From NCBI RefSeq assembly GCF_011762185.1, contig NZ_JAASQJ010000004.1, positions 62,001 through 126,000 of the forward strand: 64,000 nt of DNA, given 5' to 3'. The position numbers and the translations under genes are program-made. This DNA is from Dyadobacter arcticus (GTDB lineage Bacteria; Bacteroidota; Bacteroidia; Cytophagales; Spirosomataceae). The notes below the pieces were generated by a model, which was not told the DNA's origin, searched no databases, and saw nothing but the letters and a program-made list of their open reading frames with translations. How positions within the stretch are numbered: the stretch's first letter is position 1; the number at the start of each line of letters is the position of its first letter. Of the stretch, positions 1 to 64,000 are shown piece after piece.

Positions 1-685
1 TGGGATGCCACATGGGTGCACCAAGCTTTCCCGTGGTGGTCAGGAAAAGTTTTTCTTTCCCGGAAGCCTCACGTAAGGAAGTCTCCATCATGTAAATGCC
101 AGGCGCAGAGGTACGTTCCGAAACATAACTCAATCTGGATCCGTCGGGCGAGAAGGCTGGGAAATAATCATTGCCCTGATCATGCGTGAGTTGCGTCAGC
201 TTGCCACTTTCGGGTTCAAGTTGCCAGATATCGTAATTGCCACTCCTGTCTGACGAGAAAACGAGCTTTTTGCCATCGGGTGACCAATACGGTTCGCGGT
301 CATCAAAGGTGCCAAATGTAAGCTGAACCGGCGCGCCGCCATTTTTATCAACAGAATAAATGTGAAAGTTACCATCCCAGAATGCCTGAAATGTAATTTT
401 TGAACCATCTGGCGACCATACCGGCTGACGGCAATCGCCCAGTTCGTCGGTTAACGCCTTGGCATTGCTGCCGCTCACAGGAATAGTGAAAATAGTCCCC
501 TGTAAGTCCATCGCAATTGTCTTCTTATCAGGCGAAAGTGCAATTGCGATGTTGGTACCTTCCGTAAGCGTTACTTTTAAGGAATCGGTCCTTGTGTTAG
601 CGGCCGTAGTATTGATATTCAGTCCAACCAAACCAATGCAGGCGAAAGTCAGGAATACTGTTTTAATTTTTCGAGAGAAGGTCAT
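1..685 (-). CDS. Secreted PD40/TolB-type beta-propeller protein, N-terminal 228 residues (truncated by window edge)
   Basis: The reading frame is open from an ATG at 685 to the window edge, giving 228 residues of a longer protein. A signal peptide covers about residues 1-25 (MTFSRKIKTVF, then a hydrophobic stretch to TTAA). It is followed by repeated WSPDG / FSPDG blades (VWSPDGSKITF, YWSPDGKKLVF, AFSPDGSRLSY) typical of PD40 repeats, so it folds as a periplasmic beta-propeller. In Bacteroidota the arrangement LSPDKKTIAMDLQG followed by PD40 blades often begins a roughly 1000-residue protein with a C-terminal amidohydrolase domain; that part is outside the window, so the enzyme assignment is inference. 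The other end of the gene cannot be seen. Confidence 0.8.
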   Translation of the reverse strand, partial: MTFSRKIKTVFLTFACIGLVGLNINTTAANTRTDSLKVTLTEGTNIAIALSPDKKTIAMDLQGTIFTIPVSGSNAKALTDELGDCRQPVWSPDGSKITFQAFWDGNFHIYSVDKNGGAPVQLTFGTFDDREPYWSPDGKKLVFSSDRSGNYDIWQLEPESGKLTQLTHDQGNDYFPAFSPDGSRLSYVSERTSAPGIYMMETSLREASGKEKLFLTTTGKLGAPMWHP

Positions 686-841
686 CCGGCTTATTTCTTA
701 TAGAGTAGGTTTATAAAGATAAGCCCCTGACTTGTCGAAAAGACCCAATTTCAGCAGATTTTTTCAGCGGAACTAGCGACGTACTTAACAACCGGCATAA
801 CTATCATGTGGTGTTAGAATGAACCGGGAAAATCCTTCAAC

Positions 842-906
842 GAAACATCGCTGTTCTTTTTTGAAACATCTCTGTTCCTCTCAAAAATAGAGAGCAGCTA
901 CTTTTG
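842..906 (+). promoter_or_regulatory. Composite operator-promoter, copy 1 (tandem 21-bp-spaced repeats plus TACTTTTG)
   Basis: Two direct repeats start at 842 (GAAACATCGCTGTTC) and 863 (GAAACATCTCTGTTCC), 21 bp apart, i.e. on the same helix face. TCAAAA follows at 881 and a Bacteroidota -7 box TACTTTTG at 899-906. The distances (21, 36 from the second repeat to the -7 box, 18 from TCAAAA to the -7 box) are identical in the copies at 4031 and 7637. It lies 92 bp before the hybrid kinase gene at 998. AraC is known to bind direct repeats spaced 21 bp at araI, so the AraC domain of the adjacent regulator is the obvious candidate binder (inference). Confidence 0.8.
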
Positions 907-917
907 AGAGGATCGTC

Positions 918-1001
918 ATGAATCTGCGCAACCCCGTCACCCGTATACGCGTATCCCAAGATGAAGTGATCCTGATTCCCAGACTACATCTACCGCCATG
1001 A
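918..1001 (+). other. Possible 27-codon upstream reading frame coupled to the hybrid kinase start
   Basis: An ATG at 918 opens a 27-codon frame (beginning MNLRNPVTRIRVSQDEV) whose TGA at 999-1001 overlaps the ATG of the kinase gene at 998 in an ATGA arrangement. It begins only 12 bases after the -7 box, so it would be the first start codon on the transcript. The overlap suggests translational coupling, but a frame this short may be chance, and no family is recognised. Confidence 0.3.
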
Positions 1002-3991
1002 AAAATAGTAATCTTTATTGCCTTCTGCTATGGATCTTTTTGTTTGCCTTTTCCGCCGAAGCGCAGCAAAACCAGGCCAAAGTGCTGGAAGAAAAGCTTT
1101 CCCGCACACCAGCGGATACCAACAGAGTCAATTTATTGCACCATTTGTCCTATCAATACTATATATGGGGCGGTGATCAGGAAAGAATTAAAATGTATGC
1201 TGACGAGTGTTTGCAATTGTCCATCAAACTGCATCATACCTACGGTATTGCATTGGCGTATAATGCATTGGGCAGATACTATTTTAAAACCAATCAGAAC
1301 CAGCAGGCCCTGATGCATTTTGAAAAGGCCCTGAAATTTTATCAGCTGGTAGGGCGAAAGTTAGGCCTTGCCGTTATTTATAGAAGTATCGCCATGGTGA
1401 ACCAGGATATGGGAAATTTCGCCAAATCCATGGAATATTACTTAAAAAGCATCCGCATCGGGGAAGAGATCCAAAACCAGGAGATTATTGGCAATACGTT
1501 TCAGACCATTGGCTTACTGATGCTGGATCAAAAAAAATACGACGATGCCCTTTGCTACCTTTTTCAAGCATTATCCATTCATCAAAAACTAAAAGATGAC
1601 AGAAGCAAGGCTATTACATTGAATGCGATCGGGCTGGTGTGTCAGGAACGCAGGCAATATGCCAGGGCCTTGCATTACCTGAACCGGTCGCTGAGGCTTT
1701 CTGACTCGCTCGACCTGCCACAAATCAGGGTTACCAGCTACAACAGTTTGGGCGCAGTGCTTTTTTTTCAGAAACGGTATGATCATGCTTTCGGCTATTA
1801 CGAAAAAGCGCTGAACCTGGCCGCGCCACAGAGTTATCAGAAGCCAATGAGCATTGCCATGGATGGCATGGCTGATGTTTATCTGAAAAAGAATAATACT
1901 GCCGAAGCCATCTACTATTACCAAAAATCTCTGGAAATCGCAGAGGCAGCCGAGCTGATTAAACAGAAAATTGAGGCGCACGAGGGATTAATGACCGCTT
2001 ATGCTACTTCCGGTGATTATCAACGCGCCTATCTTCATCAATCGAATGTATTGTCATTGAAGGATTCAACATTTACGAAGGAAAACGACAACAAAATTGC
2101 CCAGCTGGAAGCCTCATATGAAGTTGAGAAAAAGCAGGCGGAAATAGTGCTTCTTCATAAAGACCAGCAACAGGCCAAACTCGTTAGAAATGCGATTTTG
2201 GCGGGTTTATTGGCTTCTCTTGTCATTATTGGCCTGGTTGTAAACCGGCAACGGCTAAAAAACCGGCAGAACCGGCTGCTTTTTGCAAAAAGCGAAGAGA
2301 TCACTGGTAAAAATATCCAGTTGGAACAACAGGCAAAGCAATTACAAAAACTCAGTCAGGTAAAATCAAATTTCTTTGCCAATATCTCGCACGAATTCCG
2401 GACCCCTCTTACGCTGATCCTGGCACCTATGGAGAAATTGCTGACAGGCAATCTGGAAAGTGGGCAGGCAAAAGGCTATTATCAGCTGATTGATCGCAAT
2501 GCCCGGCAATTACTCCACCTCATCAACCAGCTGCTGGATTATTCTAAGCTGGAAGCCGGTTCATTGAAAGTAAAGCTGATCCGCGGAGATGTCAATCAGA
2601 GAATGAAAGCGACCACATTTGCATTCTTTTCCCTGGCCGAAAGCAAACAAATTCACCTTCATTTTCGCTCCGAATTCAAAAGCATCCAAGCGCTTTTTGA
2701 CCCAGATTTGTTGGATAAAATTCTTAATAATCTACTGTCCAACGCCTTTAAGTTTACGCCGCCCGAAGGTCATGTAACCGTGAGCGTCGCTTTGTTGAAC
2801 ACGCCTGATGCCGCGCAATCGCCTGCCAGGCAGACAAACCGAAGCCTGGAAATTACAGTAAGAGATACCGGCATAGGCATCCAGGAGAAGCAACTGGACC
2901 AAATATTCGACCGGTTCTTTCAGGTGGAGGGAACTCAGGTTGTTGAGCAACAGGGGACGGGAATTGGCCTCGCGCTGGTGAAGGAGCTTGTCAATCTGCA
3001 CAATGGTACGATTTCCGTTAAAAGTGAGGTAGGGCAGGGTACCCGATTCGCGGTTCATCTGCCTTTGGCCGAGTGTAGCTTCGAGATCAAACAATTGGTG
3101 GATCAGCCTAAAACTGAGTCAAGCTTTGGATGGTTTAAAGAACAAGCAAATGGGCATTTTGCGCTTCCTGTCTTACCGCTTCATGTTGAGCAGAATAATC
3201 AAAAACCGCTGATGCTAATGGTGGAAGACAATGCTGAAGTAAGGGAATTTATAGGCCGCAGTTTTCTGGAGAATTTTCGGGTAATCGAAGCTTCAGATGG
3301 TGTGGAAGGATTAAAAATAGCCCAGAAAGAGATTCCGGATATTATTATTACTGACCGTATGATGCCGCTGATCGATGGTGTTGAGTTTTGCCGGCAATTG
3401 AAAAACGATGAGCGGACCAGCCACATTCCCTTGATCATGCTCACCGCCAAAGCCTCTGAAACCAGTAAAATCGAAGGGTTGAAAATTGGCGCGGATGATT
3501 ACATCCTCAAACCATTTAATCTGTTGGAGTTGAAAATAAGAGTGGAAAATCTAATCGAACAGAGAAAGCAGCTCAGAGAACGATTTACCCGGGAAGTGAG
3601 GTTACAGCCCAAAGATATTGCGATCAGCTCGGCGGATGAGGTATTTTTTCAACGTGCAATCCGGGTCATTGAAGAGCATATGGCCGACACAGACTTCAGT
3701 GTCGAAACATTTGTGAGTAAAGTGGGTATGAGCCGGGTGCAGGTGCATCGTAAGCTGAAAGCCCTCACCAATCAATCTACCAGTGAATTTATCCGTTCCA
3801 TCCGTTTGAAAAGAGCGGCGTCTTTGCTGGAACAACATTACGGCAGTATTGCTGATGTGATGTACGAGGTAGGGTTCAATAACGTGTCGTATTTCGCCAG
3901 CAATTTTAAGAAAATGTATGGCGTCAACCCCAGCGAATATCAGCCTTATGCTACGGCTCAGGCCGAGCGGGCCAATTCGAAGAGCAAATAA
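998..3991 (+). CDS. Hybrid two-component regulator: periplasmic TPR sensor, histidine kinase, receiver, AraC output
   Basis: One 997-residue polypeptide carries a whole signalling pathway. Residues 1-22 are a signal peptide (ends SAEAQ); about 40-370 are TPR repeats that would face the periplasm; a membrane segment lies near 397-420. A HisKA domain has the phospho-acceptor His465 in SHEFRTPLTL. The HATPase domain has its N box near 575-585, DTGIGI at 623 and GTGIGLALV. A receiver domain has phospho-acceptor Asp786 (IITDRMMP), and an AraC-type double helix-turn-helix fills about 890-985 (SIADVMYEVGFNNVSYFASN). It differs from classic polysaccharide-utilisation HTCS proteins in having TPRs rather than beta-propeller Reg_prop repeats as sensor. 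Its own promoter holds the same tandem operator found before the lipoprotein and TonB genes, so autoregulation is likely (inference). Confidence 0.93.
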   Translation: MKNSNLYCLLLWIFLFAFSAEAQQNQAKVLEEKLSRTPADTNRVNLLHHLSYQYYIWGGDQERIKMYADECLQLSIKLHHTYGIALAYNALGRYYFKTNQNQQALMHFEKALKFYQLVGRKLGLAVIYRSIAMVNQDMGNFAKSMEYYLKSIRIGEEIQNQEIIGNTFQTIGLLMLDQKKYDDALCYLFQALSIHQKLKDDRSKAITLNAIGLVCQERRQYARALHYLNRSLRLSDSLDLPQIRVTSYNSLGAVLFFQKRYDHAFGYYEKALNLAAPQSYQKPMSIAMDGMADVYLKKNNTAEAIYYYQKSLEIAEAAELIKQKIEAHEGLMTAYATSGDYQRAYLHQSNVLSLKDSTFTKENDNKIAQLEASYEVEKKQAEIVLLHKDQQQAKLVRNAILAGLLASLVIIGLVVNRQRLKNRQNRLLFAKSEEITGKNIQLEQQAKQLQKLSQVKSNFFANISHEFRTPLTLILAPMEKLLTGNLESGQAKGYYQLIDRNARQLLHLINQLLDYSKLEAGSLKVKLIRGDVNQRMKATTFAFFSLAESKQIHLHFRSEFKSIQALFDPDLLDKILNNLLSNAFKFTPPEGHVTVSVALLNTPDAAQSPARQTNRSLEITVRDTGIGIQEKQLDQIFDRFFQVEGTQVVEQQGTGIGLALVKELVNLHNGTISVKSEVGQGTRFAVHLPLAECSFEIKQLVDQPKTESSFGWFKEQANGHFALPVLPLHVEQNNQKPLMLMVEDNAEVREFIGRSFLENFRVIEASDGVEGLKIAQKEIPDIIITDRMMPLIDGVEFCRQLKNDERTSHIPLIMLTAKASETSKIEGLKIGADDYILKPFNLLELKIRVENLIEQRKQLRERFTREVRLQPKDIAISSADEVFFQRAIRVIEEHMADTDFSVETFVSKVGMSRVQVHRKLKALTNQSTSEFIRSIRLKRAASLLEQHYGSIADVMYEVGFNNVSYFASNFKKMYGVNPSEYQPYATAQAERANSKSK

Positions 3992-4030
3992 CCCTTTTCA
4001 TTCTGCATTTCTACACGAAAAGTTTTAAGG

Positions 4031-4095
4031 GAAACATATCCGTTTTTCTTTGAAACATCTGTGTTCCACTCAAAAAGAGCCCCCCGCTACTTTTG
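4031..4095 (+). promoter_or_regulatory. Composite operator-promoter, copy 2
   Basis: Direct repeats start at 4031 (GAAACATATCCGTTTT) and 4052 (GAAACATCTGTGTTCC), 21 bp apart, followed by TCAAAA at 4070 and the -7 box TACTTTTG at 4088-4095. The leader to the lipoprotein ATG at 4156 is about 55 nt and includes a short imperfect hairpin at 4099-4122. The geometry is the same as in the copies before 998 and 7364. Confidence 0.8.
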
Positions 4096-4155
4096 ATTCA
4101 GATTCATGGCCAATGAAATCTGAGTTTCATCTTTTTTTTATCCTAATTTTTTAAA

Positions 4156-4707
4156 ATGAAAAAATCATTAAGTAATCAAGTATTAGCCACGACGAAAGTT
4201 TCAGGCCGGAAATTAGCAGAATGCCTTGTGTTAGGCATGGCCATTTTCTCAGCGAGCATTTTATTTTCTGGCTGCAAGGAAGATTCTAAGGATGACCAGG
4301 AACCGGTATTAGACCAGGAGCTCAGTAAGCTTCACATTGCAGTTGCGCCTTTTGCAGATCTCGAAAAGGCAAAGAAGGCGGGATATGATACGGATGTGAC
4401 GGGATATCGTACACAAATGGGACATCACTATCTGAATGCCGGATTGTTGGACGACAAGTTTGAAATAGACAAACCGGAACTGATGTTATACGCGCCTTAT
4501 GGCAACGAGCCGATGAAGTTTGTGGCGGTAGAATATGCGCAACCCATCAAGGATATAAAAAATCCACCAGCTGTTCCCGAAGGATTTACCGGCAAGGATG
4601 ATAAATGGGAAATCAATACTGAATTTAACTTATGGACGCTCCACGTCTGGACTGAATTGGACAACGAGAACGGCGTGTTCGCCCCGCATAATCCGAAATT
4701 GAAGTAA
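4156..4707 (+). CDS. Secreted lipoprotein of unknown function in the hybrid-regulator regulon
   Basis: The 183-residue product has a long N-terminal region ending in a lipobox (ILFSGC, Cys near residue 40), so it is probably an outer-membrane or periplasmic lipoprotein. The mature part has an acidic linker (KEDSKDDQEPV) and then a compact domain of about 135 residues with conserved-looking blocks MGHHYLNAGLLDD, ELMLYAPYG, KFVAVEYAQP and LHVWTELDNENGVFAPHNP. I recall similar blocks (MGxHYxN, LxVxEP, HVWLW..NPxGxFxxxNP) in secreted proteins of unknown function from several phyla; this is recollection, not a search. The His-rich motifs could bind a ligand or metal. It shares its promoter design with the upstream kinase and the convergent TonB receptor, so it may be the surface partner of that receptor (inference). 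Confidence 0.85.
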   Translation: MKKSLSNQVLATTKVSGRKLAECLVLGMAIFSASILFSGCKEDSKDDQEPVLDQELSKLHIAVAPFADLEKAKKAGYDTDVTGYRTQMGHHYLNAGLLDDKFEIDKPELMLYAPYGNEPMKFVAVEYAQPIKDIKNPPAVPEGFTGKDDKWEINTEFNLWTLHVWTELDNENGVFAPHNPKLK

Positions 4708-4711
4708 AATA

Positions 4712-4770
4712 AAAAATAGGGGAAGGACTTACAAAGTCTTCAAGACTTGGCAAGTCATTCCCCTATTTTT
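4712..4770. terminator. Bidirectional terminator between convergent lipoprotein and TonB genes
   Basis: A perfect 13-bp stem pairs AAAAATAGGGGAA (4712-4724) with TTCCCCTATTTTT (4758-4770). The A-rich left and T-rich right flanks make it usable from both strands, as expected between the convergent stops at 4707 and 4773. The loop contains a second palindrome at 4726-4756. Confidence 0.8.
4726..4756. repeat. Dispersed palindrome (GACTT...AAGTCTT/AAGACTT...AAGTC), copy A
   Basis: The inner palindrome pairs GACTTACAAAGTCTT (4726-4740) with AAGACTTGGCAAGTC (4742-4756) around one base, with a 3-bp mismatch in mid-stem. A close relative with the same GACTT-NNN-AAGTCTT design lies at 18989-19021. 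Here it is nested inside the terminator stem. Confidence 0.6.
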
Positions 4771-4772
4771 AT

Positions 4773-7364
4773 TTAAAAATTAAAATTAACCCGCGCGAAG
4801 ATATACCTTCCATTCACGCCCATCTGCTGAACACGCCGAGAATAGACAAACCTTCCAAGGCTGACATTCCCTGAATGTGTATGCCTGTCCTGATAAACAT
4901 CAAATACGTTATTTGCCCCAATCGAAAGGTTAATGCCTTTTAACAGATCGTAATTCAAGGCAATGTCGGTTACGATTTTCGCCCCAAATGTCTGGTCCAG
5001 CGATTCTTTCTTGGTAGTCAAAGTGTTGACAGGCCAGGAATCCGGTTTGGTAGGATCAATGGTTGGGTCCCAATAAGAAACTTCGCCAAAGCGCACGCCG
5101 CGCAGCATTACCCCGAATTTCCCTGTTTTGTAATTGATGGTCAGGCTTTGCTTGTTTTTAGGGCTGGCGATTTCAAAACGGCTTAAATCCTCCCGGTTGA
5201 AATAAGTGTTGACCTGATTGGTTTCCTCCAAAATAGGGGACGCGTGAATGATAGGTTTGTCGCTTGCATCTTTCTTAACTTTATTTTGAATGAATGTCCC
5301 TGCCAAAACTGCCCTTATAGATTGACTTGTTCCAAATTTAGTATTGTAAGATAAAACGCCTTCTAATCCCCGGGATCGGGTATCAACGGCATTGGAAAAG
5401 AAATTAGCGGTTGTAGCATTGGCCGCCGCTAGTTGAGCTTTTAATGCTGCATTGCTCCCGTCATTGAAATTATTAGTCAATACAATGCGGTCGTCAATGT
5501 CGATCTGGTAAGCGTCCAAAGTCAGTTCAAATGCATTGTTGATCTGGATTGTAGTTCCTACGGTAAAACTTTGGGAAGTTTCCTGCTTCAATTTTGGGAT
5601 ACCCAGGATTTCGGCTGGTTTGCTGTCGTTGGTAAATGTCCCGCTTTCCTGGGCAACCTGCTGACCGTTTTGTGTTACGAACAATGTATTGGTTTTGGCA
5701 TAGTACCGCTGTTGCAGCGAAGGTGCGCGGAAACCGCTACTGGCCGAGGCGCGTAATGCAATGCCGTCTGTGATCTTGTACCGGGTGGCAACTTTGTAAT
5801 TCAATGTATTGCCAAAATCCGAAAAATTCTCAAAGCGCAATGCAGCGCTCAAAACCCAGGCTTTGGTAATGTCCTGTTCCACGTCAATGTAACCTGCCAC
5901 GCTGTGACGGGAATGGGAGCCGGCATTTTGAGGGAAGAAACCTGAAAAAACCTGCGCGCCTGCCGCAACCCCGGCAGCAACGTCATAGTTTTTATAAGAA
6001 GCTTCTTCACCGGCTGTAATCGTGTATTTATCAGTTCGCTGTTCCGCACCAACCGCAATATTTAATCCATACAAAACATCGAACTTTCTGCCTAAATCCA
6101 GGTTGATTGTATTTTGGGAAAACGCATTTCCTCCTGCATCAAACGTGGTTTGCAATTTGCCGGCCGCTACTGCCTGGGTATAGTTGACGGAATTTGAAAT
6201 CTCATAGTCGAAATCGTTTTTGCCAAATGTGTTACTCAGATCAAATTTCCATTCCCCCAATTTGCCACGAATGCCCGCTGCCGCCGAAATGTCGGTCACG
6301 TCGCTGTTGATCTCAGGAAGAAAACCATTGGGATAAAGAGCGAGCACATTGGTCCGGACAGCCGCTGGGACGCCATTGGGATAGCGATAAAACCCGGCTG
6401 CATTGCCCTTTTTGTTATTATATCCGCCAAATGCATAAATTTCAATGTTGGTTGAAACCGGAATATTTGCATTCAAAACCACGCCGCCACCGTTGACCTT
6501 CGAATTTCCAATCCGCATATCGAAATCTTCGCGGGTGAGGCCCTTTTCGCTGAGCAGCGCGTCGTCGACCACTTTTCCACCGACGGCTGGGAAAATCTGG
6601 CCTGTGTATGTACCAGTCCGGTTGGTTGCTTCCCGGTTTACATATTCACCTGTAATGTTCAGAAAGCCTTTTTGGCCGATTTTGAGCCCATAATTCAAAC
6701 CGACCTGCGCAGTCCCTCCGTCGGAAGTTTTGACAGAAGCATTCTTACCATTGTTGAGGATATAGTTTTTATCATAACTGGTTGCATTCTGACCGTAAGA
6801 AACGTTACCGCTCAACCCAGTGCGGGTTTTTAAAATGATGTTGATAACCCCTGCAATAGCATCGGAGCCATATTGGGCGGCAGCGCCGTCCCTGAGTATT
6901 TCTATTTTATCGACCGCTGTTGCGGGAATTGCATTCAAATCGGTGCCGACTGTTCCGCGATTAACGGTCCCATTAACATTGACCAATGAAGACTGGTGCC
7001 TTCTTTTTCCATTTACTAAAACCAAAACCTGATCGGGACCGAGACCACGCAGCTGGGCCGGATCAATGTGGTCGGTACCATCAGAAATGGTTTGCCGGGA
7101 CGATTGGAAGGATGGCGCAATGTAAGTCAGGATCTGATTAATATCGACCTGGCCAATGTTGTTGGTAATTTGTGAAATTGGGATGATATCTACAGGTACG
7201 GGGGAGTCTATACGCGACCGTCCGCCACCGCGTGAACCTGTCACGACAATTTCACTAAGATTTCGGGTCGAGTCTGCCGGAAATGTGCCGTCGCCATTTG
7301 TCCCTTGTGAGAATGCGGATAAAGTAGCGGCAAGCACTACGAATAGTGTTAATGATTTTTTCAT
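4773..7364 (-). CDS. TonB-dependent outer membrane receptor
   Basis: An 863-residue outer-membrane protein with a signal peptide at residues 1-20 (ends LSAFSQ). A plug domain follows at about 40-170, with the conserved stretch LRGLGPDQVLVLVNGKRR and EILRDGAAAQYGSDAIAGVI, then a beta-barrel of about 650 residues ending in the aromatic residue of ARVNFNF. It has no N-terminal carboxypeptidase-like domain and no SusD neighbour, so it resembles stand-alone iron-complex-type receptors more than SusC; its substrate cannot be read from sequence. It is convergent with the lipoprotein gene and transcribed from the third copy of the shared operator-promoter (7573-7637), leaving an unusually long leader of about 200 nt. 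Confidence 0.93.
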   Translation of the reverse strand: MKKSLTLFVVLAATLSAFSQGTNGDGTFPADSTRNLSEIVVTGSRGGGRSRIDSPVPVDIIPISQITNNIGQVDINQILTYIAPSFQSSRQTISDGTDHIDPAQLRGLGPDQVLVLVNGKRRHQSSLVNVNGTVNRGTVGTDLNAIPATAVDKIEILRDGAAAQYGSDAIAGVINIILKTRTGLSGNVSYGQNATSYDKNYILNNGKNASVKTSDGGTAQVGLNYGLKIGQKGFLNITGEYVNREATNRTGTYTGQIFPAVGGKVVDDALLSEKGLTREDFDMRIGNSKVNGGGVVLNANIPVSTNIEIYAFGGYNNKKGNAAGFYRYPNGVPAAVRTNVLALYPNGFLPEINSDVTDISAAAGIRGKLGEWKFDLSNTFGKNDFDYEISNSVNYTQAVAAGKLQTTFDAGGNAFSQNTINLDLGRKFDVLYGLNIAVGAEQRTDKYTITAGEEASYKNYDVAAGVAAGAQVFSGFFPQNAGSHSRHSVAGYIDVEQDITKAWVLSAALRFENFSDFGNTLNYKVATRYKITDGIALRASASSGFRAPSLQQRYYAKTNTLFVTQNGQQVAQESGTFTNDSKPAEILGIPKLKQETSQSFTVGTTIQINNAFELTLDAYQIDIDDRIVLTNNFNDGSNAALKAQLAAANATTANFFSNAVDTRSRGLEGVLSYNTKFGTSQSIRAVLAGTFIQNKVKKDASDKPIIHASPILEETNQVNTYFNREDLSRFEIASPKNKQSLTINYKTGKFGVMLRGVRFGEVSYWDPTIDPTKPDSWPVNTLTTKKESLDQTFGAKIVTDIALNYDLLKGINLSIGANNVFDVYQDRHTHSGNVSLGRFVYSRRVQQMGVNGRYIFARVNFNF

Positions 7365-7572
7365 ACTTGATTGTTTATTTGTGGATAATTAAAATGAAAG
7401 GTGAGCTCCCGAGTCAGGAGGATATTGAGCAGAAAAGGGGTGGGGATTCCGGTTAAAAATGATTATTGGCCGGAACAGGGAATTCATGCACTTCATGTAC
7501 CAGTATCAAATTCATTTAGAATAGCTTTGTTGCTGACAAGTGTTTCGGATTCACCAAAGGACAAATCCGAAA

Positions 7573-7637
7573 CAAAGGTAGATGCGGGCAATTTTTGATA
7601 GGAACACAGATGTATCAAAGAAAGACAGAGATGTTTC
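7573..7637 (-). promoter_or_regulatory. Composite operator-promoter, copy 3 (TonB receptor gene)
   Basis: Read on the minus strand, direct repeats begin at 7637 (GAAACATCTCTGTCTT) and 7616 (GATACATCTGTGTTCC), 21 bp apart. TCAAAA follows at 7598 and the -7 box TACCTTTG at 7580-7573. The 36 bp from second repeat to -7 box and 18 bp from TCAAAA to -7 box equal those in the other two copies. The element starts within 6 bp of the end of the OsmC gene, and its leader to the TonB start at 7364 is about 200 nt with no riboswitch that I recognise. Confidence 0.8.
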
Positions 7638-7642
7638 TTTGA

Positions 7643-8125
7643 TCAACTTTTGATTGAACGGAGTTTACTTATTGGGTTATGATGAATGGGAAAATTGACG
7701 GAGTTGGCAATAAAACAGAATTCGTTTGCCTTTTGATGTAGATCCATGGATTTTTCGATCATGGACGCGTTTTCAACCGTCACAATGGGGTTTAATGTTA
7801 CTTCTTTAAATTTCCCGCTGCCGTTAGCACCTTCAATCATAATCGCTGTGGCGCTATCCTCATAGTCGAGGACCACAACGCCTGCCTCGGCGCATAAATG
7901 CAGATACCAAAGCATGTGGCAGGATGAAATAGAGGCAATCAACAAACCTTCCGGGTTATGTCTATTCCTATCACCGCGAAATGCAGGATCCGACGACCCT
8001 AAAATCTCGGGTTTATTTTCAACCCTGATGACATGGCTTCGCTCATACGATCTGTAATCCGAAGTTCCGGTGCCCAAATTGCCCGTCCATTCGACGGTGA
8101 GTTCGTAATGATGTTCTTTGGCCAT
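7643..8125 (-). CDS. OsmC/Ohr family protein
   Basis: A 160-residue cytoplasmic protein of the OsmC fold, thiol peroxidases that reduce organic hydroperoxides. Cys69 in SISSCHMLWYLHLC and Cys137 in NEFCFIANSVNFP sit 68 residues apart, matching the catalytic cysteine pair of the family; Cys78 is an extra nearby thiol. NPEGLLIASISSCH is the usual first helix. It is 15 bp downstream of the ACT-domain gene and probably cotranscribed with it. Both diverge from the ArsR-type regulator at 8605, which may control them (inference). Confidence 0.9.
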   Translation of the reverse strand: MAKEHHYELTVEWTGNLGTGTSDYRSYERSHVIRVENKPEILGSSDPAFRGDRNRHNPEGLLIASISSCHMLWYLHLCAEAGVVVLDYEDSATAIMIEGANGSGKFKEVTLNPIVTVENASMIEKSMDLHQKANEFCFIANSVNFPIHHNPISKLRSIKS

Positions 8126-8140
8126 TGTTTATTATTAAAT

Positions 8141-8539
8141 TTAATTATCCCACCATTCCTTCATCCAAGCTTCTGATACTATTTTACCTTTTTCAAAATC
8201 ATCCACAACGATAATCAATTGATTGGCGTGGTCGCTGTATTGGGTCAGGATATTCACTTGGGCATCTGCCAGTTTTTTGCAGAACATTCCCAATTGTCCC
8301 GGGACATCCTGACGCAATTTTTGGATAATAACCTCATTTATTCTTACCACTTCTATTCCAACGCCTGCTAATACTTCTTGTGCACGCTCAGGTTGATCTA
8401 CCAAAAAATGAGCCATTGAAAATGTGCCATTTGAAAACACGCCGCCACCTTCGAGGCTAATGTTATTCCTGCCTAATGTCTCGCCCATCAAAGCAAGCAT
8501 TCCCGGCTTATTCTCTAAAATAATTTCTAAGTCTTTCAT
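8141..8539 (-). CDS. Tandem ACT-domain protein
   Basis: The 132 residues form two ACT-like halves. The first is clear (KDLEIILENKPGMLALMGETL, residues 2-22, with the ENKPGxLA turn), and the second starts near residue 75 (DVPGQLGMFCKKLADAQVNI). There is no catalytic domain, so it is a stand-alone ligand-binding regulator, perhaps of an amino acid; the ligand is unknown. It lies first in a two-gene operon with the OsmC gene and diverges from the ArsR-type gene across 65 bp. Confidence 0.85.
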   Translation of the reverse strand: MKDLEIILENKPGMLALMGETLGRNNISLEGGGVFSNGTFSMAHFLVDQPERAQEVLAGVGIEVVRINEVIIQKLRQDVPGQLGMFCKKLADAQVNILTQYSDHANQLIIVVDDFEKGKIVSEAWMKEWWDN

Positions 8540-8604
8540 TATCTAATTTTTTTATTACAAACTAAAACGATCCGTTACATTTACACTTCATCTGAAAATG
8601 AACT

Positions 8605-9294
8605 ATGGATGCTGAGGAAGATTTTGTAACGATAACCAGCCTGATCTGTGAGGCGTCAAGAGCAAAAATGCTTTGGAATTTGCTCGATGGCAGGGCTTAT
8701 ACCGCCGGGGAACTTGCCATTGCGGCAGATATTTCGGCTACTTCCGCAAGTAATCACCTTGCAAAGCTATTGGAAGCCACAATTGTGAAAGTTGAAATAC
8801 AGGGAAGACATCGATATTATTCTTTTTCGCGGCCCGAAGTTGCCTATGTGGTAGAATCTCTGGCAATGCTTGCCACGCATCGTCCACAAGAGAAAGCGGA
8901 AAAAGTAATTAGCCATAAGCCAGTGAAATTTTGTCGTACCTGTTACGATCACCTGGCGGGTTTTGTTGGTGTAAAATGCACCGAAGCACTTGAATTTCAG
9001 GGATATATTGAAAAATCAGGTATTGCATATACTGTTTCTGACCGAGGTTGGGATTGGTTTCAAAAATTGGATATCTCAAAGAATGATTTCAAAAATCCCA
9101 GACGTCCTTTGACCCGACAATGCCTGGATTGGAGCGAACGGCGGCCACATCTGGCGGGGCAGCTCGGAGCACTGTTATTGGAGAAAATGTTGCAAAAGGA
9201 TTGGTTTAGGAAGGCCCAGTTTTCGAGGCACCTGACACTTACCTCACTGGGCAGTCGGCAACTTAGTGAGCTGCTTGGATTGGAAATTTCGTGA
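8605..9294 (+). CDS. ArsR-type winged-helix transcriptional regulator with extended C-terminal domain
   Basis: A 229-residue regulator. Residues about 8-85 are a winged helix-turn-helix (GELAIAADISATSASNHLAK is the recognition region; RYYSFSRPEVA the wing). The C-terminal 120 residues hold CRTCYDHLAGFVGVKCTEAL and CLDWSERRPHLAGQLGALLL, a pattern I associate with a subgroup of ArsR proteins roughly twice the minimal length. Cys residues in CRTC and C-x-DWSERR could sense a metal or oxidant, but this is inference. It is divergent from the ACT-OsmC operon, the classical place for a local repressor. Confidence 0.88.
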   Translation: MDAEEDFVTITSLICEASRAKMLWNLLDGRAYTAGELAIAADISATSASNHLAKLLEATIVKVEIQGRHRYYSFSRPEVAYVVESLAMLATHRPQEKAEKVISHKPVKFCRTCYDHLAGFVGVKCTEALEFQGYIEKSGIAYTVSDRGWDWFQKLDISKNDFKNPRRPLTRQCLDWSERRPHLAGQLGALLLEKMLQKDWFRKAQFSRHLTLTSLGSRQLSELLGLEIS

Positions 9295-9329
9295 AGTAAC
9301 CGTAATTCCCTTGTTATTTATTAAATTTT

Positions 9330-10634
9330 TTAACCTGGTAGCTTATACCCGTTATGATACTCATTCTCAATGAGTTTATTGGCCGCGGCATCGTCAAATC
9401 TTCCTTTTTGGGAATTCCAGTTAATTTTCTTTCCGGTGCGGTAGGCAATGTTTCCCATTTGCGACAGGATGGCAACATGAGAGCCAACCTGTATCGGAGC
9501 ATTCAAATCTTCCAGTTTCCTTGACCGGATCACCTCGATGAAATTTTTGGCATGCAAGTCTAGTCCATTGTCCGAGGATTTCTGAAGCATCACAGCCTCC
9601 ATTTGTTTTCCCTGTGGTACTACTTCCCAGCCATTCCTGTCAACAATGAGTGTACCGTTGGCGCCCATAAAGGCGATTCCATGTTCCCGATTGTAAATCC
9701 CTGCTCCATAGCCAATTGCATGTTCCCACTGAATATTGAAGTCTCCAAATTCGTAAATAGTAGTAAGCGTATCAGGCGCATCGACCCCGGAATTAAGGAT
9801 CATGCCGCCAGACGCGGTAACACTTTTTGGCGCACCAGCTTTCATTCCGAGTATCGCATAATCCAGCAAATGCACACCCCAGTCAGTCATAATGCCGCCA
9901 GCATAATCCCAATACCAGCGGAATTTCCCGTGAAAGCGGTTTTCATTAAAAGGTCTTTTTGGTGCGGGGCCCAGCCACATATCGTAGTCAACACCTGCTG
10001 GGGTTGCACTATCCGGAAGGCTTGTAAGCGGCGTACCATAATTGAAATATCCCCAAACCTTGACCAGCCCAATTTTACCGAGCTTACCCGAATGCACAAA
10101 CTCAATTGCATCGCGAAAGTGCTTCTGGCTTCGCTGCCATTGTCCTACCTGCACCACACGCTTGTAACGTTCCTGCGCTGCCACCATACTCCTGCATTCA
10201 GCGATTGAATTTCCAATCGGTTTTTCAACATACACATCCTTTCCCGCCTGACAAGCCTCTACCATCATCAGGCAATGCCAATGGTCTGGTGACCCGATGA
10301 CCACCGCATCAATACTCTTATCTTCCAGAAGCTTACGATAGTCACCATAAGTTTTCACTTTAATACCCTTCGCTGCCAGTTCGGCGGCCCGCTTATCCAG
10401 CACATTCTTATCTACATCGCACAAGGCAACGCATTCAACACCTGGATTTTTCAGAACAGCATTTAAATCCCACCAACCCATTCCATTTATACCAATACCA
10501 GCAACCCGGATCGTATCAGCCGTCGAAAAGATCTTCGGAAAAGCCGATGCCGAAAAAGGTAATGCCGAAGTAATCCCCGCCCCAGCGACCATCGCCGTAG
10601 CTGAACTGATAAATTTTCTTCTGGTGGTTGTCAT
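9330..10634 (-). CDS. Tat-exported Gfo/Idh/MocA family oxidoreductase
   Basis: A 434-residue NAD(P)-dependent oxidoreductase exported by the Tat route: the N-terminus has TTTRRKFISSATAMVAGAG with a hydrophobic segment ending near residue 32. A Rossmann fold follows (IRVAGIGINGMGWWD, with ALCDVDK), then VYVEKPIGNSI, the lysine-containing motif of the family. The C-terminal alpha/beta domain includes WDYAGGIMTDWGVHLLDYA. Members act on sugars or sugar derivatives; the substrate is not evident. It stands alone with a 180-bp upstream gap. Confidence 0.9.
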   Translation of the reverse strand: MTTTRRKFISSATAMVAGAGITSALPFSASAFPKIFSTADTIRVAGIGINGMGWWDLNAVLKNPGVECVALCDVDKNVLDKRAAELAAKGIKVKTYGDYRKLLEDKSIDAVVIGSPDHWHCLMMVEACQAGKDVYVEKPIGNSIAECRSMVAAQERYKRVVQVGQWQRSQKHFRDAIEFVHSGKLGKIGLVKVWGYFNYGTPLTSLPDSATPAGVDYDMWLGPAPKRPFNENRFHGKFRWYWDYAGGIMTDWGVHLLDYAILGMKAGAPKSVTASGGMILNSGVDAPDTLTTIYEFGDFNIQWEHAIGYGAGIYNREHGIAFMGANGTLIVDRNGWEVVPQGKQMEAVMLQKSSDNGLDLHAKNFIEVIRSRKLEDLNAPIQVGSHVAILSQMGNIAYRTGKKINWNSQKGRFDDAAANKLIENEYHNGYKLPG

Positions 10635-10822
10635 GGGATGGTGGGATTTAGGTAATGATAGAACATTATAAATGTAAAGAAATATAATGCTATTTGATTG
10701 CTTGAAAGCAATTGAAACGATACGTCTAAAAAGGGGAAACTATTGATGAAATGCAGCGACTACGACCGAAATCAGTCAGTGTGCGACTGAGAAGTTTAAA
10801 TATTACGCGGTGCTGAGGAGAA

Positions 10823-11077
10823 TTATTTTTTGAGGCTACTCCAATCTGCGTTTTTGAAGACCTTGGTCATTACATAATCAGTTTTTGCTTGCGCGCCTTC
10901 CTCAGGAGATGAGAACTGACGGTCGAGCGGGTGTTTTGGGTTGTCCGCCGCTTTTTTTCTTTTGATTACCTTTTCCATTTCGACCAAGATTGTGTTAGCA
11001 ATGTTAAATTTTTCTGAGCGAAATACCAAAGCCCTCGTAGGATTTGTTCCGTTCAAATGGCTCGAACTGAAAGCCAT
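10823..11077 (-). CDS. Small hypothetical protein
   Basis: An 84-residue frame starting at ATG 11077 (MAFSSSHLNGTNPTRALVF); a GTG at 11122 could extend it by 15 residues. It is basic in the middle (EMEKVIKRKKAADNPKHPLD) and ends in KTDYVMTKVFKNADWSSLKK. Composition looks like a soluble protein, not a random antisense frame, but I recognise no family. Part of a gene remnant is also possible. Confidence 0.4.
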   Translation of the reverse strand: MAFSSSHLNGTNPTRALVFRSEKFNIANTILVEMEKVIKRKKAADNPKHPLDRQFSSPEEGAQAKTDYVMTKVFKNADWSSLKK

Positions 11078-11296
11078 TAAAGCCTTGAATAAAAAAACAT
11101 TGGGAAGCTGTTTTAAATTCACGCGCTATTGCGATTTGATCGAGGCGCGTCCGGGTAGGGGTACTTCCTGAAAAAACTACTGTTGCGTCCTGTGAATGGG
11201 TAAAAGGGTTGATACGTTAGTGTGCGATTACGAAACAATAATTTAATGTAATGATACAAATTGGTGCAAACATCATCAAAGGGACACGTTAAAATA

Positions 11297-11327
11297 AAAA
11301 TCCTGTAATCATCGATTACAGGATTTC
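11297..11327 (-). terminator. Rho-independent terminator of the DUF2911 gene
   Basis: A perfect 13-bp stem pairs AAATCCTGTAATC (11298-11310) with GATTACAGGATTT (11314-11326) around a 3-base loop. On the minus strand the hairpin is followed by a T-rich run and lies about 20 bp after the stop at 11346. Confidence 0.8.
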
Positions 11328-11345
11328 TTTTCAAAAATCAAAAAA

Positions 11346-11885
11346 TCACTTGATAGCTACCGGAACCTCGGTGTTATCCCACCGGATTACAAAGCCGCTG
11401 GCAGTCACTTCATACATGAGTTTTTCGTTCATTGAAGCACTTTTACCTGGCTTGGCTTTAACAGTTAAAACGTCTTTTGCAGCGTCCTTGGAAGTGTCGC
11501 CTCCCCGTTTGATACCCCACTGACCAGTTTCGGAATTGAATATAAATGACCATTCAGTTGCACCCGGCATAGCATATAGGCTGTATTTTCCAGCCTTCAA
11601 CGCCTTGCCCTCTACCATAATGTCCTTATCGGTTTCAAAAATAGTAGCTTCGTTGGCGCCTGCCCGCCACACTTTGTCAAAAGGAACAAGATCACCGAAT
11701 ATTTTGCGGCCCTTCACGGACGGACTGGAATAATTGATTGTTACTGTTGCTTCGCCTACTTTTCCTGTTGCAGTTTGTGGAGCACTTGGACGGCTGGCTT
11801 TATCTCCCTGCGCCAATATCGCCGTTGATACGAACATGCACATCATTCCAATAACGAACCCTTTTAACATCATTTCCTTTTTCAT
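11346..11885 (-). CDS. Secreted DUF2911 family protein
   Basis: A 179-residue exported protein with a signal peptide at about residues 1-26 (ends TAILAQ). The remainder matches the DUF2911 pattern in order: VTINYSSPSVKGRKIFGDLV, PFDKVWRAGANEAT, ALKAGKYSLYAMPG, EWSFIFNS and a C-terminal strand region. The family is common in Bacteroidota and has no established biochemical role. It is monocistronic, ending at a strong terminator. Confidence 0.88.
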   Translation of the reverse strand: MKKEMMLKGFVIGMMCMFVSTAILAQGDKASRPSAPQTATGKVGEATVTINYSSPSVKGRKIFGDLVPFDKVWRAGANEATIFETDKDIMVEGKALKAGKYSLYAMPGATEWSFIFNSETGQWGIKRGGDTSKDAAKDVLTVKAKPGKSASMNEKLMYEVTASGFVIRWDNTEVPVAIK

Positions 11886-12067
11886 GTTATTTCTTATTTT
11901 GGTTTAAACTAATCACTTAGAAAATTTAATAAATATCGTGAATTCTGACAATATCTGACCTGCTCTTCTTATTCTTGCCAAAATTGCCTGGGATGACAAA
12001 GGTTAGGAGGTAAGCCTTAACTTCGCCAATCAAATTCTTAAAGCTCAACCTGAATAATACAGATTTA

Positions 12068-12583
12068 ATGGATGAAATATCGTACAAGCTTAATGCTGAG
12101 GAACTCTACTATGGCATGGTAGATGTTGCAAAAACCCGTCTGATTACCAAGATTTTTAAGATCCTAAGCATGGTTTTATTGGGTGCCATGGCTTTTGTGA
12201 CCGTTGTCACCATGAAAAGTGGGAGTTTTAATATCACTACTGGATACGTTATTACCATTGTTTTGGCCTTATACGGTTATTTTTTGCCGGAGATTTCGGC
12301 AAAAGTCCAGGTTCCGACTATTGTTAAAAACAAGGCACCTCTTTCGCAGCAGTTAAAGCTAAACTTTTATAAAACCTATTTTAGCCTTTCCGGAGAGACA
12401 TTTAATCATAAGATAAATTACCAAAAGCTACATTCCGTGGTTGAAACAGATGATTTTATCCTCCTGAAAACCGCCGAAGGCAGTGCAGATATCCTGCCAA
12501 AACGGGCTTTTTCAACGGATCAGCTTCTAAAATTCAAGTCGATTCTGGGGGCTGTCGAGGGGTTGAAAGTAAAATTGAAGTAA
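12068..12583 (+). CDS. YcxB-like membrane protein
   Basis: A 171-residue protein with a short N-terminal segment, two membrane helices at about residues 30-50 and 58-75, and a C-terminal cytosolic domain (KTYFSLSGETFNHKINYQKL... FILLKTAEGSADILPKRAF) with the strand-rich pattern and xPKRAF ending of the YcxB-like C-terminal domain. Function is unknown. No close operon partners; the following genes are on the other strand. Confidence 0.75.
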   Translation: MDEISYKLNAEELYYGMVDVAKTRLITKIFKILSMVLLGAMAFVTVVTMKSGSFNITTGYVITIVLALYGYFLPEISAKVQVPTIVKNKAPLSQQLKLNFYKTYFSLSGETFNHKINYQKLHSVVETDDFILLKTAEGSADILPKRAFSTDQLLKFKSILGAVEGLKVKLK

Positions 12584-12628
12584 TTGGGCTTGCGCCGGAA
12601 ATCTTGTACTGGCTAAGTCAGAGGAACA

Positions 12629-13030
12629 CTATCGTCTGGTAGTTCTGCGAGACTTAGAGATTCGCTGATAATCGGGTTTCACGGATTCAAGTTTTTCAAT
12701 ATTACTTTCGAATCTGATCTGTCGATACTTTTTCAGTTCTTCTGCAATTTCCTTTTTTCTGTATTCACATGAACAGCTAAGCCTTTCTATTTCAAGGTTT
12801 TTGATTTCATCAGACAAATTCGCCTCATACCTTTTCTGCTGATTTTTTAACTTAATTTGATCCGCTTGCTCATTGATTAGCATTGCAGTATAAAATGCTA
12901 TTGCAGGAGATATTAATAATCCGAACGAGCGGAAAGAAATATCTGCTATAATAAGATTGATCAAGGTTGCAAAAGATGCTGAAAGTAATACTTCAAGATC
13001 CGGTTTACCTCGGGGCTTGACAATATTCAT
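12629..13030 (-). CDS. Small membrane protein with long coiled-coil tail
   Basis: The 133-residue product has two hydrophobic segments (about residues 13-30 and 36-50) and then a highly charged helical tail (EQADQIKLKNQQKRYEANL onward) likely to form a coiled coil, ending in a basic KSRRTTRR. No family recognised. Its ATG overlaps the stop codon of the upstream 63-residue gene by one base (TAATG), so the two are translationally coupled. Confidence 0.65.
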   Translation of the reverse strand: MNIVKPRGKPDLEVLLSASFATLINLIIADISFRSFGLLISPAIAFYTAMLINEQADQIKLKNQQKRYEANLSDEIKNLEIERLSCSCEYRKKEIAEELKKYRQIRFESNIEKLESVKPDYQRISKSRRTTRR

Positions 13031-13221
13031 TAGCCAGGTATCGAATCCCTCAATTTGCGTAAATCTTCCTTACTTCCCAGGTCAGAAACTTCGATCCAGG
13101 TGTCGCTGTTTCTGAGTTTGACCTTGTAGGCTCCTGATTTGCCAAAGAATTTAATGAAGATCACGACTAGCGAAAGTATGATCGGGATGGATGTAATAAT
13201 GATATTAAACGTCATCGTCAA
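13030..13221 (-). CDS. Small single-pass membrane protein, coupled to the next gene
   Basis: A 63-residue protein with one N-terminal membrane helix (FNIIITSIPIILSLVVIFI) and a cytosolic tail (AYKVKLRNSDTWIEVSDLGS) ending in KEDLRKLRDSIPG. No family is certain. The tail resembles small associated components that present a strand-strand-helix unit, but that is only an impression. The TAATG overlap with the 133-residue membrane protein points to a shared function. Confidence 0.6.
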   Translation of the reverse strand: MTMTFNIIITSIPIILSLVVIFIKFFGKSGAYKVKLRNSDTWIEVSDLGSKEDLRKLRDSIPG

Positions 13222-13377
13222 ACGAAGTTAGTGGTTGATAATAATAATCTTAACTTTCAGATGACCTGCATAAAAATGCAGCAGATCAAAAGGGAACGAT
13301 GAGCTTCATTGTACGGTAACAATGAGCCCCTAAGATAGTGATTTTTGCTAATGTAAAAATTCTTTTCCCCGACTTTT

Positions 13378-15486
13378 TCAAAACTCAACCAACGCCCGAG
13401 TTACATTCTCGGAAGGGTTTTCAAACCGGATTTTCAATCCTGTTTTTTCGGACAATTCGTCGACAAGTCTTAGTCCAAGTCCGCTTAGACCCTGATTACC
13501 ATCCTTTTGGCTGAGGATGTGTTGGTAAGTTTCCTGGCTGAATGCCGGACCTGTATTTTCGATGGAGAGAATTTTGTACGTTTCGCTGCCGTTCAGTTTC
13601 AGGCTGATGAGACTGTTTTCGTCCGCAGCTTTAATGGCGTTTTGTAGTAAGTTTCTCACAATCGCCTGAAGGTAATATGGGTCGGTTTCGACCATCAATT
13701 TACCTGGGATATTGTTGTCAATCTGGATTTTCTTCGACTCAATGTTCAGTTGCAATAGTTTGAGACATTGGTCAGTCACTTGCATAACTTCCACCGGTTG
13801 AATGTCGGCCTTGAACTGGTTGATTTGGGTTTTTGACCATAGCAATAAGTCTTCCATTGTTTCCAAAAGAGATCCTGTTGCCAACTGGATTTTGTCACTC
13901 AGCTCGGCTTTTTGCGTTTCATTCAGCAACTTTGGATTAAGCTGCTGTAATTTCAGGAACTGGTGCACCTGACTGATCGGTGAGCGCAAATCGTGACTGA
14001 TAATGCTAAACAGCTTCGCTTTTGTCAGGTTCGCTTCTTCTAGTTCCCTGATCAGCTTGGCCATTTCGCGGTTTTTTTCGTCCAGTATCTCCGCATTTTT
14101 TTTCTTATTCCGATAAATTATCCCAAGCAAAACAAGGGACGATGCCAGGAAAGAAAGCCCGGAAATCAGCCAGATCCGCTGTTGTCTGGCCTCATCAATT
14201 TGTAAGTTTTTGATTTCAATCTGCTGCTGTTTATCCTTGTTTTGATAAAGCGCCTCCGCATCGGCGATGCTTTTTTTGGAAGCCTCCGTATACAGCGAAT
14301 CTCTGAGTGGAATATACTTTTCGTAATAGTTATTGGCTAGCTGCCATTGCCCGGTCCCGGCATAACATTTGGCTAGTGATCTTAATAACTCAACATAAAT
14401 TTCCCTGGCCCACTCCTTGCAAAAAGGTTCTGAGGCTTTTAGCAACGGAAGCGCTTTCTGATATTCTTTCTGCGCCATATATACCTCACCGTTCATATAG
14501 GTTACCTGTGACATGAGATAGTTATTGGCCCATTTTTCGGCAAGCTTGTTGGCCCTCGACATATAAATGCGCGCGCTGTCGGGCTGCTTCTTTGTCAGGT
14601 AGTAATCAGCAAAGCCCAGATCAATGGAAATCTTATTACTACGGCTCCGATCCGATCGATTGGTAGGATCGATCATATTTGCAACACTATCATAATACAC
14701 TTTTGCCTTTTCAATATTCTCCATGCTCAGGTAAACGTCCGTCATATCCTTGTAATGATGGGACAAGAATGTCTTGTTTCTGACAATGTATTTTCTGGCT
14801 TCGAGACTGTAATAGAGCCCTTTTTCTGGCTGGTTTAGTGAGATATATAGTTCCGACAGGTTCATAATATCGGCAACGATCAGCTCTCTATCCTTAATCT
14901 GACCATTTTCGATCAATTTTTTCATTGATGTGATGGATGCAAGCAGATATTTGATCTGCGTTTCATACTGTCCCAGCAGAGAATAATAGCTTGAAACGGC
15001 TACATATAATTTTACTTTATCTTTTTCAGACCTGGTTGTATCAATGATACCTAAGATTTCTTTTAATATCTCCTTGCTCTGCGCGGCTCGACCTGCCATA
15101 TTGGAATTAATGTACATCAGTCTTGAAAGCGCTTCCCGGACCCTCGCCGGGCTTTTTGCTTTTCGGGCATTTGCTACTGATTTTTCGAGATAGTAGAGGC
15201 TGCTGTCGGCGCCACGGGCTCTCTGATATTCGAAGGCCACACCTAAATTGAAATCAAAAATAGAAAGGTAGTAGTAATTGTTGGCTGGAATGATGGAGTA
15301 AGCATAATGCGATACGGTTTTTACCTGATCGTACTCTTCCCTTTGATAAAGCGTGTCGCAAAGTGTAGCCAGCGCTTCAAGTTTCGCAGTGGTCGTTTTG
15401 TATTTTTTAAGATCGGGAATAAGCTGTGCATGGCCAATCCCGGAAAACGCGCAAAGCATTAACAGCGAAAGTAACGTTTTTACCAT
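13378..15486 (-). CDS. TPR sensor histidine kinase paired with the LytTR regulator
   Basis: A 702-residue kinase: signal peptide at 1-20 (ends SGIGHAQ), TPR-rich extracytoplasmic region to about 400, helical linker, membrane segment near 435-457, then a cytoplasmic HisKA domain with His498 (SHDLRSPISQV) and a HATPase domain (NLLQNAIKAADE; GLGLRLVDELS). It starts 1 bp after the stop of the response regulator gene, so the two form a tight operon. It uses a HisKA-type dimerisation domain rather than the LytS-type kinase more often paired with LytTR regulators; both types occur in Bacteroidota. Confidence 0.92.
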   Translation of the reverse strand: MVKTLLSLLMLCAFSGIGHAQLIPDLKKYKTTTAKLEALATLCDTLYQREEYDQVKTVSHYAYSIIPANNYYYLSIFDFNLGVAFEYQRARGADSSLYYLEKSVANARKAKSPARVREALSRLMYINSNMAGRAAQSKEILKEILGIIDTTRSEKDKVKLYVAVSSYYSLLGQYETQIKYLLASITSMKKLIENGQIKDRELIVADIMNLSELYISLNQPEKGLYYSLEARKYIVRNKTFLSHHYKDMTDVYLSMENIEKAKVYYDSVANMIDPTNRSDRSRSNKISIDLGFADYYLTKKQPDSARIYMSRANKLAEKWANNYLMSQVTYMNGEVYMAQKEYQKALPLLKASEPFCKEWAREIYVELLRSLAKCYAGTGQWQLANNYYEKYIPLRDSLYTEASKKSIADAEALYQNKDKQQQIEIKNLQIDEARQQRIWLISGLSFLASSLVLLGIIYRNKKKNAEILDEKNREMAKLIRELEEANLTKAKLFSIISHDLRSPISQVHQFLKLQQLNPKLLNETQKAELSDKIQLATGSLLETMEDLLLWSKTQINQFKADIQPVEVMQVTDQCLKLLQLNIESKKIQIDNNIPGKLMVETDPYYLQAIVRNLLQNAIKAADENSLISLKLNGSETYKILSIENTGPAFSQETYQHILSQKDGNQGLSGLGLRLVDELSEKTGLKIRFENPSENVTRALVEF

Positions 15487-15487
15487 G

Positions 15488-16210
15488 TTAAAATCTCAGT
15501 TTGGCGATGGCCGAGCGATACGTTTTTCCTACTGGGATTACAATGTTGTTGCATAAAAGCTCTGAATATCTTAACTCCCTGATTTGTCGGACTGAAACGG
15601 CATAGCTGCGATGCACACGAAGAAAATTTTCGGAAGGGAGTTGCTCCATAAAATAGGATAGAGAAGAAAGCGTCATGTAATTTTTGTTCGAAGTGACGAT
15701 CTTGGTGTAATCCTGCATGGCTTCCAGATAAATAATGTCTCGCTGCGCCAGCCTTACATGATTATGCCCCTCCTTGATCGTGAGCATATCTTTTTCAAAC
15801 AGCACTTCGTAAGCCTGCGATTTCTGTTTCATCTCCCAATATTCCCTGATCTTCCGCGCAGCCTGGGCAAAACGTTCTTCTGAAAGAGGTTTTAAGATAT
15901 AATCCAGCGCAGAGAGTTCAAATCCCTCTAATGCAAATTCCGGATGAGAAGTAATGAACACTGCCATCATCACATGCTCTCTTACTTTTCTTAGGAGATC
16001 GATACCGCTGATATGCGGCATTTCAATGTCCAGGAAAACAAGGTCAGGCTTGATATATTGCTGGGCTTCGAAACCCTCAAGGGCATTTTGAAAGGTGCCA
16101 CAATTGGTGAGGAATGGAAAGGCTTTTGAGAATTCAGTAATAAAGAGTAAGTCCAGCGGGTTGTCGTCAATCGCTATAAAGCGTATAGTAGGAAGCGTAC
16201 CCGTCGTCAT
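15488..16210 (-). CDS. LytTR-family response regulator
   Basis: A 240-residue regulator. The receiver domain occupies about 8-125 with acidic pair DD (15-16) and phospho-acceptor Asp61 (LVFLDIEMP). The LytTR DNA-binding domain covers about 138-238 (IIYLEAMQDYTKIVTSNKNY; FLRVHRSYAVSVRQI). It is the first gene of the operon with the TPR kinase downstream. LytTR proteins bind direct repeats upstream of targets; I did not identify target sites. Confidence 0.93.
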   Translation of the reverse strand: MTTGTLPTIRFIAIDDNPLDLLFITEFSKAFPFLTNCGTFQNALEGFEAQQYIKPDLVFLDIEMPHISGIDLLRKVREHVMMAVFITSHPEFALEGFELSALDYILKPLSEERFAQAARKIREYWEMKQKSQAYEVLFEKDMLTIKEGHNHVRLAQRDIIYLEAMQDYTKIVTSNKNYMTLSSLSYFMEQLPSENFLRVHRSYAVSVRQIRELRYSELLCNNIVIPVGKTYRSAIAKLRF

Positions 16211-16294
16211 GGAAATTTAGGATTTACTTCCCTAATATATGTAAAAGCGGCATTGATACATACCGCTTTTAGTAAAAATGGGTAACATTACGTA

Positions 16295-16597
16295 TCATAT
16301 TGAGTGAGATAACCGAGTGTTAAACTGAAGAACCCACATCCAGTGTAATGGCCATTGTGAATGAACTCCCTCATGGCTGACCAATACTTCATCAACCATT
16401 TCGTAACCAGTAATGCGGCCACCACTTTTTTCAATATCATTCTTTGCGTGGTTGTATAGCTGTACCCAATTCTTCGTCGATTTTAGGTCCATTTCAGGAT
16501 CATTACTGTATCGCTGAACCAGGTAATGTTTAAAACTCTCATCGCTAAGCGAAATCACCGAATGTTTTTCAATTTCCGTTTTCATAGTTGTGTACAT
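16295..16597 (-). CDS. Hypothetical protein
   Basis: A 100-residue soluble protein (an internal ATG at 16585 would give 96). It is rich in charged and aromatic residues, with no signal or membrane segment (SDESFKHYLVQRYSNDPEMD; WPLHWMWVLQFNT near the end). No family recognised. It stands alone upstream of the LytTR operon. Confidence 0.6.
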   Translation of the reverse strand: MYTTMKTEIEKHSVISLSDESFKHYLVQRYSNDPEMDLKSTKNWVQLYNHAKNDIEKSGGRITGYEMVDEVLVSHEGVHSQWPLHWMWVLQFNTRLSHSI

Positions 16598-16897
16598 TAA
16601 ATTTTGGAAAATAACAGATCATGCAATTATTAGTATACTATCAAAAATGTGCCAGAAATAATGTTTAAGGCTAATTATCAGACGTTTGCCACCGTTCGAT
16701 GCTTCAGTGGAATTATTGCTTTCGACTTTGTAAGGATGTGCTGCAAATGAGCATTAATTATGTGGATACTTATATCCAAAATGGTGTAAATTTCTGCTTT
16801 CATTCAGCAGGGATTCATTCTTTATATTTCCGTTTTCAATTCTTTGTAAATTAAAATACGATAGCGTTATTTTTGGATTACAAAAAATAAAAATGCT
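16598..16897. other. Intergenic region, divergent promoters
   Basis: About 300 bp of AT-rich DNA between divergent genes at 16597 and 16898. I see no reading frame, hairpin or repeat worth calling; it presumably holds promoters for both sides. Confidence 0.5.
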
Positions 16898-17365
16898 ATG
16901 AATGATATATTGGTCCGTTCCGCAACGATCGGGGAGCTTTCAACACTTTTAAATTTTGAACAGGGCATTATCATTGCCGAAAGACCATTCGATGAGACTT
17001 TGCTTCCCGGTGACTTTAATTATTATGATCTTGCCAAACTGATCATGAGCGACGAAGCGGAAGTGGTGGTGGCTGAAATTGGCGGCGAACTCGTTGGAAG
17101 CGGCCACGCAAGAATACTGGAAGGCAAACCTTATGTTCAGTTTGAACGCTATGCATTCCTGGGATTCATGTATGTCGTACCTGAACAGAGAGGAAAAGGA
17201 ATTAATAAACTGATCATCAAGGCATTGGTCGATTGGGCTAAAAGCAAGGGCCTTGACGAAGTAAGGCTGCACGTTTACGATGAAAATAGTCCGGCAATAG
17301 CTGCCTATGAGAAAGTGGGTTTCAAAAAGATCCTTACCGAAATGCGTCTGACTACGGACATCTAA
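16898..17365 (+). CDS. GNAT family N-acetyltransferase
   Basis: A 155-residue acetyltransferase. The acetyl-CoA binding motif A is present as VVPEQRGKGINKLIIKALVD (R/Q-x-x-G-x-G/I), followed by VRLHVYDENSPAIAAYEKVG, the usual motif B with the N/S-P-A-x-x-x-Y-x-x-x-G pattern. The acceptor substrate is unknown. It is the first gene of a probable three-gene operon: 12 bp to the ankyrin gene and then a glyoxalase-acetyltransferase fusion. Confidence 0.9.
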   Translation: MNDILVRSATIGELSTLLNFEQGIIIAERPFDETLLPGDFNYYDLAKLIMSDEAEVVVAEIGGELVGSGHARILEGKPYVQFERYAFLGFMYVVPEQRGKGINKLIIKALVDWAKSKGLDEVRLHVYDENSPAIAAYEKVGFKKILTEMRLTTDI

Positions 17366-17377
17366 AACCTTCAAGCC

Positions 17378-19006
17378 ATGAAGCAACCAGAAGCATTAAC
17401 GAAAGATGAACCTTTATTTTGGTCGACAGGCATTGCCAGCGATGTTTGGGAAATGTTTGTAGCTGCCAAAACCGGCGACCTTGAAACCATTAAAAAACTA
17501 GTCGAAACGGATGGTTCGTTAGTTCGCAGTTGCTATGATTACCGAAATGCAATATCCTTTGCGGTACAAGAAAATCAGTTACAAACAGTTGCTTACTTCC
17601 TGGAAAAAGGTGCGAATCCAATCGAATCAGGCACCAGTGACACATTATTGCAAATTGCCAGGGATCGGGGTTATGTTGAAATGCAGGGGCTTTTGGAAAA
17701 AGTACTACAAAAAGAAAAAGGTTCTCCGATAGGGGAGGAAATGGGCCGATTAATCCGCGAGCGAAACGCGCATGCAGTTAGGGAAATGCTGGATTTACGT
17801 TTAGAGAATATCAATGCGGTTGACGACCGCGGAAACAAACCGATGCATTGGGCGGTGATGACACGCAATATCGAAATGATCGATCTCGTGCTGTCTTACG
17901 GGGCAAATATCGACGAGAAACGGCCGGACGGTGCCCGCCCCATCCAACTCACGAATGGCGACTATCATTATCGCGGCTGGCGCGACGTTCCTGATAGTGT
18001 AACCTTGAAACCCAACGACATTTATCTGCACCTGAGATCAAAGGGAGCTTACATCAATATGTGTATGGCTTGTTTAAAAGGGGATAAAACAAGGGTAAAA
18101 GAATTGCTGACCGAGGATGCATCCATTGTAAACCGGCTTTCCCAGTATGGTGGCTATTACCCCGGAGCTGGTGCGCCGCTCAAAAATGCAGCGATGGCGG
18201 GTCATATTGATATAGTGAAACTGCTGCTCGAAAATGGGGCTGATCCCAATTTACCCGAGGAAGGCATAGCGCCGATGGGTCATGTATTGCATTCTGCGGT
18301 GGTGCACGGACAAATGGAAATTGTAAAATTGCTGCTTGCGCATGGTGCGCATCCTAATGTGCCTGTGGAAAGTTCGGCCGACACTTTAAGTGCGGCAATC
18401 AGGCAGAAAGATGAAGGAATGATTGAATTGCTATGTTCTCACGGAGCCGCCCGAGCGGTTAACCTGCTTGCATATTATGGGGATATCCAGACAGCTGCGG
18501 CCGTTTTCAAAGCGAATCCTGCTCTCGCCGATGATCCGGTAGCCTTGGAAGATGCTGCAAGTGAGGGACAGGAGAGTTTCGTCAGGTTAATGCTTAAATA
18601 TAAGCCCGATCTTCCCAAAAGGATTGGGGTAGGGGTTGCGAGTCAGGGTGGCGCTGATCCCATAAAGTCTTTGGAATTAGCCGAGTTGCTCTTTGAACAT
18701 GGCATGAATCCGAACTTTTCAAATTGGCTGGAAATAAGACCTTTGCATCGTTTTGCGTCTCGGGGGGATATTGTAAGCGCAAAACTCTTTCTTGAAAAAG
18801 GTGGCGAAATTGATGTTATAGACAATGAAATTTGCTCAACACCGCTTGGTTGGGCCGCCAAATCCGGACGCATGGAAATGATTGAATTCCTTCTGGAAAA
18901 GGGAGCAAATCCAAACTTACCTGCCGACAAACCCTGGGCGCTGCCGATTTCCTGGGCAAAACGCAGGGGATATAACGAAATAGTCGCGAGACTTGGTAAG
19001 TCTTAA
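17378..19006 (+). CDS. Ankyrin-repeat protein
   Basis: A 542-residue cytosolic protein built from ankyrin repeats, recognisable by units such as NKPMHWAVMTRNIEMIDLVL, AAMAGHIDIVKLLLENGADP, HSAVVHGQMEIVKLLLAHGA and CSTPLGWAAKSGRMEMIEFL. At least eight repeats can be counted, with no enzymatic domain, so a protein-binding role is expected. The last residues LGKS and the TAA stop are encoded by the left half of the palindrome at 18989-19021. It is sandwiched between two acetyltransferase-containing genes on the same strand. Confidence 0.92.
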   Translation: MKQPEALTKDEPLFWSTGIASDVWEMFVAAKTGDLETIKKLVETDGSLVRSCYDYRNAISFAVQENQLQTVAYFLEKGANPIESGTSDTLLQIARDRGYVEMQGLLEKVLQKEKGSPIGEEMGRLIRERNAHAVREMLDLRLENINAVDDRGNKPMHWAVMTRNIEMIDLVLSYGANIDEKRPDGARPIQLTNGDYHYRGWRDVPDSVTLKPNDIYLHLRSKGAYINMCMACLKGDKTRVKELLTEDASIVNRLSQYGGYYPGAGAPLKNAAMAGHIDIVKLLLENGADPNLPEEGIAPMGHVLHSAVVHGQMEIVKLLLAHGAHPNVPVESSADTLSAAIRQKDEGMIELLCSHGAARAVNLLAYYGDIQTAAAVFKANPALADDPVALEDAASEGQESFVRLMLKYKPDLPKRIGVGVASQGGADPIKSLELAELLFEHGMNPNFSNWLEIRPLHRFASRGDIVSAKLFLEKGGEIDVIDNEICSTPLGWAAKSGRMEMIEFLLEKGANPNLPADKPWALPISWAKRRGYNEIVARLGKS

Positions 19007-19021
19007 AGACTTGCCAAGTCT
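18989..19021. repeat. Dispersed palindrome, copy B, overlapping the ankyrin gene stop
   Basis: A 33-bp near-perfect palindrome: AGACTTGGTAAGTCTT (18989-19004) pairs with AAGACTTGCCAAGTCT (19006-19021) with one mismatch. It shares the GACTT-NNN-AAGTCTT design with the element at 4726-4756. It is followed by a run of A rather than T on the plus strand, so it is not an ordinary terminator; it supplies the stop codon of the ankyrin gene. Confidence 0.65.
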
Positions 19022-19041
19022 GCGAAAAAAAAATTAAAAAG

Positions 19042-19854
19042 ATGATAGAACCGATTTTTTCCCACGCAGAACCCATGTTGCAGGTAGGTAATGTGGCGGA
19101 GACTGTAAAGTACTGGCAGGAAACGTTAGGTTTTCCAAACCAATGGACCTGGGGCGATCCCCCGACTCACGGGGGTGTTTCCTGGCACGGCGCATTTATT
19201 CAGTTTTCAGATAATCCTGAAAGTAATGGAAAATCACATGGAGAATCCATTTGGATGCGGGTTAGCCATATTCAGCAGCTTTATGCGATGCATCAGGAAA
19301 AGGGAGCGAATGTGGTAATGCCGCTTGCACGCCAGCCTTACGGTTTCGACGAATATATGATCAAAGACCTAAATGGCTACTACATCGCATTTGCCGCGCC
19401 AGCTTCGGGAAAAGAAAGTAAGTCCGAAACCCTGCCAGACTCGGTGAAAATATTAGGTCGTCGACCTACGCCGGTTGAATACCGAAATCTTTTTGCGGCT
19501 GTTGGGTGGGCCAACCCTTTATCAGATGACATATTACAAAAGCAATTGGATCTGATGCAATATGCAGTGGTTGCGGAAAACGCTGAGAATGGTGAAGCAA
19601 TTGGCTGCGCCTTGCTATTTGGCGATGGATTTAGCTTTTATTATGTCAAAGACGTCATGGTGCATCCTGATTGGCAGGGCAAAAGAGTAGGGACTGCTAT
19701 GATGCAGGAAATTTCCCGCTGGCTGAACGAAAATGCCCCCGATAAAGCGATGGTCGGTCTTTTTACCGGGGAAAATTTGAAGCCTTTTTACCAGCAGTTT
19801 AATTTTGGTACTGCTTATGGAATGGTCAGGACAATCTACCAGCCAAATCCATAA
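19042..19854 (+). CDS. Glyoxalase/VOC domain fused to a GNAT acetyltransferase
   Basis: The 270-residue protein joins two enzyme folds. Residues about 5-125 are a vicinal-oxygen-chelate domain (EPMLQVGNVAETVKYWQETL; GFDEYMIKDLNGYYIAFA), as in bleomycin-binding and glyoxalase-like proteins. Residues about 140-265 are a GNAT domain with VKDVMVHPDWQGKRVGTAMM as acetyl-CoA site and KPFYQQFNFGTAYGM near the end. Substrates are unknown; drug or xenobiotic modification is one possibility. It follows the ankyrin gene by 35 bp, and its 3' end overlaps the convergent gamma-glutamyltransferase gene by 19 bp. Confidence 0.9.
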   Translation: MIEPIFSHAEPMLQVGNVAETVKYWQETLGFPNQWTWGDPPTHGGVSWHGAFIQFSDNPESNGKSHGESIWMRVSHIQQLYAMHQEKGANVVMPLARQPYGFDEYMIKDLNGYYIAFAAPASGKESKSETLPDSVKILGRRPTPVEYRNLFAAVGWANPLSDDILQKQLDLMQYAVVAENAENGEAIGCALLFGDGFSFYYVKDVMVHPDWQGKRVGTAMMQEISRWLNENAPDKAMVGLFTGENLKPFYQQFNFGTAYGMVRTIYQPNP

Positions 19855-21704
19855 TCTTCACCATGGTTACTGGATCCGCCCCAGAACGTGCCGTGTTGCC
19901 AATCAAAATAAATGGCATTGATCGGGCCGCTTGTCCTATGTTGGTAACTTAGCTTGTAACTCTTTTGAGAAAGTTCTTTTCTGGTCCAATCGGGCATTGC
20001 CTGATTGAGAATGAGTCCGCCCGGTATTTTTTCGTGCTCCCCGAAGCTGCCATACATTTGAAGCGTTTTGAAACTTGGAGCTTCCGTCGATTCCTGCACT
20101 GTCATTCCAAATTCCACAATATTCAAAAAGAATTGCAGCAGCAATTGATCCTGCTCGTCACCCGCCTGTTTGGCAAAAGAGAGAAACGGTTTCCCATCCT
20201 TCATCGCAAGACTAGGTGTAAGGGTAACCCTCGGCCGTTTGCCCGGTTCAACCACATTGAATGGATTTTCCTTCGCGTCCAACACAAACGACTGCATGCG
20301 CTGACTGAGCCCAACACCCGTATTTCCTGCAATACACGCAGGTACCCAGCCTCCGCTTGGCGTAATGCTCACCACCCAGCCTTCTTCGTCCGCAGCTTCC
20401 ACCGACGTGGTACCTGCCGTGAATTCCTTCATAAACTGCTCACTTGGGCCGTTTTCATTGCGATTGGTTGATGCATGAAAGTTCCCCCAGGTTTTGATTT
20501 GGTCGAGATAAGGGTTCTTTTTGCCTTCGAATGGGTAGGGGTCACCTGGCATTACATTGGCATCATTCTTCTCCAAGTCTATCAATTTGATGCGCTCTTT
20601 GGCATATTCCTTCGACAATAAACCTTTCATCGGTTCTTCTGGCGCAAATGCCGGATCACCGTAATAAAAGTCGCGGTCCGCAAAGGCGAGATTCATAATC
20701 TGGTACAACGTGTGTACATAACGGGAAGAGTTATACCCCATGCCTTTCAGATCGAAATTTTCGAGCATGTTCAGCGCCTGTAGCATTACAGGGCCCTGCG
20801 TCCATTGCTGCATTTTATATACTTCAATGCCTTTATATGTAGTCATCAACGGTTCCTCAATTTTCACTTTCCAATTCGCCAAATCCTGTTCCGTGATCAG
20901 TCCGCCTTGTTCCTGCGTGCCGCGCGCGATTTCTTTGGCAATATCACCTTTATAAAACCGGTCATATGCTGCGTAAATAGCCTCTTTTCTGGTTTTTCCT
21001 TTTTTCAATGTTTGTTGTTCCGTATCAACCAGCTTTTGTAAAGTGGCCAGCAAGTCTTTTTGAACAAACATTTCACCTGCGTCAGGCGCCTCTCTTTTCT
21101 GTCCCAAATGCGGCAGGAACACTTTGGATGAGTATGGCCACTTTTTGATTTCAACTTTGTCGCGTTCGATTGCATTGGCAGTCTGGCCTTCAATCGGATA
21201 ACCTTCCGCCATTTGCATGGCTGGGGCTAGAACTTCTTTCAAACTCATGGTACCATACTCCGCCAGCATGGTCATTAATCCGCCTGGCGTTCCCGGCGTT
21301 GTTGCCGCCAGAGGGCCATATTCCGGGGGATATTTCATGCCTTTTCCTTTATAAAATTCGGGAGTAGCCCCGGTCGGCGCCACACCCATTGCATTGATGG
21401 CGATCACCTTTTTAGTTTTTGGGTTATAGATCAAAGCCTGCGTTTCACCACCCCAGCTTAGCACATCCCACATGGTACAAGTCGCTGCCAGCATTGCGCA
21501 TGAAGCATCGATCGCATTTCCACCCTTGCTGAAAATCATCGCCCCGGCAGTTGCCGCCAATGGTTTTCCCGTGATGCCCATCCAATGTTTTCCATGAAGC
21601 GGCGGTTTTTGGGTAGTAACAGGGAAGTTGTTGAAGGATTGGGCCTGCGATTGCAAACAAGCCGCCGCAAGAAGGAAAGGGGTGAATAGAAGTTTTAATT
21701 TCAT
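19836..21704 (-). CDS. Periplasmic gamma-glutamyltransferase family protein
   Basis: A 622-residue exported Ntn-hydrolase of the gamma-glutamyltransferase family with signal peptide 1-21 (ends LQSQA). The large subunit includes GMIFSKGGNAIDASCAMLAA-type glycine-rich blocks and PGTPGGLMTMLAEYG. The autocatalytic cleavage site aligns at Thr432-Thr433 in AGTTSVEAADEEGWVVSITP; the usual TTHxSVVD reads TTSVEAAD here, keeping both threonines but losing the His-x-Ser. It belongs to a divergent branch and the acceptor specificity is uncertain. Members act on glutathione and other gamma-glutamyl compounds. Confidence 0.88.
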   Translation of the reverse strand: MKLKLLFTPFLLAAACLQSQAQSFNNFPVTTQKPPLHGKHWMGITGKPLAATAGAMIFSKGGNAIDASCAMLAATCTMWDVLSWGGETQALIYNPKTKKVIAINAMGVAPTGATPEFYKGKGMKYPPEYGPLAATTPGTPGGLMTMLAEYGTMSLKEVLAPAMQMAEGYPIEGQTANAIERDKVEIKKWPYSSKVFLPHLGQKREAPDAGEMFVQKDLLATLQKLVDTEQQTLKKGKTRKEAIYAAYDRFYKGDIAKEIARGTQEQGGLITEQDLANWKVKIEEPLMTTYKGIEVYKMQQWTQGPVMLQALNMLENFDLKGMGYNSSRYVHTLYQIMNLAFADRDFYYGDPAFAPEEPMKGLLSKEYAKERIKLIDLEKNDANVMPGDPYPFEGKKNPYLDQIKTWGNFHASTNRNENGPSEQFMKEFTAGTTSVEAADEEGWVVSITPSGGWVPACIAGNTGVGLSQRMQSFVLDAKENPFNVVEPGKRPRVTLTPSLAMKDGKPFLSFAKQAGDEQDQLLLQFFLNIVEFGMTVQESTEAPSFKTLQMYGSFGEHEKIPGGLILNQAMPDWTRKELSQKSYKLSYQHRTSGPINAIYFDWQHGTFWGGSSNHGEDYGFGW

Positions 21705-21765
21705 GAGTAAGTGGTTGAGTGTTTTTTGGAGTCGGTTGCCCGCGAAATGTCAATATTAAATGTAA

Positions 21766-22017
21766 TCAATTTCGGGTAAAAGGGAAAGATGGCTCAATCC
21801 CGCGCAGCAACCTGGTAACAATCTCGTCATTATAAATCACTTCCTGAGCGTGGGCTACTGAAACCGCGCCACTTTCGTTAGTTGGATTAAGGTAATGGAT
21901 GTACATATCCACGTGCTGGCGTTCTAGCGTGAGTGGATCTACACCGGTGCTGATTACGTCTTTGATGAGTTCTTCGGCCATTTGAGGGAATGTAGTTTTG
22001 CGTTGTTTGCTGGACAT
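21766..22017 (-). CDS. Small hypothetical protein
   Basis: An 83-residue frame from ATG 22017 (MSSKQRKTTFPQMAEELIKD); an upstream start at 22107 is possible but adds a region with unlikely composition. The protein is soluble and acidic, with PLTLERQHVDMYIHYLNPTN in the middle. No family recognised. It lies 61 bp upstream of the gamma-glutamyltransferase gene on the same strand. Confidence 0.5.
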   Translation of the reverse strand: MSSKQRKTTFPQMAEELIKDVISTGVDPLTLERQHVDMYIHYLNPTNESGAVSVAHAQEVIYNDEIVTRLLRGIEPSFPFTRN

Positions 22018-22477
22018 GACCGTGAAGTGGTTGATGATTTGGCCCGGCAAAAAACGGTGCCGCACTTTCCGTTGCTCAACCCAAAAGAGGCAATTGTGTT
22101 CAAACAATTACGATAGCCACAGCCGTTCATCGGTATACGTAGCAATCTAAGGCGCAAAATACCGACAAATAAACATTGTCGATGCATCGCACCTCTTTTG
22201 AATTGAGCATCGTACACGTACGGTGTATGTTTTGGATAACCAAGAAGAACGATCAGGCGGTAAAGTTTGGAAAATGTCTACGGGTTATCGCTCTGGTAGT
22301 GAATATTTTATGGGATGTGAATGTGGGATTTTTCATTTATTTAACGGTTTCGAGAGATGACTAGACCGCACATGCTGCTTTTGACCAGTCGTAGTAAAAT
22401 AGACTGAACTATGGCACAGAAATTTTGTTCAGCACTTTATAAACCGTAAATTTAAATCATCAGCAAAAAAAATTGTC
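22018..22477. other. Intergenic region of 460 bp
   Basis: I see no convincing gene. Open frames here (up to 62 codons at 22176-22364) lack coding character. Near the right end CTGAAC (22404-22409) and GTTCAG (22427-22432) form an inverted repeat 45 bp before the putative Fic antitoxin start, which could be an operator. Confidence 0.4.
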
Positions 22478-22639
22478 ATGAGAAAACCATATCACTCAAC
22501 GTCTCCACAATCAATACAAGATTCCATTTTGAAAGGCGCCATCGCTTCAGCGCGTATTGAAGGAGTAGTTATTTCGGAAAAGAATGCACAAAAATCGCTC
22601 AAAAAAGTGCTTTGTGAAATCAAAAAAGTTGGTTCATAA
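22478..22639 (+). CDS. Putative class I Fic antitoxin (SxxxEG inhibitory-helix protein)
   Basis: A 53-residue protein from ATG 22478. Residues 24-29 read S-A-R-I-E-G, matching the (S/T)xxxE(G/N) inhibition motif by which Fic antitoxins such as VbhA block ATP binding, and it sits inside a predicted helix (SILKGAIASARIEGVVISEK). The C-terminus is basic (KSLKKVLCEIKK). It is convergent with the Fic gene and overlaps its 3' end by 20 bp; class I antitoxins usually lie upstream of and on the same strand as the toxin. The assignment rests on the motif and the adjacency. Confidence 0.7.
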   Translation: MRKPYHSTSPQSIQDSILKGAIASARIEGVVISEKNAQKSLKKVLCEIKKVGS

Positions 22640-23201
22640 GGCTAATCATTGGCTCATAGTTTTTATGTGCTACCTGTTGAACAGCTCTTACATATTCCTG
22701 AAATTTATTTTGATCTAGCTGCGTCCAATCTGGTATATCCGACCCATGTTTCCTAAACATTAGATTTGCTAAAACGCGAGATGTGCGACCGTTTCCTTCT
22801 CGAAATGGGTGAATGAATAATAATTCAGCGTGAGATCGGGCAACATGTTCGATTAACTCGGAAATACTGGTAAACTTTATTGAAAATGTTTTCAAAAATG
22901 CCTTTTCAAATTCGTGCATAATCTGTGGCAAGAATTGTGCAGAGGCAAATAGAAATCCTCCTTTTGAAAGATTAACATTTCTCCATTTACCGGCAAAATC
23001 ATACAAGTCGCTCATTGCCAAGCTATGGATGTTAAGAAGATACCTGCAATCGAATTTAGTCTTTCTGCTCAGTTGTTCCGTCAACATTAGTTCGGCTTTG
23101 AGAAAGCCTTCAAACTCCACAACTGCAATTTCATCTGCATTTATTAATCCTAATTTGTTTACTGGAAATTCACCTTGGTCGAATGGAATAAGATATCTCA
23201 C
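22620..23201 (-). CDS. Fic/DOC family protein (probable AMP-transferase toxin)
   Basis: A 193-residue Fic-domain protein with a complete active-site motif HPFREGNGRTSR, catalytic His131 and the anion-binding Gly-Asn-Gly-Arg. The flap region around 80-90 (LSKGGFLFASAQFLP) precedes it. The start is GTG at 23201 because a stop lies immediately upstream in frame. I find no SxxxE(G/N) motif within it, so it would need a separate inhibitor; the convergent 53-residue protein carries one. Fic enzymes with this motif usually transfer AMP to a target hydroxyl. The target is unknown. Confidence 0.9.
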   Translation of the reverse strand: MRYLIPFDQGEFPVNKLGLINADEIAVVEFEGFLKAELMLTEQLSRKTKFDCRYLLNIHSLAMSDLYDFAGKWRNVNLSKGGFLFASAQFLPQIMHEFEKAFLKTFSIKFTSISELIEHVARSHAELLFIHPFREGNGRTSRVLANLMFRKHGSDIPDWTQLDQNKFQEYVRAVQQVAHKNYEPMISLMNQLF

Positions 23202-23264
23202 TTATAGTATGTGTTGACGAATAATTACGATCACTTTTATTTTGAAATTATTAATTGTTTTGCT

Positions 23265-23294
23265 GCGTGCAGCGGTCTTCAGACCGCTGCACGC
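23265..23294. repeat. Perfect 30-bp palindrome (REP-like), unit 1
   Basis: GCGTGCAGCGGTCT (23265-23278) and AGACCGCTGCACGC (23281-23294) are exact reverse complements around TC. It lies upstream of the Fic gene and downstream of the 2H phosphoesterase gene, with no T run, so a simple terminator is unlikely. Confidence 0.7.
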
Positions 23295-23296
23295 GG

Positions 23297-23320
23297 AGTC
23301 GTAGTCGGAAGACTACGACT
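23297..23320. repeat. Perfect 24-bp palindrome (REP-like), unit 2
   Basis: AGTCGTAGTC (23297-23306) and GACTACGACT (23311-23320) are exact reverse complements around GGAA. It starts two bases after unit 1, so the pair forms a two-hairpin cluster like dispersed extragenic palindromes. Confidence 0.7.
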
Positions 23321-23368
23321 AACTTCTTAGCAGCCCTGGCTAATACGAAAGATATTTAATCACTTACT

Positions 23369-24016
23369 TCAAAACAACGAAGCCTGCATATACTGCCCTT
23401 CCGGCATTCCCAGTAGTGGAAACCTTGCAACAGTCTCATATTTAGCACCATTGATCAGCGATCTTCTCATTAACTTTATTTCACTAGCCTCGAATGATGC
23501 TTGAAATTCGCGATATAGCCAATCCATTACCGCGCTTTCGGTTTGCGGAGCAGTCATATTTCTCGCAACGGTGATATGTGGATCATCACAAAAATGATAT
23601 TCTGCTGGCGCCCATTGTTTTACGTGGTTTCCGACTTCATTTCTCAGCTTTTTCACAAATTCAAGCACTTCCTCAGATGCATCGGACTCCAAATCAACAT
23701 AAAATGTACCGTTTTCATATTTGTTGAATTGTGTCAGTGCGATCTGAAGAGGCGACATATGCCTGGCAACTTTTGAAAATCCCTGAATGATCCGATCGAC
23801 TTTGCTCTCATGGATCGTGCATTTGAAAAGCGTAAGATGTGGTATCAGATTGGCAGCGTAGTGGCAACCGTAGTTCTCTTCAAAATATCGCTTTACGTTG
23901 TGAATCAGCGCTTCCGTGACCTTATCGCACGAAAGTACCAGCAGATATTCATACATGTGATGCCGGATGTTAACCAGCGTATTCCAGTGGTTGTTGTTGA
24001 TGTGAACCCGTTTCAT
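23369..24016 (-). CDS. 2H phosphoesterase / 2'-5' RNA ligase-like protein
   Basis: A 215-residue protein of the 2H phosphoesterase superfamily. The two signature motifs are H60-L-T62 (LIPHLTLFKC) and H147-I-T149 (DPHITVARN), which form the symmetrical active site for 2',3'-cyclic or 2'-5' phosphate chemistry. An internal ATG at 23956 (MYEYLLVLSCDK) would give 195 residues and matches where family members usually start, so the first 20 residues are uncertain. Substrate unknown. Monocistronic. Confidence 0.88.
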   Translation of the reverse strand: MKRVHINNNHWNTLVNIRHHMYEYLLVLSCDKVTEALIHNVKRYFEENYGCHYAANLIPHLTLFKCTIHESKVDRIIQGFSKVARHMSPLQIALTQFNKYENGTFYVDLESDASEEVLEFVKKLRNEVGNHVKQWAPAEYHFCDDPHITVARNMTAPQTESAVMDWLYREFQASFEASEIKLMRRSLINGAKYETVARFPLLGMPEGQYMQASLF

Positions 24017-24275
24017 AGTATCATTATTGATGAAGTGTAATTACTTTGTAAAAATAGTAATTGGTATTTTAAATATCAAATAAATGATCTTAAAAATATC
24101 TATAATATTTTCGATAATAGGTTGAGACCGGGCAAATTGTGGGAATTTTAGCTGGAAATGGCGATTATTTGAGGTCAACGTTTTTTGGGGTAGTAAGGAT
24201 TTTGTCAACGCACTTTGTGGACGAATTCGATTGGATAACTTTGTTCTACTAATTCACGAAAAAATATTATTAAAT

Positions 24276-25235
24276 ATGGAGCATCACACCATGGCACCCG
24301 CCAATGCGCATCAGGATATTCCGGGAAATCCTTCGACTGCAAAATCTAGTAATGTAAAATTGAATGATAGAAGCAATGGAAAACCCCTGCGTTTGCTAAG
24401 TGAGGCGGATTGGAATTTCTGGATTACAAATGGGTACATCGTTATAAAGGATGCGGTGCCGAAAGAGCAGGTTAAGAAAACGGCCGATTTCCTCTGGGAG
24501 TTTGAAGAAAAAGATCCAAACGATCCCGAAACGTGGTATACGCCGCCCCGCGCCGAAATGAAAATGAAGGAATTGACTAATACGGGCATGGTAGAGGTCT
24601 ATAATCATCAAAATCTCTGGGATAACCGCCAGTTTCCTAAGGTGCATGAGGCTTTCACGGATATTTGGGGAACGGAAAAGCTATGGGTGACGATTGACCG
24701 TGCCAATCTCAACCTGCCTTTGCGGCCTGGATTCGACTATAAAGGCTTTATCCATTGGGATTATGATCCGGAAACGAAGCCGCAAAATGTACAGGGCGTA
24801 CTGGCGCTGGCCGATCAGGATGATGAAAATATGGGAGGTTTCCAATGCATTCCTGAGCTTTTCAGGACTTATGATACCTGGAAACTGACGCAGCCCGAAG
24901 ATCGCAACCATTTCCAGCCGGATACCACTGGCTTTGAATTGGTTAAGGTGAAAATGAATGCGGGTGATTTACTGATTTTCAATAGCGCACAGCCGCATGG
25001 TATCCGGGCTAATCGGAGCGAGAATAAAGTACGCCTGGCGCAATACATTGCAATGATGCCTGCCCAGGAGGACTATGAAGCGCTGCGTCAGTGGCGGATC
25101 AATTCTTGGAAAAACCGCGAGGCCCCGGAAGGTTATGCGTTTCCCGGCGATCCCAGAAATTGGGAGAAGATAAAATATGAGACGGCGGAGTTGTCGGATC
25201 TGGGAAGGAAGTTGCTGGGGTTGGATCGGTGGTAG
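24276..25235 (+). CDS. Phytanoyl-CoA dioxygenase-like Fe(II)/2-oxoglutarate enzyme
   Basis: A 319-residue protein from ATG 24276; an upstream ATG at 24231 is possible but the first 15 residues look non-coding. The metal site is visible as His160-x-Asp162 (FIHWDYDPET) and His241 (NSAQPHGIRANRSENKVRLA), the Arg following it being the likely 2-oxoglutarate ligand. These are the marks of the phytanoyl-CoA dioxygenase family, which hydroxylates diverse small molecules. The substrate cannot be inferred; neighbours do not form a pathway. Confidence 0.88.
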   Translation: MEHHTMAPANAHQDIPGNPSTAKSSNVKLNDRSNGKPLRLLSEADWNFWITNGYIVIKDAVPKEQVKKTADFLWEFEEKDPNDPETWYTPPRAEMKMKELTNTGMVEVYNHQNLWDNRQFPKVHEAFTDIWGTEKLWVTIDRANLNLPLRPGFDYKGFIHWDYDPETKPQNVQGVLALADQDDENMGGFQCIPELFRTYDTWKLTQPEDRNHFQPDTTGFELVKVKMNAGDLLIFNSAQPHGIRANRSENKVRLAQYIAMMPAQEDYEALRQWRINSWKNREAPEGYAFPGDPRNWEKIKYETAELSDLGRKLLGLDRW

Positions 25236-25517
25236 GAGGTGATGCAGCTAGTTGTGTAGGAGCGTAATGTTAGCTGAATTTGTAATAAATGTAAGACGTC
25301 AGAGGCTATCCTTTTAGTTAAAGAATATGGCAACGAACTACTTGCAAACCTTCAATAGAACTTTATTATCAGCTGATTTTTAGGGAGTTATTATCATACC
25401 AATGAATAAATGAGTGCTTTACGTTAACTCAATTGCGAATCAAAGTTTGAATGTTAAAAATCACATTTGTGCAATCAATCACAAATGAACATTCATTTTT
25501 TAACACACCAATTGAGT

Positions 25518-26960
25518 ATGAAAAGAATTACTTTATTAGCATCATTTATCTGGCTTTTCAGCTTTGCTGTATTAACTGCCCAAACTATTCCGCCGACCGG
25601 CGGAGGGGCTGCTTCGCCAAATCCTCCTGCCTCCTGGACGGGTCCTACTGCGTCGACATCGAATAAAACGAACTATCAGGGAAATGCTGCCCAGGTTTGG
25701 ACTAGCAATCCGTTGCCTGGTGCTCCCGGTCAGGTGAACACGACTTTTTTAAGCTTGTATTCGAAAAATAGTGACATTTCAGGCGCATTTGTTACACTCA
25801 CTGGGCTCGCACCAGGATTCACATACGAAATTAAGTATGATATGATGTCTGCGGCTGCGAAAATTGGAGCTTCTAATACGGATTGGGCATATACTGGTGA
25901 AATTGGTATTTTTAATAGTACTGCTCAGGGATGGAATAACATTGCCAGCGTCAGCAAACAGCACCAGTTTACAATTGCGGATCGTTCGAAGTGGCTTTCC
26001 AACGTGTTTACTTTAACGGCAAAAAGCACTACGGCAATTCTAGGTTTTCGAGCATTAGGACAAACTGCGAAGGGTTCAATTGTAAACCTTAATATTAACC
26101 CAGGTGCGATAAAGGTTGTGTGTGGAGTCAATCCGCAGGTACCATTAAGCAAGACCAGCGTATATAACAAATGCTTTCAGCCGTATGCCAATCTTAATGA
26201 CGCATTTACCGGCGTTGTACCTCAAGGATGGACGTTGCATTGGTTCACAAATAACACTCATTCCGGAGGGGTCTTGTGGTTTCCAGGAATTATAAATACG
26301 CCTGGTGATTACTATGCTTTCTTTTATAACGGTACTTGCTACAATACAAACCTCAGCACGGCGAAAGTTACAGTTAGCATTAATCCAGCGCTTCCCAGCG
26401 ATGGTCAGGTTATACTTAGCAAAAGTGCTATAATTAACGAGTGCCCTGTTACAACAACAGTGAATCTCAACAATGCATTTACTGGTGCCCTCCCAGCAGG
26501 CGCAACTCTTTTGTGGTATACCAATCCCACCCATTCCGGATTGCCGGTTGCGGATCCGGCGCATGCCTCAGTTTTGATCAGCACCTATTACGCATTCTAT
26601 TATGATGTAGGGAATGATTGCTACAATACTGCTAATTCCACTTCATTTGTAAAAGTGACCAAGAGGCCCTGTGACCAGGCAGCGCCCTCTTATTTTGGGT
26701 TGAACGAAAATTCTGAAACCAAGTCAGACATTGTAATTTATCCAAACCCGGTTAGGGATGAGATTCAAATCAAGACAGCTGATTTAGATCAGATTTCCAA
26801 AATTCATATCTATGATTTAACAGGTTTGGAAGTTTACAAGTCGGGAAAGGTACCTACCCGGACCATTAATGTGAAACACCTGAGTTCGGGGACATATGTG
26901 GTAAAAATGTCTAAAACAAACGGCACAGCCAGCAGCTATAAAATCTTGGTTTCCAAATAA
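25518..26960 (+). CDS. T9SS-secreted protein with two Ig-like repeats and C-terminal sorting domain
   Basis: A 480-residue exported protein from ATG 25518 with a signal peptide (MKRITLLASFIWLFSFAVL, ending TAQ). The N-terminal half is a beta-rich domain (TFLSLYSKNSDISGAFVTLT). Two homologous segments follow, each with NLNxAFTG, L-W-F/Y-T-N-x-T-H-S-G and YYAF-Y..CYN motifs. The last 80 residues (DIVIYPNPVRDEIQIKTADL ... SSGTYVVKM ... YKILVSK) are a type A T9SS sorting domain, so the protein is secreted and anchored or released at the cell surface. Ligand unknown. A strong terminator follows the stop. Confidence 0.9.
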   Translation: MKRITLLASFIWLFSFAVLTAQTIPPTGGGAASPNPPASWTGPTASTSNKTNYQGNAAQVWTSNPLPGAPGQVNTTFLSLYSKNSDISGAFVTLTGLAPGFTYEIKYDMMSAAAKIGASNTDWAYTGEIGIFNSTAQGWNNIASVSKQHQFTIADRSKWLSNVFTLTAKSTTAILGFRALGQTAKGSIVNLNINPGAIKVVCGVNPQVPLSKTSVYNKCFQPYANLNDAFTGVVPQGWTLHWFTNNTHSGGVLWFPGIINTPGDYYAFFYNGTCYNTNLSTAKVTVSINPALPSDGQVILSKSAIINECPVTTTVNLNNAFTGALPAGATLLWYTNPTHSGLPVADPAHASVLISTYYAFYYDVGNDCYNTANSTSFVKVTKRPCDQAAPSYFGLNENSETKSDIVIYPNPVRDEIQIKTADLDQISKIHIYDLTGLEVYKSGKVPTRTINVKHLSSGTYVVKMSKTNGTASSYKILVSK

Positions 26961-26974
26961 AAAGTAATATCTCT

Positions 26975-27014
26975 ACCAACGCCAACCTGTGCTCAGGTTG
27001 GCGTTGGTTTTTTG
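26975..27014 (+). terminator. Rho-independent terminator of the T9SS cargo gene
   Basis: A perfect 15-bp stem pairs ACCAACGCCAACCTG (26975-26989) with CAGGTTGGCGTTGGT (26994-27008) around TGCT, followed by a T run. It lies 15 bp after the stop codon. Confidence 0.9.
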
Positions 27015-27058
27015 GTATAGTTATTTTGCAGTTATCCTACTCACTAAACAGCTCAGCC

Positions 27059-27829
27059 ATGCCGGAAATATGTGATTTGGAAGTCTTCAAAGACAATCTC
27101 AAAAAGGTTTATAAAAACAAGAAATTGGAAAAAGTTGTGATTGGGAAAGACACCAAAATAAAATCTTCTGAGAAGGAATTTAACGATAGTATTTCGGAAA
27201 AGACATTGAAGGATATCTCGCGACATGCAAAAGAACTCTATTTTAATTTTGGTGAAAATGACGTTGTCTCGATGCATTTAATGCTTCATGGACAGTTGAG
27301 TATGCCAGACGATGTGCCTGAAAAGTTCATTATCGCATTCATTTTTGAGGGTGTTAAACCGTTGGTTTTGAGTGATTACCAAAAGGTGGCCAATGTTACC
27401 CTTAATCCGAAAGAGAATAATGTCGTAGACGCACTTTCAAAGGAAATGACTGCTGAATGGCTGGAAGGGCAATTGCAAAAGAAGAAGGCGGCGATCAAAA
27501 CAGTTCTGACAGATCCAAAAGTGATTGGAGGAATAGGCAATGCTTATGTTGATGAAATCCTCTGGGAAGCCAGAATCGCCCCCGATTCCGTCGCTATGCA
27601 TATTCCAAAACGGCAAGTACATCAATTGGCGAAAGTGATTACAACCGTTATCCACGATTCAATCAAAAAAATCAAAGAGACGCATCCCGACATTATCAGC
27701 GGCGAGATTCGCGATTTCATGGCAGTACACAATCACAAACGCAAAACCAGCCCGACTGGGGAAGAGATTTTAACCAAGCAAGTTGGGGGAAAAACGACTT
27801 ATTATACGAACGAACAGGTGAAGTATTAA
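27059..27829 (+). CDS. Fpg/Nei-family DNA glycosylase with zinc-less finger
   Basis: A 256-residue protein. The start at 27059 gives MPEICDLEVFKDNL, placing the catalytic Pro2 and Glu3 as required for formamidopyrimidine-DNA glycosylases. The H2TH region is present (VIGGIGNAYVDEILWEARIA, residues near 160-180). The C-terminus reads HNHKRKTSPTGEEILTKQVG and GKTTYYTNEQVKY, with no Cys4 zinc-finger, which would usually hold the catalytic Arg. It thus resembles zinc-less finger enzymes. Role: excision of oxidised bases, with possible altered specificity. Confidence 0.88.
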   Translation: MPEICDLEVFKDNLKKVYKNKKLEKVVIGKDTKIKSSEKEFNDSISEKTLKDISRHAKELYFNFGENDVVSMHLMLHGQLSMPDDVPEKFIIAFIFEGVKPLVLSDYQKVANVTLNPKENNVVDALSKEMTAEWLEGQLQKKKAAIKTVLTDPKVIGGIGNAYVDEILWEARIAPDSVAMHIPKRQVHQLAKVITTVIHDSIKKIKETHPDIISGEIRDFMAVHNHKRKTSPTGEEILTKQVGGKTTYYTNEQVKY

Positions 27830-27920
27830 AACTTTAAATTTCAATAATAATCCAATGTCAGGCCACGTTCCTGCTTTTGTAACCGCTGTTATAAAACCTT
27901 CAACTTAATCCTTACATTCA

Positions 27921-29012
27921 ATGAAAGCAACTCCTTTGTTTGTCTGCTTTTTAGCGCTTGCTTGTGTCAATGCATTTGCGCAGTATGGCGGGTCCAGGAT
28001 TCCAAACGGGGAACCATCTAGTTTAAATTTTACGCCTGATGCAAGAAGCGCGGCTCTGGGAGAAGCAGGTGTGGCCTTAAACGCCGATGCGAATGCGACA
28101 TATTGGAATCCTGCAAAACTTGCATTCGCTGAAAGGGATTTCGGTGCAGCCGCTTCTTATACGCCTTGGTTAAGCTCTTTGGTAGAGGATATGTGGCTTG
28201 GATATGCCAGTGCGTACAAGAAGTTAGGCGAAAAACAGGCGATAGGCGCATCAGTCAAATATTTTAATTCTAAAATTTTTTATGCAACCGGTAATTCTAA
28301 AAATGGCTCCGATATAGCCGTCAGTGGGATGTATTCCAGACACTTAGGACAGAATTTTTCGATGGGGTTTACTTTAAAATATATTTCTTCAAACATTGGT
28401 ACCGGTGTTATAAATATGATCGCTTTGAAACCGGGACATGCTGCGGCGGCTGACCTCAGTGCTTATTATCATAAACAAGTTAGAAGCGGGGATTCGGGGG
28501 AAGATTTTAACTGGTCATTGGGCGCAATCTTATCCAATCTTGGCGGGAAAATAGATTTCGGTGCGGGTGGCGAATATTTTTTGCCAACCACTTTGAAAGT
28601 GGGCGGCAGCATTTCGTACACAGCCAGCGGAAAGCATCGGTTAAATGTAATTGCAGACCTGAGCAAGCTGACGGTGCCCACCCCAAACAACATTCAAAAT
28701 CCAAACCTACAATCATCATGGCAGGGTGTCTTACACTCGTTTTCAGACGCTCCCGGCGGATTCAAGGAAGAGATACAAGAAATTGCCCTGGCCATGGGGG
28801 CGGAATACTGGTATAAAGACATGGTTGCTTTGCGGGGAGGGTATTATGGGGAAGATAAAAGAAAGGGCGATCGAAAATTCGTGACAGCAGGCGCAGGTGT
28901 GCGCATTTTAAAGAACTACACGGCCGACTTTGCATATTTGTTTCCTGTAACTCAGGGGAGCCCGCTGGCCAGAACGCTTCGGGTATCAGTTGGAGCCTAT
29001 TTTGGCGGATAA
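27921..29012 (+). CDS. PorV-like type IX secretion outer-membrane protein
   Basis: A 363-residue outer-membrane barrel with signal peptide 1-20 (ends NAFAQ). The N-terminus FTPDARSAALGEAGVALNAD followed by ATYWNPAKLAF is the signature of the PorV/PorQ group, which helps release T9SS cargo and delivers it to the attachment complex. The end (TADFAYLFP ... LRVSVGAYFGG) is a typical barrel closure. Other porV paralogues are common in these genomes, so whether this is the main PorV is unknown. It is not next to other por genes here, though a T9SS cargo gene lies 1 kb upstream. Confidence 0.85.
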   Translation: MKATPLFVCFLALACVNAFAQYGGSRIPNGEPSSLNFTPDARSAALGEAGVALNADANATYWNPAKLAFAERDFGAAASYTPWLSSLVEDMWLGYASAYKKLGEKQAIGASVKYFNSKIFYATGNSKNGSDIAVSGMYSRHLGQNFSMGFTLKYISSNIGTGVINMIALKPGHAAAADLSAYYHKQVRSGDSGEDFNWSLGAILSNLGGKIDFGAGGEYFLPTTLKVGGSISYTASGKHRLNVIADLSKLTVPTPNNIQNPNLQSSWQGVLHSFSDAPGGFKEEIQEIALAMGAEYWYKDMVALRGGYYGEDKRKGDRKFVTAGAGVRILKNYTADFAYLFPVTQGSPLARTLRVSVGAYFGG

Positions 29013-29224
29013 AAAGGGAGACGGCTTTCTCAATTGTCATTGTTAAAAGAACGATCTTTATTTGAAAGTGCATGCAAATTGTAGCGCGTATAACGTATTG
29101 CGTTCAATTTTGTCAAGGTGCGTTCGTCAGTTGGAACAGGGTTTGTATCAAACTGAACAGGGCAGATAATTTTCTGGTAAATTGGGTTTCGAATGAGAAT
29201 TTAATTGACAATTTTTTGATTGCT

Positions 29225-29908
29225 GTGAAAAACTTAATACGCGTTGTGATAACGATTTCCATTCTTAATTTTCCTGTTGCGGGGCAAAAGGTCTTGCAAC
29301 AAGAAAATTGGAAATACGTCGCCGGCAAAGAAAATATTAAAGTTTATAATCGACCTGTTTCTAATTCTAAAATTAAGGCACTAAAAGCAGAGATGATTCT
29401 TGATGCAAGTGCATTGGAAGTCGTTGAACTGATTATGGATGTTGCAGCTGCAAAAAGGTGGGTTTGTCATACCAAATCTTGTGAATTAATTCGCAAAGTT
29501 TCGGAAAATGAACTGTACTACTATACTGAAGTAAGCCTTCCGTGGCCGCTTGATAACCGGGATTTTGTTGCTCACATCAAAGTTTCAGAAGATCCGGTTA
29601 CCAAAATTGTCACGGTGGATGCGCCCGCCGTTCCGGGATGGGTTGCCAAGAAGAAAGGAATTGTCCGTGTTGATCATTCAATTGGGTTATGGAAAATTCA
29701 GCCCATTTCAGCAAAAAAGGCAAAGGTAGAATATGTTCTGCAGGTGGATCCGGGTGGCGCGATACCCGCGCATGTTGTTAATATGTTTGCAAGCCAGGGC
29801 CCGATCGAAACTTTCATAAACATGAAAAAGGAACTGAATTTAAGATCCCTTAAACGTGCTGAAAATGGCAATATAAGTCCGGTCAACAACGCACCAACCC
29901 GGCATTGA
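29225..29908 (+). CDS. Secreted START-domain lipid-binding-like protein
   Basis: From GTG 29225 the protein is 227 residues with a signal peptide (KNLIRVVITISILNFPVAG); an ATG at 29072 would add 51 residues that look unlike protein. The rest matches a START/SRPBCC fold: ENWKYVAGKENIKVYNRPVS, then LYYYTEVSLPWPLDNRDFVA, and a C-terminal helix (GPIETFINMKKEL). START domains bind lipids or hydrophobic ligands in a deep pocket; a secreted version in bacteria is unusual but known. Ligand unknown. Confidence 0.82.
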   Translation: MKNLIRVVITISILNFPVAGQKVLQQENWKYVAGKENIKVYNRPVSNSKIKALKAEMILDASALEVVELIMDVAAAKRWVCHTKSCELIRKVSENELYYYTEVSLPWPLDNRDFVAHIKVSEDPVTKIVTVDAPAVPGWVAKKKGIVRVDHSIGLWKIQPISAKKAKVEYVLQVDPGGAIPAHVVNMFASQGPIETFINMKKELNLRSLKRAENGNISPVNNAPTRH

Positions 29909-29985
29909 CCCCAATGAATTTATAAGTAGGTCTTCAACGAGCGATACTTTCTTACTGAAATGGTTTAAGATTTACGACAGCAATC

Positions 29986-30219
29986 ATGGGAAAAGGGAAA
30001 GACCTTTTTGGTCACTACAACGATCTCGCGAAGCAAAAAGGGCCGGGTTCTAAGGAAAGCGCTTATGCAGGTGTTTTGTTTCAGGCGCTGTTGATGGTTG
30101 GCGAACGCAAAACCTTCGAACTCCTGGAAGAAGCCGATGCACAAGGCAAAAAACTCAAACTCCAATACCCGGAAGAAACTAAAAAAAGCGCTGCACCCAC
30201 GGGAATTATTCTGGTTTGA
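29986..30219 (+). CDS. Small conserved-looking hypothetical protein
   Basis: A 77-residue soluble protein with good coding character (MGKGKDLFGHYNDLAKQKGP; VGERKTFELLEEADAQGKKL). No family recognised and no membrane or export signal. It stands between the START-domain gene and the LytS kinase gene, 111 bp upstream of the kinase start. Confidence 0.6.
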   Translation: MGKGKDLFGHYNDLAKQKGPGSKESAYAGVLFQALLMVGERKTFELLEEADAQGKKLKLQYPEETKKSAAPTGIILV

Positions 30220-30336
30220 TCCCACCAGTCGTATAGCCAGGAAAGTGGGTGGTCAATTAATAAGTGGAATTGGTGTAACGGAAAATGAAATTTCGGACAG
30301 TTCGTGTAACTTGTATGGATATTTATCCAATTGCAA

Positions 30337-31485
30337 ATGAACAGTTTAGCTTCAAGTAAGCCACAGTCCAAAGCGCCGTCTGTCCACTGGGAATGGTTTC
30401 AGAAATACAAGCTGTACCACATTCCGTTTTGGATTGGCTATAATTACCTCTGGTGGGTGGTGGCAATGGGAAATCCGCTGACAGCCGCCAATAACATTCT
30501 GTTCACACCCCTGGCTTCAAAATTTATTTTCTATCTGGTTTTTCAGACACTCGCCGTCTATTTCAACCTATATTACCTCATTCCGAAGTTTCTTGAAAAA
30601 GGCCATTTTGCGACATACATGGCCTGCCTGCTGGTAACTATCGCCGTCACCGCCTCGCTGATCGTGCCGGGCTATCACATGGGCGCATACATGGCGGGCA
30701 TGACTTTGGAAGAATTATATGGAAAAGGAAATTATGATGTGATCCACATGGTGGTAGGAGGGCCACTTTCTTCCACAATAGCCGTGATTACCCTGGCCAT
30801 GAGCATTAAGCTGACCAAAAACTGGCTTCAAACCCAAAGAAGACAACAAGACTTGGAAAAGGAAAAGTTGGAAACGGAGTTAAATTTTCTCAAATACCAG
30901 TTCAACCCACACTTTCTCTTTAATAGCATCAATTCCATATTTTTTCTGATCCATAAAAACCCGGATATGGCCTCAGCTTCGCTGGCGAAATTCTCCGAGT
31001 TACTCCGTCACCAATTGTATGAGTGTAACGACCATGAAATCCCGCTTAGTAAAGAGATTACTTATCTTGAAAACTTTATTGAGCTGGAAAAGCTTCGCCA
31101 GAACGATAACCTTCAGGTGAATTTCGAATTTGCAAAGCTGGGAACAGAACACCTGGGAATCGCACCTTTCGTCCTGATGACATTTCTGGAAAATGCTTTC
31201 AAACATGTTTCCAAGCATAGCAACGAGGCAAACTGGATCGAGATCAAACTAGCAGTTGAGAACGAAAAACTCGGCTTTTTTATCGCAAACAGTACTTCAC
31301 ACGACAACGGAAATGATGTTGTGAACTATGGTGGTATCGGTTTGAAAAATGTGCGCAGAAGATTGGATCTTATTTATCCGGGAAAATATGAATTGGATAT
31401 CATAGATAAACCAGGAAGTTTTGAAGTGCAATTTAACGTGATACTGGAAATTGTAATGTTAACGCCGACGGCGCAAATTGCTTAA
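30337..31485 (+). CDS. LytS-type membrane sensor histidine kinase
   Basis: From ATG 30337 it is 382 residues (a TTG six bases earlier is possible). Four membrane helices span about residues 30-165, with little periplasmic domain. The cytoplasmic His_kinase domain starts YQFNPHFLFNSINSIFFL, with phospho-acceptor His192, and the ATPase part has APFVLMTFLENAFKHVSKHS and GGIGLKNVRRRLDL. It lies 14 bp upstream of its LytTR response regulator. This kinase class lacks a HisKA domain and pairs with LytTR regulators. Confidence 0.92.
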   Translation: MNSLASSKPQSKAPSVHWEWFQKYKLYHIPFWIGYNYLWWVVAMGNPLTAANNILFTPLASKFIFYLVFQTLAVYFNLYYLIPKFLEKGHFATYMACLLVTIAVTASLIVPGYHMGAYMAGMTLEELYGKGNYDVIHMVVGGPLSSTIAVITLAMSIKLTKNWLQTQRRQQDLEKEKLETELNFLKYQFNPHFLFNSINSIFFLIHKNPDMASASLAKFSELLRHQLYECNDHEIPLSKEITYLENFIELEKLRQNDNLQVNFEFAKLGTEHLGIAPFVLMTFLENAFKHVSKHSNEANWIEIKLAVENEKLGFFIANSTSHDNGNDVVNYGGIGLKNVRRRLDLIYPGKYELDIIDKPGSFEVQFNVILEIVMLTPTAQIA

Positions 31486-31499
31486 AATGAACCAAATAG

Positions 31500-32237
31500 A
31501 TGATTAGATGTGCCATTATCGACGACGAGCCTCTGGCGAGGGAAGGGCTTGCAGATTATGTCCGCGAGGTGGATTTTCTGCAATTGACTGGTACCTGTGA
31601 AAATCCATTGGAGCTGATGACGATGATGGACAAAACCCAGGTCGACCTGATTTTTCTAGATATTCAAATGCCAAAAATGAACGGGATAGACTTTTTGAAA
31701 ATCGTACAGAAACCGCCGATGGTGATCATAACGACAGCGTATCCGAGTTATGCATTAGAAGGTTTTCAGCTGAATGTGCTCGACTATTTATTGAAACCGA
31801 TCACATTCGACCGGTTTTATAAATCCGCCAATAAAGCCAAAGACTACCATCGTCTTCTGACCAGATCCCATTCTACGGAAGTCAAAGGCGAGATTGTTGA
31901 GAACTACTTTTTCATCAAATGCGGCAGCAAGTACGAAAAAATCTTTTTTGAAGACATTCTTTTTATTGAAGGCATGCAGAATTACGTGACTATATATACG
32001 TTGAAGGGAAAATACATTACGCTGCTGAATCTCAAAAACTTGGAGCAAAGCCTGAGCAGCCGGAATTTTATCCGCGTCCATAAATCCTACATTGTATCCA
32101 TTAGTAAGATCGAGGGTATTGAGGGTAATGAAATATTTATCCTTTCCCAGGTAGTACCCATCAGCAGGAATTACCGGGAACAGGTTATTGAGCAGGTTGT
32201 TAACAGCAAGTTGCTCGACAAAAACAAGGGCGTGTAA
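31500..32237 (+). CDS. LytTR-family response regulator
   Basis: A 245-residue regulator with receiver domain (Asp8-Asp9, phospho-acceptor Asp54 in IFLDIQMPKM) and a C-terminal LytTR domain (ILFIEGMQNYVTIYTLKGKY; FIRVHKSYIVSISKIEG). It follows the LytS kinase gene immediately, forming a pair. Targets are not evident nearby; the next genes are on the other strand. Confidence 0.93.
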   Translation: MIRCAIIDDEPLAREGLADYVREVDFLQLTGTCENPLELMTMMDKTQVDLIFLDIQMPKMNGIDFLKIVQKPPMVIITTAYPSYALEGFQLNVLDYLLKPITFDRFYKSANKAKDYHRLLTRSHSTEVKGEIVENYFFIKCGSKYEKIFFEDILFIEGMQNYVTIYTLKGKYITLLNLKNLEQSLSSRNFIRVHKSYIVSISKIEGIEGNEIFILSQVVPISRNYREQVIEQVVNSKLLDKNKGV

Positions 32238-32242
32238 TAACG

Positions 32243-33343
32243 CTATTTAATTTGGAAAAGGATCTTTACGAAATCCTGATTCTTTTCCCGTTTTTCGCTT
32301 TTTGTGATGTCTCTGTCAAAAGGACGGTTGACGTTATTGGAAGCAAGATCTTCGAGCCGTGTATCCACGATCAGATCGTAAGTGCCAGACTTCCAGCTTT
32401 CTGTTGGAACGAATAAACCCGTTTTCTCCTCATTTCTGAACTGCCATTTTCCAGGCGTCGATTTGCCTTTTTCATTGGTAACTTGCAATACCTCATCCAA
32501 AAGTCCGTGGTCCAGCGGTTCCTCAAAATCAACCAGCAATGCCGCAGGGGTTAAGGATTTGGGTACCGTTATTTTCCAGGATTTCGGCATTGGTGAGAGA
32601 CTGTCGCGGCCCACAGTAATAAATGACTTACTATAAGTTTGATCCAATGACGCGCCCTGTCCATCTTTCCATTTTTGAGAAATCATAATCCTGTAACCCT
32701 GGCTTTTCTGCATCGGAGCGCCCAGCCGTTTATTGGGCTGTAAATCGCGTTTGATCCTGCCAGGGTCCACCCACAATGTTAATTGCGTCCGATCCTCATT
32801 CCAAAGTTCTGGTTGAAGATCAAGGAATGCGCCTTTAACGGTATCCGCATCAATTTTCAGCAAAACAACATATTCGGCCGACTTTCCTTCCTGCATGGGC
32901 TGAGAAAATTGCAGATAGATTTTGAGCAGGTTTTCGGGCAATGTATCCTGCGTTGGATAGATGGCCAGGATTTTCGGCGCTTCGGAGGCTTCGGGTTTTG
33001 GTACTGTAAATGTCACAATGCTTTCTTTGCCAGAAAATATCTCATAATGCATTCCCCGCGTGAATGGAATGAGTGGGGTAAACATAATCACATTGTTTTC
33101 AATGCTGGCTTCTCCGAGAATCGAGGCGGGGAAATCGGAACCGCTCGTGCCTTGCAGGCGGATAAAGATATTTTCAGGTGATCGGCCGATATTATTGGCA
33201 ATTGAAACCGAAACTGCCTTTCTATCCTTCCAGACAATGGTCGCTTTTGCCGTCTCCTGATTAGTAGAGCAAGAAATGAGCAGGACAATGACAAAAAAAG
33301 TCAGGCTACACATGACGTGCAACCTGACCCTTATAACATTCAA
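32243..33343 (-). CDS. Exported lipoprotein with Ig-like (SbsA-type) domains
   Basis: A 366-residue product if translated from TTG 33343; ATG 33313 gives a shorter leader and ATG 33391 would overlap the upstream gene by 44 bp. All share the lipobox LLISCS, so the protein is lipidated. The mature part has SbsA-like Ig patterns: ILAIYPTQDTLPENLLKIYL with FSQPMQEG, and later a second module (PAALLVDFEEPLDHGLL; SGTYDLIVDTRLEDLASN). No enzymatic motif. It is 4 bp after the propeller-like gene and is likely cotranscribed with it. Confidence 0.72.
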   Translation of the reverse strand: MNVIRVRLHVMCSLTFFVIVLLISCSTNQETAKATIVWKDRKAVSVSIANNIGRSPENIFIRLQGTSGSDFPASILGEASIENNVIMFTPLIPFTRGMHYEIFSGKESIVTFTVPKPEASEAPKILAIYPTQDTLPENLLKIYLQFSQPMQEGKSAEYVVLLKIDADTVKGAFLDLQPELWNEDRTQLTLWVDPGRIKRDLQPNKRLGAPMQKSQGYRIMISQKWKDGQGASLDQTYSKSFITVGRDSLSPMPKSWKITVPKSLTPAALLVDFEEPLDHGLLDEVLQVTNEKGKSTPGKWQFRNEEKTGLFVPTESWKSGTYDLIVDTRLEDLASNNVNRPFDRDITKSEKREKNQDFVKILFQIK

Positions 33344-33347
33344 TTTC

Positions 33348-34460
33348 TTAAAGATAGCGTTCACTCGAAGTCCAAAGATCAAGACTGCCATTTGATCTGC
33401 GTTGCAGCAAAATCATCCGAGAATCGTCCAATTTATCCATCTGGATTACATTGGTGACTGGCAGGGATACGAAATCGACACCTGCTGTGGCGAAACTTTC
33501 CTCTACCGGAGTGGTCAGCGAGCCCTGATATGCCTCTATGCTTTTGTATTTTACTTTAAATACAGGTCTGGCCGAATTCGCCATCATTAGGAAGGATTCA
33601 TTGCCTTTTTTGACAGTGACCATATCAATCGGCTGATTTCCGCTGCCCATCTCGGCTACCGTTCTGCCTTTTACGTGCGTACCTGGTTTTAATTCATCCA
33701 TTGGGAAAAGTACAAGCGGCGTGCAGGTATAGCTGGCTACCAGATACTTTTTGCCATTGATGTCAGCGGTGGTGAATGTCTTGATGGGCGCGAGTGTTTC
33801 GTATTTTCCATGCGCCGCATGATAAATTTCCAACGTAGCCGCATCTTGCTTATCCGAAAAAGGAAAAGGAATGCTGCGGAAGGTGGAATTGAATTGCTGT
33901 CCCGAAAGCCCGCTTACCAGCACTTTCCCATCTGCAAAACCAATATCCGAAATGGCCGAGACGCGGATTTTATTTCCACGCTGGTCTTTTGCGTCTTCAG
34001 AAGGAACATTGTTCAGCGCCAGACTTGAAAAGGGAACATTCTTGGTGTTTACCGCCTCAATTTTGTCACCCATTATTTTAAATAAAACAGGCGTTCCGTC
34101 ACCGCTTTGAACAGCACAGTAAATCGTTTTTGAAACCGGATTCACCGCAACGTCCTGGATCATAATGTTTTCTGCTGTCGTTCCGAGCAGCGCAGCGATT
34201 TTTTGGTCAATGTTCTTGATTTCAACCGCAGCCGCTGAACTATTTGCAGCTGCATCTTTGGTATCCATCGCAAAAACCATCCCGCTTTTCGAGTCACCGA
34301 TAAACAGTACGCCATCCGGACCGAAAGTCAGCGCGCTGATTGACTTTATCTCAGGTGTACCCACTTTAAAGCCGTATTTGGCTTCCGCAAACCGGTTCGT
34401 ATTTGCCAGCAACGCCACTCCCGCGCAGAGTACAGCCAGCCCAAAATACATTTTTTTCAT
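33348..34460 (-). CDS. Secreted beta-propeller-like protein of unknown function
   Basis: A 370-residue exported protein (signal peptide about 1-25, ending RFAEA). Repeated strands such as ISALTFGPDGVLFIGDSKSG, ISDIGFADGKVLVSGLSGQQ and a late DMVTVKKGNESFLMMANSAR suggest a propeller fold with six or so blades. No catalytic or binding motif recognised. It is first in a two-gene operon with the lipoprotein, so a partner relationship at the cell surface is possible. Confidence 0.72.
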   Translation of the reverse strand: MKKMYFGLAVLCAGVALLANTNRFAEAKYGFKVGTPEIKSISALTFGPDGVLFIGDSKSGMVFAMDTKDAAANSSAAAVEIKNIDQKIAALLGTTAENIMIQDVAVNPVSKTIYCAVQSGDGTPVLFKIMGDKIEAVNTKNVPFSSLALNNVPSEDAKDQRGNKIRVSAISDIGFADGKVLVSGLSGQQFNSTFRSIPFPFSDKQDAATLEIYHAAHGKYETLAPIKTFTTADINGKKYLVASYTCTPLVLFPMDELKPGTHVKGRTVAEMGSGNQPIDMVTVKKGNESFLMMANSARPVFKVKYKSIEAYQGSLTTPVEESFATAGVDFVSLPVTNVIQMDKLDDSRMILLQRRSNGSLDLWTSSERYL

Positions 34461-34575
34461 ATCCGTTTAGTTTAGTGATTCGTGTCTGCTCCAAGTTAGT
34501 GAAAAGAAGGTTTGCGTATCGTTCTTACCTGTTCAAATCAATTTTTTATTATTAAACTCTACTGTTATTTCCCTG

Positions 34576-35076
34576 TTATTCAATGCCTTTCCAATACTCC
34601 CGGTCTATTTGATAAACCGCGCAATGATCCAGGTCAAATATCCTGTTTTCCACAAAACGGAATCCCAGTTTTTCATAGAACTTCCGCGCTCTGAAATTTG
34701 ACTCCAGAGGATCTATGATGACAGCGGTTACGGCTTTGTCAGTAAAGCAGCGGTCCAATGCGAGTTGCATCATGATCGTTCCATATCCTTTGCCCAAATC
34801 CTCGCTTTCGCCAATCCAGATATCAATAGCACGCAGATTATTGGAAATATCGCCCCAATAATGTGTTTCTTCAAGGGCCGGGTCTATAATCTGGATAAAG
34901 CCTATGGGCCTTCCTTCCAATTCAGCGATCAACTGTTCGCGCCATTCAGGCGTTTTCGGCAATTCCGTTTCCCATACCCAGTCGTCATTCGGATCCGACG
35001 CAATGCTATGCGGCTGCTCGTCCCAGTGTTGGAGCAGGGCGAGATCGTCGAGGGTTGCGGGTCTTAATGTGATCAT
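34576..35076 (-). CDS. GNAT family acetyltransferase, AAC(6')-like
   Basis: A 166-residue acetyltransferase (MITLRPATLDDLALLQHWDE). Motif A is ESEDLGKGYGTIMMQLALD and motif B is DPLESNFRARKFYEKLGFRF. The combination IDIWIGE..LGKGYGT and DPxxxNxRARxxYEKxGF recalls aminoglycoside 6'-N-acetyltransferases, but this is a resemblance and not evidence of resistance. Monocistronic; downstream of the toxin-antitoxin remnants. Confidence 0.88.
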   Translation of the reverse strand: MITLRPATLDDLALLQHWDEQPHSIASDPNDDWVWETELPKTPEWREQLIAELEGRPIGFIQIIDPALEETHYWGDISNNLRAIDIWIGESEDLGKGYGTIMMQLALDRCFTDKAVTAVIIDPLESNFRARKFYEKLGFRFVENRIFDLDHCAVYQIDREYWKGIE

Positions 35077-35136
35077 TGGCTAGATGAAATTAAAAGGAAT
35101 TAGACCGCCTAATTTAATATGTTTGTTCATAATTGA

Positions 35137-35298
35137 AACAACCTATCGATTGTAAAGTGGATCAAGAAACATGCATTGGAAAGTAAAAAACTTAAAATAT
35201 TGAGACAGGCTCTAATTAAGGCACAAAGAATCGGACGGGTAGAAAAGTTTGATCAGGAAGCGTTTATAGGAGAATTGAAACGAAAATTTATTCACTGA
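35137..35298 (+). pseudogene. ParD-like antitoxin C-terminal fragment
   Basis: A frame of 53 codons between stops at 35134 and 35296 translates to a ParD-type tail: ESKKLKILRQALIKAQRIGR and VEKFDQEAFIGELKRKF, matching the pattern L-x-x-AL-x-x-G-x-x-G-x-x-x-x-FD-x-x-x-F of CC2985/ParD antitoxins. The N-terminal ribbon-helix-helix DNA-binding part is missing and there is no start codon, so it is probably a remnant. No ParE-type toxin gene lies next to it. Its 3' end overlaps the broken GNAT toxin gene on the other strand. Confidence 0.6.
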
Positions 35299-35679
35299 AT
35301 ACTCCCAAGTCAAAATACATTAGTTTGGTGTCTTTATTTCGATTAGTATGTTCGGTAGGAAGTTCAATGAATCCATTTCTTGTATAGAAGGAAACGGATT
35401 GCAGATACGCATCTACAATGATAAATCTGCAACCGGTTTTATTGCCAATAAAAAACGAGTACTTGATCGAATTAATTAATTTCTTCCCAAAGCCGTCCTT
35501 CTGGAATTTTTCGTTGATCGCAAACCGCCCGATCTTTACCGCTGGGTAGCTAGATTTTCGCTTTGTAAAAGGAAATAAATTTTTGACTCATTAAGGAAAA
35601 AATCGTTAAGATCTTCGTCTCCACAATCGAAATACTTAAAATCGTAGTCATCAGTTAGCCTAGTGAGGCCATCAATCAT
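35288..35679 (-). pseudogene. Broken GNAT-type toxin gene (internal deletion plus frameshift)
   Basis: The start at 35679 reads MIDGLTRLTDDYDFKYFDCG and DEDLNDFFLNESKIY, the typical N-terminus of TA-system GNAT toxins, then runs into a stop. In the next frame FPFTKRKSSYPAVKIGRF resumes and continues through KTGCRFIIVDAY, FYTRNGFIEL to LMYFDLGVFSE. The region expected between (the ELLAVTYLL part through the first core strands, roughly 25-35 residues) is missing, so a deletion with frameshift removed it. It cannot give an active acetyltransferase. The intact antitoxin gene lies 7 bp upstream. Confidence 0.75.
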
Positions 35680-35686
35680 TTATTAC

Positions 35687-35845
35687 TTATTTTTTAGAAA
35701 ATGAAGCAATAAATTCAGAATCGTTTTTGAGAGCAGCAAACTCCTCTGCCGTAGCCTTTTTTGTCCTGTTGCTAAAAAGCTGGTTATTGAATTTGAGAGC
35801 AGCTTTGCCTCGTAGTACTGGTGTCTCTTTTATAGGGCGTGCCAT
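35687..35845 (-). CDS. Small antitoxin, intact but orphaned
   Basis: A 52-residue protein (MARPIKETPVLRGKAALKFN ... FIASFSKK) of the form MARPIKETPVL-x-GKxAxxF that commonly precedes GNAT toxins in Bacteroidota. It ends 7 bp before the ATG of the broken GNAT gene, the expected toxin-antitoxin order. Its frame is complete from ATG 35845 to TAA 35687. With the toxin broken, it has no cognate partner here; it may be retained as an anti-addiction factor or simply await loss. Confidence 0.65.
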   Translation of the reverse strand: MARPIKETPVLRGKAALKFNNQLFSNRTKKATAEEFAALKNDSEFIASFSKK

Positions 35846-35911
35846 AGTATGAGTTTTGAGTTTTTTTGTAAAGGTAAAATATATTGTAGTTTTTTAAAAT
35901 AACGATCAATC

Positions 35912-36727
35912 CTATTTCTCCCCAACAACAGCCATAACCAGCGTCGCCGCATTCTCCGCAGCAATCTCATAAAAAGTATCCATGTCAGCCTTCGCTTTAT
36001 GATTGGCTTTATCGCTCAAACTGCGGATAATCAGAAACGGTACATTTTGCAGATAACAAGCCTGGGCTATGGCGGCGCCTTCCATTTCGGTGGCTGCCGC
36101 ATTCAGATCCTTCATTAAACGTTTGGTGACGATTTCCGAAGAAACAAAAACGTCACCCGTTACAATAATGCCTTTTTTGACTGCCGGGGCAACGTTCCCC
36201 TCGTCGCGGTTCACTTTGGTGAATTTTAATCCTTTTGAAACAGCCATTGCTTTTTGCACCAATGCGGAATCACAGCTGAAAAATGCCGGATTTTCCTTTT
36301 GGGTAAATGGGTTTTTAGTAGCCCAATACTTCATGCCATCATCACTCAATGCGCCAAAATCGTGGTAACCGACCTGCGTTCCGATCACAATATCACCCGG
36401 AGACAGTGCGGGGTCAACGCCTCCCGCTATTCCTGAGAAAACAATTTCTCGGGGTTTGAAATGCTGGATCATTAGCGTGGTTGTGATTGCAGCATTCACT
36501 TTTCCAACCCCGGTTTGCGCCAGAACAACGGCCCGTCCGTTCAGCTTGCCTTTTGTGAAACGGACATTGCTGATCACGGTATCTTTTGGGTTTTCCATTT
36601 TCTTTTGCAAGAGAACGAGTTCAGGTGGGAAAGCACCCAGTACGCCTGTGATGTCTTGGGCTGCAACAACGTATGGGGAGGAAAGGAGGAGGGAGGAAAG
36701 GAGGAGGGAGATGAGGAGTTTTTTCAT
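35912..36727 (-). CDS. Secreted 5'-methylthioadenosine/S-adenosylhomocysteine nucleosidase
   Basis: A 271-residue protein with an unusual signal peptide (MKKLLISLLLSSLLLSSPYV, ending VVAAQ), which would place it in the periplasm; most family members are cytoplasmic and about 230 residues. The nucleosidase fold is clear: GVLGAFPPELVLLQKKM, TGVGKVNAAITTTLMI, FSGIAGGVDPALSPGDIVI, with TEMEGAAIAQAC (catalytic-site Glu) and RSLSDKAN (catalytic Asp). It hydrolyses MTA or SAH to adenine. It lies 7 bp after an NCS2 purine permease, so adenine released outside the inner membrane could be imported (inference). Which paralogue would be cytoplasmic mtnN is unknown. Confidence 0.88.
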   Translation of the reverse strand: MKKLLISLLLSSLLLSSPYVVAAQDITGVLGAFPPELVLLQKKMENPKDTVISNVRFTKGKLNGRAVVLAQTGVGKVNAAITTTLMIQHFKPREIVFSGIAGGVDPALSPGDIVIGTQVGYHDFGALSDDGMKYWATKNPFTQKENPAFFSCDSALVQKAMAVSKGLKFTKVNRDEGNVAPAVKKGIIVTGDVFVSSEIVTKRLMKDLNAAATEMEGAAIAQACYLQNVPFLIIRSLSDKANHKAKADMDTFYEIAAENAATLVMAVVGEK

Positions 36728-36734
36728 TGTTGTT

Positions 36735-38033
36735 TTAAAAAATCAGGGCTAGAATGGCGAATAGGTCAATGATGATAAGTGCGATGCTGATTTCATGGGC
36801 CCTTCCGGTGAGGACATGCAAAGCTGTCCAACTCAGAAATCCCCAGATAATGCCTTGGGTGATTGAATAGGTAAATGGAATCAATACCATTGCCAGAAAT
36901 GCAGGAAATGCTTCATGAAGTTGGTTCCAATCAATTTTAATCACGGGTTTCATCATAAAAACACCAACCAGAATCAATGCGGGAGCGGTTGCAATGGCGG
37001 GTATTGCACTTAATAATGGAGATAAAAAAAGAAAAGGGAGGAAAAGAACAGCGCCGGCAATTGCAGTTAATCCCGTCTTTCCACCTTGTTCAATACCCAC
37101 AGCCGATTCAATGTAAGCAGTTCCGGGGCTGCTTCCGGCCAATCCGGCTATGGTAGTTGAAAATGCGTCAACAATTAATGACTTGCGCATATTTCTTGGC
37201 TCGCCATTTTCGTCTAGTAAATTGGATGCTTCTGCTAAACCGACAAATGTGGAGAGGCTATCGAACATATCAGTAAACACAAATGCTAAGATAATCGGCG
37301 CCAGGCTCCATTTCAGGGAGTTAACCAGGTCCAATTGAAAGATCAGGCTGAAATCCGGCATGGCAATCAGGTTGCTGATCGTGATCACCGGTTCAGTGCC
37401 GCCCCAGTATCGCCCAATCGGCCAGGCCAGAAGGCTGGTTATCATAATGCCGATCAGAATGCTGCCCTTAATGTTTCGGATCAGCAAAACCACAGTGATT
37501 AAAAGTCCTGCAATGAACGTCAGCGTCGACGCATTTAAATTTCCCAAAGTGACCATTGTAGCCGGACTCGCCACAATGAATTTGGCATTTGCAAAACCAA
37601 TTAATGTTATAAAAAGGCCAATACCCGACGCAATTGCATAGCGCAAGGGTTTTGGAATTGCCTTTACAATGTAAGACCGGATGTTAAAAACAGATAGCAG
37701 CAGAAAAAATACGCCCGACCAAAACACAGTCCCTAACGCAACCTGCCAACTCAATTTATCATTCAAAACCGCCGTATAGGTGAAGAACGCGTTCAGTCCC
37801 ATTCCCGGAGCGACGAGGATTGGGTTATTGGCATAAAGCCCCATCATCAGGCTGCTAAAAAACGAAACCAGGATTGTAGCTGTTAAAACTGCCGAAAATG
37901 GCATTCCGGTCTGACTTAAAATCGACGGATTAACCACGATGATGTAAGCGGTTGCCAAAAAAGACGAAACACCCGCCAGAATCTCTGTGGACACGGATGT
38001 CTGCTCGTTTTTTAGCCCGGAAAAAGAAAACAT
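36735..38033 (-). CDS. NCS2-family guanine/hypoxanthine-type permease
   Basis: A 432-residue inner-membrane transporter with about 12 hydrophobic helices. GMGLNAFFTYTAVL, VDAFSTTIAGLAGSSPGTAY and SAVGIEQGGKTGLTAIAGAV are family signatures of the AzgA/PbuG (NCS2) purine permeases. It is the first gene in the operon with the secreted nucleosidase, consistent with uptake of the freed base. Substrate (guanine, hypoxanthine or adenine) cannot be separated from sequence. Confidence 0.9.
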   Translation of the reverse strand: MFSFSGLKNEQTSVSTEILAGVSSFLATAYIIVVNPSILSQTGMPFSAVLTATILVSFFSSLMMGLYANNPILVAPGMGLNAFFTYTAVLNDKLSWQVALGTVFWSGVFFLLLSVFNIRSYIVKAIPKPLRYAIASGIGLFITLIGFANAKFIVASPATMVTLGNLNASTLTFIAGLLITVVLLIRNIKGSILIGIMITSLLAWPIGRYWGGTEPVITISNLIAMPDFSLIFQLDLVNSLKWSLAPIILAFVFTDMFDSLSTFVGLAEASNLLDENGEPRNMRKSLIVDAFSTTIAGLAGSSPGTAYIESAVGIEQGGKTGLTAIAGAVLFLPFLFLSPLLSAIPAIATAPALILVGVFMMKPVIKIDWNQLHEAFPAFLAMVLIPFTYSITQGIIWGFLSWTALHVLTGRAHEISIALIIIDLFAILALIF

Positions 38034-38189
38034 AGGAGTGTGGTTTATCTCAAATATATTGATTTTAATCGAATTGGAAGGATTTAGCAGCTTACGTTTT
38101 GAGTTCGGGGGCCGAAATTAAACTGATATCTTCAAGTAAGTTTGAAACGTCCGGCGACTTTTGGACATGATCTTATAATCCGTTATTAC

Positions 38190-40967
38190 ATGTCGCAAAT
38201 TGTTAAAAATCAGGTCAGGAAATGGGGAGTTGTTTCATTTGTGGTCTTGTCCCTGGCGACTCTCCTGCTTACTGGCTACACGCATTACGAGGCGAACATT
38301 TTCAATCAACCGGACTCCACAAACCTCAATCCCTTTGTAGAAACCGGCTTTCCATACATTTCCACGTCCGTCGATGCACGCAAACTGGGAACGGCATTTC
38401 CAGCCGACAACCAAGCTGCCCGTACGCTTGCATTGCAATTAGGTGATAGCGCCTATGCCTGCTTTGACACGGATCTGCTCAGATGGTCGGTAGCATGGAC
38501 AGGTAAGTTTTTGCCAATGGTACTAATGGCCCAAATCTCGTACAAGAACTTTTTCAATAAAAATAACGGCATTGCAAAGCTGACCGGTGAGGCGAAAATA
38601 GCGACGGGGCCTTACGCAGGCTGGACCGTCGGTAAACCTATTTTCAGAGATGGTAAAACCACATTGGACCAGACATGGAAAGCTTTGCCGGCGGAACAGG
38701 CAAGATGGAGCGGTGTGTATGTATATGGAAATCAGGCGATACTGTCTTATTCTGTCGGAGATAGCAAGATTTTTGAATTACCGGGCATTGCCAAATTCGA
38801 AGGGCAGGTTGCTTTCACGAGAACAATACGGGCAGAGCATATTGCCAGCGATTTATATATGACAGTAGCCGAAATCAGCAATGGCACAAGCAGCGAGGTA
38901 AAAGGTAAAATTGCATACGTCTATCAGGGAGCAAATAAGGATTCGGTCACCGCGATAGGTATTGCAGGTAAAGGTGCTTGGCAGCCAGAAGTAACAGATG
39001 GTAAATATCTGACGGTTAAGGTGCCAGCTTCGTCCAAACAATCCGAAGCAATGGTTTTGATCTGGAAAGGGCCCACGAAATCCATTAAAGCATTTGAAAA
39101 GCTGTGCCGTATAAAACCCGCAGCATTACCTGACTTCGCGAAAGGCGGGCCTACGCATTGGAAAGAGACAATTACTACAAAAGGAGTAACCGCGCCGGAT
39201 ACTGCGGCATTTGTGACAGACCAGCTCACGTTACCGCTCGCAAATCCGTGGAAACGCAATGTTCGTGTGGCCGATATTGCGTTTTTTAAAGATGGCAGGG
39301 CAGCGGTTGTGACTTTCGAAGGAGATGTGTGGACGGTTGATGGCATTACCAAAGATTTGGCAAATGTAAAATGGAAGCGTTTCGCTTCCGGTTTGCATGA
39401 GCCAATGAGCATTGAGGTGGTGAGAGACACGATTTACGTGTTTGACCGTGGGGGGATTGTGAAGTTGCACGACCTTAATCAGGACGGTAATGCGGATTAT
39501 TATGAGAACTTCTCTAACATTATGCCCCAATCGGCAGAGTCGCGCGAGTGGGCAGCCGACCTGGTATATGCGCCTGACGGAAGTTTTTATGTTGCCAAAG
39601 GCGGAAGCCTGAGTAACGGCCCTGGAATGACGTCGATGGCAGTTGGTAAGGGTTTCAGGACTGGTTCAGATCAAAATGGTACCATTTTGAAAATTTCTCC
39701 GGACGGCAGAAGATTTGAGGTCATTGCCACCGGTTTGCGCGGGCCATATCTTGGTTTGCATCCGGAAAACGGCACATTAACCGCCACCGACCAGCAGGGA
39801 AATTTCGTTCCTTCCACACCAATTTATGTAATCAAAAAAGGTGATTACTATGGCGTACCTCCCACGGCGCACCGCAGTGATAACCCTCCGATAGCACCGC
39901 CATTAACGTGGATCCCTCACAGTGTCGACCGGTCTAGCCTGGGACAGGCTTGGATTACCGGAAATAAAATGGGGCCATTGAACGGCAGTCTGATCCACTT
40001 TTCTTTCGGAACGCCGGGGTTATTCCGTGTTTTGATTGACAGTACTTCCAAAATTATGCAGGGAGGGGTATCCTATATAAATGCAAGCTACCCGGCACCC
40101 ACTTCAAAAGGCGCGATAAATCCGGCGGATGAACAATTGTATGTGACGGGTTTTAATCTATGGGGATCGGCTTCGGTTGGGATCAGTTCCTTAATGCGGC
40201 TGAGATATACAGGCAAACCAAGTTATATGCCCAATCAGTTTCGGGCTGGTACACAAGGCGTTATCCTTGGGTTTGATTCTGAGCTGGATAGAGCCGCAGC
40301 AACCAATCTTGCAAGTTTTGATGTGAAACGATACAATTATAACAGAACCGAAGAATATGGTTCAGGGCACTTTAAGCTCGATAAAAGCACAGGAGAAGAA
40401 ATCATGCCTGTTGCGGGGGCGTACGTGTCGGCAGACGGGAAAAAAGTTTTGTTGCTAATTCCCGATATGACCGAAGTAATGCAAATGGAAGTGGCTTATC
40501 GCTTATTGGCCAAAGACGGAAAAAAAATGAACGATCATTTTTACTTTACCGTGAACAGTTCAGATGATATTAACCTTAAAAAGTACGGTTTTGACAATGT
40601 CGACCTGGCGCTTTTAACGGCAAAAAAAACGGAAATGGCTGCACAACCCGCAAGAGTAGAAGTAGCTTCGATAGAAAGAGGGCAGGAGGTATTTCAAAAA
40701 ATGGCTTGCGCAGGCTGTCATTCCCCAGGAACCAAAACAGATGGTATGTACGGGCCGCCATTTAAGAATTTGTACAAATCCCAGCGGATTTTTGACGACG
40801 GTACCAAGGTTTTAGCAGATGAAAGTTACCTACGGGAATCCATTTTATCCCCATCCAAAAAGATCGTAAAAGGCTACAATGAAGAAATGCCGTCCTTTGT
40901 GGGTGTGCTTTCGGACTCGGAAATTGAATCCGTTATTTTATACATTAAGTCGCTTTCGGGGAATTAA
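38190..40967 (+). CDS. Large exported protein with DUF6797-like domain, sorbosone-dehydrogenase-like propeller and C-terminal cytochrome c
   Basis: From ATG 38190 it has 925 residues (an ATG at 38142 is less likely). A membrane-anchor or signal (about 12-32, VVLSLATLLLTGY) is followed by an N-terminal module beginning NPFVETGFPYISTSVDARKL that resembles DUF6797. A beta-propeller (VRDTIYVFDRGGIVKLHDL; LAADLVYAPDGSFYVAK-like) resembling sugar dehydrogenases follows. The C-terminus is a cytochrome c domain with one CxxCH haem site at Cys840-His844 (ACAGCHSPG) and a Met in EEMPSF as possible distal ligand. It is likely a periplasmic redox protein. Substrate unknown. Confidence 0.82.
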   Translation: MSQIVKNQVRKWGVVSFVVLSLATLLLTGYTHYEANIFNQPDSTNLNPFVETGFPYISTSVDARKLGTAFPADNQAARTLALQLGDSAYACFDTDLLRWSVAWTGKFLPMVLMAQISYKNFFNKNNGIAKLTGEAKIATGPYAGWTVGKPIFRDGKTTLDQTWKALPAEQARWSGVYVYGNQAILSYSVGDSKIFELPGIAKFEGQVAFTRTIRAEHIASDLYMTVAEISNGTSSEVKGKIAYVYQGANKDSVTAIGIAGKGAWQPEVTDGKYLTVKVPASSKQSEAMVLIWKGPTKSIKAFEKLCRIKPAALPDFAKGGPTHWKETITTKGVTAPDTAAFVTDQLTLPLANPWKRNVRVADIAFFKDGRAAVVTFEGDVWTVDGITKDLANVKWKRFASGLHEPMSIEVVRDTIYVFDRGGIVKLHDLNQDGNADYYENFSNIMPQSAESREWAADLVYAPDGSFYVAKGGSLSNGPGMTSMAVGKGFRTGSDQNGTILKISPDGRRFEVIATGLRGPYLGLHPENGTLTATDQQGNFVPSTPIYVIKKGDYYGVPPTAHRSDNPPIAPPLTWIPHSVDRSSLGQAWITGNKMGPLNGSLIHFSFGTPGLFRVLIDSTSKIMQGGVSYINASYPAPTSKGAINPADEQLYVTGFNLWGSASVGISSLMRLRYTGKPSYMPNQFRAGTQGVILGFDSELDRAAATNLASFDVKRYNYNRTEEYGSGHFKLDKSTGEEIMPVAGAYVSADGKKVLLLIPDMTEVMQMEVAYRLLAKDGKKMNDHFYFTVNSSDDINLKKYGFDNVDLALLTAKKTEMAAQPARVEVASIERGQEVFQKMACAGCHSPGTKTDGMYGPPFKNLYKSQRIFDDGTKVLADESYLRESILSPSKKIVKGYNEEMPSFVGVLSDSEIESVILYIKSLSGN

Positions 40968-40976
40968 GGCAACTGA

Positions 40977-41618
40977 TCATTTATTTTTTCGTCTCAGCGT
41001 CGCCGTCACCTTTACCTCGTGCCTGGGATCGGCGCTGTTGTAGTAGCTGGCGCCATCGGCTTTGTTGTAACCAAAATTAAAGGTAACAGTCAGTTGGTCG
41101 TTATCCCATTTTCCCTGCGTTGCTCCCAGCAATGTAAAGTTTGGAACTACCTTCTTACGCTCATCTACCGGGCTGAAACTGAAATGCAATTGGTGCATAT
41201 CATCCTTTTCCACAGCACCGCTAATCTTATACTCTTCGGTCCCCAATTTGCTGTTAACCGTGGCAATGCCGTCAAAATTGTTGTTGTATCTCGTGGAAAA
41301 AGCCCTGCGTTTCCAGCGTTTACCTGCTTTGTTCTCTCGCTCATCGTCTGTCAATGGCACAAACACTTCGAGCGTAATGTTTTTCCGGACTTTATCAGGA
41401 TCTGAAAAGGAACCTTCCCACTTTCCGACGAGCAGTTTTGCGTCTTCGTCTTCACTATATGCCCAGGGGCTGTTCCGATAGTCAGACCATTTGCTGTAAT
41501 AATATTTGCATTCATAAACACCCCAGCTTATTGCGACACCTGCAACCAATAGCAAAAGGCATCCCCATTTATTTCGATTTTGCATTGCGTTAGACGAATC
41601 TTGAAGTTGAACATTCAT
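40977..41618 (-). CDS. Membrane-anchored hypothetical protein
   Basis: A 213-residue protein from ATG 41618 (others at 41639 and 41585). One N-terminal membrane helix (CLLLLVAGVAISWGVYE) is followed by a soluble domain beginning KLLVGKWEGSF, a pattern like other lipocalin-type or secreted beta-sandwich proteins (LVGKWEGSFSDPDKV; LHFSFSPVDERKKVVP; DNDQLTVTFNFG). No family assigned. It is convergent with the large cytochrome-tailed gene, 9 bp apart. Confidence 0.6.
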   Translation of the reverse strand: MNVQLQDSSNAMQNRNKWGCLLLLVAGVAISWGVYECKYYYSKWSDYRNSPWAYSEDEDAKLLVGKWEGSFSDPDKVRKNITLEVFVPLTDDERENKAGKRWKRRAFSTRYNNNFDGIATVNSKLGTEEYKISGAVEKDDMHQLHFSFSPVDERKKVVPNFTLLGATQGKWDNDQLTVTFNFGYNKADGASYYNSADPRHEVKVTATLRRKNK

Positions 41619-41831
41619 TTGTAAGCGATTGATTAGCAATCAGCTTTTCCATAATAGGACTGGATTAGTAATTGATGGTCAAAATTAATCCGGCCAGCCG
41701 ACCGCTTCAAGATGCAATAGACCAACTGCGTTTTAAATAGATGAAACTGTTTAACTTGTAAGGGTTAACGCTCTTTTTCGAGGTCAGTGAATTGTAAATC
41801 GGGTTCTAGTCAATTCTGTTTTTCGATATTC

Positions 41832-43241
41832 GTGAATTTAACTAAAAGGCTGTCTTTACTGCTATTTCTGTGCTGCTGCCTTTGCGGCTATGCACAAAAC
41901 CCTGCGGACAAATTTCGTGTGCTGGTTTTAACCGACATTGAAAATGAGCCGGACGATACCCAGTCCATGGTACGTTTTCTTACCTATTCCAATCAGTGGG
42001 ATGTGGAAGGACTTATTGCGACCACGTCTATCCACCAGCAAAATAAAGTTGCCCCGGAAAAAATCAGGCACCTTATAGAAACCTATGGAAAGGTACGTGC
42101 CAATCTTCTCCTGCATGAAAAGGGCTTTCCGGAAACCGCCTACCTGTTGAGCATTACCAAAGGCGGTATACCTGAGTTCGGAATGAAAGCTGTCGGGAAG
42201 GGGAAAGATTCTGAAGGGTCGGAGTGGATCATTAAAGTGATTGATGAAAAAGATGATCGGCCTGTTTGGATACCGGTCTGGGGCGGTGCGAATTGCCTTG
42301 CGCAGGCGCTTTGGAAAGTGAAAATGACGCGTTCGCCGGAGGATTTGAAAAAGTTTGTTTCCAAGATCAGGATGTATACCATTTCTGATCAGGACGATAC
42401 TGGGCCGTGGATCAGGAAAACCTTTCCTGAGCTTTTTTATGTAGGAAGCCCCGGCCACCACGCTGCTGGCGGTTATCATTTTGCAACCTGGTCCGGAATC
42501 AGTGGCGACAAGTCTCACGGGCGGTTTCCCGGAGTAAATTTTGACATTGTCGACAACCTCTGGCTGGATGAAAATGTGCGAAACCACGGGCCGCTTGGTG
42601 CTGAATATCCGTTTACACAATACATCATGGAAGGGGACACCCCGTCATTTCTAGGATTGATCAGCAATGGATTAAATAATCCTGAGCATCCGGAGTTTGG
42701 TAGCTGGGGTGGAAGGTATGAGCTTTATACACCCCGAAAAATGAAATATTTTTATGAACCGGAAACGCGGCCAATCTACACCGACGCGATGGACGAAGTA
42801 AGAGGGGTGGACGGCAATCTCCATAACAATAACAAAGCTACAATCTGGCGATGGCGCGCAGCTTTCCAAAATGATTTTGCAGCACGGATGGATTGGACGA
42901 TCAAGCCGTTTAAGGAGGCAAACCATCCGCCAAAAGCGGTGTTAAAACATAAGAATCTATTGCAAGCAAAAACTGGTGAAAAGGTTACATTGAGTGGTGA
43001 AGGCTCGCAGGACCCGGACGGGGATTTGCTGAAATATGAGTGGATTTATTATCCGGAACCAGGTAGCTACGTGAGCAATAAGCCATTGGGAGTCAACGAT
43101 TTAAATGCGGTTACCACTTCTTTTATCGCACCTGTGGTAACTCAGCCTGAAACCATCCACATTATTCTTTCTGTAACTGATACCGGCAAGCCGAGCCTGA
43201 CCCGGTATCAACGGGTAATCGTTACCGTATTTCCCGAATAG
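41832..43241 (+). CDS. DUF1593 nucleoside-hydrolase-like secreted protein
   Basis: From GTG 41832 it is 469 residues with a Cys-rich signal peptide ([14 protein letters not shown]). The first domain ([36 protein letters not shown]) has the aspartate pattern of nucleoside-hydrolase-like DUF1593 proteins. The C-terminal domain after about residue 365 ([45 protein letters not shown]) matches the domain seen at the end of Sde182-type cellulose-binding proteins. It is probably a periplasmic hydrolase acting on glycosidic or nucleosidic bonds in plant-derived material (inference). Confidence 0.82.
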
Positions 43242-43257
43242 GTTCAAATCAGCGGCA

Positions 43258-45645
43258 CTAATCCGTCCGAAGACTTTTTACAGGATTCATTAATGCTGCC
43301 TTGATACTTTGAAAGCTAACGGTTGCAAGTGCAATCAATATTGACATTAGCCCGGCAGCTGCAAAAACCCACCATTCAAGTTCGATTTTATACGCAAAAC
43401 TTTGCAGCCAGATTCGCATCACGTACCAGCCAATTGGAGCAGCGACGATGATTGCAATGCCTACCAATTTCAGGAAATCAACTGAAAGCAAAGCGACTAC
43501 GCTGATGACAGAAGCTCCCAGGACCTTGCGGACACCAATCTCTTTGATCCGTTGCTGGGCTGTGAATGTAGCCAGCCCGAATAAACCAATGCATGCAATC
43601 AGTATCGCGATGCCGGAGAATGTTAAAAACAAAATCCCCCTTTGTTCATCCGATTTGTATTGTTTGGCGAAGGCCTGATCCAAAAAACTGTATTCAAATG
43701 GCTGGTTTGGATTTATTTTGGTAAAAACTGATTTGATATAACCAATGGTCGCCTGGATATTTTGCTGCGGTACCTTGATAAACATTTGATCCGCTCCGGC
43801 CTTTTTAAAAACGATCACAAGCGGTTCGATCTGGTTGTGCATCGAGCGTAAATGAAAATCATTAATAACGCCCGTGATCGGCACTTTTCTGATATTTACT
43901 TCGATCAGGCCATCGTTGATACTTTTCCATCCTAACCTCTTTAGCATGGCTTGGTTGACCAAAACGGCATCAGAAGAATCATTGTCGAGCTCGTTCGAAA
44001 AGTTACGTCCTTCCCTTACCCGCATTTGCAGCACATTCAAAAAGCCCGCATCCACATTAAAATATTCTGTGCTAACAGGCACTTCTTTGCCCTTGGAGTA
44101 AAAGGAAAATGTGCTTTTATTATTTAATTCTCCGCCAATGTTACCATCCGTCAGGCTTATATCTCGGATCAGCGGGTTTTGCATTAATGTACTTTTCAAA
44201 ACATTCGAAGAAAGTTGGGCGGATGGTGCACTGAGCGGAATGTTGATCACCTGCTGTTGGTTAAACCCTAGTTCTTTGCTGCTCATGTACTGCAACTGCT
44301 GGTAAACCACAATCGTCCCTATGATCATGAACATGGAAATCGAAAATTGCATTACTACCAGGGATTTTCTGAGCAAAGCACCCTGCGTCTTAGATGCCGC
44401 AGCACCTTTCAGGACTACGGCCGGATTGTAATTGGATAATATAAATGCCGGATAAAGCCCGCTGACCAGGCCCGTGAAAAGCGTAAAAGCAATGAACAAG
44501 CCAATTGTTTTGGGGCTAAACAAATCAAAATGAAGCGTTTTTTCTGCAACTGTATTGAAAAATGGCAACAATAAATAGAGCAAGACGACGCTTGCCGACA
44601 TGGCCAAAAACGACATCAGCATCGATTCTGCTAAGAATTGTCCAATCAGTTGAAAACGTTGTGAGCCGACGGCCTTTCTTACTCCAATCTCCCGCGCGCG
44701 TCCCGTTGCACGGGCAGTTGCGAGGTTAATGTAGTTGACAATGGCTATCAACAGAATGAAAAAACCGATCAGCGAAATGGTATAAACAAAACGCATGCTG
44801 CTGCCATTCTCTTCACCAAGCAAATGCGAGGATTTGAGATGCATTTCACTCAGCGGCTGAAAAGTGATTTTAAAAGAAACCTTCTGGTTGCCCTCATCTC
44901 CCACTGATTTTGCAATATATTTTTTATAAAAAGCCAGCATTTTGCCTTGCAGTTTCGACGCGGTTGCGGCATTATCCAGCATAATGTAAGTCAGTGTATT
45001 GAAATTCCCCCAATTATCAGCGCCCACCTGATTTATAGTGTTATTGAAATACGGTAGGATGACATCGAATTTGAGGTGATGATTGCCTGGCAGATCTTGA
45101 ATGACTCCCGTTACGGTAAATGGAATGTTATCTTTCACAAGGACCGTCTTGCCAATCAGACCGGCGGTTTTACCAAATAGAACAATGGCGAGTTTTTCAG
45201 TAAGTACCAAATTATTGATACCATTCAATGCTGTTTTTGCATCGCCTTCAATGAAATCGTAATCGAAAAATTCAAATAAGGAAGAGTCGGCATAGATCAT
45301 TTCCTTCACATTAATCGCATTTTCCCCATTCCTGAAAATAGCTTCTCCGGGTTTGATCCGCAATGTGTTTTTTATTTCAGGATATTCGCGTTGCAGGGTT
45401 GGGCCGAATGGCGTGGCAGCCATTGCCATCTTATATTCATTATCGGCCCATTTTATATCAAGATTTAATCTGTAAATGTGGTCTGCATTTTGGTGATGAC
45501 GATCAAAGCTCAACTCATCATTTACATATAAACCAAGGATTATTGCGGAGGTCAAACCGCAGGACAAGCCCACCAAAATGAGGATACTGTATGTTTTGCT
45601 TCTGACCAGGTTCCGCCAGGCGATTTTGAAATAGTTTTGCAGCAT
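43258..45645 (-). CDS. MacB/FtsX-type ABC transporter permease
   Basis: A 795-residue permease starting MLQNYFKIAWRNLVRSKTYS, the common opening of Bacteroidota FtsX-type permeases. A long periplasmic MacB-type domain lies between the first helix and a cluster of three helices near 285-410; a second copy covers residues about 430-795 with three C-terminal helices. Motifs RAREIGVRKAVGSQRFQLIG and QRIKEIGVRKVLGASVISVV are the two repeated coupling regions. No ATPase gene lies next to it here. Such permeases export peptides or lipoprotein-like substrates, or act in mechanotransmission. Confidence 0.9.
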   Translation of the reverse strand: MLQNYFKIAWRNLVRSKTYSILILVGLSCGLTSAIILGLYVNDELSFDRHHQNADHIYRLNLDIKWADNEYKMAMAATPFGPTLQREYPEIKNTLRIKPGEAIFRNGENAINVKEMIYADSSLFEFFDYDFIEGDAKTALNGINNLVLTEKLAIVLFGKTAGLIGKTVLVKDNIPFTVTGVIQDLPGNHHLKFDVILPYFNNTINQVGADNWGNFNTLTYIMLDNAATASKLQGKMLAFYKKYIAKSVGDEGNQKVSFKITFQPLSEMHLKSSHLLGEENGSSMRFVYTISLIGFFILLIAIVNYINLATARATGRAREIGVRKAVGSQRFQLIGQFLAESMLMSFLAMSASVVLLYLLLPFFNTVAEKTLHFDLFSPKTIGLFIAFTLFTGLVSGLYPAFILSNYNPAVVLKGAAASKTQGALLRKSLVVMQFSISMFMIIGTIVVYQQLQYMSSKELGFNQQQVINIPLSAPSAQLSSNVLKSTLMQNPLIRDISLTDGNIGGELNNKSTFSFYSKGKEVPVSTEYFNVDAGFLNVLQMRVREGRNFSNELDNDSSDAVLVNQAMLKRLGWKSINDGLIEVNIRKVPITGVINDFHLRSMHNQIEPLVIVFKKAGADQMFIKVPQQNIQATIGYIKSVFTKINPNQPFEYSFLDQAFAKQYKSDEQRGILFLTFSGIAILIACIGLFGLATFTAQQRIKEIGVRKVLGASVISVVALLSVDFLKLVGIAIIVAAPIGWYVMRIWLQSFAYKIELEWWVFAAAGLMSILIALATVSFQSIKAALMNPVKSLRTD

Positions 45646-45768
45646 AGCAAGGTTGAAATAACGCTTTTACCACAAGTTAAATTAAAATTTCGTGCCGCCT
45701 GCTTTTTCGCTATGTAAAGCTCTGAAATTCAATAAATTAATAGGTATAACCCTGTGCGATTTCGGACG

Positions 45769-48228
45769 TTAGTTTTTCCTGATCCGATCACTTTCATCTT
45801 TAGAGGTAGTGCGGGAACCCTGGCTTTTCACTTTGTTGTTCCCGAATGAACGCGAGTAAGTCAGTTTCACGATCCGCGTCCGGGCAGATTCTGAAACATA
45901 CACGAAATTGGCCGTAAGGTCGAAAGCTTCACGGGTAAGTCCGCCGAAATTACCCTTTACACGCATTGATTTAAAAATATCCGATACTGCCAGCTGAAAA
46001 CTTCCGCCATTGTTTTTAAGCTCCTTCTTCAACCCTGCATTCAACATCCCGAATCCCCTGATCCGCTTGGATCCCTCATAAGCAACGGAATTGTACCAGC
46101 CCGACAACTCGAATGAAACACCACCGGACAGCGAAAAAACCTGATTGCCATTAAAATTATAAGCAGCATAAGTCTTTTCCATTTTATCCCGGGTATGGTC
46201 CAGCTTGAACTGCCGCAAGCCGCCAATGCCTGTGAATGACATATTCCACCATTTAGTAATTGAAATCGGCAGGTTTGCCTGGAATGTCAGATTGTTTTGG
46301 TAAACCATATTTTGCGGAGCCTGATACAAAAGGTCCCGGGCATTGGTATCATCCAGCTGATACAAAACAATCGGATTTTTGTCCCGCGACGCTGTTAAAG
46401 AAAAGGAGTAGCCCGTGTAGTTAAATCCAAATTTAAGGTTGTTGGTGATTGTCGGCCGCAAAGTTGGATTTCCCGTCATCACCGACATTGGGTCATTGTA
46501 AAGCAGGTAAGAGGATAGGTCATTAAATGAAGGCCTGGTAATTCTTCGGGTGTAGGAGAACTGCAATTCTGAGCGCTCATTCAATTTCCTTGAAAGAAAT
46601 AGACTTGGGAACAGCTTCCCGAGGCGCCTGTTGATCTCGTTTTCCTCCTTGTCCGCATCCGCATGCGTATAAGCATATTCGTAGCGCAAACCTGCCACGA
46701 GACTTGTTTTTGGATTGATCATTGCATTAACAGACAAGTACGCCGCGCCAATATTTTCCTGCATCTTGGTATCATTCGTGTACCTCGAACTGCCGACCCA
46801 CTCATCGTCAACTAAACTCAATATTCTGGATAAAGCCGAACTGGTGGTGTGCGTCCCCTTAATACCGGCTTCCAGCTTTATTTTAGCAGAAAATTGTTTG
46901 GCATAATCCATCTTCAAAACAGCAACCCGGATCGGCGAGCGTGCGATACCACTTTGGCGATTGGAGAAAATAGAGCCTTCCGGGATAGTCTCATTGCCGC
47001 TTTGATCGTAAAAAGTGCTGGATCCTTCCGTCGGGCTGTGGCTGTTGTAAATCAGGTAATCAAAGTCAATGTTGAGTTTCTCGTTATCCCGGATTTGTTT
47101 TTCAAGATAAGCGTTCAAGATTGTATTGTTCCACTTCGCTTTTCCCAAAACGTCGCCCTTCATCATGAGCGAAGAATCGATTTCAAGCCGAGTGTAATGG
47201 CCATAGTTGTAAAAATGACGGTTTGAACGATTGGTACTGTACGTCAGGTTCGCGCCTAATGTCGTTTTGCCGAAACTGGTTGCCAGGCCTGCGGTTGCAT
47301 TATGGCTGTTGGAGATTGCTACCTGTGTGCTGCCAGCCTCAACATATAACTTTCCACCGAATAAAGGCATATCCTGGCCACCCTTTGCCGACCAGCCGTC
47401 TTTAAAATGATCACGGACAAATGAATAAGAGGCATACATATTCAGTTTCGCCGTGTTATGGGAAACATTCATGCTCCCCGTGCCTTTCTCCGCCCAACCA
47501 TAGCCGGCAGTGGCCGACATAGATCCAGTCGTGCCTAAATCTTCCCGCTTTTTCAACACGATATTGATCATGCCCGCCGAGCCTTCTGCATCGTATTTAG
47601 AAGGTGGTGTCGTCATAATTTCGATCTTCTCGATGTCGTTTGCGCTCATCCCGCTCAGCATTGCCATAACCTGCGACATGGGTAGCCGCATCAGTTTCCC
47701 ATTCAGCATGACCAGCACGCTGCTTTTGCCATTGAGCGCAATGTTGCCGTTACGCATATCCACAAATACGCCCGGCGACCGTTCGAGGACTTGCAATGTG
47801 GAACTTCCTTTTGTCATCAAACTGCTTTCAACATTGACCACCGTGCGGTCTATTTCCTGCTGGTATAGCGGTTTTTGCGCCTTCACAACCAATTCACCCA
47901 TTTCTTGAACATCTTCTGCAATAATCTGATCTCCAAAAGCCAATTTTGCGTCATTTTCAGCTAATAGAAAGGCTGGCAGGTCAGTCGTTTTATAACCCAC
48001 AGCGCTGATGCGCAGAAAGTAATTGCCAGCAGCGACGCTACCCATCTGAAAGCTGCCCGATTCGTTCGTCACGGCACCCTTCACCAGGGAACTGTCGGCT
48101 GGATTCAGAAGCAAAACATTGGCATACAGAACCGGTTGACCATTGGCGGTTTTAAGTTTACCGGTAATTTGAGAGAAAGCATGTTGGGTTAACAAGCCCA
48201 ATATCAGGCTGATGTAAGTCAATTTCAT
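45769..48228 (-). CDS. TonB-dependent-like outer membrane beta-barrel protein
   Basis: From ATG 48228 it has 819 residues with signal peptide ending HAFSQ near residue 20. A carboxypeptidase-regulatory-like domain covers about 22-110 (ITGKLKTANGQPVLYANVLL; GNYFLRISAVGYKTTDL), then a plug domain (VERSPGVFVDMRNGNIALNG; VLVMLNGKLMRLPMSQVMAM), then a large barrel (FSYTRRITRPSFNDLSSYLL) of the outer-membrane beta-barrel type 3 group. Substrate unknown. It has no partner lipoprotein gene and is preceded by a 308-bp gap. Confidence 0.88.
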   Translation of the reverse strand: MKLTYISLILGLLTQHAFSQITGKLKTANGQPVLYANVLLLNPADSSLVKGAVTNESGSFQMGSVAAGNYFLRISAVGYKTTDLPAFLLAENDAKLAFGDQIIAEDVQEMGELVVKAQKPLYQQEIDRTVVNVESSLMTKGSSTLQVLERSPGVFVDMRNGNIALNGKSSVLVMLNGKLMRLPMSQVMAMLSGMSANDIEKIEIMTTPPSKYDAEGSAGMINIVLKKREDLGTTGSMSATAGYGWAEKGTGSMNVSHNTAKLNMYASYSFVRDHFKDGWSAKGGQDMPLFGGKLYVEAGSTQVAISNSHNATAGLATSFGKTTLGANLTYSTNRSNRHFYNYGHYTRLEIDSSLMMKGDVLGKAKWNNTILNAYLEKQIRDNEKLNIDFDYLIYNSHSPTEGSSTFYDQSGNETIPEGSIFSNRQSGIARSPIRVAVLKMDYAKQFSAKIKLEAGIKGTHTTSSALSRILSLVDDEWVGSSRYTNDTKMQENIGAAYLSVNAMINPKTSLVAGLRYEYAYTHADADKEENEINRRLGKLFPSLFLSRKLNERSELQFSYTRRITRPSFNDLSSYLLYNDPMSVMTGNPTLRPTITNNLKFGFNYTGYSFSLTASRDKNPIVLYQLDDTNARDLLYQAPQNMVYQNNLTFQANLPISITKWWNMSFTGIGGLRQFKLDHTRDKMEKTYAAYNFNGNQVFSLSGGVSFELSGWYNSVAYEGSKRIRGFGMLNAGLKKELKNNGGSFQLAVSDIFKSMRVKGNFGGLTREAFDLTANFVYVSESARTRIVKLTYSRSFGNNKVKSQGSRTTSKDESDRIRKN

Positions 48229-48536
48229 GGCGGTGTTGTTTTTTATAGTTTTTTGCAAACAGGCCAGCATGGACTGATCCATGTTCACCATTCAAAACAA
48301 CAGAAGTAGGTTATGCCAATGAAATCGGAAGGATAACAGGTCAGGGAATATTGATGAAATGCATGTAATCCTGAAATATCTTCAGGTATAACCGAAATCT
48401 GGATCCATCATGATGCCATTTTGAAAATAGTCTTTTGATTTTCAATAAAGAGTAAACCTGGTAAACATTATTGCAATGCAGATTTAATATATTTGTTCAA
48501 GCCGCAAATCTTCAAACAGATCTTTAACAGACAAGA
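48229..48536. other. Divergent promoter region with a TATATTTG box
   Basis: 308 bp between divergent genes at 48228 and 48537. TATATTTG at 48488-48495 matches the Bacteroidota -7 consensus TAnnTTTG and would give a leader of about 35 nt for the gene at 48537. Nothing else stood out. Confidence 0.5.
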
Positions 48537-48950
48537 ATGGATGCATTGAACTATTTGCGTAAGGAGATTAAATCATACTTTCCCGAATCTTCGGAGCTGA
48601 TGCTTTCGAGCTATTTTGCCAACCATCCGAGATTTAATTTCTATTTCAAAATAATTGAAAACGAACGCTATCTCCTTTACCTCAATTGGGACGGGGACGA
48701 CCTGCGTTACACGTTGAAGTGCCTGGAATTCAATGACTGGGAAACTTTAAAAGGACTGATCGATTTCTATCCAAGCGCCGGATCAAAGGCATTTAATATT
48801 GGTAAGCCTCGGACTGTGATTTCGTTTTTATATCGTGAAGAGGGCCGGCTGGCTGCGCTGGAATATAAGGGTGCCATTAACCATCAAACCGACTCCCCGG
48901 AAATATCGGGAAATCAGTTGCTGCGTGGTATTGATCCGTTTCCAAGGTAA
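48537..48950 (+). CDS. Hypothetical protein
   Basis: A 137-residue soluble protein (MDALNYLRKEIKSYFPESSE; YLLYLNWDGDDLRYTLKCLE). Residues 25-95 look like an alpha/beta fold with many charged residues. No family recognised. It has its own promoter and stands before the NmrA-like reductase gene on the same strand. Confidence 0.6.
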   Translation: MDALNYLRKEIKSYFPESSELMLSSYFANHPRFNFYFKIIENERYLLYLNWDGDDLRYTLKCLEFNDWETLKGLIDFYPSAGSKAFNIGKPRTVISFLYREEGRLAALEYKGAINHQTDSPEISGNQLLRGIDPFPR

Positions 48951-49072
48951 ATAAATACTCCACAGACAAGTAAATCACCTGAAAACGGCCCGGGAACAAT
49001 AATTATAGCATGAGTGCAGGTCGATTTTGCTACACGGAGACTTGTGTTTGTAAATATCCGTCGGCTATTGAA

Positions 49073-49984
49073 ATGGAAATGAATTCAGAAAAAATTATCA
49101 TTCTTGCGGGAGCGACAGGAGATTTGGGAAGCAGAATAGCAGACTTTTTGCTTTCAAGCGGAGTGATTGTCAGAGCGTTGGTCCGCAAGGGAAGTTCAAG
49201 TCAGAAGGTTGTTGAACTCAGACGAAGCGGTGTCAATGTTATTGAAGTGGACTACGGCAATAAAGTAGAGCTCACGAAGGCCTGTGAGGGCGGGTTTTGT
49301 GTGGTATCAGCATTATCGGGAGTGCGTGAGGTAATTGTTAATGCACAAACGAAGTTGTTGCATGCGGCCCTGGCAGCGGGAGTCCGCCGTTTTATCCCGT
49401 CCGATTTTTGCATAGATTACACAAAACTGCCAATTGGCAGCAACCGAAACCTGGACTTGCGCAGAGAATTTTGCGATATTCTCGAAAAGGCACCCATCGA
49501 GTCGACCTCAATTTTAAACGGAATGTTTTCTGATTTGCTGACTGGCGAAGCGCCCGTGGTGCTTTTCGGCATGAAACGGATCCTGCACTGGGGTAGCGCA
49601 GACCAGCTGATGGATTTTACGACCATCGAAAACACCGCGGAATTCACGGCTGCCGCTGCATTGGACCCGAAAACACCGCGTTTTCTTTACATTGCAGGAG
49701 AGGTAGCCAGTATGAAAGGACTGAAGATAGATGCGGACGTAGCAACGGGAGAACAGTTCCGTATGCTTCGGGTAGGCGGACTTGGGATGCTTGCTACGAT
49801 GATCAAAATTAGCAGAACGCTTTTTCCAAAGGAAGACGAGGTGTTTCCGCCCTGGCAAGGCATGCAATATTTGCACAACATGCTTAGCGGATTGGCTAAA
49901 ATGGAAAAGCTGGACAATGACCGGTACCCACACATCAGATGGACACCGGTGAGAGAAGTACTTGCACAACGATTAAAAAAATGA
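49073..49984 (+). CDS. NmrA-like NAD(P)-binding reductase
   Basis: From ATG 49073 it is 303 residues (an upstream start at 49010 adds 21 unlikely residues). The N-terminal dinucleotide site ILAGATGDLGSRIADFLLSS has the GxxGxxG motif, and the body follows the NmrA/isoflavone-reductase pattern (LVRKGSSSQKVVELRRSGVN; AALAAGVRRFIPSDF). Such proteins reduce or simply bind nicotinamide cofactors. It is translationally coupled (ATGA) to the TspO-like gene at 49981. Confidence 0.88.
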   Translation: MEMNSEKIIILAGATGDLGSRIADFLLSSGVIVRALVRKGSSSQKVVELRRSGVNVIEVDYGNKVELTKACEGGFCVVSALSGVREVIVNAQTKLLHAALAAGVRRFIPSDFCIDYTKLPIGSNRNLDLRREFCDILEKAPIESTSILNGMFSDLLTGEAPVVLFGMKRILHWGSADQLMDFTTIENTAEFTAAAALDPKTPRFLYIAGEVASMKGLKIDADVATGEQFRMLRVGGLGMLATMIKISRTLFPKEDEVFPPWQGMQYLHNMLSGLAKMEKLDNDRYPHIRWTPVREVLAQRLKK

Positions 49985-50775
49985 ATATGACGAAGACATT
50001 GCAGATTGCGAATGGCGTTGCCCTGGTAATCACGATAATAATGAATTACGTATCCAATACAGGCGTCTTCAATGGCGCAACAATGGCCTCTGTTTCAGAT
50101 TCATATCATAACTTATTTACACCGGCTGGATATGCATTTTCTATCTGGGGAATTATTTATATCGGGTTGATTGCATTTGTGATCCACCAGAGCAAGGGGC
50201 TTTTTTATGCTGGAAAAACACCAGCCCTGGTTGATACGATCGGCTGGACATTTGTTGTTTCCTGCGTTGCCAACTGTCTCTGGATCGTGGCTTGGCTTTA
50301 TGATTACACGGGTACCTCTGTTCTGATCATGATTGTGCTGCTCCTATGCCTGATCCGCATTGTTTTGAGAACGCGAATGGAATTTGATTTTCTTACGCTC
50401 AAACAAATTGCGCTGGAATGGTGGCCTTTTGCAATCTATTTCGGCTGGATCATCGTGGCATTTGTGGCTAATGTTGCGGCCTATCTGACTAAAATCAAGT
50501 GGGACGGATTTGGAATCCCAGCTCCCAATTGGGCAATTATCATGATTGGAATAGCATCATTGATCAACATCTTACTAATCTGGCTCAGAAATCTCCGGGA
50601 ATCTGCCATGGTTGGAGTATGGGCCCTTGTTTCCATTGCAGTGGCCAATTGGGATGTTGAAAAGCTAGTGGCTTACGCGGCTATTTCGGCGGCAATACTA
50701 ATTTTTATTAATGTCAGTGTGCACGGTTACCTCAACATGGGAAGGCATTTTATTGTGAAGAATAAGCGGTTTTAG
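49981..50775 (+). CDS. TspO/MBR-related membrane protein (tryptophan-rich sensory type)
   Basis: A 264-residue protein with seven or so hydrophobic helices. The N-terminal FTPAGYAFSIWGIIYIGLIA and WTFVVSCVANCLWIVAWLYD match a TspO-related family found in Bacteroidota and cyanobacteria, usually called tryptophan-rich sensory proteins. TspO binds tetrapyrroles and cholesterol in other organisms; the ligand here is unknown. Its ATG overlaps the stop of the NmrA-like gene as ATGA, so the two are cotranslated. This pairing suggests a redox step linked to a membrane sensor (inference). Confidence 0.82.
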   Translation: MNMTKTLQIANGVALVITIIMNYVSNTGVFNGATMASVSDSYHNLFTPAGYAFSIWGIIYIGLIAFVIHQSKGLFYAGKTPALVDTIGWTFVVSCVANCLWIVAWLYDYTGTSVLIMIVLLLCLIRIVLRTRMEFDFLTLKQIALEWWPFAIYFGWIIVAFVANVAAYLTKIKWDGFGIPAPNWAIIMIGIASLINILLIWLRNLRESAMVGVWALVSIAVANWDVEKLVAYAAISAAILIFINVSVHGYLNMGRHFIVKNKRF

Positions 50776-50874
50776 GTTTTTGAGGAATTTTTAAAACTAA
50801 AAGAAATCCATTAATCCCGGATGCGGCTGCATTTTAGAATTAGTTTTGGAGGGTTAAAAAGCGTATCTTACGAG

Positions 50875-51045
50875 ATGGATAATAGATATCAGGAAGGTTC
50901 AATGATCACAGCCATAGAGGCACCATTAATCCAACTTGTCATTATTCATTACATCAGGCGGATTTATTATTGCGAGAAGGTTGGCGATGAGAACCATAAA
51001 TTGCTTTCTTATTTTGAGAGAGAACTTATTGCTCCCTTAGCATAA
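50875..51045 (+). CDS. Small hypothetical protein
   Basis: A 56-residue frame from ATG 50875 (MDNRYQEGSMITAIEAPLIQ ... LLSYFERELIAPLA), or 74 residues from 50821. It has one hydrophobic stretch (PLIQLVIIHYI). Composition is plausible but I recognise nothing. It may be a gene or a chance frame. Confidence 0.35.
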   Translation: MDNRYQEGSMITAIEAPLIQLVIIHYIRRIYYCEKVGDENHKLLSYFERELIAPLA

Positions 51046-51074
51046 TATGAAGCATTAAATGCAAAAATTTAGTT

Positions 51075-51443
51075 ATGAAACCAACGCCAGAGCAACTGAG
51101 GGACTTTTTTAAGTCAGAAGTATTTCACACCGATCATCTGATTGAATCAAATTACGACCAGGCTATACAGGAATTTTATCTCCGGTTTTATCCTGAATCC
51201 GACTTCGTTAAGCCGGTACCCAATCCAAGAAAGTGGCAGACAACCTATGTTAGGAAATATTCAGTCAAAGCTTTTTTAAGGACAAAAGACGGGCTTATTC
51301 ATCATGTAATTTTTAAACAAGGTTCAGGTGCAAATCAGATCCTTAATTTTGACGGATCGACTTGGGAAGGTGATCATAACCTGCTGGATGTTTGGCAGGA
51401 ATATTATGAGTCTGACCAGAGTTTTGAGTTAAGGCACGGCTAA
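51075..51443 (+). CDS. Hypothetical protein
   Basis: A 122-residue soluble acidic protein with good coding character (MKPTPEQLRDFFKSEVFHTD; WQTTYVRKYSVKAFLRTKDG; WEGDHNLLDVWQEYYESDQS). No known domain. A terminator follows 47 bp after the stop. Confidence 0.6.
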   Translation: MKPTPEQLRDFFKSEVFHTDHLIESNYDQAIQEFYLRFYPESDFVKPVPNPRKWQTTYVRKYSVKAFLRTKDGLIHHVIFKQGSGANQILNFDGSTWEGDHNLLDVWQEYYESDQSFELRHG

Positions 51444-51489
51444 GTGTTAAGGCACTTGCAAACATTTGTATGGAAAGGCATTACCTAAT

Positions 51490-51524
51490 AAATCCCTCTG
51501 CTGAAACAGCGAAGGGATTTTTTA
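51490..51524 (+). terminator. Rho-independent terminator
   Basis: AAATCCCT (51490-51497) pairs with AGGGATTT (51513-51520), extended by GCTG/CAGC across a 2-bp mismatch, and a T run follows. It lies downstream of the hypothetical gene ending at 51443. Confidence 0.75.
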
Positions 51525-51551
51525 GTTAATGCGTATACTGTACTCCGTTAA

Positions 51552-51665
51552 TTATCCTCCGCTGGATTTGCCGTCTTTTTTCGCTTTTTTATCTGCTCTT
51601 TTCTCTTTCAGATTTTTTTCAGCTTTCTTCTTGTCGCCCTTCTGCACTGCTGTTCCTTTTGCCAT
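51552..51665 (-). CDS. Small lysine-rich protein
   Basis: A 37-residue frame from ATG 51665 (MAKGTAVQKGDKKKAEKNLK ... KDGKSSGG), about one third lysine, too short for most gene finders. I recall similar MAKG-beginning lysine/alanine-rich peptides across Bacteroidota, so it is likely real. Its role is unknown; nucleic acid binding is a guess. A longer frame on the other strand (51529-51921) has poor composition and is its shadow. Confidence 0.55.
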   Translation of the reverse strand: MAKGTAVQKGDKKKAEKNLKEKRADKKAKKDGKSSGG

Positions 51666-51917
51666 AATATTTTTGGTTTATTGTAAGGTAAACCTTTTTA
51701 CCGGCAATGCAGGCCTGTCTTTTCCGCAATGGAGGACGTTGTCAATCCCTGGACCAGATCATTGGCGATTAGTTTTGACGTGGCGCGATTGTTTAATAAA
51801 TTCAAATAATGTAGAATACCGGGCGTTTGTTATAGGAACGGCTTCCCGAAATTACTCAGATTTAAAACTCTTCTTCTCTCACTTAGTCATTCTACTACGC
51901 GTTTTAAAATTGATACA

Positions 51918-53027
51918 ATGAGACCTCATGAGAGAATTAAATTTGCTGCACTCGACAAAAGCCTGTTTTTTCCAACATTGAAGAAAAGGGTTGACCAGTA
52001 CTTTATTGAAAATAAAAAATCCAGATTTGCTAACAAGACAATGGTGTTCAAAACCATTATTTTGATATCCGCTTACATACTTCCTTTTGTGGTAATGCTT
52101 GTTTTTACTCCTCCACTTTGGATCAGCCTTTTTCTCTGGTTGGTCATGGGATTCGCAGTTGCAGGCATAGGAATGAGTGTAATGCATGACGCCAATCACG
52201 GCGCGTTTTCATCCAATGCAACAGTGAACAAATGGCTGGGTTACACCATTAACCTGGCAGGGGCGGGCGTTGCTAACTGGAAATTGCAACACAATATTTT
52301 ACACCATACATACACCAATATCGCCAGGATGGATGAGGATATTAAGGACCGCGGGGTGATTAAACTTTCTCCGCACGAGCATGTGCACCGCTTTCACAAG
52401 TTCAAATGGTTTTACGCCTTTTTCTTTTACGGGATATTAACATTGTACTGGGTGGTACTGAAGGATTTTATTCAATATCATCACTTTATTAAGTCAGGGG
52501 TTAACCGTCAGTCGGGGAAGGAAAATCAGGAAATGCTGACCGGATTGGTGATCCTCAAATTATTGTATTTCGTCGTATTGTTTGCAGTTCCTGTTTTTGC
52601 ATTTCAAATCCCTTTTCTGGAAATATTGGGAGGATTCTTATTAATGCATTTTGCTGCCGGGGTTGTATTGACAGTCATCTTCCAGCTCGCGCATTCCGTT
52701 GAGGGTACCTCCTATCCTTTGCCCAATCAGCAGGGAGTTGTGGAAAAAGACTGGGCCATCCATCAACTGGAAACCACCGTAAATTTTTCTCCGGGAAACA
52801 AGTGGCTGGGCTGGTATATCGGCGGACTTAATTTTCAGATCGAGCATCACCTTTTTCCTAAAATCTGTCACGTCCATTACCCCAAACTGGCCCCGCTTGT
52901 GCGGCAGACAGCAAAAGAATTTGGTCTAGACTACCTGGAAAATAAATCTTTTTTGATAGCTTTAAAATCTCACATCACCAGTTTGAAAAGGTTTGGGGCT
53001 CCGCATTTAAATGAAGCAATAGGTTAA
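51918..53027 (+). CDS. Membrane fatty acid desaturase
   Basis: A 369-residue desaturase with the three histidine boxes: H90-DANH94, H125-NILHH130, and a third box QIEHH with His310-His311. These eight residues bind the di-iron site; the QIEHH form is usual for acyl desaturases acting on phospholipid or acyl-CoA chains (delta-5/delta-6 or omega type). Two hydrophobic blocks (about 45-90 and 205-260) cross the membrane. There is no fused cytochrome b5. It is followed 45 bp later by the transglutaminase-like gene. Confidence 0.92.
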   Translation: MRPHERIKFAALDKSLFFPTLKKRVDQYFIENKKSRFANKTMVFKTIILISAYILPFVVMLVFTPPLWISLFLWLVMGFAVAGIGMSVMHDANHGAFSSNATVNKWLGYTINLAGAGVANWKLQHNILHHTYTNIARMDEDIKDRGVIKLSPHEHVHRFHKFKWFYAFFFYGILTLYWVVLKDFIQYHHFIKSGVNRQSGKENQEMLTGLVILKLLYFVVLFAVPVFAFQIPFLEILGGFLLMHFAAGVVLTVIFQLAHSVEGTSYPLPNQQGVVEKDWAIHQLETTVNFSPGNKWLGWYIGGLNFQIEHHLFPKICHVHYPKLAPLVRQTAKEFGLDYLENKSFLIALKSHITSLKRFGAPHLNEAIG

Positions 53028-53071
53028 TTCCATTGCAAAGGGCCAGCCTTAAAGACTTTTCCTTTTTTCAT

Positions 53072-53926
53072 ATGTCTTTCCTGATCTCCCTTTATCATAA
53101 AACCTGCTACAATTATGACCGTCCGGTTTTTCTTTCGCCTCATATATTTCGCCTGAAACCGGCCGCCCATTCCCAGGCGATTATCAACAGTTATTCGTTT
53201 CATGTTGAGCCGCAGGAACATAAGGTACACTGGCAGCAGGATGTTAGCGGTAATTTTATAGCACGGGTCGATTTTGATAGGTCTATGGAAGAAATGTCTG
53301 TCGAGATAAGGCTGGACGCTACATTAACACCCACCAATCCATTCGATTTTTTGATTGATGACTACGCGTTAACGGCACCTTTTTTTTACCCGCCCCAAAC
53401 CAGGAATGACCTTTGGCCATATCTCGAAATAACAGATTACGGCTTTTTATTGTCGTCGCTGGTATCCAGGGCACAAAACCTCCGTGGCGATACCATCAGT
53501 TTTTTGGTGAACCTTAACAATCTCATTTATAAAGAGATCGCTTACAGCACAAGAATGGAAGAGGGTGTGCTGAGCAGCGAGCAAACCTTGCAAAATGGCA
53601 TTGGCGCCTGCCGCGATTCGGCCTGGCTTCAGGTACAGGTACTGCGGCACCTGGGGCTGGCAAGCCGTTTTGTGTCAGGTTATCTGGTACAGATTCTCGA
53701 AACCGGTGGCACCGGCTCTGTTGACTTGCATGCATGGGCTGAAGTGTACATTCCCGGTGCAGGCTGGATTGGTTTGGATGCTACCAGCGGCTTATTTGCC
53801 AGCGAGGGCCACATACCATTGGCATGCAGCCCCCGCCCCAAAGACGCAATGCCTGTAACAGGCACTACCGGCCCCACCATCTCAACCATTCATTACGAAA
53901 ATACCGTTTCGTACAAGGTGATATAG
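53072..53926 (+). CDS. Transglutaminase-like cysteine protease-fold protein
   Basis: From ATG 53072 it is 284 residues (the frame opens 13 codons earlier). An N-terminal beta domain (FLISLYHKTCYNYDRPVFLS; FRLKPAAHSQAIINSYSF) precedes the transglutaminase core: Cys180 in GIGACRDSAWLQVQVLRHLG, His220 in DLHAWAEVYIPGAGW and Asp236 in GLDATSG form the catalytic triad. It has no clear signal peptide. Such proteins cross-link or cleave peptides. The substrate is unknown. Confidence 0.9.
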   Translation: MSFLISLYHKTCYNYDRPVFLSPHIFRLKPAAHSQAIINSYSFHVEPQEHKVHWQQDVSGNFIARVDFDRSMEEMSVEIRLDATLTPTNPFDFLIDDYALTAPFFYPPQTRNDLWPYLEITDYGFLLSSLVSRAQNLRGDTISFLVNLNNLIYKEIAYSTRMEEGVLSSEQTLQNGIGACRDSAWLQVQVLRHLGLASRFVSGYLVQILETGGTGSVDLHAWAEVYIPGAGWIGLDATSGLFASEGHIPLACSPRPKDAMPVTGTTGPTISTIHYENTVSYKVI

Positions 53927-53963
53927 CTTAGAATAATATCTTCAAAAAGTGCTTAGGGCGTGT

Positions 53964-54410
53964 CTACTCCTTGGGTTTGTTTGTGGCCACCATACTCGCA
54001 ATCTTCCATTCCCCATTGATTTTTTCGAGAAACCGGGCTTCTGCCGTATTGCTGGTGATCTTTTTCTCCTCGTTTTCGGTCTGTTGACTGAATGTCACGA
54101 ATGCTGCATTTCCGTTTACATGGATATTCCAATCGGTGCGAATGTTATTGTTTTTGTGCGGCTTGGCATTTGCCCATCTTTGATCCATCGCTTTCCATAG
54201 ATTGTCGCCGGTAAGTAACATGCCATTGTAAAGAAATGATGCATAAGGCGTTTTCACCCAATGACTTAGGTAGGCCTTGTAATCGGCATTGTCGCTGGCC
54301 GTCTTTTCGTCTTCAATGGTTTTTACAATCGCCTTTTCATCAGCGGTTTGGGCAAAAGCGGCATGAACACAGATACTGGACAGAACGAAAATCAACAGAC
54401 GCTTTTTCAT
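53964..54410 (-). CDS. Secreted NTF2-like (DUF4440-type) protein
   Basis: From ATG 54410 it is 148 residues with a signal peptide (KKRLLIFVLSSICVHAAFAQ). The mature part matches the NTF2-like fold: EKAIVKTIEDEKTASDNADY, then KAYLSHWVKTPYASFLYNGM, and a long C-terminal strand pair (NGNAAFVTFSQQTENEEKKI; ARFLEKINGEWKIASMVAT). A hydrophobic-ligand or small-enzyme role is typical; nothing specific can be said. Monocistronic. Confidence 0.82.
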   Translation of the reverse strand: MKKRLLIFVLSSICVHAAFAQTADEKAIVKTIEDEKTASDNADYKAYLSHWVKTPYASFLYNGMLLTGDNLWKAMDQRWANAKPHKNNNIRTDWNIHVNGNAAFVTFSQQTENEEKKITSNTAEARFLEKINGEWKIASMVATNKPKE

Positions 54411-54684
54411 GTTTTTAAGTGTTTTTGTGAAAGAATTGCTTTGAATTGATAGCCAAATGTGCAGGATATCAAGGCGTTGAAGCAAACGTCGCAATGTGGG
54501 GAGAGGCGATCATTGAGTGAAGTACGCTAACTCTTGAGTGAACATATCACACGTTATTGCAGCTGGCCGATTTTACTTCCCTTAGAAACAGCATTAACTC
54601 CCTCAAAAAAATACCTGGTTCACCCGGTGCCTGTATTTAGAATGAAAGGAGAAATGCTACATTTAGGTTTAAAATCAGGGTATT

Positions 54685-56538
54685 ATGAGCAAACTCATCT
54701 GTGTCGTTATGTTTGTGGCAACGGCTTATTTGAGCTACGGGCAGGCGGGAAATCTAATACGCGAAAGTGACAGTCTGATGCGGATCTTGCCAATGTTAAC
54801 ATCCGACACCGCCAGGGTCGATGCCTTAGTAACAATCAGCAAGACCTGGATTTCTAGAGATCCGTCAAAAGGGATTCTGTACAATAAAGAAGCCATCGCC
54901 CTGGCCGAAAAGATCAACGATTCCGGGAGAAAAGGACAAGCAATGTTGGTGCTGGGTTATCAGTATAGTGTTTATGGCCAAACTGCGAAAGCGATCGAAA
55001 CTTTACAGGAAACGATCCACTTGGCACAACAAAACAAAAATTCGCAACTCGAACAAACAGCAGTAGCCTTTATTTCCACCGCTTACAGCAGGCAGGGCGA
55101 TCTGGAAAATGCACTTAAATACGCGTTGCAAGCATATCAGCATTTGTCAGCAGGCCCGCCTCAGAATCCTAACGAGGTCGAACATTATGCGGGGGCTTCC
55201 ATGAACCTGGGCGAAGTTTATTTGCGTCTTGGTATTTTGGATTCGGCGTATCACTATATCAGCCAGAGCTATGGCCATGTGGAGCAAGCGAGATTGACCA
55301 ACCGCTACTTTGCTTTTCATATCCCACTTTTGATGGGTGAAAATATCCTCAGGCTCAATCAGCCTCAGAAAGCGCTTGCATACATTAAGGAAGGCCTTAA
55401 GAATGCACAAAGCCTCAATGATAATACAGGCATTGTCGAAGGACAGCTGAACCTCGCCAACTATTACCAGCAAACCAACCAACCTGATTCTCTTGTATCC
55501 AATGCATTGCGTGCGCTCCATGGTGCGCAGCAGCTTAAAAAGTATGAGGCGATCAGGGAGGCGAGTTCAATGCTCAGAGAATGGTATGAGAAAAATAAGG
55601 ATCTTAAAAAAGCACTTTATTACAACGACATTACCAATGCTGCAAAGGATAGCCTGATCAACAAAGACCAGATCAAGGAAGGTCAGAAACTGATCTTCAA
55701 AGAACAGCAGTACCAGGAAAAGTTGACAAGCGCACGGACTGCTTACCAGAACCGGCTGATTGTTTATCTGTTAATTGGAGGACTGGCGATTTTCTTACTG
55801 GTTGCGGTGATCCTGTTTCTCAATAACCGCCGCAAGCAAAAAGATAACCAACTGCTGCAAAATGAGATCAAACTGCAGGAAGCGGAATTTGTAGGCAAGC
55901 TGGCGGAAACAGAAATGACCGCATTGCGCGCGCAGATGAACCCGCATTTTATTTTCAATTGCCTCAATTCCATTAAGTTATATACGCTGGAAAATAATTC
56001 CGTAAGTGCGTCTGAATTTTTGACCAAGTTTTCACGGCTGATCCGATTGGTATTAGAAAACTCTCGTTCTGAAAAAGTTACCCTCGACAATGAGCTCGAA
56101 ACCTTGCAGCTTTACATTGAAATGGAAGCCATGCGGTTTAAGAATAAAGTGAAGTATCAAATTCAGGTTGATGAAAACATTGATACCCAATACATTGAAA
56201 TTCCGCCATTACTATTGCAGCCTTACGTGGAAAACGCGATCTGGCATGGTCTGATGCAAAAAGAAGAGGGCGGGACATTATCTATTGCGGTGAGTCTGGT
56301 GAATGAAAGCACTTTGCAAGTTAACATCACGGACGATGGAATTGGTCGCGCCGCCGCTTCTGAGCTGAAAAGCAAATCGGCTACCCGACATAAATCATTT
56401 GGTCTTAAAATGACCTCCGAACGCATTGGGCTGATCAATAAATTGTATAATTCGGAAACACAAGTCAGGATCCTGGATCTGGTGGACAGCGAAAACCAGC
56501 CGGCAGGAACAAGAGTGGAAGTGAACATACCCGTGTAA
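54685..56538 (+). CDS. TPR-type LytS sensor histidine kinase
   Basis: A 617-residue kinase with signal peptide at 1-20 (ends LSYGQ), TPR repeats at about 40-330 (AYSRQGDLENALKYALQAYQ and similar), a membrane helix near 353-372 (LIVYLLIGGLAIFLLVAVIL), a coiled segment, and a His_kinase domain with His421 (MNPHFIFNCLNSI) and a HATPase with LLLQPYVENAIWHGLMQKEE. It is 3 bp from its LytTR regulator. The sensory part in the periplasm would detect a ligand or partner protein. Confidence 0.93.
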   Translation: MSKLICVVMFVATAYLSYGQAGNLIRESDSLMRILPMLTSDTARVDALVTISKTWISRDPSKGILYNKEAIALAEKINDSGRKGQAMLVLGYQYSVYGQTAKAIETLQETIHLAQQNKNSQLEQTAVAFISTAYSRQGDLENALKYALQAYQHLSAGPPQNPNEVEHYAGASMNLGEVYLRLGILDSAYHYISQSYGHVEQARLTNRYFAFHIPLLMGENILRLNQPQKALAYIKEGLKNAQSLNDNTGIVEGQLNLANYYQQTNQPDSLVSNALRALHGAQQLKKYEAIREASSMLREWYEKNKDLKKALYYNDITNAAKDSLINKDQIKEGQKLIFKEQQYQEKLTSARTAYQNRLIVYLLIGGLAIFLLVAVILFLNNRRKQKDNQLLQNEIKLQEAEFVGKLAETEMTALRAQMNPHFIFNCLNSIKLYTLENNSVSASEFLTKFSRLIRLVLENSRSEKVTLDNELETLQLYIEMEAMRFKNKVKYQIQVDENIDTQYIEIPPLLLQPYVENAIWHGLMQKEEGGTLSIAVSLVNESTLQVNITDDGIGRAAASELKSKSATRHKSFGLKMTSERIGLINKLYNSETQVRILDLVDSENQPAGTRVEVNIPV

Positions 56539-56541
56539 ATC

Positions 56542-57294
56542 ATGAAAGCAATCATCATTGACGACGAACCTGACTGTGTGCGGCTCCTTGGGCTGCAACT
56601 AAAAATGTATTGCCCTCAGGTAAAGGTGGTTGCGGCTTGCACGGGAAGTGAAGAAGGCCTGGACGCCATTCGTGCTGAAAATCCGGACCTGGTATTTCTA
56701 GATATTGAAATGCCCAAAATGAATGGATTTCAACTTCTGGAAATGGTAGGTGACCTGGACTTCGCGGTGGTCTTCGTTACTGCTTATGACAAATTTGCTA
56801 TTAAAGCCTTTAAATTCAGCGCGATAGATTACTTACTTAAACCTACTGACGCCAAGGATTTGCAAGCAGCAGTTCACAAAGCCGAACGCACCCTGCGCAC
56901 CGATAACCGCCAGATCGATCTGCTCAAAGAACATCTCAGGCCTGCTCATAACATATCCAAGCCCTTTCCTGATAAAATCGCCCTGCCGCACCAGAACGGC
57001 GTGGTGTTTGTGGAGTTGAAGAATGTGCTCTATTGCCAGGCCAATGACAATTACACCTATTTTTTCCTGCCAAATGGTCAGAAATATCTTGTTTCCAAGA
57101 CATTAAGAAATATTCAGGACATTTTGGAAGAACGTAATTTCCTGCGGGTAAGTCGTCAACACCTCGTCAATCTCGATCACATTGCGAAATTCATGAAAGG
57201 CGAGGGCAGCTATCTGGTTATGTCCGACGGTTTCAGTATTCCCGTTGCAAAGAGCCAGAAAGATAAGCTTGTGGAACGCTTCGGCTGGATTTGA
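56542..57294 (+). CDS. LytTR-family response regulator
   Basis: A 250-residue regulator: receiver domain with Asp7-Asp8 and phospho-acceptor Asp54 (VFLDIEMPKM), then LytTR domain (VLYCQANDNYTYFFLPNGQK; FLRVSRQHLVNLDHIAKFMK). It is immediately downstream of the TPR kinase. The glycosidase gene starts 51 bp after its stop on the same strand, so one transcript may cover all three and the pair could regulate carbohydrate use (inference). Confidence 0.93.
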   Translation: MKAIIIDDEPDCVRLLGLQLKMYCPQVKVVAACTGSEEGLDAIRAENPDLVFLDIEMPKMNGFQLLEMVGDLDFAVVFVTAYDKFAIKAFKFSAIDYLLKPTDAKDLQAAVHKAERTLRTDNRQIDLLKEHLRPAHNISKPFPDKIALPHQNGVVFVELKNVLYCQANDNYTYFFLPNGQKYLVSKTLRNIQDILEERNFLRVSRQHLVNLDHIAKFMKGEGSYLVMSDGFSIPVAKSQKDKLVERFGWI

Positions 57295-57345
57295 GTAAAC
57301 TTCCACGTAATTCTGTTTTTGAGGTTATCACAGAAAATCTCAATT

Positions 57346-59040
57346 ATGTTCTTTAAAAACAGGATTACCACGCTGCTGCAAGTCATTTTATGCTTCGCAT
57401 GGATTGTTTCCGCAAATGCACAGGACAATAAAATTGTAATTGAAGTTGATCTGGCCAAATCAAAGGGGCCGATGAAGCCGATCTGGGCCTGGTTCGGGTA
57501 CGACGAACCTAACTATACCTATATGAAGGACGGCAAAAAATTGCTTTCCGAAATTTCACAACTCAGTAAAGTGCCTGTGAATGTGCGGGTTCACAGTCTT
57601 TTGGTAACCGGCGACGGAACTGCCGCCCTGAAATGGGGATCGACCAATGCATACACCGAAGATGCCAGTGGGAAATCAGTTTACGACTGGACCATTGTTG
57701 ATAAAATATTTGATACCTACATTGAACGCGGTATGAAACCCATCGCGCAGATCGGGTTTATGCCAGAAGCACTTTCTTCGAAACCACAGCCTTATCGCCA
57801 TTTCTGGAAACCCGGGGATAACTACAACGACATTTATACCGGCTGGGCTTACCCGCCCAAAGACTATAACAAGTGGGCTGAACTGGTTTATCAATGGGTC
57901 AAACATTCGGTGGCCAGATATGGGCAAAAAGAAGTGGAAAGCTGGTATTGGGAGCTTTGGAACGAGCCTAACATTGGCTACTGGAAGGGCACGACCGAAG
58001 AATACATCAAAATGTATGATTACACGGCTGACGCGGTAAAACGTGCTTTGCCAACTGCAAAAATCGGTGGCCCCGAAACAACCGGGCCATCCTGGGATAA
58101 GGCGCAGGCCTTTTTGCAGGCATTTCTGGACCATGTTACAAACGGAAAAAATTACGTAACAGGCAAAACGGGTTCGCCGATTGATTTCATCACATTCCAT
58201 GCAAAAGGTGCCCCCAAAGTCGTCGATGGCCATGTGCAAATGAATATGGGAACACAATTTCGCGACATTGACAAAGGTTTTGAAACGGTGGCGTCTTATC
58301 CGACATTGAAGAAATTGCCGATTATCATTGGCGAATCGGATCCCGAAGGCTGCGCGGCTTGTTCGGAAGACCTGCATCCGCAAAATGCTTACCGCAACGG
58401 AACGGTATATTCGAGTTATACCGCGGCTTCTTTTGCGCGAAAGTTTGATCTTGCCGAAAACAGGGGTGTCAACTTATTGGGAGCAGTTACCTGGGCGTTT
58501 GAATTTGAAGATCAGGCCTGGTTTCGCGGGTTCCGTGATTTGGCGACCAATGGCGTCGATAAGCCGGTGCTTAATGTTTTCAGGATGTTTGGGATGATGG
58601 AGGGAAACCGGGTGGAAGTGAAACAAAATCTTGCCTATGATTTCAAGAAAGTAAGGGATGAAAGCGTTCGCGACCGGCCCGATGTCAACGCTTTTGCAAC
58701 AAAGGATAGCAAATCTGCGGCCATTATGGTCTGGAATTACCACGACGACAATTTACCGGCGCCAGATGCGGAAGTGGATTTGAAAATCAACGGATTGCCT
58801 TCTCAAAAACTTTTAATGCATCATTACCGCATCGACAGCCAGAATAGCAATGCTTATGAAGCCTGGAAAAAGATGGGATCTCCAAAAAGCCCATCGACTG
58901 AACAGATCGCGAAGCTTGAAAAAGCGGGACAGTTGCAAATGCTGACTTCGCCAGAATGGATCAATCCAAAAAATGGTGTGGCGAACATTAAAGTACTGCT
59001 GCCAAGGCAAGGCGTTTCGCTTCTGAAATTCAGCTGGTGA
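57346..59040 (+). CDS. GH39-type beta-glycosidase (xylosidase-like)
   Basis: From ATG 57346 it is 564 residues with a signal peptide (FKNRITTLLQVILCFAWIVS, ending NAQ). The glycosidase fold shows WYWELWNEPNIGYW with acid/base Glu207 and IIGESDPEGCAACSEDL with nucleophile Glu330, the clan-A arrangement of GH39 beta-xylosidases and related enzymes. A C-terminal beta domain covers about 430-564. It is predicted to be periplasmic and to remove xylose or similar residues from plant oligosaccharides. Downstream of a TPR-LytS/LytTR pair on the same strand. Confidence 0.86.
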   Translation: MFFKNRITTLLQVILCFAWIVSANAQDNKIVIEVDLAKSKGPMKPIWAWFGYDEPNYTYMKDGKKLLSEISQLSKVPVNVRVHSLLVTGDGTAALKWGSTNAYTEDASGKSVYDWTIVDKIFDTYIERGMKPIAQIGFMPEALSSKPQPYRHFWKPGDNYNDIYTGWAYPPKDYNKWAELVYQWVKHSVARYGQKEVESWYWELWNEPNIGYWKGTTEEYIKMYDYTADAVKRALPTAKIGGPETTGPSWDKAQAFLQAFLDHVTNGKNYVTGKTGSPIDFITFHAKGAPKVVDGHVQMNMGTQFRDIDKGFETVASYPTLKKLPIIIGESDPEGCAACSEDLHPQNAYRNGTVYSSYTAASFARKFDLAENRGVNLLGAVTWAFEFEDQAWFRGFRDLATNGVDKPVLNVFRMFGMMEGNRVEVKQNLAYDFKKVRDESVRDRPDVNAFATKDSKSAAIMVWNYHDDNLPAPDAEVDLKINGLPSQKLLMHHYRIDSQNSNAYEAWKKMGSPKSPSTEQIAKLEKAGQLQMLTSPEWINPKNGVANIKVLLPRQGVSLLKFSW

Positions 59041-59140
59041 TTTGCAGTGTTGATTTTGAATGTCCTGCATTATCAAATTGTGAAGTCAGTACAGATATTA
59101 GATCGCTTCCTATTTTTGTATCCAGCACTTTTCATCAATC

Positions 59141-60160
59141 ATGAGAAAATTATTTATATTTTCCTTCCTCTGCTTCGCGATCATCGGTTGCCGCAATGGA
59201 AAGCAAACGACTACAACTGCCCAAAGTCAACCCACTGTTACTACGATAGCATTTGGTTCTTGCAGCGATGAAAAGAGGCCACAGCCGTTATGGGACGATA
59301 TTATTAACCAAAAACCGGATGTTTGGATTTGGCTGGGAGATAATATTTATGGCGATTCGGAAAGCATGGATACCCTGAAAGCGAAGTACGATAAACAGAA
59401 GTCCAATCCGGTTTATAGTCAATTAAGAAAAGCAACAAAGGTGATTGGCGTGTGGGATGACCATGATTACGGAGTGAACGATGGCGGGAAGGAGTATCCC
59501 AAAAGAAAAGAGAGCCAGCAGCTTATGCTCGATTTCATGGATGTACCGGCCGGCAGTCCTTTGCGAACACAGGAAGGGGGTTACTCTTCGCATGTTTATG
59601 GTTCCAACGGTAAAAAGGTGAAGGTGATCTTGCTGGATGGAAGGTATTTTCGGGACCCCTTAAAAAAGAATGGAAAGGACAATGTTGCGGATCCCTCGGG
59701 AGATATACTTGGAGAAACCCAATGGAAATGGCTTGAAAATGAACTTACTGGTTCGAATGCCGACATCCACATAATCGGCTGCGGCGTGCAGTTCCTGGCA
59801 GAGGAGCATGTTTACGAAAAGTGGGGCAATTTCCCCACTGCCCGGAAGCAGTTTCTGGATTTGCTTGGCAAAACAAAACCAAAAGGAGCAATGCTGATCA
59901 GCGGCGACCGCCACATTGCCGAACTGGCAAAAGTGCGTGTTCCCGGCCTGGATTACGATTTGTACGACATCACCAGCAGCGGCCTGACCCACGTTTCCAA
60001 AGCGCATGAAGAACCAAACAAATACCGAGTAGGAAACATGGTAGCAGAGCTAAATTATGGCTTGATCGCCATAGATTGGAACAGCAAACCGCTGAAAGCA
60101 ACGGTTAAAATAAATGGTGATAACCAGGTCACCTATCTGACGCAGGGGATTGTTTTTTGA
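59141..60160 (+). CDS. PhoD-like phosphatase, lipoprotein
   Basis: A 339-residue lipoprotein with lipobox AIIGC (Cys17). The metallophosphatase motifs are in order: FGSCSDEKRPQPLWDDI, WIWLGDNIYGD, IGVWDDHDYGVND, then SGDRHIAEL near residue 255. These match the PhoD/alkaline phosphatase D-like family, which uses metal ions to hydrolyse phosphodiesters. It is anchored in the outer membrane or periplasm. Monocistronic. Confidence 0.88.
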   Translation: MRKLFIFSFLCFAIIGCRNGKQTTTTAQSQPTVTTIAFGSCSDEKRPQPLWDDIINQKPDVWIWLGDNIYGDSESMDTLKAKYDKQKSNPVYSQLRKATKVIGVWDDHDYGVNDGGKEYPKRKESQQLMLDFMDVPAGSPLRTQEGGYSSHVYGSNGKKVKVILLDGRYFRDPLKKNGKDNVADPSGDILGETQWKWLENELTGSNADIHIIGCGVQFLAEEHVYEKWGNFPTARKQFLDLLGKTKPKGAMLISGDRHIAELAKVRVPGLDYDLYDITSSGLTHVSKAHEEPNKYRVGNMVAELNYGLIAIDWNSKPLKATVKINGDNQVTYLTQGIVF

Positions 60161-60270
60161 GGATAGCCGTTATCATACACCAATATAACCTCTTTGCAAT
60201 CAGTAGTTTAGATACCGAATGTGCTTTGTGCTTAACACGGTTCAAGAAATGAATCAGGTAGCAACCATTC

Positions 60271-61233
60271 ATGGATATGTCTGATAGCCGCAGGGAATTT
60301 ATCCGAAAATCGCTCTTGCTCTCCGGGGCTGCGGGGCTTGATGTACCATCCGTTTTAAAAGAGAAATCCCCGGTTGCGCCGGATGGCGACCGATTGGTTC
60401 TGTTAGGAACACAAGGCGGTCCATTTATCCGATCCTACAAGCAGAGCCCATCCGCGAACCTTATCGTGTACAAAAATGCGCCTATCGTGATCGATGCAGG
60501 TTATGGGGTTACGTTTAAACTCAGGGATGCAGGGGTTAACCTTTCGGCCTTGAAATATATTTTCATCACCCATCATCATTCCGACCACAACCTCGAACTT
60601 GGCACATTGCTTTACAACGCCTGGATTGCCGGGTTAAAGGAACCTATTCATGTATACGCACCCGTCGGTGTAAAGCATTTGTTACATCATTATTGGGAAT
60701 CCAACAGCTTTGATATTGACATTAGGATAAAGGACGAAGGCAGGGCCGACATCCGAACATTGGTCGTCAGTCATGAAATAGCAGAAGGGACACTTATAAC
60801 GAATGCTGATATGGAAGTCAGCGCATTGAAAAACATCCATCCGCCTATTACCGAGAGTTTCGCGTTCAAATTCAAACTAGGTGAAAAACGCGTAGTCTTT
60901 TCGGGTGATACTGCTTATTGTGAGCCACTTGTATCATTCGCTTCCGGGGCAGATTATCTGGTTCATGAAGTCATGAATGGGAAGGCAGTGGAAGAAATGG
61001 TGAAAAGACGGCCCAATGCGAGTAAGCTAAAAGCAAGTATCCTCTCACACCATACGCTCGCAGAAGATGTAGGAAAAATTGCGCAGGAGGCAAAAGTAAA
61101 GAACCTCGTATTAAACCATTTTGTGCCACCCGACGATCAGACACTCACGGACCAGGTCTGGATCGATTCAGTCCGCAGTACGTTTCCGGGGAACATCATT
61201 GTTGGGAAGGATTTGATGCAGCTTGGTTTGTGA
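60271..61233 (+). CDS. Tat-exported metallo-beta-lactamase-fold hydrolase
   Basis: A 320-residue protein. The Tat signal is SRREFIRKSLLLSGAAGLD. The zinc site is HxHxDH at His101 and His103, Asp105 and His106 (ITHHHSDHNLELG). VFSGDTAYCEPLVSF and a late KNLVLNHFVPP supply the remaining zinc ligands. Sequence style is like RNase Z-type or arylsulfatase-type MBL proteins, but an exported enzyme is more likely to act on a small ester or lactone; the substrate is unknown. Confidence 0.88.
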   Translation: MDMSDSRREFIRKSLLLSGAAGLDVPSVLKEKSPVAPDGDRLVLLGTQGGPFIRSYKQSPSANLIVYKNAPIVIDAGYGVTFKLRDAGVNLSALKYIFITHHHSDHNLELGTLLYNAWIAGLKEPIHVYAPVGVKHLLHHYWESNSFDIDIRIKDEGRADIRTLVVSHEIAEGTLITNADMEVSALKNIHPPITESFAFKFKLGEKRVVFSGDTAYCEPLVSFASGADYLVHEVMNGKAVEEMVKRRPNASKLKASILSHHTLAEDVGKIAQEAKVKNLVLNHFVPPDDQTLTDQVWIDSVRSTFPGNIIVGKDLMQLGL

Positions 61234-61418
61234 GGGGGGATTTCGCTTAGGCTGTATGCCGGGCACGGCTTCCCTATAATTTTTCAGGCGCACTGCATAT
61301 GAATTATCTTTTGCTCGAAAACACTTATGAAAGTGATGGGAAGAAGATTACTATTGTCCTGCGGAATGTGATGAAGGAGAATAAAACGATTGATATAAGC
61401 CCTTACAAAAAGTACATA

Positions 61419-62864
61419 TCATTTAGGCGCAGCACCCAATTCTTTCAGACGGTTCCGCGATTCTTCACTCTTAGGATTAATCATTAAAACCTTTCTGAAC
61501 CAAACAATTGCATCTTCCTTTCGCCCCAATGCCTCATACGTTTTGGCAAGCGTGATCAGCGGAAGGTCACGGTCGGCGAATTCGGCGGCATTGTTTTCAG
61601 CCATAATCCGGGCGTCCTCGTACCGTTTCATTGTGTATAATTGATTGGCAAGAAAGTCCATGGATATCCAGTCAATGTAGTAATGTGCGGTATCTTTTTT
61701 CATGACTTTGTATTCGGCCACAGCTTCGCCCGCGCTCCTGGAAGCCATCATCGATTCAATTACTTTATGCACCGGCCGCTTCAAAGCGACAGGTTTATCA
61801 TAAAGTATTTTCATGAGATTGGTAGCAATCCCAAAAAAATGGGTTGGTGAACTGTTGCAAAGAAATACAACCAGACTATTAGTAGACGGCACCCTGATCA
61901 GGAAGGAAATGAAGCCTTCTGTCATTCCAAGGTGGTAATTGGCGAAAACACTGTCTTTTGGAGTGTATTTAAAGTTTTGATTAAACCATCCGAAACCATA
62001 ACGCCACGGCTTAATACCTGGCGTAAACATGTCATCGGTCAACTTTTTATTGAGCAATGTATTGTTACTGATCCCATTGTGTAATTTAAAAAGATCTTCC
62101 ACGGTTGAATAGAGATCGCCCGTACCCATTGTGTTGGACTGGTCCCGGAAATCAGAACTATTGTAGCCGCCCGGAATGTAGTCGTAGCCGGTAGCACGTT
62201 TTGCAACGATCTGCGTGTGGAGATATGAGCCTGAATCCTTCATATCCAGCTTATCGAATATGTCTTCTTTCATCAATTCCGCATACGATTTGCCCGTGAC
62301 TTTTTCCATGATATAACCGAGCGTAAAATAACCCCAGCTGCTATAATAGTAACTGCTTCCCGGCTCGAAAACCAGCGTGGAATCCATGTACAGCCTTGTG
62401 TATTGTTCCCTGGTAAAGCTCTGCCTGCTGATCCGCGGGAAAAAGTCTTTGATCACATCATAATTCGGCATGCCGGAAGAGTGGCTCAGCAGCTGGCGGA
62501 TGGTGATCCGCTGCCCATTTTTCGCTGAAAATTCGGGAAGATAATCGGAAATCGTTTTGTCCAGGTCAATCAACCCCTTTTGCACCTGGATCAGCATCAG
62601 CATGGAGGTCAGGGGCTTGGATACCGAGCCAATCATGAATTTGGTATCCGTTGCATTGGGGATGTTCCATTCGCGGTTCGCAAGCCCATATGCACTCTTG
62701 TAAATAACTTTTCCTTGCTCAGCCACGAGAATGCTGCCGTCAAACATATTATAATCGTGGTAGGTATCCATGAGCTTAGCCAGCTTTTCGGCTTTGTTTT
62801 GTGCAAAGCAAATCACGGACGGCAAAATCAAAAAGCATGGCAAAATGAAAGCACATTTTCTCAT
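61419..62864 (-). CDS. Exported class C beta-lactamase/esterase-like serine hydrolase with TPR tail
   Basis: From ATG 62864 it is 481 residues with signal peptide (RKCAFILPCFLILPSVICFA, ends Q). The beta-lactamase fold has S80-V-S-K83 (IGSVSKPLTS) as nucleophile and general base, a tyrosine-containing YYYSSWGYFTLGY motif, and YHLGMTEGF as third box. The last 90 residues form tetratricopeptide-like helices (YEDARIMAENNAAEFADRDL; LAKTYEALGRKEDAIVWFRK). It is probably a periplasmic peptidase or esterase; there is no evidence of antibiotic hydrolysis. Confidence 0.9.
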   Translation of the reverse strand: MRKCAFILPCFLILPSVICFAQNKAEKLAKLMDTYHDYNMFDGSILVAEQGKVIYKSAYGLANREWNIPNATDTKFMIGSVSKPLTSMLMLIQVQKGLIDLDKTISDYLPEFSAKNGQRITIRQLLSHSSGMPNYDVIKDFFPRISRQSFTREQYTRLYMDSTLVFEPGSSYYYSSWGYFTLGYIMEKVTGKSYAELMKEDIFDKLDMKDSGSYLHTQIVAKRATGYDYIPGGYNSSDFRDQSNTMGTGDLYSTVEDLFKLHNGISNNTLLNKKLTDDMFTPGIKPWRYGFGWFNQNFKYTPKDSVFANYHLGMTEGFISFLIRVPSTNSLVVFLCNSSPTHFFGIATNLMKILYDKPVALKRPVHKVIESMMASRSAGEAVAEYKVMKKDTAHYYIDWISMDFLANQLYTMKRYEDARIMAENNAAEFADRDLPLITLAKTYEALGRKEDAIVWFRKVLMINPKSEESRNRLKELGAAPK

Positions 62865-63110
62865 TTGACCTGGGTTTAAAAAAGCAAAATCATTGAAAAC
62901 AGAAAGGGTAACTATCAAATATACAGATTATATGTAAACTACTTAAAATGAGCATACTAACTCTGGACGGAGTGGAATAATTAGCAAAACGAGCGTAATA
63001 GCGTTACCTTACATGAGGGACTTTTGTAATCCCAAAGCATTAAGAATGAAGCAACCGTTTGGCTGTCTGACACTTGATTCTTATTGATCAACGTTTTAAA
63101 GGCTGCTGTG

Positions 63111-64000
63111 ATGAAGGTTACCACTGCTTCAGTAATTGATATCCTATCGCGATTGCGCGTCTATTTTCAAAGGAACAATACATTAAAAGGTACTGCGGAC
63201 GAGGAGCCGTTTCGCTCCGAATTGTACAGCACCGACCAGATGGACCGCCACGGAAGGGTGGTGGCAAGGTCTCATAAGCTGCTGAAAGACGCCTGTCCCG
63301 ACCAGCTTTTGAAAAGGCTCGACGACAACGAAAAAACCTTAATAGAAGTCCGGAACCTGCTGGTGGAGAACATCCGGCAAGGTGACATTATTACTCCTGG
63401 CGGAGAATGGCTGCTGGATAATTTCTACCTGATCGAAGAGCAGGTGATCATTGCCAGGAAACATTTACCAAAAGGTTACAGCGAAGGATTGCCAAGTCTT
63501 TCCGAAGGGATCTCCAAAGGAATGCCCCGCGTTTACGATATTGTCCTGGAAATCATTTCCCATAGCGACGGCCGTGTCGATCTCAAAACACTTGGAAGCT
63601 TTATTGCCGCCTATCAATCCATTACTTTGCTCACATTAGGCGAGTTATGGGCCATTCCGATCATGCTCCGGCTTGCGGTGATCGAAAATCTGCGCAGGGT
63701 TTGCGGCAATATAGGATTGGATATGGTGGATCATAACCTGGCCGATTACTGGGCGGATAGAATGATCGCCACCGTAAAAGAAGAGCCAGCCGACCTTATC
63801 CTGACCATTGCGGATATGGCCCGGTCCAAGCCTGTCCTGGCAAGTCCGTTTGTAGCCGGTTTTACCAAAAAATTATTAGGTAAAGGCCCAGCACTGGTTT
63901 TGCCATTGAGCTGGATGGAACAGCAATTGTCTGCTGGCGGGTCGAGCAGCAATGATCTGGTAAGACAGGAAAATCAGAAACAGGCAGCCGATCAGGTTTC
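63111..64000 (+). CDS. Cyclic beta-1,2-glucan synthase (NdvB-like), N-terminal part
   Basis: The frame is open from ATG 63111 to the window edge, 296 codons with no stop. The translation (FRSELYSTDQMDRHGRVVAR; LLVENIRQGDIITPGGEWLL; NFYLIEEQVIIARKHLPKGY; LEIISHSDGRVDLKTLGSFI) is the N-terminal region of NdvB/ChvB-type proteins, large enzymes of about 2800 residues that combine glucosyltransferase and GH94-type phosphorylase domains to make periplasmic cyclic glucans. The catalytic parts lie beyond the window. A 246-bp gap separates it from the divergent serine hydrolase gene. Confidence 0.88.
   Translation, partial: MKVTTASVIDILSRLRVYFQRNNTLKGTADEEPFRSELYSTDQMDRHGRVVARSHKLLKDACPDQLLKRLDDNEKTLIEVRNLLVENIRQGDIITPGGEWLLDNFYLIEEQVIIARKHLPKGYSEGLPSLSEGISKGMPRVYDIVLEIISHSDGRVDLKTLGSFIAAYQSITLLTLGELWAIPIMLRLAVIENLRRVCGNIGLDMVDHNLADYWADRMIATVKEEPADLILTIADMARSKPVLASPFVAGFTKKLLGKGPALVLPLSWMEQQLSAGGSSSNDLVRQENQKQAADQV

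Follow-up and report, generated by a model that had tools for sequence, protein, structure and literature searches.

What reads the three closely similar elements that precede the genes for a hybrid sensor kinase, a lipoprotein and a TonB-dependent receptor in this part of the Dyadobacter arcticus genome, and do these elements delimit a regulon of their own? The features concerned, within the 64-kb stretch of DNA that was analysed (the window), are the following.

842 to 906, forward strand: composite promoter element 1, upstream of the hybrid kinase gene; repeats begin at 842 and 863, -7 box TACTTTTG at 899-906
998 to 3991, forward strand: hybrid two-component protein, 997 aa; TPR sensor, HisKA, HATPase_c, receiver and AraC-type DNA-binding domain (Pfam)
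4031 to 4095, forward strand: composite promoter element 2, upstream of the lipoprotein gene; repeats begin at 4031 and 4052, -7 box TACTTTTG at 4088-4095
4096 to 4125, forward strand: predicted RNA hairpin immediately 3′ of the -7 box in element 2 (z -2.55)
4156 to 4707, forward strand: lipoprotein, 183 aa; lipobox cysteine C40; family without a Pfam or NCBIfam model
4773 to 7364, reverse strand: TonB-dependent receptor, 863 aa; plug PF07715 and barrel PF00593 above cut-off
7543 to 7572, reverse strand: predicted RNA hairpin immediately 3′ of the -7 box in element 3 (z -2.1)
7573 to 7637, reverse strand: composite promoter element 3, before the TonB-dependent receptor; repeats from 7637 and 7616, -7 box TACCTTTG at 7580-7573

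The likeliest answer, to which a probability of about 0.82 is attached, is that the elements are activator-dependent promoters read by the protein encoded at 998-3991, which would control its own gene, those of the lipoprotein and the receptor, and a further locus on contig C3. The geometry of the sites, their rarity, their linkage to the kinase and the match between repeat word and AraC-type domain are computed results, from which we infer binding and activation.

All three elements share one geometry: 21 bp from the start of the first repeat to that of the second, 36 bp from there to the TAnnTTTG box, and 18 bp from the start of TCAAAA to the box, exactly as, and where, a sequence-only reading of this DNA had placed them. 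That reading described three identical elements. There are indeed three in the window, but the 65-bp elements are alike at 52, 52 and 53 of 65 positions in pairwise comparison, with 46 of 65 common to all three, and the genome holds more than three. Their 100-bp flanks agree at only 17 to 42 of 100 positions, so the elements are not recent copies of a longer stretch. A 37-bp consensus, allowing up to 3 mismatches, finds exactly 3 places in the window and none in each of 100 dinucleotide shuffles. As for the composite nature of the signal, the repeats and the -7 box are kept elsewhere, but TCAAAA is not kept at its place in a fourth site of the same genome or in the sites of two other genomes (G040 and G052, below), and is therefore probably not part of it. 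Predicted leader hairpins are clear at sites 2 and 3 and weaker at the C3 site (L006:1566-1594), the G040-receptor site and the G052 site; a conserved 5′ hairpin in all leaders was rejected because it is absent at the kinase site and the G040-lipoprotein site. The kinase leader (918-1001) holds a 27-codon frame whose stop overlaps the kinase start codon (ATGA), an arrangement resembling translational coupling.

The protein that follows element 1 begins with a hydrophobic segment, as judged by eye, and carries all four HTCS domains (HisKA, HATPase_c, receiver and C-terminal AraC-type) above Pfam cut-offs. For AraC-output HTCS of Bacteroides thetaiotaomicron, direct-repeat operators averaging 21 bp have been predicted for 16 systems, with similar words for similar AraC domains and mostly adjacent targets, according to excerpts of the published study (Ravcheev et al., 2013; PMC3878776). 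The operator type is thus already known from those excerpts, and the present locus, with its hybrid kinase and its 21-bp direct repeats near putative targets, appears from sequence to have the features of an AraC-output HTCS. The likeness to the systems excerpted there extends to the joining of kinase, receiver and AraC-type domain in one protein and to the repeats themselves. The differences lie in the sensor, which is of the TPR type here, whereas the HTCS of that study are said to have polysaccharide-binding sensors; in the targets, here a receptor that is not of the SusC type and a lipoprotein whose family lacks a model, in place of a SusC/SusD polysaccharide locus; in a standalone AraC domain that here would share the operator; and in the distance to the -7 box, fixed at 36 bp here and given no fixed value in the excerpts. 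The arrangement also recalls Escherichia coli AraC at araI1-araI2, where two direct half-sites 21 bp apart lie just upstream of the core promoter and the protein contacts polymerase. E. coli AraC, however, binds sugar through a domain of its own, lacks kinase and receiver, and acts at a sigma-70 promoter, in contrast to the kinase, receiver and Bacteroidota-type -7 box found here. A paper on Bacteroides hybrid systems (PMC11253607) does not contain the words direct repeat, tandem or half-site, and no open-licence paper on TPR-type hybrid kinases with AraC output was found by title.

No SusC/SusD pair, as expected of a polysaccharide utilisation locus, adjoins the regulator: the SusC/RagA signature TIGR04057 scores 19.2 bits on the receptor against a cut-off of 46.2, and there is no SusD match among the six proteins tested between 998 and 9294. 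Solved chains that match the receptor (enterobactin-type, colicin I and B12 receptors) align only with residues 58-227; no substrate can be named. The uptake role once proposed for the trio is conjectural. Adjoining the receptor promoter, at 7643-9294, are OsmC-like and ACT-domain genes, divergent from an ArsR-like regulator.

If the elements belong to a dedicated system, they should be scarce. The short exact pattern GAAACAT-N14-GAAACAT, proposed in the sequence-only reading as a genome search, gives 2 matches in the 6.04-Mb genome against 1 for its control and misses copy 3, whose second repeat is GATACAT; the significance of the motif hence rests on longer patterns, which are rare. The 37-bp pattern has 4 sites in this genome and its reversed control none. 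With up to 3 mismatches, the 65-bp pattern is matched in 1 of 48 genomes of the genus, namely this one, and in 0 of the 47 others. Across 390 genomes of the order, searched with a consensus revised with the G040 sites, the full pattern occurs in only two, with 4 sites in this genome (G000) and 2 in G040, the reversed control giving 0 in every listed genome. The motif is thus not spread widely before unrelated genes, the outcome that was to have spoken against a dedicated regulon.

G040 belongs to another family, and has the three genes together, with a kinase 61%, a lipoprotein 60% and a receptor 42% identical to those of the window. Its two sites precede the lipoprotein and the receptor, and none faces the kinase. 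In both G040 and G052 a site near the kinase points away from it, so the autoregulatory arrangement is found in the present genome and not in those two. The G052 site faces a PAP2-family gene, and that genome has no lipoprotein homologue at E <= 0.001. Overall, the site and relatives of the kinase stay together across families while the targets look fluid.

The spacing between repeats and box can be examined with the box withheld from the search. A looser 32-bp pattern, consisting of the two repeats alone, finds 10 sites in G000, G040 and G052 (5, 4 and 1, respectively), and its reversed control finds 0, 2 and 0, which leaves room for one or two of the weaker sites to be chance matches. Every one of the 10 has the box precisely 36 bp downstream of where the second repeat starts, as TAnnTTTG in 8 and with a single mismatch in 2; among the offsets from 20 to 59, none outperforms 36. 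A version of the pattern with spacing 22 has no match on either strand in these genomes and 1 control match. Seven of the 10 sites were already known. The three new ones are L137, in the present genome; L133, immediately following the gene of a hybrid kinase of G040 that shares 73% identity with the window kinase in the AraC domain and, by eye, has a different type of sensor; and L135, also in G040, just 3′ of a short TPR-like frame.

The spacing of 21 bp also emerges when the GAAACAT word is not used at all. A search with the sensor part of the kinase (residues 1-440) at E <= 1e-50, scoring up to 4 candidates per genome, finds relatives in 12 of 390 genomes. From at least 15 such places, the nine with frames above 1000 codons were taken, six shorter ones being left out; the window locus, which prompted the test, counts among the nine. 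Around each, pairs of similar 15-mers with spacings of 12-35 were sought before a TAnnTTTG box (within bases 7001-18001 only for L025 and 1-9000 only for the window), and overlapping windows were merged into distinct sites. At a threshold of at least 10 of 15 matches, spacing 21 gives 14 sites in 9/9 loci against 0 to 5 sites for each other spacing; at 11 or more, 12 sites in 7/9 loci against at most 1. In G076 one of the sites is some 7 kb distant from the kinase. The rule does not hold for hybrid kinases at large: at 20 further loci, chosen by AraC-domain similarity, spacing 21 does no better than other spacings (3/20 at 10 of 15 matches, 1/20 at 11 of 15), and the claim is accordingly narrowed to the closer TPR-type kinases. 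Nor does it reach all TPR-like kinases, since just one of the five weakly TPR-like members of that set has a site at 11 of 15 matches. In G321 (L054:2698-8912) the site of the TPR-type kinase faces short frames that to the eye resemble lanthipeptide precursors, with the gene of a lantibiotic dehydratase (Pfam) further downstream; in G087 (L055:5232-7003) an exported astacin-tectonin protein follows the site. The idea of a Peptidase_S74 surface gene recurring next to the kinases was also considered and discarded, as Pfam matched the G052 protein alone and none of four look-alikes picked by eye.

The word within the repeats divides these loci. It is of the GAAACAT type at the window, G040 and G052 loci and of a GTTAC type in G327, G076, G344, G321, G087 and G102; in these six the distance to the box is 36 to 38 bp, according to the register chosen. 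The AraC domains divide likewise: identity to that of the window kinase is 68-75% in the GAAACAT-type group, with the L133 kinase of G040 and the standalone C3 domain counted in, and 49-54% at the GTTAC-type loci. The second helix-turn-helix region of the domain, which we take to be the recognition region, changes in step with the word. By this computation, the repeat word appears to follow the AraC domain of the kinase. Because the site is rare, travels with the kinase and carries a word matched to its AraC domain, control by the kinase of its own gene and of both exported proteins, as proposed from the sequence, is the best reading and the idea of a dedicated site survives; the autoregulatory part is weakened by the lack of such a site in G040 and G052.

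The proposed set was, on the other hand, said to be self-contained, and it is not. The fourth site of the genome, on contig C3, has 2 mismatches to the 65-bp pattern. The protein of 126 aa encoded after it looks by eye as though it begins with a signal sequence, and its match to DUF3244 (E 0.0048) falls below the cut-off. Beginning 12 bases after the stop of that gene is an open 147-codon frame (L024:8018-8461), starting at TTG, that encodes a standalone AraC-type domain with similar helix regions and 68% identity to kinase residues 854-984. It is the only frame so short among the listed relatives at E <= 1e-33 (390 genomes, best 10 or fewer per genome scored), the others having 353 to 1470 codons. 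Conceivably, this domain could act as a sensor-free amplifier, or as a competitor, on a shared operator. The fifth, weaker site (L137) lies beside the C3 site, before a lipoprotein-like gene on the opposite strand. With these two additions, the predicted regulon is wider than the trio.

The C3 domain raises the question of which protein is the principal regulator. Its resemblance to the kinase domain, its open frame and the site upstream of it would suit a main activator that the kinase only adjusts or competes with. This seems improbable, as G040 and G052 keep sites and kinase with no such short AraC frame among their listed relatives (best 10 or fewer per genome), and the C3 frame is a predicted one that starts at TTG. 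Still less probable is that the elements are read by a special sigma factor or by another, unlinked regulator of the AraC family, with the kinase near them by accident. Nothing specific recommends such a factor beyond the wealth of AraC-type domains in the genome (61 first-look candidates) and in the genus, and that same wealth tells against it, given that the motif occurs in 1 of 48 genus genomes; moreover, sites and kinase relatives are found together in other families, and the word follows the kinase's own AraC domain.

The sign of regulation is a separate matter, as the geometry of the sites is compatible with either sign and activation is a deduction. The elements could in principle be repressor sites at which the kinase holds the genes off until a signal releases them. 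An activator that touches polymerase, such as AraC at araI, sits upstream of the core promoter, and here the second repeat lies 5′ of the -7 box with about 20 bp free between them, the usual place of an activator, whereas a repressor more often overlaps the box or the start; repression is accordingly held to be very unlikely. Under the preferred reading, that of an activating kinase, the TPR part of the protein, presumably periplasmic, would sense some unspecified signal, which would pass from kinase to receiver to AraC-type domain. Two such domains would then bind next to each other, two turns (21 bp) apart on one face of the helix, and from their place just 5′ of the Bacteroidota-type -7 box would recruit RNA polymerase. 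The hybrid protein would in this way raise its own level and switch on the lipoprotein and the TonB-dependent receptor and, at the second locus, the small exported protein, the standalone AraC domain and probably another lipoprotein. The system as a whole may handle some ligand at the cell surface.

The receptor appears to have a history of its own. Orthologues 84-91% identical to it occur in 18 of the 47 other genus genomes, and in all eight of the 18 mdh-type loci whose context was examined the gene, a frame of 930-950 aa, adjoins the malate dehydrogenase (mdh) gene. In the present genome the mdh locus (L139:9435-9713) has the same neighbours and no receptor. A CarboxypepD-like domain is present in the mdh-linked orthologue of L118, the only one scanned, and absent from the window receptor; by alignment, all eight mdh-linked orthologues have an extra stretch that matches this region of the L118 protein. 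The window receptor and the G034 copy are 78% similar in DNA over 2.5 kb, beginning inside the gene and falling short of the promoter. The simplest reading is that the window receptor moved, lost a domain and came under the kinase promoter, and that another receptor did likewise in the G040 lineage, whose receptor (42% identical) lies outside the mdh-type orthologue set. Replacement by horizontal transfer is an alternative to relocation. The three genes do co-occur in G040, but with receptor orthologues at mdh and the receptor seemingly acquired separately in the present lineage, the trio is, on these comparisons, not an inherited unit.

The lipoprotein belongs to a family in which the lipobox cysteine C40 is invariant (9/9 aligned homologues). 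It has no Pfam or NCBIfam match at E 0.01, and its best PDB sequence match has an E of 0.058. For a structure model built from 9 sequences (pLDDT 75.5, pTM 0.65) Foldseek finds nothing at E <= 0.001, and none of 1000 chains re-aligned to it reaches a Z of 5, which does not imply a new fold. The family is found in 8 of 395 genomes of the phylum at E <= 1e-15, with weak homologues (24-35%) on six plasmid records from haloarchaea, rhizobia and Gemmatirosa, and is, as judged from these matches, broad and patchy. Some homologues adjoin an SCO4226-like/AraC regulator (L019:1744-3824, by Pfam; L021:6545-8474 and L022:5902-7796, by eye), which is at most a hint of function.

There are signs that the promoter signal has moved onto other genes. 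It is a tentative idea, less probable than not, that it forms a portable promoter cassette owned by the kinase, with the shed AraC domain acting sensor-free as amplifier or brake on the shared operators, and that the cassette has captured resident surface genes, among them receptors of two lineages that joined one kinase-lipoprotein pair in two families. The case shows a receptor that, within one genus, acquired a new location, a different domain composition and another promoter; it also shows a DNA-binding domain persisting without its sensor. With the rule of 21 bp between repeats and about 36 bp to the box, likely targets of TPR-type hybrid kinases would become readable from sequence, so that sensors without a ligand and exported partners without a function could be tested promoter by promoter.
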